Source: a virus. Taken from it: 22,190 nt of DNA. The notes under the pieces were generated by a model. That model was given only the letters and a program-made list of their open reading frames with translations. It was not told the origin of the DNA and ran no database searches. Where the stretch lies: IMG/VR virus record IMGVR_UViG_3300044641_004353, positions 1 through 22,190 of that record; one strand, given 5' to 3'. The position numbers and the translations under genes were made by a program. Numbering within the stretch: position 1 is the first letter of the stretch; each line of letters begins with the position of its first letter. Below are positions 1-22,190 of the stretch, piece after piece.

Positions 1-546
1 AGGATCAGACCAAACATCGCTAAATGCTGATGCATCAAGCACTCGATAGCAATCGACAATTACAAAATCGTCAACCTTTACATCTTTATCCCATTTCATA
101 TCAACATAAAGACGATTGTTATGTCGATTGAAACGAATTGGTTTGCTACCAACAAATATCTGCTCTAGTTCTTCAATATGTCTCATACCCATAACATAGG
201 GTACGTATGTTGTGCTAGAAAAGTCAAACAGATCGTTTAGATGAATCTGATATCTAACGTTGAAGAGGTTAGAAACGCTGGTTGCTCGCCCAATATCAAA
301 TATGCGAATCACATAATTGATATCTTCTGGAAGAGTGATGTACTTGTTATCAACATCTGTCTGAGTAATCTTGTACGACAGATAGACATGCTCAGTGCCA
401 TCAAAGTGAAAATCACGATAATATGCAAGAGCATCGTCGATGCGATCTTCAACCTGACCGTCATCGACGTTGATATCAATAACAGGAAAACCTAGTCTGC
501 GAAGACAGTAATCCTTGAACAGCTTACGTGTTGTTGGTACAGCCAT
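1..546 (-). CDS. 13: Neck protein, T4 gp13-like (3' end cut by window edge)
   Basis: This gene was read directly from the minus strand. ATG lies at 544-546 and the frame is open for all 182 codons to base 1, so the C-terminus lies outside the window. A strong Shine-Dalgarno GGAGG sits 5 nt before the ATG. The translation starts MAVPTTRKLFKDYCLRRLG and continues with INVDDGQVEDRIDDALAYY, then a region with FNRHNNRLYVDMKWD near residues 140-155. I recognise this pattern from neck (head-completion) proteins of T4-like marine phages, usually labelled gp13. These proteins sit at the head-tail junction and act with gp14. The position after the fibre genes agrees with T4, where 13 follows 12 and wac. 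A late-promoter octamer lies 22 nt upstream. The alternative is gp14; the neck role is surer than the number. Confidence 0.75.
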   Translation of the reverse strand, partial: MAVPTTRKLFKDYCLRRLGFPVIDINVDDGQVEDRIDDALAYYRDFHFDGTEHVYLSYKITQTDVDNKYITLPEDINYVIRIFDIGRATSVSNLFNVRYQIHLNDLFDFSSTTYVPYVMGMRHIEELEQIFVGSKPIRFNRHNNRLYVDMKWDKDVKVDDFVIVDCYRVLDASAFSDVWSDP

Positions 547-568
547 TCTAACCTCCAAACTGCTTGGC

Positions 569-576
569 TATTTATG
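569..576 (-). promoter_or_regulatory. T4-type late promoter for the neck gene
   Basis: The minus strand reads CATAAATA, matching the T4-like late promoter core NATAAATA recognised by the gp55-type sigma factor. It lies in the 32-nt gap between the holin stop and the neck gene, 22 nt before the ATG. The same spacing is seen at gp8 and nearly the same at gp25, which makes chance unlikely. Confidence 0.7.
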
Positions 577-578
577 GC

Positions 579-1094
579 TTACTTCTTACCAGCAGCTGCT
601 TCGTCTTTGGCGCGTGAACCTGCTGAAGAACCAAAATAGAATGATACCACAGCACCCCATGCAGTCCCAAGAGTACCTAGCATGACAAGCATGGCTTCAC
701 CACCACCTGCAGGCGGGAGCCCATACATGAGCATGTACATAAGCACCCCAAAGAACCCAACTGTGATTGCAGCAGCCAGTGCGCGAGGTGTCCAATCTTT
801 GGGGTTTTGCATCGCCATTTTTCTGGCGCTGTCACGATCACCCGCGCTGATACGCTCAAGATCAACATCAAGCTTTTTCATCTCAAGCTTGAAATTATTC
901 TCAGCATTTTTTAGCGCAAGCATCTGATCAGGTGTGACATTCTTAGCAGCTTCCATTAACTCTTCCTGTGTACCATCAGGCTTGCCTAATAGTGTCTCAG
1001 ATAGAGTGCGAACTGCCATGCCTGCAAGCGGTCCACCCATCGCGGTTGCGATAGATGGGGCTACAGTTTTAACAATGTTTAGAAGCTGATCCAT
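579..1094 (-). CDS. Holin, GTA-type 3-TM family
   Basis: This 171-aa protein has an amphipathic or hydrophobic N-terminus (residues 5-30), a charged helical middle with the stretch LEMKKLDVDLERISAGDRDS (about 70-89), then membrane segments at about 104-126 and 134-155 and a lysine-rich tail. The middle plus two hydrophobic C-terminal segments is the layout I know from the GTA_holin_3TM family, first described in alphaproteobacterial gene transfer agents. Such proteins open the inner membrane at the end of infection. The ATG at 1094 is preceded by GGAAG with about 8 nt spacing. It lies 4 nt after another small membrane protein and directly before the neck gene. No endolysin is visible in the window. 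The family call is from memory of the motif, without a search. Confidence 0.75.
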   Translation of the reverse strand: MDQLLNIVKTVAPSIATAMGGPLAGMAVRTLSETLLGKPDGTQEELMEAAKNVTPDQMLALKNAENNFKLEMKKLDVDLERISAGDRDSARKMAMQNPKDWTPRALAAAITVGFFGVLMYMLMYGLPPAGGGEAMLVMLGTLGTAWGAVVSFYFGSSAGSRAKDEAAAGKK

Positions 1095-1098
1095 GATC

Positions 1099-1359
1099 TT
1101 ACTTCCTTATAAAATTGGCCGATACCATTCCAACAAAGCAACCGACAACAGTTTGGAATGCGGGTCCAATAACCTCAAATATTTTGTCATTGCTTACATC
1201 AGGGTGAAATATGCTAATAAGCAAAACGAAAACCACAGAAACCATGATTGTAGCAAGTGACATTACAGAAATTCTTGCTACAAAATTTGAATTTTGCACG
1301 GCAAGTGCTTGTGCATCGGGTTGTGGTGCTGCAGGCGCAGCTTCTTTATTCTCAGCCAT
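1099..1359 (-). CDS. Small two-TM membrane protein, possible holin partner
   Basis: The protein is 86 aa from the chosen ATG at 1359. Residues 1-24 are Ala/Pro/Gln-rich and polar. A first hydrophobic segment covers about 28-51 and a second about 63-83, followed by a short basic end (IRK). The frame also has an ATG at 1368, but the GGAGG Shine-Dalgarno abuts that codon. It is placed 9 nt before the ATG at 1359, so the shorter start is preferred. The gene ends 4 nt before the holin, suggesting a joint lysis cassette. It could be an antiholin, a second holin or another envelope protein. I do not recognise a named family. A degenerate late promoter lies upstream at 1414-1421. Confidence 0.7.
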   Translation of the reverse strand: MAENKEAAPAAPQPDAQALAVQNSNFVARISVMSLATIMVSVVFVLLISIFHPDVSNDKIFEVIGPAFQTVVGCFVGMVSANFIRK

Positions 1360-1413
1360 ATGAGGCATCCTCCAACTATACTATTAACGACATTGTATAG
1401 CTAGATCACTGCC

Positions 1414-1421
1414 TATTTAGA
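1414..1421 (-). promoter_or_regulatory. Candidate degenerate late promoter before the lysis pair
   Basis: The minus strand reads TCTAAATA, one mismatch from the T4 late octamer TATAAATA. It overlaps the stop of the methyltransferase-like gene and lies 54 nt before the ATG at 1359. That is farther than at the exact sites in this window, so it is a weak call. The 57-nt gap between the two genes shows no clear hairpin terminator. Confidence 0.3.
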
Positions 1422-2061
1422 TTCTTGCCACTACTACAGATGTTATGAATTTAAATGTATCTTGATTATTTACACCCCATACACTATTATATTGTTTAGC
1501 GAAAAATACATCACTACAAGTTATTTGCGATCTAAGATCATCAGCATTATAGATGGGGTTCCCATATCTCATTTTCATATTACTTGTACCAGATACAGAA
1601 ACTAATGTCCCCTTAGGTAAATTTGGCAATAGTTCATCAAATGGTAGAAGCATGTTTATTGAGGGTACTATTATAATATTACTATTATTTGTATACCTCA
1701 TGATATCATCAAAAACCACATTTTTTCTTTCATATGTAACATTAATATTTGAATATAATTGTTTTATTGTTTGACCTATAGTTATAACTGATCTATCATG
1801 ATCTAGCATTGTTATATTTTTTATCTTACCTGAAATACTTAATACTTCTAAAAGAGTAAGTGAAAACCAAGATGCCAATACAATAACATTATCATTATCG
1901 CCGATATTATCAGAGATTACACAAGCTGATTCATATTCTGGTAATGAATAAGTTTTTGATATGCTATTTCGTATTATTTTAGTAAAGGGCCCAGGGTATT
2001 GAGACATAAGATAGCTTGCCTTATCATTAACGCCTATTTTAATTTCATCATATGTCATCAT
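1417..2061 (-). CDS. Class I SAM methyltransferase-like protein
   Basis: The protein is 214 aa from the ATG at 2061. That start has GGGAAAG about 3-5 nt upstream. The longer ATG at 2100 has no Shine-Dalgarno and would overlap the preceding gene by 53 nt, against 14 nt here. A Rossmann-like half follows the usual order: a beta strand NVIVLASWFS at about residues 58-67, a helix, then ITMLDHD at about 83-89, where the acidic residue would bind the SAM ribose. A later strand NIIIVPSINM (about 128-137) is followed by LPKGTLVSVSG. Similar proteins occur among late genes of T4-like marine phages. The usual glycine motif (GxGxG) is absent and LASWFS stands in its place, so catalysis is uncertain. Base composition is AT-rich, like the neighbouring glycosyltransferases. 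Confidence 0.6.
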   Translation of the reverse strand: MMTYDEIKIGVNDKASYLMSQYPGPFTKIIRNSISKTYSLPEYESACVISDNIGDNDNVIVLASWFSLTLLEVLSISGKIKNITMLDHDRSVITIGQTIKQLYSNINVTYERKNVVFDDIMRYTNNSNIIIVPSINMLLPFDELLPNLPKGTLVSVSGTSNMKMRYGNPIYNADDLRSQITCSDVFFAKQYNSVWGVNNQDTFKFITSVVVARI

Positions 2062-2785
2062 GACTTTCCCACAATTGTTTGACCCAACCCTTAACCTCAT
2101 TCAAATCAAAACCAACACCATGAGAATTATTGAATAGACATATTTTATAATCTTCGCGGTATTTGCCTACACTGATATCATCAGGCCAAGATGCACCAGC
2201 ATTATAGGTATAGACTAAATTTCTTGGGTGATATGAATATTTACCCTCTTGTAAATAAAATAGAGAATGATCTAAGCTCCAGTATATTTTTGAAATTTTA
2301 GCCATATTTTGTTTATAGAATTCAAATATGTGATTTGCTTGATTGCCTTGCCATGTCACAAATGATGAGTTTATTGCGCAATAATTGTGTCCATAATGCG
2401 TAATAATTGCTTCAGGTGAAGCCCAATAATTATAGATTAATCTAAATTCAGTAAAACATTCATCAAGATAATTTGTAATATTACCATGTATTAAGATATC
2501 CAAATCTAATAGAACATAAGGCCCTTGACAATCTAAGAACCCGTCTTTAAATGAGCTTAATTTTTCTATGGTAAACATACTTTCTGAAGTACCACGAAAT
2601 TCGCTCAATTCATCAATATTATTGATAATAACTTCTCTTCTAATGTCAGTTGGGTCATCAGTTATACAATGAAAATAAAATGATTTATTATAATTGCGCT
2701 GAATCATTGAATATAAACGATTCACATAAACGGCTGGGTATTTTGACCCCCATTTGTAGCATATAAATCTAATTAAATTATTCAT
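2048..2785 (-). CDS. Putative GT-A glycosyltransferase
   Basis: This 245-aa protein has the layout of a GT-A nucleotide-sugar transferase. An N-terminal alpha/beta part contains FHCITDD (about 38-44). A hydrophobic strand then runs into the DLD motif at 94-96, which in this fold binds the metal and sugar nucleotide. Next come AINSSFVTWQG (137-147) and a late Asp at 172. The inverted neighbour at 2799-3422 has DLD, NSS and W-G in the same order, so the two look like paralogues. ATG at 2785 has GAGGG upstream inside a palindrome shared with that neighbour. Known GT-A enzymes transfer sugars from NDP-sugars; the acceptor here is unknown. The coding region is AT-rich. No signal peptide or membrane anchor is seen. 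Confidence 0.65.
   Translation of the reverse strand: MNNLIRFICYKWGSKYPAVYVNRLYSMIQRNYNKSFYFHCITDDPTDIRREVIINNIDELSEFRGTSESMFTIEKLSSFKDGFLDCQGPYVLLDLDILIHGNITNYLDECFTEFRLIYNYWASPEAIITHYGHNYCAINSSFVTWQGNQANHIFEFYKQNMAKISKIYWSLDHSLFYLQEGKYSYHPRNLVYTYNAGASWPDDISVGKYREDYKICLFNNSHGVGFDLNEVKGWVKQLWESHDDI
2762..2769 (+). promoter_or_regulatory. Possible late promoter for the inverted gene
   Basis: The plus strand reads TATAAATC, one mismatch (last base) from TATAAATA, and ends 29 nt before the plus-strand ATG at 2799. It lies inside the start of the minus-strand glycosyltransferase. The region is AT-rich, so a chance match is quite possible. Confidence 0.3.
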
Positions 2786-2786
2786 T

Positions 2787-2796
2787 AGGGTACCCT
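2787..2796. promoter_or_regulatory. Shared palindromic Shine-Dalgarno of two divergent genes
   Basis: The 10-bp perfect palindrome AGGGTACCCT fills most of the 13-nt gap between two divergent ATGs. On the plus strand AGGG ends 8 nt before the ATG at 2799. On the minus strand AGGG ends 7 nt before the ATG at 2785. One symmetrical site thus supplies a ribosome-binding site to both transcripts. Confidence 0.7.
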
Positions 2797-2798
2797 CA

Positions 2799-3422
2799 AT
2801 GTATCATCTTTATACAATATTAGTTAGACCAAAATATGATGTAAGCTTTGTTAAAGCAATACATGAATCATTTAGAAAAAATATATCATCCTCATTTGTA
2901 CATACTTGTCTAACCGACAATATCGAACAATTTGAAAATGAAAACTTTTGCAATTTAATCGATATAAGTCATCATAATCTCCCAACATTTTGGAATAAAA
3001 TGTTATTCTTCAAAAAAGATGAGATATGCAAAAATAACGAAAAGTGTATCTTTTTCGATCTAGATTCTATGATACTAAAAGATTTAACACCTATGTTACA
3101 TCATGTAAATGATTTCTTATTAGTAGGGCAAAACCCAAATAAAATTATTGACATTTATTTAACAAAAGCTATGAATAGCCCAGAACATGGTAGACATTTA
3201 ACTATATTGAATTCATCGTGCATGATGTGGTACGGTGGTCAACATCATGCACTGTGGGAAAAATTTGATGTCAATCGAGAAGATAATATGCTATACTACT
3301 ACGGTAACGATGAGTTTATAACATTCGAATATCAATCAAATTATAAACTCATCGATAGGAAATGGGTCTTTGGCGCAGGGTCTGAAAAAACTGCAATATA
3401 TTCTAATAAAATTAGATATTAG
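2799..3422 (+). CDS. Putative glycosyltransferase, the only plus-strand gene
   Basis: This 207-aa protein carries the same skeleton as its divergent neighbour: HTCLTD (35-40), a hydrophobic strand into DLD (87-89), LNSSCMMWYGG (137-147) and an acidic C-terminal segment. This points to a GT-A fold using an NDP-sugar and a divalent metal. It is the only gene on the plus strand. Its start is 13 nt from the neighbour's start, and its stop TAG overlaps the stop of the convergent oxygenase gene (shared bases TTAG, 3419-3422). Composition is very AT-rich; the line from 2821 to 2880 counts 15 G+C in 60. Read-through from either side would give antisense RNA. Acceptor and donor are unknown. It is shorter than typical GT-A enzymes and may need a partner. 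Confidence 0.65.
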   Translation: MYHLYTILVRPKYDVSFVKAIHESFRKNISSSFVHTCLTDNIEQFENENFCNLIDISHHNLPTFWNKMLFFKKDEICKNNEKCIFFDLDSMILKDLTPMLHHVNDFLLVGQNPNKIIDIYLTKAMNSPEHGRHLTILNSSCMMWYGGQHHALWEKFDVNREDNMLYYYGNDEFITFEYQSNYKLIDRKWVFGAGSEKTAIYSNKIRY

Positions 3423-4060
3423 GGTGACCCAATTTCGTCTACCATATTGTCCCAAATATTCTTGTCATAAATTATGTAACTAAGAGTTACCCGATCACAG
3501 TCTGTGCGTGCTGCGTGCCAATAAACTTTATCTGGTTCGCTAAAGGGCCCAAAATACCCAACCTTAATATTCCAACCAGGGTTATCCTTATATTCTGTAA
3601 TTTCTTTTGTCTTCAGATCGTAGGAATAAAATGCACCATCACCTGTCTTACTATAAGACATGATGATATTATAGCCTGGAGCATTACCATTATTATGCCA
3701 ACCTATAAAACCTTGAGATGGGTAGTACATCTTTAGTGCATTATTTCTTGCGCCAAGAAATGAAATTAGATCATCATCAAGTTTTCTAAGAACTGGAGCA
3801 AAATGTTTGGGTAGAGGTTTTTCTGTTGGGTATGGGTTCATGTCTATCCCATAACTGTCTCTAGGGAAACCAAATCGATCCGGTGTTGGTAGAGCGTCCT
3901 CAAGATACTGACGCTCTGTGCATTCAATGTAGCTTAATTGCTTCTTAAAATCATCTCGGCGATTGATAGTTAGTACAGATAAATCTTGCTTAAAAAACCA
4001 ATCGATGAAATTATCTAAGATCGATAGAAGATCCGGATTGATCTTTGATAGCGTGTGCAT
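3419..4060 (-). CDS. 2OG-Fe(II) oxygenase-like protein
   Basis: This 213-aa protein ends in a double-stranded beta-helix region with the marks of 2-oxoglutarate/Fe(II) oxygenases. These are FIGWHNNGNAPGYNI (118-132, first His H122), a strand-rich middle, then VYWHAARTDCDRVTLSY (179-195), with the second His at 182 and the 2OG-binding Arg at 190. The usual HxD carboxylate is replaced by HNN. Related marine-phage proteins that I recall show a similar H-x-N, so this may be a family trait and not a defect. Members hydroxylate proteins, lipids or small molecules; the substrate here is unknown. The ATG at 4060 has a purine-rich GGGAGCAGG upstream and overlaps the previous gene by 50 nt. The gene converges tail-to-tail with the plus-strand glycosyltransferase. 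Confidence 0.65.
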   Translation of the reverse strand: MHTLSKINPDLLSILDNFIDWFFKQDLSVLTINRRDDFKKQLSYIECTERQYLEDALPTPDRFGFPRDSYGIDMNPYPTEKPLPKHFAPVLRKLDDDLISFLGARNNALKMYYPSQGFIGWHNNGNAPGYNIIMSYSKTGDGAFYSYDLKTKEITEYKDNPGWNIKVGYFGPFSEPDKVYWHAARTDCDRVTLSYIIYDKNIWDNMVDEIGSP

Positions 4061-4769
4061 TAACCTGCTCCCTAGGTATAGTATAATGATAAACCACTAT
4101 CGGTTTATCGGTTTCACTCTCTTTATATACCCAGATAAAATTCCATCTTGCATCATCTGGTAATACTGTCACTTTAATTGATGGGTCTTCTTTCAATAGT
4201 CGCCAAAAAGTAAACTGATCCCATGGCTTCATTTTAGGGTCGTATTCTGGGTATGGCCATGGGTTAGCTGTAGTTTGTAATTGATATTCGCTCCACCATT
4301 TTCTCATAAATTCTAAATTTTTTTCAGTCTTGCGGTATAGAAACATACCGCAATGATGAATCATATTTTCTGTATCATTAACTTTAGTACCTTTACCCGC
4401 ATACTCTCTGATATTTGTTATTGCGATATCATTATTACCAATAAAATCAAATATCTGAGAAATATCTTCATGCCATATTTCGGTATCACAATCGAGATAC
4501 AGAGTAATATCATATGGGGTTTTATCAAGTGCCCATAACTTGGCTCTGTAATGAACTGGTATACCGGTAATTACGTTTTCAAAAAGAAAACGATCTTTAT
4601 CGTCAATGAAATCACTATGCGTGAATAAAGTTATTCTAGCATCGGGGTAATGATCTTTAATTGATACAGCGCATCTGATTGCTGCCTTATAATAGGCAAC
4701 CGACACAGATGCAATTAAGATGATACCTCTACTAGTATCAACCTTCTGTTGTTTGGTTTGCCTGGGCAT
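4011..4769 (-). CDS. Putative GT-A glycosyltransferase
   Basis: The protein is 252 aa from the ATG at 4769. Upstream in-frame TTG at 4805 would overlap the previous gene much further, whereas the ATG has AAAAGG about 7 nt before it. It begins with a GT-A type strand GIILIASVS. It then shows helix AAIRCAVSIKDHYPDARITL, the nucleotide-sugar/metal motif LYLDCDTEI (DCD about 93-95), and IHHCGMFLYRK followed by a WW pair and PWDQFTFW. These are features of the glycosyltransferase-8/DUF616-like group of phage and bacterial enzymes. It is more diverged from the two DLD proteins than they are from each other. Its likely role is adding a sugar to a virion or host glycan. The acceptor cannot be read from sequence. 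Confidence 0.65.
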   Translation of the reverse strand: MPRQTKQQKVDTSRGIILIASVSVAYYKAAIRCAVSIKDHYPDARITLFTHSDFIDDKDRFLFENVITGIPVHYRAKLWALDKTPYDITLYLDCDTEIWHEDISQIFDFIGNNDIAITNIREYAGKGTKVNDTENMIHHCGMFLYRKTEKNLEFMRKWWSEYQLQTTANPWPYPEYDPKMKPWDQFTFWRLLKEDPSIKVTVLPDDARWNFIWVYKESETDKPIVVYHYTIPREQVNAHAIKDQSGSSIDLR

Positions 4770-5199
4770 CCGCAGCCTTTTCAATGCTATAAGATTCTGA
4801 AGCAATCAATGATGCTAAAACTGTAACTTCGATAATTGAAGTTGCTTTTCTAAGACGCGACTTAAGCTTAGTATTTGTAGAATTTCTTACAAGATCAATT
4901 TCAAATGCATCGCTCTTTGCCATAAAAAGAGCTTCGCGCCGCATATTATCTACACGTCTCTGATCGTCCATCTCGCGCTTAAGTCGATTTTCTTCATGAA
5001 CTCTGACTTTAGCCGCAGTATTCTCATCAATTTGCTCAGGTGTAAAGTTTGCAAATATCTCATCCCAATCAGGGTTACCCTCATCGGTTTGAGATACTGA
5101 TGCGGTTACTATACCACCATCAACATACTTGAATTTACATACTACTTGATTTTTTAGATTTGAAGACCAATATGGGTCTAAAATTTGTCTTTCGCTCAT
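4738..5199 (-). CDS. Conserved hypothetical protein downstream of the fibre
   Basis: This 153-aa protein has an N-terminal beta-rich part (NQVVCKFKYVDGGIVTASVS, about 17-36), an acidic segment and then a long charged helix (about 62-100, many Arg/Glu). After that come a helical pair and a polar tail. I recall proteins of this layout beside fibre genes in T4-like marine phages, but no function is known to me. Its place, 1 nt after the tetrapeptide fibre stop, would suit a fibre chaperone or attachment factor; that is inference. The ATG at 5199 has AAGGA about 10 nt upstream. The C-terminal 32 nt overlap the following glycosyltransferase. Confidence 0.6.
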   Translation of the reverse strand: MSERQILDPYWSSNLKNQVVCKFKYVDGGIVTASVSQTDEGNPDWDEIFANFTPEQIDENTAAKVRVHEENRLKREMDDQRRVDNMRREALFMAKSDAFEIDLVRNSTNTKLKSRLRKATSIIEVTVLASLIASESYSIEKAADAQANQTTEG

Positions 5200-5200
5200 T

Positions 5201-6313
5201 TTATGCTGTCCTTACCCAAAGACTGACATTTGTTACTGTCTCTAGCGAGGCCTGAATGGTTGCGCCCGTATAGAATCCTGTGTAGTTACCAGTATAACTA
5301 CCAGTAAACCCACTAGAATATGTACCAGAATAAAACCCTGTAAAGTTCCCAGTATAGAACCCCGTATAGAATCCTGTGAAGAACCCTGTATAGAACCCAG
5401 TAAAGTTGCCGCCAAATCTACCAGCAAAGAAGAGTGCGTAAGTTCCCGCAAATGCTTGCGATCTAAATCTAGTATACGCACCAGCAAATGCGGTAGAATA
5501 TGTACCAGCATAACTTCCCGTAAAGTTACCAGTATATGTACCAGAATAAAACCCAGTATATGTACCGGAATAACTTTGATCCGAACGTATATTTCTGGTA
5601 TCATCAAATGCCGCACCAACAGTGGTCCAAGTACCGGGAGTTGGTGCAGTTGCTTGAAGTCTATACGTACCAATACCAGTCGCTATGATTCTATTTCTCA
5701 TACGATTGGTTAGTGAACGAATTTCTGCATCTGTCATCTGTTGCACAGATTTTGTCGGGCTTGTTTGATACTTTAGTGGGCGTATTGTAGTGGGTGCAGT
5801 TGCGTCTGTTCTACGCCATAAAGTTGAAGTGTTTGTCCCTGCACTGGTTGTATTTGTAATTGTACCTATTGATGTCCAAGTTCCAACAGGTGATGATGGT
5901 TGTAAAGAATATGATCCAACACCACCAGCAACTAATGTGCTTAGTGCCCTAGAAATAATAGAATCATTTAACTGTGTATCATTTTGCTGTCTAACACCAG
6001 TTGAAGAATATTCTACTGGTCTAGTTAATGATTCTGTTGCGCTTGTTGTAATATCTTGCTTAAGAGTATATGTTACCGAATCAATCGTTGTGCCGACCGG
6101 GTGTGCACCCACAGAAAAAGGTCTATTTGTATCAACAAAGGTACCAATTGATGTGCCTGTTGCACCATCAACATTTACTGTACCCAACCCACTGTTAGTT
6201 GAAGCAAAATCTTTAAGAATAACATCGACAGCATAATCCATTTCCGAAGTGGTCATCGTCTGAAGACCTTGGAATGTAGCCCCTGATGATTTAACTCTTA
6301 ATGGGTTGGCCAT
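5201..6313 (-). CDS. Fibre-like protein with aromatic tetrapeptide repeat
   Basis: This 370-aa protein has two clear parts. Residues 5-240 hold three divergent copies of one module. They begin near 5, 98 and 178, each with R-(P)-(V/L) K/E-Y/S, then a Q-rich helix start, GxGTY/GLGTV and GTWTxxG or GTSxxG. Residues 247-350 are 26 consecutive tetrapeptides of the form x-[Y/F]-[T/S/A]-G without a phase break. Position 2 is Tyr or Phe in 25 of 26, and position 4 is Gly in 21. A 20-residue tail ends SLWVRTA. Repetitive, Thr/Gly/aromatic-rich proteins at this position are typical of tail fibres, so host contact is the likely role. The ATG at 6313 has GAGGA about 6 nt upstream. I cannot name a family for the repeat. 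Confidence 0.65.
   Translation of the reverse strand: MANPLRVKSSGATFQGLQTMTTSEMDYAVDVILKDFASTNSGLGTVNVDGATGTSIGTFVDTNRPFSVGAHPVGTTIDSVTYTLKQDITTSATESLTRPVEYSSTGVRQQNDTQLNDSIISRALSTLVAGGVGSYSLQPSSPVGTWTSIGTITNTTSAGTNTSTLWRRTDATAPTTIRPLKYQTSPTKSVQQMTDAEIRSLTNRMRNRIIATGIGTYRLQATAPTPGTWTTVGAAFDDTRNIRSDQSYSGTYTGFYSGTYTGNFTGSYAGTYSTAFAGAYTRFRSQAFAGTYALFFAGRFGGNFTGFYTGFFTGFYTGFYTGNFTGFYSGTYSSGFTGSYTGNYTGFYTGATIQASLETVTNVSLWVRTA
5264..5575 (-). repeat. 12-nt period coding repeat (26 units)
   Basis: Twenty-six contiguous 12-bp units encode the tetrapeptides x-[Y/F]-[T/S/A]-G at residues 247-350 of the fibre-like protein. Codons vary between units, so the protein pattern is kept better than the DNA. 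The middle units (about residues 271-298) are the most diverged. Confidence 0.9.
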
Positions 6314-6321
6314 CTAATTCC

Positions 6322-6900
6322 TCACGGGTACAGCTGAGAGCCATTTGATGCATAAACATAAAGAGGCGCTACAGTAAGAGCACCGTCTGGGTACTTATAC
6401 CCACTGTTAGCTAACACAACACCGTTTACATGAAAAGCCGTATTTGGTTGTAGCGTATTTACACCGACACGATTTGAATTTCTTTGTAGAAAAAGAAGAC
6501 CTGTGTCAATATTCAATACAGCAGCACCCATAGTTACGGTATTACCATTTAGTGTCAATCTATCAGCAGCAGCATCACCTAAAGTCGTATTACCTGATGA
6601 TGCTAGTGATGAAGTGACAGTTAGCTTATTGGTTGTAGTATTACCACCAACAGTCATATTGCTGCTTATTGTGACCCTACCGTTGGCTGTAAGCGCACCG
6701 TTGATTATAGTGGTATCATTATTTGCATCACCAAGCTTAGTTGCACCTAGCGATACAAATCTAACATTTGCTGTTAGTGTATTAGCATACAACTTTGATT
6801 CATCAATCGCAAACTGACTCAAACGATTAAACGACTGGTTGGATCTAATCCTCCAGGTATCAAACGTATTGGTCAGGGCGACATTTGCAATTTTAGCCAT
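6322..6900 (-). CDS. Short fibre-like structural protein
   Basis: This 192-aa protein opens with ALTNTFDTWRIRSNQSFNRL (8-27), a start I know from fibre and fibre-adaptor proteins of T4-like marine phages. It then runs through beta-rich repeats with many Asn, Thr and Ser (about 60-135, such as GNTTTNKLTVTSS and GNTTLGDAAADRLTLNGN). It ends with RVGVNTLQPNTAFHVNGVV and a short C-terminus. That later element is common in phage fibres before a distal receptor-binding head, but here only about 30 residues follow, so the distal head is missing or supplied by another protein. The ATG at 6900 directly follows the stop of the 72-aa gene. A likely role is a baseplate-attached fibre or a connector for the next protein. 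Confidence 0.65.
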   Translation of the reverse strand: MAKIANVALTNTFDTWRIRSNQSFNRLSQFAIDESKLYANTLTANVRFVSLGATKLGDANNDTTIINGALTANGRVTISSNMTVGGNTTTNKLTVTSSLASSGNTTLGDAAADRLTLNGNTVTMGAAVLNIDTGLLFLQRNSNRVGVNTLQPNTAFHVNGVVLANSGYKYPDGALTVAPLYVYASNGSQLYP

Positions 6901-7119
6901 TTATGACTGTCCCTTGGACCCGAGTATCTGTCTTAGCAGGTCCTTAATCTCAGCGACATCCTGCTTCAAATTATTTATCTCGTCTAATTTATCCTGTTCG
7001 CGCTTTCTTCTGGCACGATATGCTTCAAGCCCGGAATTGTCAGTAGAGATAATGGCCTGGCATGCTTTATCCTTTACATACCCAGGCTCATTTTCTATCT
7101 TTACTAATTCAGGTTTCAT
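6901..7119 (-). CDS. Small coiled-coil protein
   Basis: This 72-aa protein has an N-terminal segment LVKIENEPGYVKDKACQAII (5-24), a polybasic stretch RARRKREQDKL (about 35-45) and a C-terminal heptad-like helix INNLKQDVAEIKDLLRQIL (48-66). Its start overlaps the stop of the giant structural gene in an ATGA, so translation is probably coupled. Its stop touches the ATG of the fibre gene. Small proteins like this sit at the same place in other T4-like marine phages, where the N-terminal part is well kept. A role in fibre assembly or as a trimerising adaptor fits the context, but nothing in the sequence proves it. Confidence 0.65.
   Translation of the reverse strand: MKPELVKIENEPGYVKDKACQAIISTDNSGLEAYRARRKREQDKLDEINNLKQDVAEIKDLLRQILGSKGQS
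6972..6979 (-). promoter_or_regulatory. Possible intragenic late promoter before the short fibre gene
   Basis: The minus strand reads GATAAATA, an exact late octamer, inside the 72-aa gene and 71 nt upstream of the next ATG (6900). The spacing is longer than the 21-22 nt seen elsewhere, so it may be a chance product of the coding sequence. Confidence 0.35.
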
Positions 7120-10100
7120 CGTTGTAGCGCAATCACTCTAATATCATCAAGACGTGGTGGGTTTGTTGTGGTAGAGTTTGTAAGCACTACCTTAATCGAT
7201 AGGTACTTATAACCAACAAACCGCGATCTTGCAGAATTTCGATATTCAATGATATTTGCATTAGTTGTGTTTGCACCAGACAATACCGCATTGCTATAAT
7301 TTGGTACAACAAAAACATATTCTTTAAAGTCATCAACAATATCTGTACTAGAGAATACAGTTGATGATGTAAACCCTGTTTCTGTCGTATATGACATTGG
7401 GATCCAACGCGCATTATCAAACGTATCGCTATCTTCACGATGCAGAATCTTATAGTATACGTTTATGTTAGACCCAGGTGGGCGATATGCGCTAACATAT
7501 ACGCGGATATCTTCTGCATCCTGACCATCTGCAAGAGTCATCTTACGGGTAATATATTTTGCTAGAGCATTACCACCACTTGCTGTATTGGCTTCACCTG
7601 TGGTATCATTATTAATGAGATTTTGAACCGTAATGGCTGAAATTCTCTTGACATCAAGAACGGGTGACGCATATCTGCTAGTGCTAGTGAATAGTGCTCT
7701 AACTTCAGCGGAACGACCCGCAGCCATAGATGCACCACTAATTGATGTATTTGATTCCATGCTGCGGCTTAGAATATATCTTGGTGCGGTAAATTCGGTA
7801 TCAGCATTTACATTCAAGTCAAAATAGTTTGAATCCCTTGATGTATTGCTTGTAGCAAATTTACCTGAGAATCGAATATTCGTATTCGTTGGAGTTAAGA
7901 AGTCAGAAGAAATATTGATTATATCGGCCTGCAAACGATCAAGTCTAACTATGCGAGCAATATAACCATTAGTTTGACCTCTAATCCAGTTATTTGCAAA
8001 GAATACCCGACCTGCGCCCGATGCAGGGCCGCTATTTGTAAATGACACATTAGCTAGATGCAGATAGGTATTTGCAAAGGATACTGAATCATAGTAAATT
8101 GCTTTACCAGTTGGTGTTGTCGCAGATGTAATACCACCAGTTGAATTACCAACTATTATACCAGTTGTTGAATTTGTATTGCGAATGCGAATCCGCTCTC
8201 CGCCCACAAATTTAGTATTCAGAGATACATTTCTTACTCTAAGCTGTGTAGAGCTAAAGCGAGAGATTGTTCCTGTTGCACCAGATGTCATACCTTGAAC
8301 GAAGGTGACACCAGTATTTACTGCCTTAGTATTAGCAAATGTACCAACAAGAATCGTCTCGCCGTGAATATCTTCACCCGTGCGAATAAATGCGGCTGAT
8401 ACATTTGCAATCTGATAATAATCTCTTAGCTCATTCTTAAATATTACTGTGCCTGTTGTTGAGGTATTAAAGTTTGCCACATAAAGGGTAAACTTTAGAT
8501 CCTCTTCCTGAATTGGGCTATACACAATATCATTTGATGATGCTGATAGAATACCAGCGGCCGGCTGCGATGAAATTCTGTTACCAGTAATTCTATCAAC
8601 CTCACCAAGACGAGCAATGTGCATATTATAATTTGGATTGCTACCAACCGGCTTTATCACGATAGCGTAATCGCGTGCATTTTGCAGATATACAGGCGAT
8701 GGGAAATATACAGGTGTTGGTGCAGAACCATTATCACTTGTATTAATTTCGCCAGGCTGTAGAATTACGCGACTAAACGGAATCATGCGACCAGTAATGG
8801 TATTTGTTATAGGATCGATTGCACGAATATGGATTTCACAACCAATTTGTGTATCTTTGGTAGCAAAGAATAGATCAACCTTTGTTACAAATGCACCAGA
8901 CCCTGATATCTTACCAATAGCATTAGTATCCATGGTAAATGATTGAGCAATTGGGTCAATAATTGTCTGATTGACAGCAATTGTATTTCTAGTATCTAAA
9001 ACAGATTCGGAAACAGTCTCACCTGTTCTGGTGCTTATGATTGTATTTTGTACATCTTGCGTAAGACCTTCAGCCGTATATACAGATTCGGCCGATGTTA
9101 AAAATGTACCTTGTGTGGTATCATTTGTGGGTGAGTCCGTTAGTCTAAAAATGCGGCTACCAGTTCTAAATCTCATATTTTCATTAGATGGAAGACGGAA
9201 TATACCATACACATTACCATTTGCTACGGAAACAAGCCGTCCGCCCTCATTTGCAGTATTTGCAAATGAAGCATTGGTTGGGGTTACATATTGAGAAACA
9301 GGTGTGCCGTCAAAAAATGGATAAATTCTAGATGTAGGTTTAATACCTCTGCCTATAAATCTAATCGAACGTGATCTCATAAAAGGCTGGATATTTGAAC
9401 TTACAACTCTATTACCTGTGCTAGTTGTAGTGGTTACAGGGACTAGTGATGTGCGTGTCCCGCTTCTAACCTGACTTGATGTTGTTGTTGTCGTTACTCT
9501 AAATGCTTGAGCAACACCAAGGAATTGTCTATCAACAGTAGTTGATTGAGCAACAGTTTGCCAATCACCCCATGTTGTACCCCATGCTCCACTTTGCTCC
9601 CAATTATCATCAAAATTATCAATATTAACAAGAACATCGGGAAGCTGAACAGTATCCACCCAGTAGTCCGAAGGTGGATCTAGAGTAACGCTACCATTCC
9701 ATTTCCAGAATAGACCTGCGGCATTTCTTGTTGTAGAATTATAGGGCTGGCTCACAAAAACTTCGTGACTATATGGCAGGGTTATAATTTCACCAGCAGA
9801 TGGCAGATACACACCTGAAATTGTCGATGAAACAGGGCCGCTAGAAATTGTTGATGTTGTAACAAAATTACCTGTTGCATTTTCAACATACAACTTATTG
9901 CCGACTTTAAATCTTAGTGTTGCTGTTGTTCCACCAGAACTTACTGTAGAACCATTTGCAAAAGCTGATGCTGAGTTGGCAATAAACACTATCTGATCAC
10001 GTGCAACACCTGCTGACGTAACATTGGTACGCACAATATTAGATGAATTTGCTGCATTATAAAAGAGTTCAATATTATCAAGTTTAAACGGAGGTCTTGC

Positions 10101-13100
10101 CTCACCATAATTGGAATCAATTGAAATCTTATAATCCGAATTCTTTACATCACCAACATTATGGCCATAGAAAGGATCTACAAGGATACCGTTTTTAAAT
10201 CTATTATTACCAGAAGAATCTTGAATAAGAAGATTTTTAGTATCCATTTCAAGTAGATTTAAAGTAGTATAATATTCAAGATTCTCAATTCTATCGCGTA
10301 AAACCCCAATATCTCTCATTGTAAAGCGAGGATTTTTTACAGGAAATACTCTAGAAGCTAAATCGCCTCTATTAACTCTGCGTGCTTGCTCATCCGCAAG
10401 AGACGGATATGGTGAAAGATTTATAGTCGCAATTGACATAGTATCTTTCGACTCATCCGGTGTAATCGGATTAAGTGATGGTACGCCCTTTACAGCAGTA
10501 AAATTACCATCACGATCAAGAACAATTCTATCATTTCGGAGTAGATAATAATCAAGATCGGCAGTAAAGTTTTCACCTGGAGCCATAAATCTCAGACCAC
10601 CTGACGGCTGATCAAAGGTGGTTGAAAGTCTTGGATTAATTGATATATTGGTAAGTGATGTAACACCATTTGCGGTATCCGTCATACGAGGACGAATATC
10701 AATACAATCTCTCAGGTCAAATCTATTACCAGTCCGTGATGAGGTATAGACAGGAATTTCATATGTAAATATTTTTGTGGTATCGGTTGCAGCATTTGTA
10801 TCATCGACTGGGTAAGAATCGACAGAAAAATATCCAACACCAGTTGAATAGCTATGAGTAAAGTGATCAAGAGTAACTAGAAGTCGATCACCTGTTGACA
10901 GAGAAATGCCGCTACCAGACTTACGCACAAGACGAGCATGACTATAAAAGTCATCAAGCATCCCAGTATCAAGGGTAAAGTTATTTGTTACATCTGTACC
11001 TTCGGTAAGAGACGCAAAGTTTGACCCAGACTTTCTACGAACAGACACTAGTTTGAAACCGTCAGATAGACCAAGTGGCCATGGCCCGGTGGTGTTTGCA
11101 ACATAAGATGTGCCACCACCCGCACCAATTCTAACTTGTACGCGACGATTTCTATTAACTGTCTTTGCGGCCTCTTGCCCATCAACCTTATTCAGCTCCG
11201 TAATTACGGTAGCATTTAGTGATGATCCAAGAGTTTCTTGAAGATTAAAATCTGTCTGTGTCGATGATGACACGGTAATTGTTCTTGCAGATCCAGTTGA
11301 ACCAGAGCCACCAAAATCTAATACCTGACCTTGACGAATAAGCTTGTGAACTCGCATTCCGGTGCGAGTAGCGCCGGCCGTAGTCAGAGTGTTTAGAGAT
11401 GCCGAAGAAACAGATGTAACAATAAAGTCACCAGTGTTTGCCACGCGAATTAGTTCGCCTGCACTAAATCTAGTAGTTAGATCGATTGCGCTATTAGAAC
11501 GGGTTATTGTATTTGATCCGTTTGTTGTGCTAAGTCTTAGCGTGCTAATTGCTCCGGTATTAGACGAGCCGCGTGCTGTAATATAATAATTTGAGCGACC
11601 TATAGCGGTTGATAGCGCACCACTACCTGAGAATGTCTCGCTAGCTGTACCAGTTGATACAGATGCAGTACCACCGGTACCAAATGTAATATCAAAGGAT
11701 TTTTCAAATCTAAAATTATTATCAACGTTACCTGTTGTATCTCTTAGTCGTCTAATTGCATTAGCAGGAAGACGGAAGATGGCAATATCAAATGATGGGT
11801 CTGTTGTATTTGCATTTCTACCGTTTGACCCGAGAATATCGGCTTTACCGTTAGCCTGACCAGCGCCAGCACTAAACATGATTGACTGAGCATTGGCAAA
11901 ACCAAACCCGGCATTCATATTAATATCTGTCAGATATACCCTATATTGTGCTGAAGGGAGACCCGGCGTTCCTGCATGATATTCAATTGCACGAACTCTT
12001 GCGGTACCAATCTCAGAACCAGAGAATGAAGTGAGAGAATAATTTCTGGTTGAAATTGCATTGGCCTGCTGCGATCTAAGGCTGACTCTACCCTGAGCAT
12101 TTACATCCCAAGAACCAACAACATTGTCCGCTATGACATAATTACCATAATCAATTAAAGCACTAGCTTGCTCAACTGAATTATAATCGGTTGCTTTGTC
12201 AATTGGTATGCGCTTACTTTGTAAAAGTTCAATATCAAACCCCTGAACATATGATTTTCCTGGGTTTACTTCAACAACCAACTTAGATGCGCTTCCACCC
12301 TCTCCCGCAGTAAAGACACCCTGGTTATTACCAGTCAATAGATGCTCACGAAGTCTAGGTGAAAGACCACTTACAATATAATTACCAGATTCATCATAAG
12401 TTCTTTGAGCAATATAATCCTTAAGAAGATTGTATTGCGGAGAATCTGAGCGTGATTGAATCTCACCACCCTTAAGCTGAATTAGCTCAATAAAATTATT
12501 GCTAGCTGTTGCATTAGTATCAATGCGAGTAAATTGCGCCGTTAGCTTAAGGCGCGCCGCCCCTGGTGCGGCAAAGTTATAAGCACCTGATGCAGGATCA
12601 AGTAGAGTTGAATCATCGGCTTCTTTAACAATAGTCTCGATTACATTGTAACCAATACGTGCCGACCCATTTGAGCTATATTTTGATATAACAAGAAGAT
12701 CGGGATCGGTTCGAATGAAATGATCCTTAGCATAAATTACGCCTTCATTAATTTTCATTAGGGCCGAATAGCCTGTGGCACCAGATGAAATTAGATTGGC
12801 TGTTAGGCCACCACCACCGGTTGCGGTAATAACTTCGCCGTTAGCAAATGAACGGCGATTGCTATTACCACCAGTAAATTTGACAAATAAAGTTTTAAAA
12901 TTTGGTGTATTTGCTTCTGATCCATCATTTACTTTAATGACGCTAGCTGACACACCAGATGTTGCACCAGTTACGGTTCTATTCAAAAATGCATAGACAT
13001 TTACTGAAGTAGTACCATTTGAAGCTGCATCGCGCAACTTCATATAAACTACATCTTTGTCTAGAAGGGTTTGGCAGCCTCTTACGATACTACCTTCTTT

Positions 13101-13292
13101 AAAAATATGCTCGGCAAAACGATCAATCTGATTTTGTAGAATTGACTGAATCTGTGTAAGCTCGCGCGCTTGAACGGCAAGCCCAGGGCGAAACAGAATG
13201 CGATGAAAATTCTTTGACTCATTAAAATCATCATAATACGGGTCAACATTTAGATCCGTAGAAATCGTGACGGTGTTAGCAATAGACGCCAT
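7116..13292 (-). CDS. Giant baseplate/tail structural protein, DUF4815-like
   Basis: This 2058-aa protein starts with a conserved helix-rich segment, FRPGLAVQARELTQIQSI (about 34-51) and EHIFKEGSIVRG (61-72), which I associate with DUF4815-type phage structural proteins. A beta-module with SGVSASV and FANGEVI follows at about 104-170. The central part has many Thr/Ser/Asn-rich beta stretches. Near the middle are RSRSIRFIGRGIKPTSRIYP and FFDGTPVSQYVTP. Later come VDLFFATKDTQIGCEIHIR and the FPSPVYL element. Such giant proteins are virion components of T4-like marine phages. It lies after gp8 where T4 has gp9-gp12, suggesting the baseplate periphery and fibre attachment. No tape-measure-like long coiled coil is seen. 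ATG at 13292 lies 15 nt after gp8; its Shine-Dalgarno AAGGGA is distant. Confidence 0.75.
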   Translation of the reverse strand: MASIANTVTISTDLNVDPYYDDFNESKNFHRILFRPGLAVQARELTQIQSILQNQIDRFAEHIFKEGSIVRGCQTLLDKDVVYMKLRDAASNGTTSVNVYAFLNRTVTGATSGVSASVIKVNDGSEANTPNFKTLFVKFTGGNSNRRSFANGEVITATGGGGLTANLISSGATGYSALMKINEGVIYAKDHFIRTDPDLLVISKYSSNGSARIGYNVIETIVKEADDSTLLDPASGAYNFAAPGAARLKLTAQFTRIDTNATASNNFIELIQLKGGEIQSRSDSPQYNLLKDYIAQRTYDESGNYIVSGLSPRLREHLLTGNNQGVFTAGEGGSASKLVVEVNPGKSYVQGFDIELLQSKRIPIDKATDYNSVEQASALIDYGNYVIADNVVGSWDVNAQGRVSLRSQQANAISTRNYSLTSFSGSEIGTARVRAIEYHAGTPGLPSAQYRVYLTDINMNAGFGFANAQSIMFSAGAGQANGKADILGSNGRNANTTDPSFDIAIFRLPANAIRRLRDTTGNVDNNFRFEKSFDITFGTGGTASVSTGTASETFSGSGALSTAIGRSNYYITARGSSNTGAISTLRLSTTNGSNTITRSNSAIDLTTRFSAGELIRVANTGDFIVTSVSSASLNTLTTAGATRTGMRVHKLIRQGQVLDFGGSGSTGSARTITVSSSTQTDFNLQETLGSSLNATVITELNKVDGQEAAKTVNRNRRVQVRIGAGGGTSYVANTTGPWPLGLSDGFKLVSVRRKSGSNFASLTEGTDVTNNFTLDTGMLDDFYSHARLVRKSGSGISLSTGDRLLVTLDHFTHSYSTGVGYFSVDSYPVDDTNAATDTTKIFTYEIPVYTSSRTGNRFDLRDCIDIRPRMTDTANGVTSLTNISINPRLSTTFDQPSGGLRFMAPGENFTADLDYYLLRNDRIVLDRDGNFTAVKGVPSLNPITPDESKDTMSIATINLSPYPSLADEQARRVNRGDLASRVFPVKNPRFTMRDIGVLRDRIENLEYYTTLNLLEMDTKNLLIQDSSGNNRFKNGILVDPFYGHNVGDVKNSDYKISIDSNYGEARPPFKLDNIELFYNAANSSNIVRTNVTSAGVARDQIVFIANSASAFANGSTVSSGGTTATLRFKVGNKLYVENATGNFVTTSTISSGPVSSTISGVYLPSAGEIITLPYSHEVFVSQPYNSTTRNAAGLFWKWNGSVTLDPPSDYWVDTVQLPDVLVNIDNFDDNWEQSGAWGTTWGDWQTVAQSTTVDRQFLGVAQAFRVTTTTTSSQVRSGTRTSLVPVTTTTSTGNRVVSSNIQPFMRSRSIRFIGRGIKPTSRIYPFFDGTPVSQYVTPTNASFANTANEGGRLVSVANGNVYGIFRLPSNENMRFRTGSRIFRLTDSPTNDTTQGTFLTSAESVYTAEGLTQDVQNTIISTRTGETVSESVLDTRNTIAVNQTIIDPIAQSFTMDTNAIGKISGSGAFVTKVDLFFATKDTQIGCEIHIRAIDPITNTITGRMIPFSRVILQPGEINTSDNGSAPTPVYFPSPVYLQNARDYAIVIKPVGSNPNYNMHIARLGEVDRITGNRISSQPAAGILSASSNDIVYSPIQEEDLKFTLYVANFNTSTTGTVIFKNELRDYYQIANVSAAFIRTGEDIHGETILVGTFANTKAVNTGVTFVQGMTSGATGTISRFSSTQLRVRNVSLNTKFVGGERIRIRNTNSTTGIIVGNSTGGITSATTPTGKAIYYDSVSFANTYLHLANVSFTNSGPASGAGRVFFANNWIRGQTNGYIARIVRLDRLQADIINISSDFLTPTNTNIRFSGKFATSNTSRDSNYFDLNVNADTEFTAPRYILSRSMESNTSISGASMAAGRSAEVRALFTSTSRYASPVLDVKRISAITVQNLINNDTTGEANTASGGNALAKYITRKMTLADGQDAEDIRVYVSAYRPPGSNINVYYKILHREDSDTFDNARWIPMSYTTETGFTSSTVFSSTDIVDDFKEYVFVVPNYSNAVLSGANTTNANIIEYRNSARSRFVGYKYLSIKVVLTNSTTTNPPRLDDIRVIALQR

Positions 13293-13307
13293 CTGTTTTC
13301 TTATCCC

Positions 13308-14876
13308 TTAAAACGTCACGACAAAACGAAATTCTTCAAGTTGATCTGGTTTTCTGACAATTGGCTGATTGCTTTCTATGTATAAGACATCCCCAGTATT
13401 TTCTCTAACTGCCGGCTTTATCGCATTGATAATAGTAGCGGTTACCCCGGATGACGAAGATGTCAATGATTCTGTTTGTGCAAACCCACCACCAATACCA
13501 TTGGTTGTCAAACGAACAACACGAAGAACACCCTTTGTGCGTGCTGAATTAGTATTCGCAAAATATACAACTCTGGCTTTAGCGCCACTAGTACCACCAG
13601 TTACAATTTCATCGGCGGTGTAGTCGCCTGACACATTTTGTAGCACTATACGATGACATTGATCAATTACCGATGCATTGGCTACAGGGCCACTTCTAAG
13701 CTTAGGGTCTCTAATTATACCAATGGTTCTAAAATCATTATTGGTTGGGAATGTATTTGACTCGCCGCCAGTTACAGATACAGACAGCATTAAATCTTTA
13801 GCATATAATTCATTACGCGCATTACTACCATGACCACCTCTCGGTGATATGATAGCTTGTGCGATAGCACCTGACCCATATGATGAATTTGCTATGATGG
13901 CCACATTTGCTTCGCCATAACTACGACCGTTAGTTATCATGGTGATTTTGCGAACTTGCCCACCCAATGTGTTAGAAACATGTGCGGTCGCGCGTATGGA
14001 TGCTGTTGCACCACTATCACCTCTAATTATAACTGAGGGTGCAACAGAATATATTGATGATGTATTTGGTGTAATAGTAAATGCACTGTTGACGGTAACT
14101 ACTCTACCAGTACCAACGTATTTTACTATGCGACGAAGCTGACCAACACCAAGACCGGCTGAAATATACAATGTTGACCCAGTATATGCACCATCAATCT
14201 GCAATGCATTAGTTGCCAATCTTACTGTTGTAGAATTTGTTACAGACAAGAATGTATTTGAAGTGCTTATATAACCACTACCGTTAGCAGTAACTAAAAC
14301 ATGATCTATTGTCCCATTAGCTGCGGCCTGCTGCACAGACCACTGTGCGCTTCCGTTGTTAGCTGTTAGCTGTCTAACTGGAATATAAGTGCTATTTAAA
14401 AATTTCTGCGCGTCGGCCGTAGTAATAGCAAATAAGAATTTCCAACGATATCCATCGGCTGTGCTAACAACTGACGTGCTAATACCAGAGGGTTCTTCTG
14501 TTGATACTGCACCTCTATTATTGTCTATGCACTTATAGACATTATTTTCTGACGTAAGCACGTAAAATTGTCTATCATATAAATTTGCAGTTCTATCGTT
14601 ATATTCAGTATATACAGTATTGTTTGTCCAATTATATCGAGGTGCAATTGAAATAATATCGGCTGAATTGATTCGTTTTAGCGCAACCATATCTCGATAT
14701 ATGTTAAATTCTGTAGTAAATTGATTATTTGTTACTGCGGGTGGTGATGAGTCATTAGCAAAAGGTGTTACCCCACCCATAAACATGTAAAGCCGAGTCG
14801 GCGAAGGTTCATCAAATGATTCCTTCAGCTGATCGGCCGTGTTTAAACGAAAGAATGGGGTGATTCTATTTGTCAT
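13308..14876 (-). CDS. 8: Baseplate wedge protein gp8-like
   Basis: This 522-aa protein has the gp8 signature: YDRQFYVLTSENNVYKCIDN (100-119), then the Gly/Thr-rich loop and STADGYRWKFLFAI (138-151). In T4, gp8 joins gp7, gp10 and gp53 in the baseplate wedge. T4 gp8 is about 334 aa. The extra length here lies in the C-terminal half, which is beta-rich and contains GGTSGAKARVVYF and SSSSGVTATI modules (about 425-482). Similar modules occur in both flanking structural proteins. The ATG at 14876 has AGGAAAAGG about 5 nt upstream, and an exact late-promoter octamer lies 22 nt away. The gene follows the gp7-position gene as in T4. Confidence 0.85.
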   Translation of the reverse strand: MTNRITPFFRLNTADQLKESFDEPSPTRLYMFMGGVTPFANDSSPPAVTNNQFTTEFNIYRDMVALKRINSADIISIAPRYNWTNNTVYTEYNDRTANLYDRQFYVLTSENNVYKCIDNNRGAVSTEEPSGISTSVVSTADGYRWKFLFAITTADAQKFLNSTYIPVRQLTANNGSAQWSVQQAAANGTIDHVLVTANGSGYISTSNTFLSVTNSTTVRLATNALQIDGAYTGSTLYISAGLGVGQLRRIVKYVGTGRVVTVNSAFTITPNTSSIYSVAPSVIIRGDSGATASIRATAHVSNTLGGQVRKITMITNGRSYGEANVAIIANSSYGSGAIAQAIISPRGGHGSNARNELYAKDLMLSVSVTGGESNTFPTNNDFRTIGIIRDPKLRSGPVANASVIDQCHRIVLQNVSGDYTADEIVTGGTSGAKARVVYFANTNSARTKGVLRVVRLTTNGIGGGFAQTESLTSSSSGVTATIINAIKPAVRENTGDVLYIESNQPIVRKPDQLEEFRFVVTF

Positions 14877-14898
14877 CTGAACCTTTTCCTAGTCGCAT

Positions 14899-14906
14899 TA
14901 TTTATC
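14899..14906 (-). promoter_or_regulatory. T4-type late promoter for gp8
   Basis: The minus strand reads GATAAATA in the 34-nt gap between the 825-aa gene and gp8, 22 nt before the gp8 ATG. It matches NATAAATA exactly and repeats the spacing seen at the neck gene. Confidence 0.75.
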
Positions 14907-14910
14907 AAGT

Positions 14911-17388
14911 CTAAGTTGACCTTTGGTAAGTATAAACTATATCGGATGCTGTACCCACAATAAACATTTTCTTTTGATCTGTGCTTAGTGCAATACCGTG
15001 TGGTGCAGATTCTTGAGCACCAATACTTAAACTCTTATTATCATATGTTGCTGTAGAAATATCCCAAGCTGTTGATAGTGTATATTGATAAACCGTGTCA
15101 TTAGTGCTACCAGCAACAAGCACTTTCTTACCATCACTACTAAATGCCATTGCAAGTGGGCTGTTTTCTTGTGATGCTACCGATAAGAATTTAGACGCAT
15201 ATGTTGCTGTAGAAACATCCCAGGGTGATGATAGTGTATATTGAAATATTCTATCATTTGTAGAACCAAGAATATACATCTTGGTGCCATCATCACTAAA
15301 GGCTAGTGATTGCGGGTTGGTGTCTTGGGCAGATACGTCTTTGCTCTTAGATGCATATGTTGCTGTAGAAACATCCCATGCCGTAGAAAGTGAATACTGA
15401 TAAACGGTATCTCTATCAATACCAACAATATACATTGTATGACCTTCAGGGTGAAACTGAACCTCGCGGGGGTCTTTATCACCGGGGCCAGCATTTGACG
15501 TATTTGCAATCGATATACTTTTATTCATATAAGTTGCTGTTGATACGTCAAATGACGTTGATAATTTATATTGATATACTCTGTCATTATTTAAACCCAT
15601 AATATACATTCGTCTACCCGATGGACTAAATGTCAGACCTGTAGGTTGAGAATCTTGCGAAATAAACACGTTTGCTGATCTTAGCGTTGCTTTATCAACA
15701 CTTAATGTAATTGGTAAAATTGCTTCTTGATTATAAAGAATATTATGATTGTGTGATAGATTTGTATTAGATACAAATTGATAGCTACCAAACATCTTGG
15801 AGCCTGATGGGTGCAACACTCTCTTGACAACATCTCTATATCGATCTACAATTTCAGTAACCTTAATCAGATATGAATATTCTTGATAGAAATCATTATC
15901 TTGTAGTCTCATATTCCAGCTAAGGAATCCTTTGGTATCAATATAACGTCCTGGCTGAGTTATAACGCCCGCAATAATAGGTTTAATATCAGCATTATAT
16001 GTTGTATTTCTAATGGTAAATCGTTGATTACCACCCAAGTCAGTATTTTGATCTATTGTTGGCCCAGTGCCGCGAGAATTGACTACAATAGCATCAGCAA
16101 ATTTATCAAATGATGCATCAGATGATACTATCTCTAGGCCTGTAATTGCACCAGGTGCACGTATTGCGATGATAACAGCATCATCACCCTTAAGTCTACC
16201 AGCCTCACCAGCAAGTCCTTGCTCAAATACAATTTGATCGCGCGCCACTACGGTTGGGAGTTCAGGAACATAACCACTACCAACACTAGTGACAGAAATA
16301 GCATTAATTGTACCAGCAACGGAGTTTGAAAAGTGCAAAGATGATGCTAACGTTGATGATATATTGGCAACTGCTAAGTTTGCAAACACAGCAGCCGTAT
16401 TAGTACCAAGAGACACAAAAGTAGGGCCCGTATTAAGAAGTACGTTTGATAGCGGACCAATTTGATCTGTGTTTAAGCTAACAAATGTGGTATTAGATAG
16501 GGAAGATACTATTGCAGCCGCACCCGTTCCAGACCCACCATTTACTGATATTACGGTTTGCCCTAAACGATAACCGCTACCACCTCTATTGATACGAAAT
16601 GATACAGGCCCTCGATCATTTGTTGATGATACTCTTGCCGACGCAGTAGCACCGGATGATGTTATTACAACAGCATCACCAGATTGATGGAATGCCCCCG
16701 GGTCGACAACTTCTTCAATACCAATCAAGCTACCAAATGCTGAAGTAATTGTTGCATTGTTGCCTAAATCATCCGATACTGTTTCACCATCAACAAATGT
16801 ACCGACAACATTTTCAACAAGTAGTTCAAATAATGGGTGACCAAGAACAACTACGCGAGTAACCTTTTGTACTCTGGCCGTAGCACCTGAAACAGAGCCG
16901 ACAATATTTCTACCATCAAGATTTGTCGGTAATGTTGAATATGGGTTACCAACTCTAAGAATTGTTTCTCTCACCCATCTACCATCAGACGCTCTTAGAA
17001 TGTAATCGCCTGGGTAAACAAGTTCTATCTGCTTATTGAATAGTGCATAGAACAGAAAATCATATGAAAATTTTGACCCTCTAGTTCTATAGAAATCTCT
17101 GATATGCTTGACTAGTAATCTTTTGTCAGCCAAAACATCCTTGGGGATGTTTATCATAAACTCTCGACGAAAATATTCAACAAATGAATCTAGTGTTCGG
17201 TCTATATCTTGATAGTCAATCAAGCTGCGAGTCGCATTACCCGCCTGCCCAGACTGCTCCATAAATTCGTAATACGCTTTTAAGAACGAAACAAATCTGG
17301 GTCCTTCTTCGCGTATGAACGCAGGAAACTGCGACTCAATGAGCGGAGATAATTTTACGAAGGTTTCTTCGGCGCCTGATATTGCCAT
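14911..17388 (-). CDS. Baseplate wedge-type protein at gp7 position, with C-terminal propeller
   Basis: This 825-aa protein begins with a helical domain: LSPLIESQFPAFIREEGPRF (13-32), then YYEFMEQSG and HIRDFYRTRGSKFSYDFLFY (95-114). That start is conserved in the protein found between gp6 and gp8 of T4-like marine phages. The middle is beta-rich, with a VSGATAR...FVDGETV module at about 164-217 and more SGATASARVSS-type stretches. Residues 580-825 are five repeats, about 52 residues each, of the form S-P-x-x-x-F-S-x-D-G-x-x-M-Y-I-x-G, DxVYQYxLS and WDVSTATY; the last is truncated. This looks like a beta-propeller. T4 gp7 (1032 aa) links the wedge to its periphery, and position suggests the same job. 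Sequence alone does not show homology to gp7. The start lies 1 nt after the gp6 stop. Confidence 0.75.
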   Translation of the reverse strand: MAISGAEETFVKLSPLIESQFPAFIREEGPRFVSFLKAYYEFMEQSGQAGNATRSLIDYQDIDRTLDSFVEYFRREFMINIPKDVLADKRLLVKHIRDFYRTRGSKFSYDFLFYALFNKQIELVYPGDYILRASDGRWVRETILRVGNPYSTLPTNLDGRNIVGSVSGATARVQKVTRVVVLGHPLFELLVENVVGTFVDGETVSDDLGNNATITSAFGSLIGIEEVVDPGAFHQSGDAVVITSSGATASARVSSTNDRGPVSFRINRGGSGYRLGQTVISVNGGSGTGAAAIVSSLSNTTFVSLNTDQIGPLSNVLLNTGPTFVSLGTNTAAVFANLAVANISSTLASSLHFSNSVAGTINAISVTSVGSGYVPELPTVVARDQIVFEQGLAGEAGRLKGDDAVIIAIRAPGAITGLEIVSSDASFDKFADAIVVNSRGTGPTIDQNTDLGGNQRFTIRNTTYNADIKPIIAGVITQPGRYIDTKGFLSWNMRLQDNDFYQEYSYLIKVTEIVDRYRDVVKRVLHPSGSKMFGSYQFVSNTNLSHNHNILYNQEAILPITLSVDKATLRSANVFISQDSQPTGLTFSPSGRRMYIMGLNNDRVYQYKLSTSFDVSTATYMNKSISIANTSNAGPGDKDPREVQFHPEGHTMYIVGIDRDTVYQYSLSTAWDVSTATYASKSKDVSAQDTNPQSLAFSDDGTKMYILGSTNDRIFQYTLSSPWDVSTATYASKFLSVASQENSPLAMAFSSDGKKVLVAGSTNDTVYQYTLSTAWDISTATYDNKSLSIGAQESAPHGIALSTDQKKMFIVGTASDIVYTYQRST
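14914..15651 (-). repeat. Five tandem propeller repeats, 156-nt period
   Basis: The repeats encode residues 580-825 of the 825-aa protein. The unit length is 58, 52, 52, 52 and 32 residues; the first has an insertion rich in Asn and Gly. The DNA period of 156 nt is visible as the recurring plus-strand string atgttgctgtagaaa near 15046, 15202 and 15358. Confidence 0.85.
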
Positions 17389-17389
17389 G

Positions 17390-19234
17390 TTAGAATGTCG
17401 TCAGCTGTGATATTGAAGTTGCGCCCAGAGTCGCACTATTACCAACTGTGCTAACACTATCAAGGCGAGCATCAATAGACCCAGTGTTATCATTTATAAG
17501 TGTTATTTTTGCACCAGCTATTAGTAATATTTGATTGCGAATCGGTGTGACGTTATAATCATCAAGCTCAACACGAACATCAATTTCACCAGTTGGTACT
17601 GATGTAGGTTGAAATGCGTTTAGTGTTATCAAACCAGTCATATAATCTATTGTGCCTACATTCTTGATGTAAGTTCTTGTGCCCTGTGACACGTAGTAGG
17701 CACGAACATTACCATTACCGTCATCATCTAAGAAAGCAGTAAACCCATTTATGGTAAATGATGTTGATGACGTTGCTGTTAAATACCCATCGCTCGGGTG
17801 ATATATCATTCGATTAAATGATATGCGATATGTGTTTGATTGCGTAGTTGACGGCAAGAATTTCTTTTGAGCTTCAATTTTAGCCGTGCTTGATACTATC
17901 GAATCTTCAGCCGAATCGATTGAATCCAAAAATCTAGAATATCTAAACTTACCTTCAAATCGATTCAGATTTGTTGATTCATATGCTATGACTTTATTAG
18001 CAACGCGAACAGCAATTTCAGATGGTTGCAATGTGGTTAAGAGCGGGTCATATCTGACAATCAATGTTGGTACAACATAGAGATATGTTGGGTCAACAAT
18101 TTCTAGATCAATAGATTGCACATTATATGGCTTAATGCTTAATTTAATACGCTCTTTTCGATTTGTTGATACGAGAGTCCCAACCTTAGGCTTCACGCAA
18201 GCGTAGACTTTACCAAATATCGGTGGATCATTTTCTTCACCACCCCAAACATTGACAGCCGACAGATCAGGGTTATCGCGCAGAATAATTCTCTTATAAT
18301 CTTCTCTGGTCACCGCACGATTTTGAGTTTCATAAAGTCTCGGTGCATTAAATCTAATAGATTCTATTGATTCAATCTCCGCACCACCTGTTGCACGCTC
18401 AACAGTTGTGAGGGTAAAGCTACTCTGCCCACCAACTGTGCTTACGGCTGTAAAGTTATTTGCACCGTTTGCTCTTGTACCATTTGTAACTCGGTACGAC
18501 ACTGCAACTGTGCTGTTAAATGCGGGCTTCTTACCAAGAACATTGTCACCAAAGCTAATTTTGTATAGCTTGTTACGATCAGGTTCTATGAAGAAAACTC
18601 TTGATGTTGAATTGACAGTTCTTAAATCGGATGCCTGCGTGTATGTTAGTGTATTACCCGAAGTTGTGACAGAGACAGTTATGCTTGATGTATCTGTATT
18701 TGCGTTAGGTAATACAAATGCGGTATTGGCAGCAGAAAACAAGAATCTATGCGTTAGCGGCACACCTTCTGTTATCTGTATGAAACCGTTAAATCTATTT
18801 GAAGAATTTGCAGTTATTGGGTATGACTGTGGCGTAACAAATGTGTATGATACACCATTAACCGTTGCTCTAAATTGTGTATTTTTAGCAATGTTAATCG
18901 TGCGAAACGTTGAATTTGCGGGCGTGGTAAATGATACACGCACATTAGCTGTTGGTCCGCGTGTTGAAGTTGGTAGATACCCAAGCAGCTTCGCGCGCGA
19001 TACAACGTTGTCGTAAATCTGTGCGGTATCAAGAAATGCTTCATTTGCTGCCATGTTTGCATAGAATGCATTGTAATACGTGTTATACGCTAGAAGATCG
19101 ATGAGTGTACCGATAGCCGAATCTTCAAAATCGAAATCTGCAAAATCTGGCTTACCCGCGATAAAGTTTCTCAGATTTAGTCTGATGGTATCAAAGTCTA
19201 GCCCAGTTACTGTGATTGCACTATTTGCTACCAT
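17390..19234 (-). CDS. 6: Baseplate wedge protein gp6-like
   Basis: This 614-aa protein (T4 gp6 is 660 aa) is of the gp6/BaseplateJ-like type. The N-terminus has TGLDFDTIRLNLRNFI (10-25), FEDSAIGTLIDLLAYNTYYN (41-60) and NMAANEAFLDTA (65-76). The core near residues 305-345 has the strongly kept TREDYKRIILRDNPDLSAVN and WGGEENDPP with GKVYACVKP after it. gp6 dimers form the continuous ring that holds the baseplate wedges together and drives the hexagon-to-star change. Its ATG overlaps the gp25 stop in TAATG, so translation is probably coupled. It ends 1 nt before the next gene. The order gp25-gp6 is common in T4-like marine phages. Confidence 0.9.
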   Translation of the reverse strand: MVANSAITVTGLDFDTIRLNLRNFIAGKPDFADFDFEDSAIGTLIDLLAYNTYYNAFYANMAANEAFLDTAQIYDNVVSRAKLLGYLPTSTRGPTANVRVSFTTPANSTFRTINIAKNTQFRATVNGVSYTFVTPQSYPITANSSNRFNGFIQITEGVPLTHRFLFSAANTAFVLPNANTDTSSITVSVTTSGNTLTYTQASDLRTVNSTSRVFFIEPDRNKLYKISFGDNVLGKKPAFNSTVAVSYRVTNGTRANGANNFTAVSTVGGQSSFTLTTVERATGGAEIESIESIRFNAPRLYETQNRAVTREDYKRIILRDNPDLSAVNVWGGEENDPPIFGKVYACVKPKVGTLVSTNRKERIKLSIKPYNVQSIDLEIVDPTYLYVVPTLIVRYDPLLTTLQPSEIAVRVANKVIAYESTNLNRFEGKFRYSRFLDSIDSAEDSIVSSTAKIEAQKKFLPSTTQSNTYRISFNRMIYHPSDGYLTATSSTSFTINGFTAFLDDDGNGNVRAYYVSQGTRTYIKNVGTIDYMTGLITLNAFQPTSVPTGEIDVRVELDDYNVTPIRNQILLIAGAKITLINDNTGSIDARLDSVSTVGNSATLGATSISQLTTF

Positions 19235-19632
19235 TAGCGTATGGCCTCCAATGTCAACGAGACGGTAGCTGGTGCCTCTGAATTTCTAACTGAAAAAGAA
19301 ATATTTACTTTTAAATTGTTGCTGTCGGGTTCTGCATCAACACCAACGCCAAGTAATGTTGCTCTTTCTTCGTATGATTTGATGGCATAATCAACATCAG
19401 ATTTTATATTCATTTCGATTGCGGGGTCCATCAAATCGAAAAGACGATATTTTATGTCAGACCCAAATAGTGGTCTAAAGGGTCTTTCGCCTCTGTCAGT
19501 AAGAATAAGAGACTTAACAGCTTGCTTCACGGCGTCAGAATTCTTACGCATAATAAGCTTACCAGTAACCGGATGCATCTTCATATTAAGATCGAAATCT
19601 TTATATACTGGGGTTTTTATAGCACCGGCCAT
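19234..19632 (-). CDS. 25: Baseplate wedge protein gp25-like
   Basis: At 132 aa this is the same length as T4 gp25. It carries the GPW/gp25 signature: DAVKQAVKSLILTDRGERPF (33-52) followed by RPLFGSDIKYRLFDLMDP. In contractile tails gp25 sits in the wedge core next to gp6 and gp53 and is the point from which the sheath polymerises. Its old lysozyme annotation in T4 is not supported by any catalytic motif here. The ATG at 19632 has GGAGAG about 5 nt upstream and a late-promoter octamer 21 nt away. It is followed without a gap by gp6. Confidence 0.92.
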   Translation of the reverse strand: MAGAIKTPVYKDFDLNMKMHPVTGKLIMRKNSDAVKQAVKSLILTDRGERPFRPLFGSDIKYRLFDLMDPAIEMNIKSDVDYAIKSYEERATLLGVGVDAEPDSNNLKVNISFSVRNSEAPATVSLTLEAIR

Positions 19633-19653
19633 GTAAGCTCTCCGTTTCTGGCA

Positions 19654-19661
19654 TATTTATC
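19654..19661 (-). promoter_or_regulatory. T4-type late promoter for gp25-gp6
   Basis: The minus strand reads GATAAATA, an exact NATAAATA match, in the 44-nt gap between the 270-aa gene and gp25. It ends 21 nt before the gp25 ATG and probably drives gp25, gp6 and the next gene. Confidence 0.75.
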
Positions 19662-19676
19662 AAGATTGTAAATGAA

Positions 19677-20489
19677 TTATCGACCGGAGAGCAAATCACT
19701 AATTCTATTTTGTATATCACCCATCTGCTGAGTTAATGATTCTCTAGCTTCAGGTGAGCTTTCAAAATTTCTCTGCAATGACAGTCTATATCTTTCGACT
19801 GTCAGTTGTTCTACCTGTTGACGACGAAGATTAGCTAAAGTTGTTTCAACTTGTGTGGGTGTAGCATCAGCTACGCCAGCTGGTGCGGGTAATTGTTCTC
19901 TAGTTATTGCAGACTGCGCAGCGGTTGACGTATTAGGTGATGATTCAACTTCAGGTGCAGCGGGGATGGGTTCTGGTGGTGGTGCAGCTTCAGCTGGTTG
20001 ATTTGACGGTGGGTGATTTGCTGGCTGTTCGGCAGCTGTCGCAGACGCTTGACATATGCTTACGCCAGATAATAGATTGTTCAATAGCCCATTCAAGTCA
20101 ATGTTTGGGAACAATAACTGTATTCTAAGATATTGTGACAAAAACCCAACAGGGTCATTTATTAATCGAACAAGTGACGCAATTTCCTGTTCAACTTGAT
20201 TGGCTAAACTGCGCACTGGACCTAAAACATTTGATATGGCAGATGATACAACGGCCGTCACCTGTGCAGTCATCAAAGCTGGAAGATTTTGAACAAACGC
20301 AACGATATCGGTTGCGGTTTGTACTGCATTATTGATAGCAGTAGTTGCGGTGTTTATTGCTGATCTAACCTCAGATAGAGCAGAGCCAACACCACAACCA
20401 GATGTGATAGCTTGCTGAGCAGAATTTATTATTGAAGGGTTAGATACTAATGCATTTTGGATTTCTTGAGGTGATGATGGTATTGTCAT
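19677..20489 (-). CDS. Unrecognised helical virion-type protein between gp5 and gp25
   Basis: I do not recognise this 270-aa protein. Residues 1-145 are predicted helical by composition, with Ala/Asn/Val/Thr-rich amphipathic stretches (AINTATTAINNAVQ at 44-57) and a more hydrophobic part FLSQYLRIQLLF (116-127). Residues 150-205 are a Pro/Ala/Glu-rich flexible linker. Residues 212-270 form a charged helix likely to coil (LANLRRQQVEQLTVERYRLS). Its ATG overlaps the gp5 stop in ATGA, so it is probably made together with gp5. There is no signal peptide. The context suggests a hub-associated structural or assembly factor. No late promoter and only a weak Shine-Dalgarno precede it. Confidence 0.65.
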   Translation of the reverse strand: MTIPSSPQEIQNALVSNPSIINSAQQAITSGCGVGSALSEVRSAINTATTAINNAVQTATDIVAFVQNLPALMTAQVTAVVSSAISNVLGPVRSLANQVEQEIASLVRLINDPVGFLSQYLRIQLLFPNIDLNGLLNNLLSGVSICQASATAAEQPANHPPSNQPAEAAPPPEPIPAAPEVESSPNTSTAAQSAITREQLPAPAGVADATPTQVETTLANLRRQQVEQLTVERYRLSLQRNFESSPEARESLTQQMGDIQNRISDLLSGR

Positions 20490-21724
20490 GGGTTAAGATC
20501 AATCCTTGAGCCTTTAATTGTAGTTGGGCCAGGTGACCCAGCTGTCAAAGAGGATTTACCTGCAATAGACGCATCGCCACCAGAACCAATATCAATATCA
20601 CCCGCAGACACTTGTGTCATCTTACCAATAGATGCAGTCAAGACAGTGCCGCTAATGATATTTGTTACATTACCACCTGCGGTATAATCGTGCGTAGATG
20701 CATAATTTTCTGATACTGTACCACCAACACCTCTAACTCTGTTGCCACCAACAGTCTTTGAATCGTTAGTGTTAATTTGAGTTACAGATGAACCAATAAC
20801 TTCAGTTTCTTGATTGCCTTCTATCTTAGATGTCATATTACCAACAACATGCAAGTGATAATTACCCATTACTTCCTGAATCATATTACCATCGACTCGC
20901 ACGCGCGCGTCACCTTGAATAGTGACACTACATTCACCAAATATCATTACCTTCTTATCTTTTACGACAATCTCATAATCGTCACCAACTATTCTTGTTA
21001 CCCTAGTACCATCATCCATTATTTCTCTGTTGGTACCTGATGCATGATATTCGTGTATGCGTCGAGCACCGTTAGTGTCGTCAACTTCAAAGATATGCCC
21101 AGATTCAGTAGTGCGAACGTGATTGAATGGGTATAGTGGTGGAGTTGTCGTTGCGTGTAATTCGGGTTGACTCCAAGTTGGCGTCTCATATGTCGCAGCT
21201 GACTCATCATATGAAACAGATGATGTTGCCCGTATTGCTGCTTCAGGTACGCTTGTTAGACGAGTTGCCATACGATCAATCGTATTGACATTACCCATGT
21301 ATTCTTGCCCACCTGCAGCCAGTGCAGATGTATCAGGTATACCTTGTGCTAGTGGGTATGTACCGTATGGGTCATTGAACCCCTCAGTAGAAGAAGGACC
21401 ATCACCAGAAACACCATGAAACGACCCCATGACCATTGGGCTTTGTGCTTTATTACCGTCTAGAAAGAAACCGACTACCCACGAACCTTCAACAAGACCT
21501 GTTGGTGAGCTACCAATGCCGCTTGTAGATGCTGAAGAAGTCGGGACCATGACTTGTGCCCAAGGTAATGATTCTTTTGGTAATTCAGTTTTGTTGGGTG
21601 TGTGCCAACCAAAGCATCTAACGCGAACACGACCAACTCTTAGCGGGTCATTGCGATCTTCGACAATACCCATAAACCAAGTAAAGCCATTTGTGCCTAG
21701 CCATTCATCATCACGTACCGGCAT
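20486..21724 (-). CDS. 5: Baseplate hub/spike protein gp5-like, no lysozyme domain
   Basis: This 412-aa protein has an N-terminal OB-fold with FTWFMGIVEDRNDPLRVGRV (14-33), LPWAQVMVP (53-61) and LVEGSWVVGFFLDGN (77-91). A linker rich in Tyr, Pro and Thr follows (106-200). The C-terminal part (about 205-405) has short repeated strands such as GNMIQEVMGNYHLHVVGNM and GDIDIGSGGDASIAGK, typical of the triple beta-helix needle of gp5/VgrG spikes. It ends IDLNP. T4 gp5 (575 aa) carries a lysozyme domain between these parts; here there is no room or motif for it. The spike punctures the outer membrane. The ATG at 21724 has GGGAG 7 nt upstream, and the gene sits right after a hub-like gene. Confidence 0.88.
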   Translation of the reverse strand: MPVRDDEWLGTNGFTWFMGIVEDRNDPLRVGRVRVRCFGWHTPNKTELPKESLPWAQVMVPTSSASTSGIGSSPTGLVEGSWVVGFFLDGNKAQSPMVMGSFHGVSGDGPSSTEGFNDPYGTYPLAQGIPDTSALAAGGQEYMGNVNTIDRMATRLTSVPEAAIRATSSVSYDESAATYETPTWSQPELHATTTPPLYPFNHVRTTESGHIFEVDDTNGARRIHEYHASGTNREIMDDGTRVTRIVGDDYEIVVKDKKVMIFGECSVTIQGDARVRVDGNMIQEVMGNYHLHVVGNMTSKIEGNQETEVIGSSVTQINTNDSKTVGGNRVRGVGGTVSENYASTHDYTAGGNVTNIISGTVLTASIGKMTQVSAGDIDIGSGGDASIAGKSSLTAGSPGPTTIKGSRIDLNP

Positions 21725-21727
21725 ATA

Positions 21728-22190
21728 CTATCTCCCATCGACTGGCTGAGAATAAGAATCCTTGACACATTCTAGCGCAGTACCATAACGCAACCCTCGC
21801 GGACCTACTCTATGAGCCAAAGCAACTATGAGATATTTACCACCCGAAAATCCATCTGTTTGTCTGCGCCTAAGTGAGCTTTCACCTGACTGCGGTATTC
21901 TAATTTCAATCGTATCACCAACAGATAAGTTACTATCACCATGCACAAGTATTTTTGTTACGTGCGACATAAGCTCAGCTTTTGATGCAGTTTCCGCAGC
22001 CAAAAACTCTTGTCTGCGCCGAAACACGTTTTGTGAATCAGTATCTCTTTCTGTCACAAACGGTATAGTGCCGCGATATGAATTAGATACTATAAATTTT
22101 TCGCGTGATATTGAAGAGCCAAATGTTTGAGATGATTGAGGTGACAATTTTGGGTTAGAAGATGAATGATCATAGCTTGCAAAATCTCGA
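21728..22190 (-). CDS. Baseplate hub protein, gp27-like C-terminus (5' end cut by window edge)
   Basis: The frame stays open from the stop at 21728 to the right edge, about 154 codons, so the start lies outside. An in-frame TTG at 22147 is not a convincing start, because the same frame continues upstream with a plausible polar stretch and no Shine-Dalgarno is near. The C-terminal 90 residues contain LSVGDTIEIRIPQSG, then GGKYLIVALAHRV and YGTALECVKDSY. This layout (a Gly-Asp turn, beta strand, then KYLI...H and a final strand) is that of the last domain of hub proteins of the gp27/gpD type, which cap the tail tube and hold the spike. It directly precedes gp5, its expected partner. The assignment is by motif and position. 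Confidence 0.65.
   Translation of the reverse strand, partial: RDFASYDHSSSNPKLSPQSSQTFGSSISREKFIVSNSYRGTIPFVTERDTDSQNVFRRRQEFLAAETASKAELMSHVTKILVHGDSNLSVGDTIEIRIPQSGESSLRRRQTDGFSGGKYLIVALAHRVGPRGLRYGTALECVKDSYSQPVDGR

What the first reader, a model, noticed from the sequence alone, without database searches (positions are those of the whole stretch)
1417..4769. AT-rich modification island between fibres and lysis genes
Three GT-A-like glycosyltransferases, a 2OG-Fe(II) oxygenase-like protein and a methyltransferase-like protein sit together between fibre genes and the holin. Sampled composition drops to 15 G+C of 60 (2821-2880) against 25 of 60 in the giant structural gene (10921-10980). The island could decorate the virion, for example the Thr/Tyr-rich fibre repeat next door, or alter host surface glycans. 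A set of hydroxylation, glycosylation and methylation enzymes beside a hydroxyl-rich fibre is an attractive candidate system.
Basis: inference. Interest (0 to 1): 0.75.

Follow-up and report, generated by a model that had tools for sequence, protein, structure and literature searches.

The report
Phage fibre with its modifying enzymes
A repetitive, tyrosine-rich phage fibre gene travels with a helper gene, a sugar-transferring enzyme and an unusual oxygenase, which suggests that many uncultured aquatic phages chemically finish their own fibres.

Summary
It is not one uniform island. Its left half (GTc, GTb, MT; 29-31% G+C) is accessory cargo. Its right half (GTa, OXY; 36-38%) belongs with the two genes upstream, in a four-gene module: aromatic tetrapeptide-repeat fibre, small chaperone-like protein, glycogenin-like GT-A enzyme (GTa), 2OG-oxygenase-fold protein (OXY). 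Three separate searches (by oxygenase, by glycosyltransferase, by repeat DNA) find the module together. Of 76 newly fetched GTa-selected loci, 75 carry OXY. Of 32 evaluable repeat-selected loci, 31 carry chaperone, GTa and OXY. At one syntenic site in sister phages the table is 9 both, 27 neither, 0 mixed. All 129 distinct OXY sequences have W-H-x-N where 2OG oxygenases normally have HxD/E. AlphaFold models put OXY among protein hydroxylases and GTa next to glycogenin, a tyrosine glucosyltransferase. Best reading: OXY and GTa mature the repeat of their own fibre. Linkage is shown; chemistry, substrate residue and virion location are inferred. Against it: OXY paralogues exist away from fibres, three modules have fibres without the repeat, and OXY's missing carboxylate leaves its activity open.

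The parts
5201..6313 (-). FIB: fibre-like protein (370 aa) with a C-terminal [Y/F]-[T/S/A]-G-x tetrapeptide repeat (about residues 246-353); proposed substrate
   Evidence: translation; repeat DNA pattern 6 matches in window, 0 in 100 shuffles; repeat fibre just upstream of GTa in 72 of 75 evaluable GTa-selected loci
4738..5199 (-). CHAP: small conserved protein (153 aa), proposed fibre chaperone (inferred from position only)
   Evidence: no informative PHROG hit
4011..4769 (-). GTa: GT-A glycosyltransferase, glycogenin-like (GT8-type) fold; D93, D95, D184, Q185, H228 invariant in 42 rows
   Evidence: AF2 pLDDT 92.4; glycogenin-1 3t7n Z 17.7, rmsd 3.3, 189 aligned; Foldseek E 3.2e-10; invariants
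3419..4060 (-). OXY: 2OG-Fe(II)-oxygenase-fold protein with H122-x-N124 ... H182 ... R190 in place of HxD/E ... H ... R
   Evidence: AF2 pLDDT 94.2; top matches 2OG oxygenases, best PHD2 3oui Z 10.3; 129 of 129 distinct sequences W-H-x-N
2799..3422 (+). GTc: accessory glycosyltransferase-like protein on the opposite strand
   Evidence: phrog_1962 E 2.8e-5; hhalign to GTb E 9.7e-15; 14 of 14 close relatives
2048..2785 (-). GTb: accessory glycosyltransferase-like protein
   Evidence: phrog_1962 E 0.0028; invariant DLD 94-96; 14 of 14 close relatives
1417..2061 (-). MT: methyltransferase-like protein, assignment unverified
   Evidence: alignment A4; Pfam UbiE 0.043 in 1 of 9 members; 14 of 14 close relatives
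7116..13292 (-). VrlC-like giant baseplate protein marking one border of the host-recognition site (not part of the module)
   Evidence: tblastn to records annotated VrlC/VlrC; phrog_358
1..558 (-). Neck protein (gp14-like) marking the other border (not part of the module)
   Evidence: 97.8% identical to the L002 homologue, which matches annotated neck proteins

Best explanation
FIB, CHAP, GTa and OXY form a fibre-maturation module. CHAP helps fold the fibre (inferred). OXY, a peptide-hydroxylase-like 2OG oxygenase without the usual iron-binding carboxylate, oxidises side chains in the [Y/F]xGx repeat. GTa, a glycogenin-like enzyme, puts sugar on the repeat, either on the residue made by OXY or on the repeat's Tyr/Thr/Ser hydroxyls. 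The most plausible OXY targets are Asn/Asp at position 4 of the unit (43% of units); the most plausible GTa acceptors are Tyr at position 1 (67%) or Thr at position 2 (44%). GTc, GTb and MT would extend or cap the glycan in the window's own lineage, or serve another purpose. Shown: gene linkage, exclusivity with the repeat, folds, motif. Inferred: that the proteins are active, that the fibre is the substrate, which residues, and that the product is in the virion.
For: OXY-selected loci: 67 of 80 carry GTa (60 of 80 GTa+CHAP+repeat); of the 13 without GTa, 11 lie at the tail-tube/uvsY site and 2 (L046, L049) begin within about 2 kb upstream of OXY. GTa-selected: 75 of 76 new loci carry OXY, 71 within 100 bp; of 80 loci, 72 have a fibre with >=5 repeat matches just upstream, 5 are too short, 3 have none. 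Repeat-selected: 31 of 32 evaluable of 80. Same-site contrast in VrlC-selected loci with >=3.5 kb downstream: 9 repeat+GTa+OXY, 27 neither, 0 mixed (Fisher 1e-8, not corrected for kinship). Nine whole records of 'neither' phages: 0 OXY, 0 GTa, 0 repeats (3, 6). In large records the repeats lie only next to the module. The pair stays linked through rearrangement: of 118 distinct loci 109 GTa-OXY adjacent, 4 order swapped, 4 separated, 1 opposite strand. Folds. A 2OG oxygenase without the carboxylate can be active (AspH, PMC10947486 abstract).
Against: OXY paralogues occur away from fibres. Three modules (L149, L160, L167) keep OXY and GTa beside fibres without the repeat; one repeat locus (L232, weak repeat) lacks the module. 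27 of the 80 repeat-selected loci had fewer than 5 repeat matches and were set aside; 2 of them (L233, L250) carry the module, the rest do not show it. The HxN motif may mean weak, altered or no catalysis. GT8-like folds also include LPS enzymes such as LgtC. Neighbouring genes share history: OXY-GTa distance correlation 0.82 is not far above OXY-neck 0.75. Nothing shows that FIB is in the virion.
Confidence: 0.62

Rival explanations
1. The enzymes remodel the host surface (LPS/O-chain) to block superinfection, and sit beside the fibre because receptor binding and receptor change are co-inherited.
For: The authors who described this site in pelagimyophages read its GT8-type glycosyltransferases as O-chain modifiers (PMC7029224, passages). 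LgtC, an LPS enzyme, is among GTa's fold matches. GTb/GTc/MT content is variable, as serotype cargo would be.
Against: It does not predict a 2OG oxygenase nearly always paired with GTa, nor exclusivity with one repeat type. Sister phages at the same site lack GTa and OXY in 9 of 9 whole records.
Confidence: 0.2
2. GTa glycosylates the fibre, but OXY is a non-catalytic or non-hydroxylating protein (for example scaffold/co-chaperone, or another oxidative chemistry such as halogenation), because its metal-binding carboxylate is replaced by Asn.
For: W-H-x-N in 129 of 129 distinct sequences. Halogenases BesD/HalA (carboxylate-less, recalled) are among the fold matches, Z about 9.5.
Against: H122, N124, H182 and R190 are invariant in 45 rows, which suggests an active site under selection. 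Carboxylate-less AspH is an active hydroxylase (abstract).
Confidence: 0.2
3. Accessory genes hitchhiking in a hypervariable host-recognition site, without a functional tie to the fibre.
For: The site is known to be hypervariable (PMC7029224), and close relatives share ancestry.
Against: The GTa-OXY-repeat tie holds from 90% down to about 30% identity and through order swaps. GTc/GTb/MT, which do vary, fit this rival better than GTa/OXY.
Confidence: 0.06

Closest known systems
Host recognition cluster (HRC) of pelagimyophages, between VrlC and gp14 (mSystems 2020, PMC7029224; passages read)
   Same: Same genomic position, fibres plus glycosyltransferases; some members carry a 2OGFeDO protein and lipid genes
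   Different: In the passages read, the glycosyltransferases are taken as LPS modifiers and 2OGFeDO as nucleic-acid modifying; I saw no repeat-fibre/GTa/OXY module described
Mimivirus collagen modification (R699 glucosyltransferase, PMC9546862 abstract; L230 lysyl hydroxylase, search listing and recall)
   Same: Viral 2OG hydroxylase and glycosyltransferase acting on the virus's own kind of repeat protein
   Different: Collagen Gly-x-y and Lys; eukaryotic virus; not shown to be homologous to OXY or GTa
Glycogenin (GT8)
   Same: Closest fold of GTa, DxD and DQ motifs (motif equivalence recalled); glycogenin glucosylates its own tyrosine (recalled)
   Different: About 18% identity over 189 aligned residues; GTa has no known activity
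Aspartate/asparagine beta-hydroxylase (AspH)
   Same: Lacks the iron-binding carboxylate yet hydroxylates protein Asn/Asp (PMC10947486 abstract)
   Different: Gly at that position in AspH (recalled); no sequence match to OXY found
Phage virion glycosylation in mycobacteriophages (PMC11256854 abstract in search listing; wider work recalled)
   Same: Phage-encoded glycosyltransferases proposed to act on a virion protein
   Different: No oxygenase partner and no repeat fibre in what I saw

Membership tests
2OG-Fe(II) oxygenase superfamily | double-stranded beta-helix fold | tested here: met
   AF2 pLDDT 94.2; the 50 listed VIA rows, Z 9.3-10.3, are 2OG-oxygenase-type proteins
2OG-Fe(II) oxygenase superfamily | HxD/E...H iron triad | tested here: not met
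   HxN in 129 of 129 distinct sequences; equivalence of N124 to Asp is inferred from strand order, not from coordinates; hhalign to an HxD family gave no alignment of this region
2OG-Fe(II) oxygenase superfamily | Arg/Lys after the distal His for 2OG | tested here: met
   R190 invariant, 8 residues after H182
2OG-Fe(II) oxygenase superfamily | Fe/2OG-dependent oxidation | not testable with these tools
   no biochemistry
Pfam 2OG-FeII families | Pfam score | tested here: not met
   0 of 48 members hit any 2OG family at E<=0.1
GT8 (glycogenin-like) glycosyltransferases | GT-A fold nearest to GT8 | tested here: met
   glycogenin rows lead with Z up to 17.7, but LARGE1, blood-group transferase and UGGT domains follow within about 2 Z
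GT8 (glycogenin-like) glycosyltransferases | DxD, DQ and C-terminal His | tested here: met
   D93, D95, D184, Q185, H228 invariant in 42 rows; equivalence to glycogenin residues recalled
GT8 (glycogenin-like) glycosyltransferases | family-level sequence match | tested here: inconclusive
   glycogenin-1 profile E 0.03; Pfam Nucleotid_trans in 8 of 43 members, best 3.4e-7
Class I SAM methyltransferases (MT1417) | fold or profile match | tested here: inconclusive

The most novel reading that the evidence does not exclude
A bacteriophage-encoded 'oxidise, then glycosylate' maturation pathway, collagen-like in logic, dedicated to an aromatic tetrapeptide-repeat fibre and run by an undescribed HxN clade of 2OG oxygenases, widespread in uncultured aquatic T4-like phages; GTa may be a glycogenin-like tyrosine glycosyltransferase acting on the Tyr ladder.
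Probability: 0.4. Interest if true: 0.85.

Novelty: new variant of a known kind. Interest (0 to 1): 0.7.

Why it matters
2OG oxygenases are common in marine phages, and their roles are mostly guesses. This gives one clade a concrete, testable substrate: the repeat fibre encoded beside it. It also changes the reading of a glycosyltransferase at the host-recognition site, from host LPS change to modification of the phage's own fibre. A natural 2OG-oxygenase clade that fixed Asn in place of the metal-binding Asp/Glu would itself interest enzymologists.

Tried and rejected
Considered and rejected: one five-enzyme AT-rich system, because linkage and G+C split it in two. Shared ancestry as the only cause of linkage: rejected because the tie survives order swaps and about 30% identity, though kinship is not corrected for. 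HxN as an artefact of my WHNN search pattern: rejected because GTa-selected loci give the same result, 75 of 75 OXYs.

Led nowhere: OXY, GTb, MT profiles against PDB sequences and GTc (one chance-level row); hhalign of OXY against an HxD oxygenase family from sister phages (probability 0.5) and of GTb/GTc against GTa; the mirror-tree correlation is only mildly higher within the module; CHAP against PHROGs. C48C1 has no paper in the library. Paper searches showed no report of a phage fibre/2OG-oxygenase/glycosyltransferase module; only these searches support that, and the library is open-licence PMC only. What I saw of papers: search listings and abstracts, except PMC7029224 and PMC10436341 (passages) and PMC10947486 and PMC9546862 (outline and abstract).
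Full report
What was checked. The window is a 22,190-base uncultivated virus record with T4-like baseplate genes, a VrlC-like giant protein at 7116-13292 (phrog_358) and a gp14-like neck protein at 1-558. The finding therefore lies at the VrlC-to-neck site known in pelagimyophages as the host recognition cluster (PMC7029224, passages read). The AT-rich part is mainly MT, GTb and GTc (28.8-30.6%); GTa and OXY are 35.8 and 38.0%.

What the genes are. GTa (4011-4769) is a GT-A enzyme whose model (pLDDT 92.4) is nearest glycogenin-1 (3t7n, Z 17.7, rmsd 3.3, 189 aligned; Foldseek E 3.2e-10). Glycogenin glucosylates its own tyrosine (established knowledge). OXY (3419-4060) has a confident double-stranded beta-helix model (pLDDT 94.2); the listed structural matches are 2OG-oxygenase-type proteins, including PHD2 (Z 10.3), OGFOD1, Tpa1, a viral collagen prolyl hydroxylase and the halogenases BesD/HalA. 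It matches no Pfam 2OG family (0 of 48 members), so the family looks undescribed in Pfam; 1 of 48 members weakly hits a PHROG named 2OG-Fe(II) oxygenase (E 0.0048). GTb and GTc are related to each other, with weak glycosyltransferase hits and no detectable relation to GTa. MT remains unverified.

The core module. In 14 close relatives (L002-L015) GTa, OXY, GTc, GTb and MT are present in all 14, and the fibre gene in 12 (the contigs of the other two, L003 and L007, begin after it). Beyond these the downstream genes change, but fibre-CHAP-GTa-OXY stays, also in the one deposited phage with relatives of all four, C48C1 (Kyanoviridae; 1 of 50,697 records for GTa and for FIB; the OXY search also hit one unannotated uncultured record over 37% of the protein). 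The tool warns that records very near the window may be left out there. Three ascertainments agree. By OXY: 67 of 80 loci carry GTa. By GTa: 75 of 76 new loci carry OXY, the exception L125 ending at its contig end; of 80 loci, 72 have a fibre with at least 5 repeat matches upstream, 5 are too short, 3 have none. These sets overlap in some contigs and are not corrected for kinship.

Same-site contrast. Loci selected by the VrlC C-terminus (80) with at least 3.5 kb downstream divide into 9 with repeat, GTa and OXY, 27 with none of them, and 0 mixed. The 'none' loci inspected (4) carry Gly-rich fibres with a different small protein. Whole records of nine 'none' phages (57-158 kb) hold no OXY, no GTa and no repeat (3, 6); the tool notes that an empty answer alone shows little, and the positive records for the same queries are. 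Records with the repeat pattern hold it only beside the module; two records with the module (G010, G011) do not match the strict four-unit pattern. Nineteen distinct oxygenases of another, HxD type were found in the VrlC-selected set; two were checked and belong to Pfam 2OG-FeII_Oxy_3.

The repeat and the active site. In 147 repeat proteins (3,147 units) position 1 is Y 67.5/F 32.5%, position 2 T 44%, position 4 N 30, T 15, D 13, S 12% (units by definition have Y/F at 1 and G at 3). All 129 distinct OXYs of at least 190 aa have W-H-x-N, and so do all 75 found through GTa alone. The Asn takes the place of the iron-binding Asp/Glu by strand order; I could not measure it. Human AspH also lacks the carboxylate and is active (PMC10947486 abstract), so loss of the carboxylate does not exclude hydroxylation.

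Mechanism and doubts. The simplest account is that OXY and GTa modify the repeat of the fibre with which they are inherited. Shown: linkage, exclusivity, folds, motif. Inferred: activity, substrate, residues, virion location. Results against: OXY paralogues at the tail-tube/uvsY site and near dnaB, so the OXY family is broader than fibres; three modules without the repeat; LPS enzymes share GTa's fold; neighbouring genes share history. The accessory genes GTc, GTb and MT cannot be assigned to fibre or host surface from these data.

Novelty. Viral hydroxylase-plus-glycosyltransferase modification of a repeat protein is known around mimivirus collagen (PMC9546862 abstract; L230 from a search listing and recall), and phage glycosyltransferases have been proposed to act on a virion protein (PMC11256854 abstract). 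I found no report of this combination for phage fibres in the searches listed. I rate it a new variant of a known kind.

Noticed in passing
L331 7783-13011; L351 12008-16486; L352 12482-18799: Sister phages carry at the same site Gly-rich fibres with another small protein (MNIHYKI...), SGGxDS-type proteins, and, in L331 and L351, a canonical HxD 2OG oxygenase: possibly an alternative fibre-maturation set.
   Followed up: partly
L016 11363-17097 (similar arrangement in L017, L040, L041, L055): Between the module and the next fibre: radical SAM/SPASM, beta-ketoacyl synthase, fatty-acid desaturase and Methyltransf_24 proteins (only L016 tested).
   Followed up: partly
L020 18267-18920 and 40130-40804 (Phage C48C1); records G005, G006: Two further OXY paralogues per genome; in C48C1 one lies between tail-tube and uvsY genes and one near dnaB, suggesting that HxN oxygenases have several targets.
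   Followed up: partly
window 14911-17388: Baseplate-wedge-like protein whose C-terminal part has repeated 'TKMYILGSTNDRIFQYTLSSPWDVSTATY'-type units, propeller-like by eye.
   Followed up: no
window 2799-3422: GTc lies on the strand opposite to its neighbours, with the same arrangement in the 14 close relatives.
   Followed up: no
L247: A weakly scoring OXY-like ORF (76 bits) beside a 379-aa protein with four repeat matches: maybe a more distant version of the pair.
   Followed up: no
L149, L160, L167: Modules with order OXY-GTa whose fibres lack the [YF]xGx repeat.
   Followed up: partly

Follow-up and report, generated by a model that had tools for sequence, protein, structure and literature searches.

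An aromatic tetrapeptide array that probably forms a mirror-symmetric beta-hairpin in a putative tail fibre of T4-like phages

Introduction

The window analyzed here, a virus record of 22,190 bases, contains a gene for a protein in which aromatic tetrapeptides follow one another in strict phase. This raises the question of which fold a period of four with an aromatic residue in every unit supports, and what such a protein does in a phage. Here, we identify the protein, at a probability of roughly 0.77, as the tail fibre or an adhesin of some T4-like phage, with the hairpin of a third domain, D3, expanded into a long antiparallel beta-hairpin with a conserved tip, probably as part of an oligomeric needle.

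Results

The repeat is a protein-level pattern

The gene and the parts of its array are as follows.

5201..6313, minus strand: putative aromatic-hairpin fibre protein, 370 residues, an open reading frame with ATG and 91 non-redundant relatives in IMG/VR
5441..5575, minus strand: array arm 1, x-[YF]-[TSA]-G, residues 247-291, assigned from the repeat phase
5405..5440, minus strand: putative apical tip motif YALFFAGRFGGN, residues 292-303, around the array midpoint at 298.5; the central motif of relatives' arrays of 72-564 residues
5264..5404, minus strand: array arm 2, returning, residues 304-350, assigned from the repeat phase; position 1 is also aromatic near the tip

In the translated open reading frame, the array spans residues 247-350 (complement 5264-5575) as 26 consecutive tetrapeptides with zero insertions or deletions. 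Position 1 is mixed (F9 T5 N4 S3 A3 R1 G1), position 2 is aromatic in 25 of the 26 units (Y16 F9 R1), position 3 is T14 S6 A5 G1, and position 4 is Gly in 21 of 26. In 100,000 shuffles of the same residues, the best phase held at most 18 aromatics compared with the 25 observed, and no shuffle matched the array, which confirms the regularity noted in the preliminary description. The DNA of the array contains only patchy, imperfect repeats (period 12-36, 72-78% match), and synonymous codons vary across the units. Thus, it is the protein-level pattern that is conserved, as expected from the earlier proposal that selection acts on that pattern. The period of four also upholds the distinction previously drawn from collagen, with its G-x-y period of three, and from pentapeptide repeats, with their period of five. 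The array does vary along its length, in that residues 292-303 at its centre form a motif conserved among the relatives.

The family recurs in environmental phages

As the preliminary description had suggested, the repeat sits in a fibre-like protein and recurs, forming a family in environmental phages of IMG/VR. This family comprises 91 non-redundant proteins, counted as those with a complete C-terminus after removal of near-copies, and their arrays extend from 44 to over 1,400 residues. Searches of Pfam, PHROGs and the PDB with the single sequence or an alignment gave no match to the fibre protein, a protein query found no relative in GTDB genomes, and among 50,697 phage records of an isolate collection only one, Phage C48C1 (Kyanoviridae), holds a protein relative. 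In the literature, we found no description of the aromatic tetrapeptide repeat or of phage C48C1. Altogether, the array protein is a member of a widespread, unnamed family of phage proteins that are probably tail fibres. Seven residue types, G, Y, T, S, A, F and N, account for ~84% of the residues in the family arrays; charged residues are scarce, and not one of the 28,895 array residues of the relatives is a cysteine. The photosystem gene PF00124 was sought in nine carrier records and found in none; therefore, we claim no cyanobacterial host.

The C48C1 protein (L083:112-10155), at 3,347 residues, combines long T-R-T-R arrays with aromatic ones, its second half also contains several additional globular segments, and mirror symmetry is not evident in it. 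Many phages carry adjacent, paired array genes (L024, L025, L049, L050, L053, L141, L153, L167, L168, L174, L205 and L207), and one clade has an irregular, Pro-Gly-rich (PAGPSYSNPAG) first copy.

The array is inserted in the hairpin of one domain

By profile-profile comparison, the first 246 residues of the protein comprise three homologous domains, D1, D2 and D3.

6029..6313, minus strand: N-terminal domain copy D1, residues 1-95; D1-D2 97%, E 7e-11; D1-D3 94%, E 8e-8; AlphaFold2 pLDDT ~80-93
5762..6028, minus strand: domain copy D2, residues 96-184, with an uninterrupted hairpin ending in LWRRT, by hhalign against D3
5576..5761, minus strand: first part of D3, residues 185-246, including the outgoing strand of the hairpin base, by hhalign and the AlphaFold2 strand 236-252
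5204..5263, minus strand: returning strand of D3, the C-terminus ATIQASLETVTNVSLWVRTA, residues 351-370, by the AlphaFold2 strand 344-368 (pLDDT 84-95)

The returning strand is conserved in nearly all relatives. When the array is removed, D2 and D3 match in hhalign at 99% (E 1e-18), and the alignment runs through LWRRT of D2 and the C-terminal LWVRT of D3. Because this match spans the junction left by the array, the sequences show the array to be an insert in the D3 hairpin, with both ends fixed to one domain.

AlphaFold2 models, all of them single-chain predictions, agree with this arrangement at its base. For the window monomer, D1 to D3 are predicted with confidence and strands 236-252 and 344-368 flank the array, which is itself left unfolded. 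For the short relative L114, which has an array of 48 residues, strands 236-256, 260-268, 271-280 and 284-312 form one out-and-back hairpin that turns at 269-270, adjoining the tip motif, with pLDDT above 90 at the base and 43-51 distally. The preliminary description had named two observations that would count against a structural role, loss of the four-residue phase in relatives and an unordered prediction: the relatives strongly keep the phase, whereas the array of the window monomer has a pLDDT of only ~27. Foldseek found no significant match for the window-protein model in the PDB or BFVD or for the short-member model in the PDB. Pore-toxin hairpins were considered as relatives of the latter and dropped because their E values are above 0.4 and the similarity reflects only a long hairpin.

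The two arms are equal in length in most members and the tip is central

The tip motif Y-x-x-F-[FY]-x-G-[FYVRI] interrupts the repeats and lies at the midpoint of arrays of 72-564 residues. With one fixed apex definition for all 20 single-tip proteins, the lengths of the two arms correlate at r = 0.9975 with a median difference of 1 residue, and they are equal within four residues in 17 of the 20 (36/36 to 282/282), the unequal ones being L141 (94/113), L011 (48/59) and L019 (28/35). Seven of the 20 proteins were found after the motif had been fixed, and six of these have equal arms. If the apex is placed half a residue earlier, the arms become 282/282, 246/246, 178/178, 172/172, 116/116 and 114/114 and, among the shorter ones, 88/88, 82/82, 76/76, 52/52 and 40/40. 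Between close relatives, the two arms change in length together, with 114/114 versus 82/82 at 88% N-terminal identity and 88/88 versus 40/40 at 72%.

Arrays with other centres follow the same plan to varying degrees. Two proteins have two tip motifs; those of L012 divide its array into 48/101 and 100/49 and so form a mirrored pair. In a clade with a Pro/Gly/Glu-rich apical loop, this loop lies at 0.507-0.512 of the array, and in six very long arrays (880-1,211 residues), irregular steps cluster from ~0.42 to 0.60. The irregular members are the Pro-rich first paralogues L030, L048 and L051, the proteins L058, L060 and L116, and the C48C1 protein. The arms are not identical in composition: in units 8-15 residues from the apex, position 1 is aromatic in 53% of units in arm 2 versus 7% in arm 1. 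Thus, the two arms differ near the tip, and this region may be a contact site.

Phase breaks mirror between the arms

Phase shifts in the family arrays are mostly of the two-residue type (588 versus 233 odd shifts), so that the aromatics stay on one strand face; in many arrays, an extra dipeptide (SR, PA, TA, AK or TS) stretches one Tyr-Tyr step from 4 to 6. This preference makes the beta structure with an aromatic ladder that had been proposed earlier plausible. The breaks are, moreover, mirrored. In L050, they lie at 20, 42, 64, 86, 108, 134 and 156 from the start of the array and at 19, 41, 63, 85, 107, 133 and 155 from its end. Across 22 regular arrays, 102 of 161 +2 breaks are mirrored exactly in one fixed register, compared with 9.8 ± 4.2 (maximum 24 in 2,000 trials) for random placement, figures that describe a pattern rather than a formal probability because the relatives are not independent of one another. 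A spacing of 22 residues recurs among many of the breaks, and translational symmetry therefore explains part of them. As a replacement for mirror symmetry it was rejected: of 83 arm-1 breaks, the best among 13 shifts accounts for 40, compared with 51 for one fixed mirror register, and the irregular break patterns of L050, L022, L173 and L193 fit the mirror better than translation. The break positions fit both a register with Tyr opposite Tyr (i+j = n-2) and one with Tyr opposite Gly (i+j = n). In the former, the conserved apical Gly is the exact centre, and this together with the ends of the AlphaFold2 strands leads us to lean toward Tyr opposite Tyr.

Because both array ends lie in one domain and the arms are mirrored, it is well supported that the array is an antiparallel, mirror-symmetric hairpin with equal arms and an apical tip. 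The beta-solenoid proposed earlier, a one-way coil with its ends far apart, finds no support in an array whose two ends re-enter the same domain.

Discussion

A model for the array protein

We suggest that the three homologous domains form the base of a fibre and that the hairpin loop of the third has been expanded to a very long antiparallel beta-hairpin. In this model, x-[YF]-[TSA]-G units would run out as arm 1, turn at the Y-x-x-F-[FY]-x-G-x tip and come back as arm 2, after which the C-terminus would close the third domain. If the arms are in beta conformation over their full length, one strand face would carry the aromatic residues and Gly and the other Thr/Ser and the variable residue, with the aromatic face probably buried between the hairpins of an oligomer to give a needle. 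Trimers are the usual state of tail fibres. On the virion, such a needle would place the tip and the extra aromatics of arm 2 at the host surface, where the tip may bind the host, and hairpin length would evolve by matched changes in both arms.

The common view is that slippage lets protein repeats lengthen freely. In this family, array length is locked in that arms of 36 to 282 residues are equal to ~1 residue in most members. Because the arms stay equal, a repeat gained in one must be matched in the other. The equality of the arms is, thus, a strong structural constraint that can be read from sequence alone and a testable case of evolution by paired indels. Should the needle model hold, fibre length and tip can change independently in these phages, which bears on host reach and host choice by aquatic T4-like phages. 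The array unit is also attractive as a protein material, being almost uncharged, free of cysteine and with one aromatic per four residues.

Genomic setting and possible modification of the fibre

Upstream of the array gene in transcription order lie T4-type baseplate genes, identified with Pfam and PHROGs.

20486-21724: gp5, baseplate gene
19234-19632: gp25, baseplate gene
17390-19234: gp6, baseplate gene
14911-17388, minus strand: baseplate wedge protein of 825 residues with a fused C-terminal beta-propeller (PHROG 17744; PF10282, E 8e-11)
13308-14876: gp8, baseplate gene
7116-13292: DUF4815 protein of 2,058 residues

The fusion of a wedge protein to a beta-propeller is unusual. The array gene follows the gene of a 192-residue protein, and its position makes a function as tail fibre likely. 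It also starts a conserved cassette.

4738..5199, minus strand: companion protein of 153 residues, directly downstream of the array gene; homologue in 68 of 76 loci
4011..4805, minus strand: glycosyltransferase of GT-A type, with DxD and a distant likeness to glycogenin; 73 of 76 loci have a homologue
3419..4060, minus strand: putative 2OG-Fe(II) oxygenase-like protein, with homologues at 69 of the 76 loci

The order of the cassette directly after the array gene is the same in most of the 76 loci, several of which lie on contigs that end early. C48C1 is the only record of the isolate collection in which all three cassette proteins have clear relatives, in the same order, and one uncultured record there has a partial match to 37% of the oxygenase-like protein. 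From its gene position, the companion could be a fibre chaperone; a link to known chaperones was not found.

The cassette gives rise to a different emphasis, compatible with the hairpin fold, in which the hairpin serves chiefly to carry sugars: the glycosyltransferase and the putative oxygenase would modify Tyr, Ser or Thr of the array to give a mucin-like, glycan-coated fibre. Several observations favour this idea. First, fibre, companion, glycosyltransferase and oxygenase-like protein follow one another in this order in C48C1 and in 68-73 of 76 loci. Second, the glycosyltransferase has an invariant D105xD107 across relatives and a PF03407 match at 3.3e-7 in one relative, and the first PDB match of its profile is glycogenin, a Tyr glucosyltransferase. 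However, the glycogenin match is marginal (E 0.007), and gene linkage by itself does not identify a substrate. Moreover, the oxygenase is assigned from conserved residues, an invariant WHxN ... H ... R, together with a weak 2OG match of a single relative (to phrog_61, at 0.007), and it has HxN in place of the usual HxD. Modification of the fibre by the cassette enzymes is a reasonable hypothesis; that carrying sugars is the main role of the hairpin is possible but unlikely. We regard as somewhat more doubtful again the comprehensive proposal of a new viral fibre architecture, a length-tunable, mirror-symmetric aromatic/glycine beta-hairpin needle whose arms grow together and whose Tyr or Ser/Thr residues are hydroxylated and glycosylated by the two cassette enzymes.

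Two further glycosyltransferase-like genes in opposite orientations (2048-2785, minus strand, and 2799-3422, plus strand; weak phrog_1962) have homologues near the array gene in 48 and 37 of the 76 loci, respectively. At 579-1368 (minus strand) lie genes for two small membrane-like proteins, one matching phrog_1544 and an unmatched one of 89 residues, perhaps holin-like.

Comparison with known systems

In T4 gp37, the collar domain D10 consists of residues 811-881 and 1010-1026 and encloses the needle (PMC6957217). As in that needle, the chain of the array protein appears to exit a base domain, reach a tip in mid-excursion and return to complete the same domain, given the split of D3 by the array, the AlphaFold2 strands at the base and a tip motif at the array midpoint. 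In gp37, the tip is receptor-binding, and six antiparallel strands make up the homotrimeric needle of the gp37 type. Here, by contrast, the repeats are aromatic tetrapeptides and the arms are much longer and variable. The His-x-His iron sites of the gp37-type needle are lacking, with a single HxH in the 28,895 array residues, and neither a PDB sequence match nor a Foldseek match points to gp37 or its collar fold. We therefore consider the array protein to resemble the gp37 needle in chain topology, judged by this comparison, without belonging to the same family.

The composition of the array invites a second comparison. The low-complexity segments of FUS and EWS, built on [G/S]Y[G/S], are similarly composed of Tyr, Gly, Ser and Thr, and the array could likewise be a disordered, sticky loop in which many weak Tyr contacts join surfaces or particles. 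The restricted alphabet, the near absence of charge, the lack of Cys and the very low pLDDT of the window monomer array all fit such a loop. However, FUS and EWS segments have no strict phase, arm symmetry or tip, and a disordered loop gives no reason for a strict period of four, mostly two-residue breaks or a central motif, or for arms that are equal to ~1 residue over an 8-fold range of length. We consider this reading quite improbable.

The C-terminal beta-helix of T4 gp5 and VgrG is a one-way, triple-stranded helix of octapeptides, VxGxxxxx. The array shares with it short beta repeats and Gly in regular phase but differs in that its chain returns to its own base and the C-terminal strand belongs to D3 instead of ending a linear array distally. 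Least probable of all is, thus, a linear intertwined beta-helix or beta-solenoid of the gp5 type with the tip as a mere spacer, because the array is anchored at both ends in one domain and the breaks of one arm are mirrored in the other, a feature that a one-way helix would not call for, even though aliphatic tetrapeptide arrays (GNVTGNLTG), which resemble gp5 repeats, do occur in linear position in a structural protein of S-RIM2.

In S-RIM2 isolates, only this aliphatic NVTG array resembles the aromatic repeat. Like the NVTG arrays of cyanophage structural proteins, of which S-RIM2 SWTG_00067 is an example, the aromatic array repeats with a period of four in which position 2 is hydrophobic and positions 3-4 are T-G. 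The SWTG_00067 array differs in being aliphatic, shorter and linear in the chain, and neither an apical tip motif nor homologous base domains were seen in that protein. The aliphatic array of the S-RIM2 structural protein (L070:3402-9140) possibly follows the same structural principle as the aromatic one.
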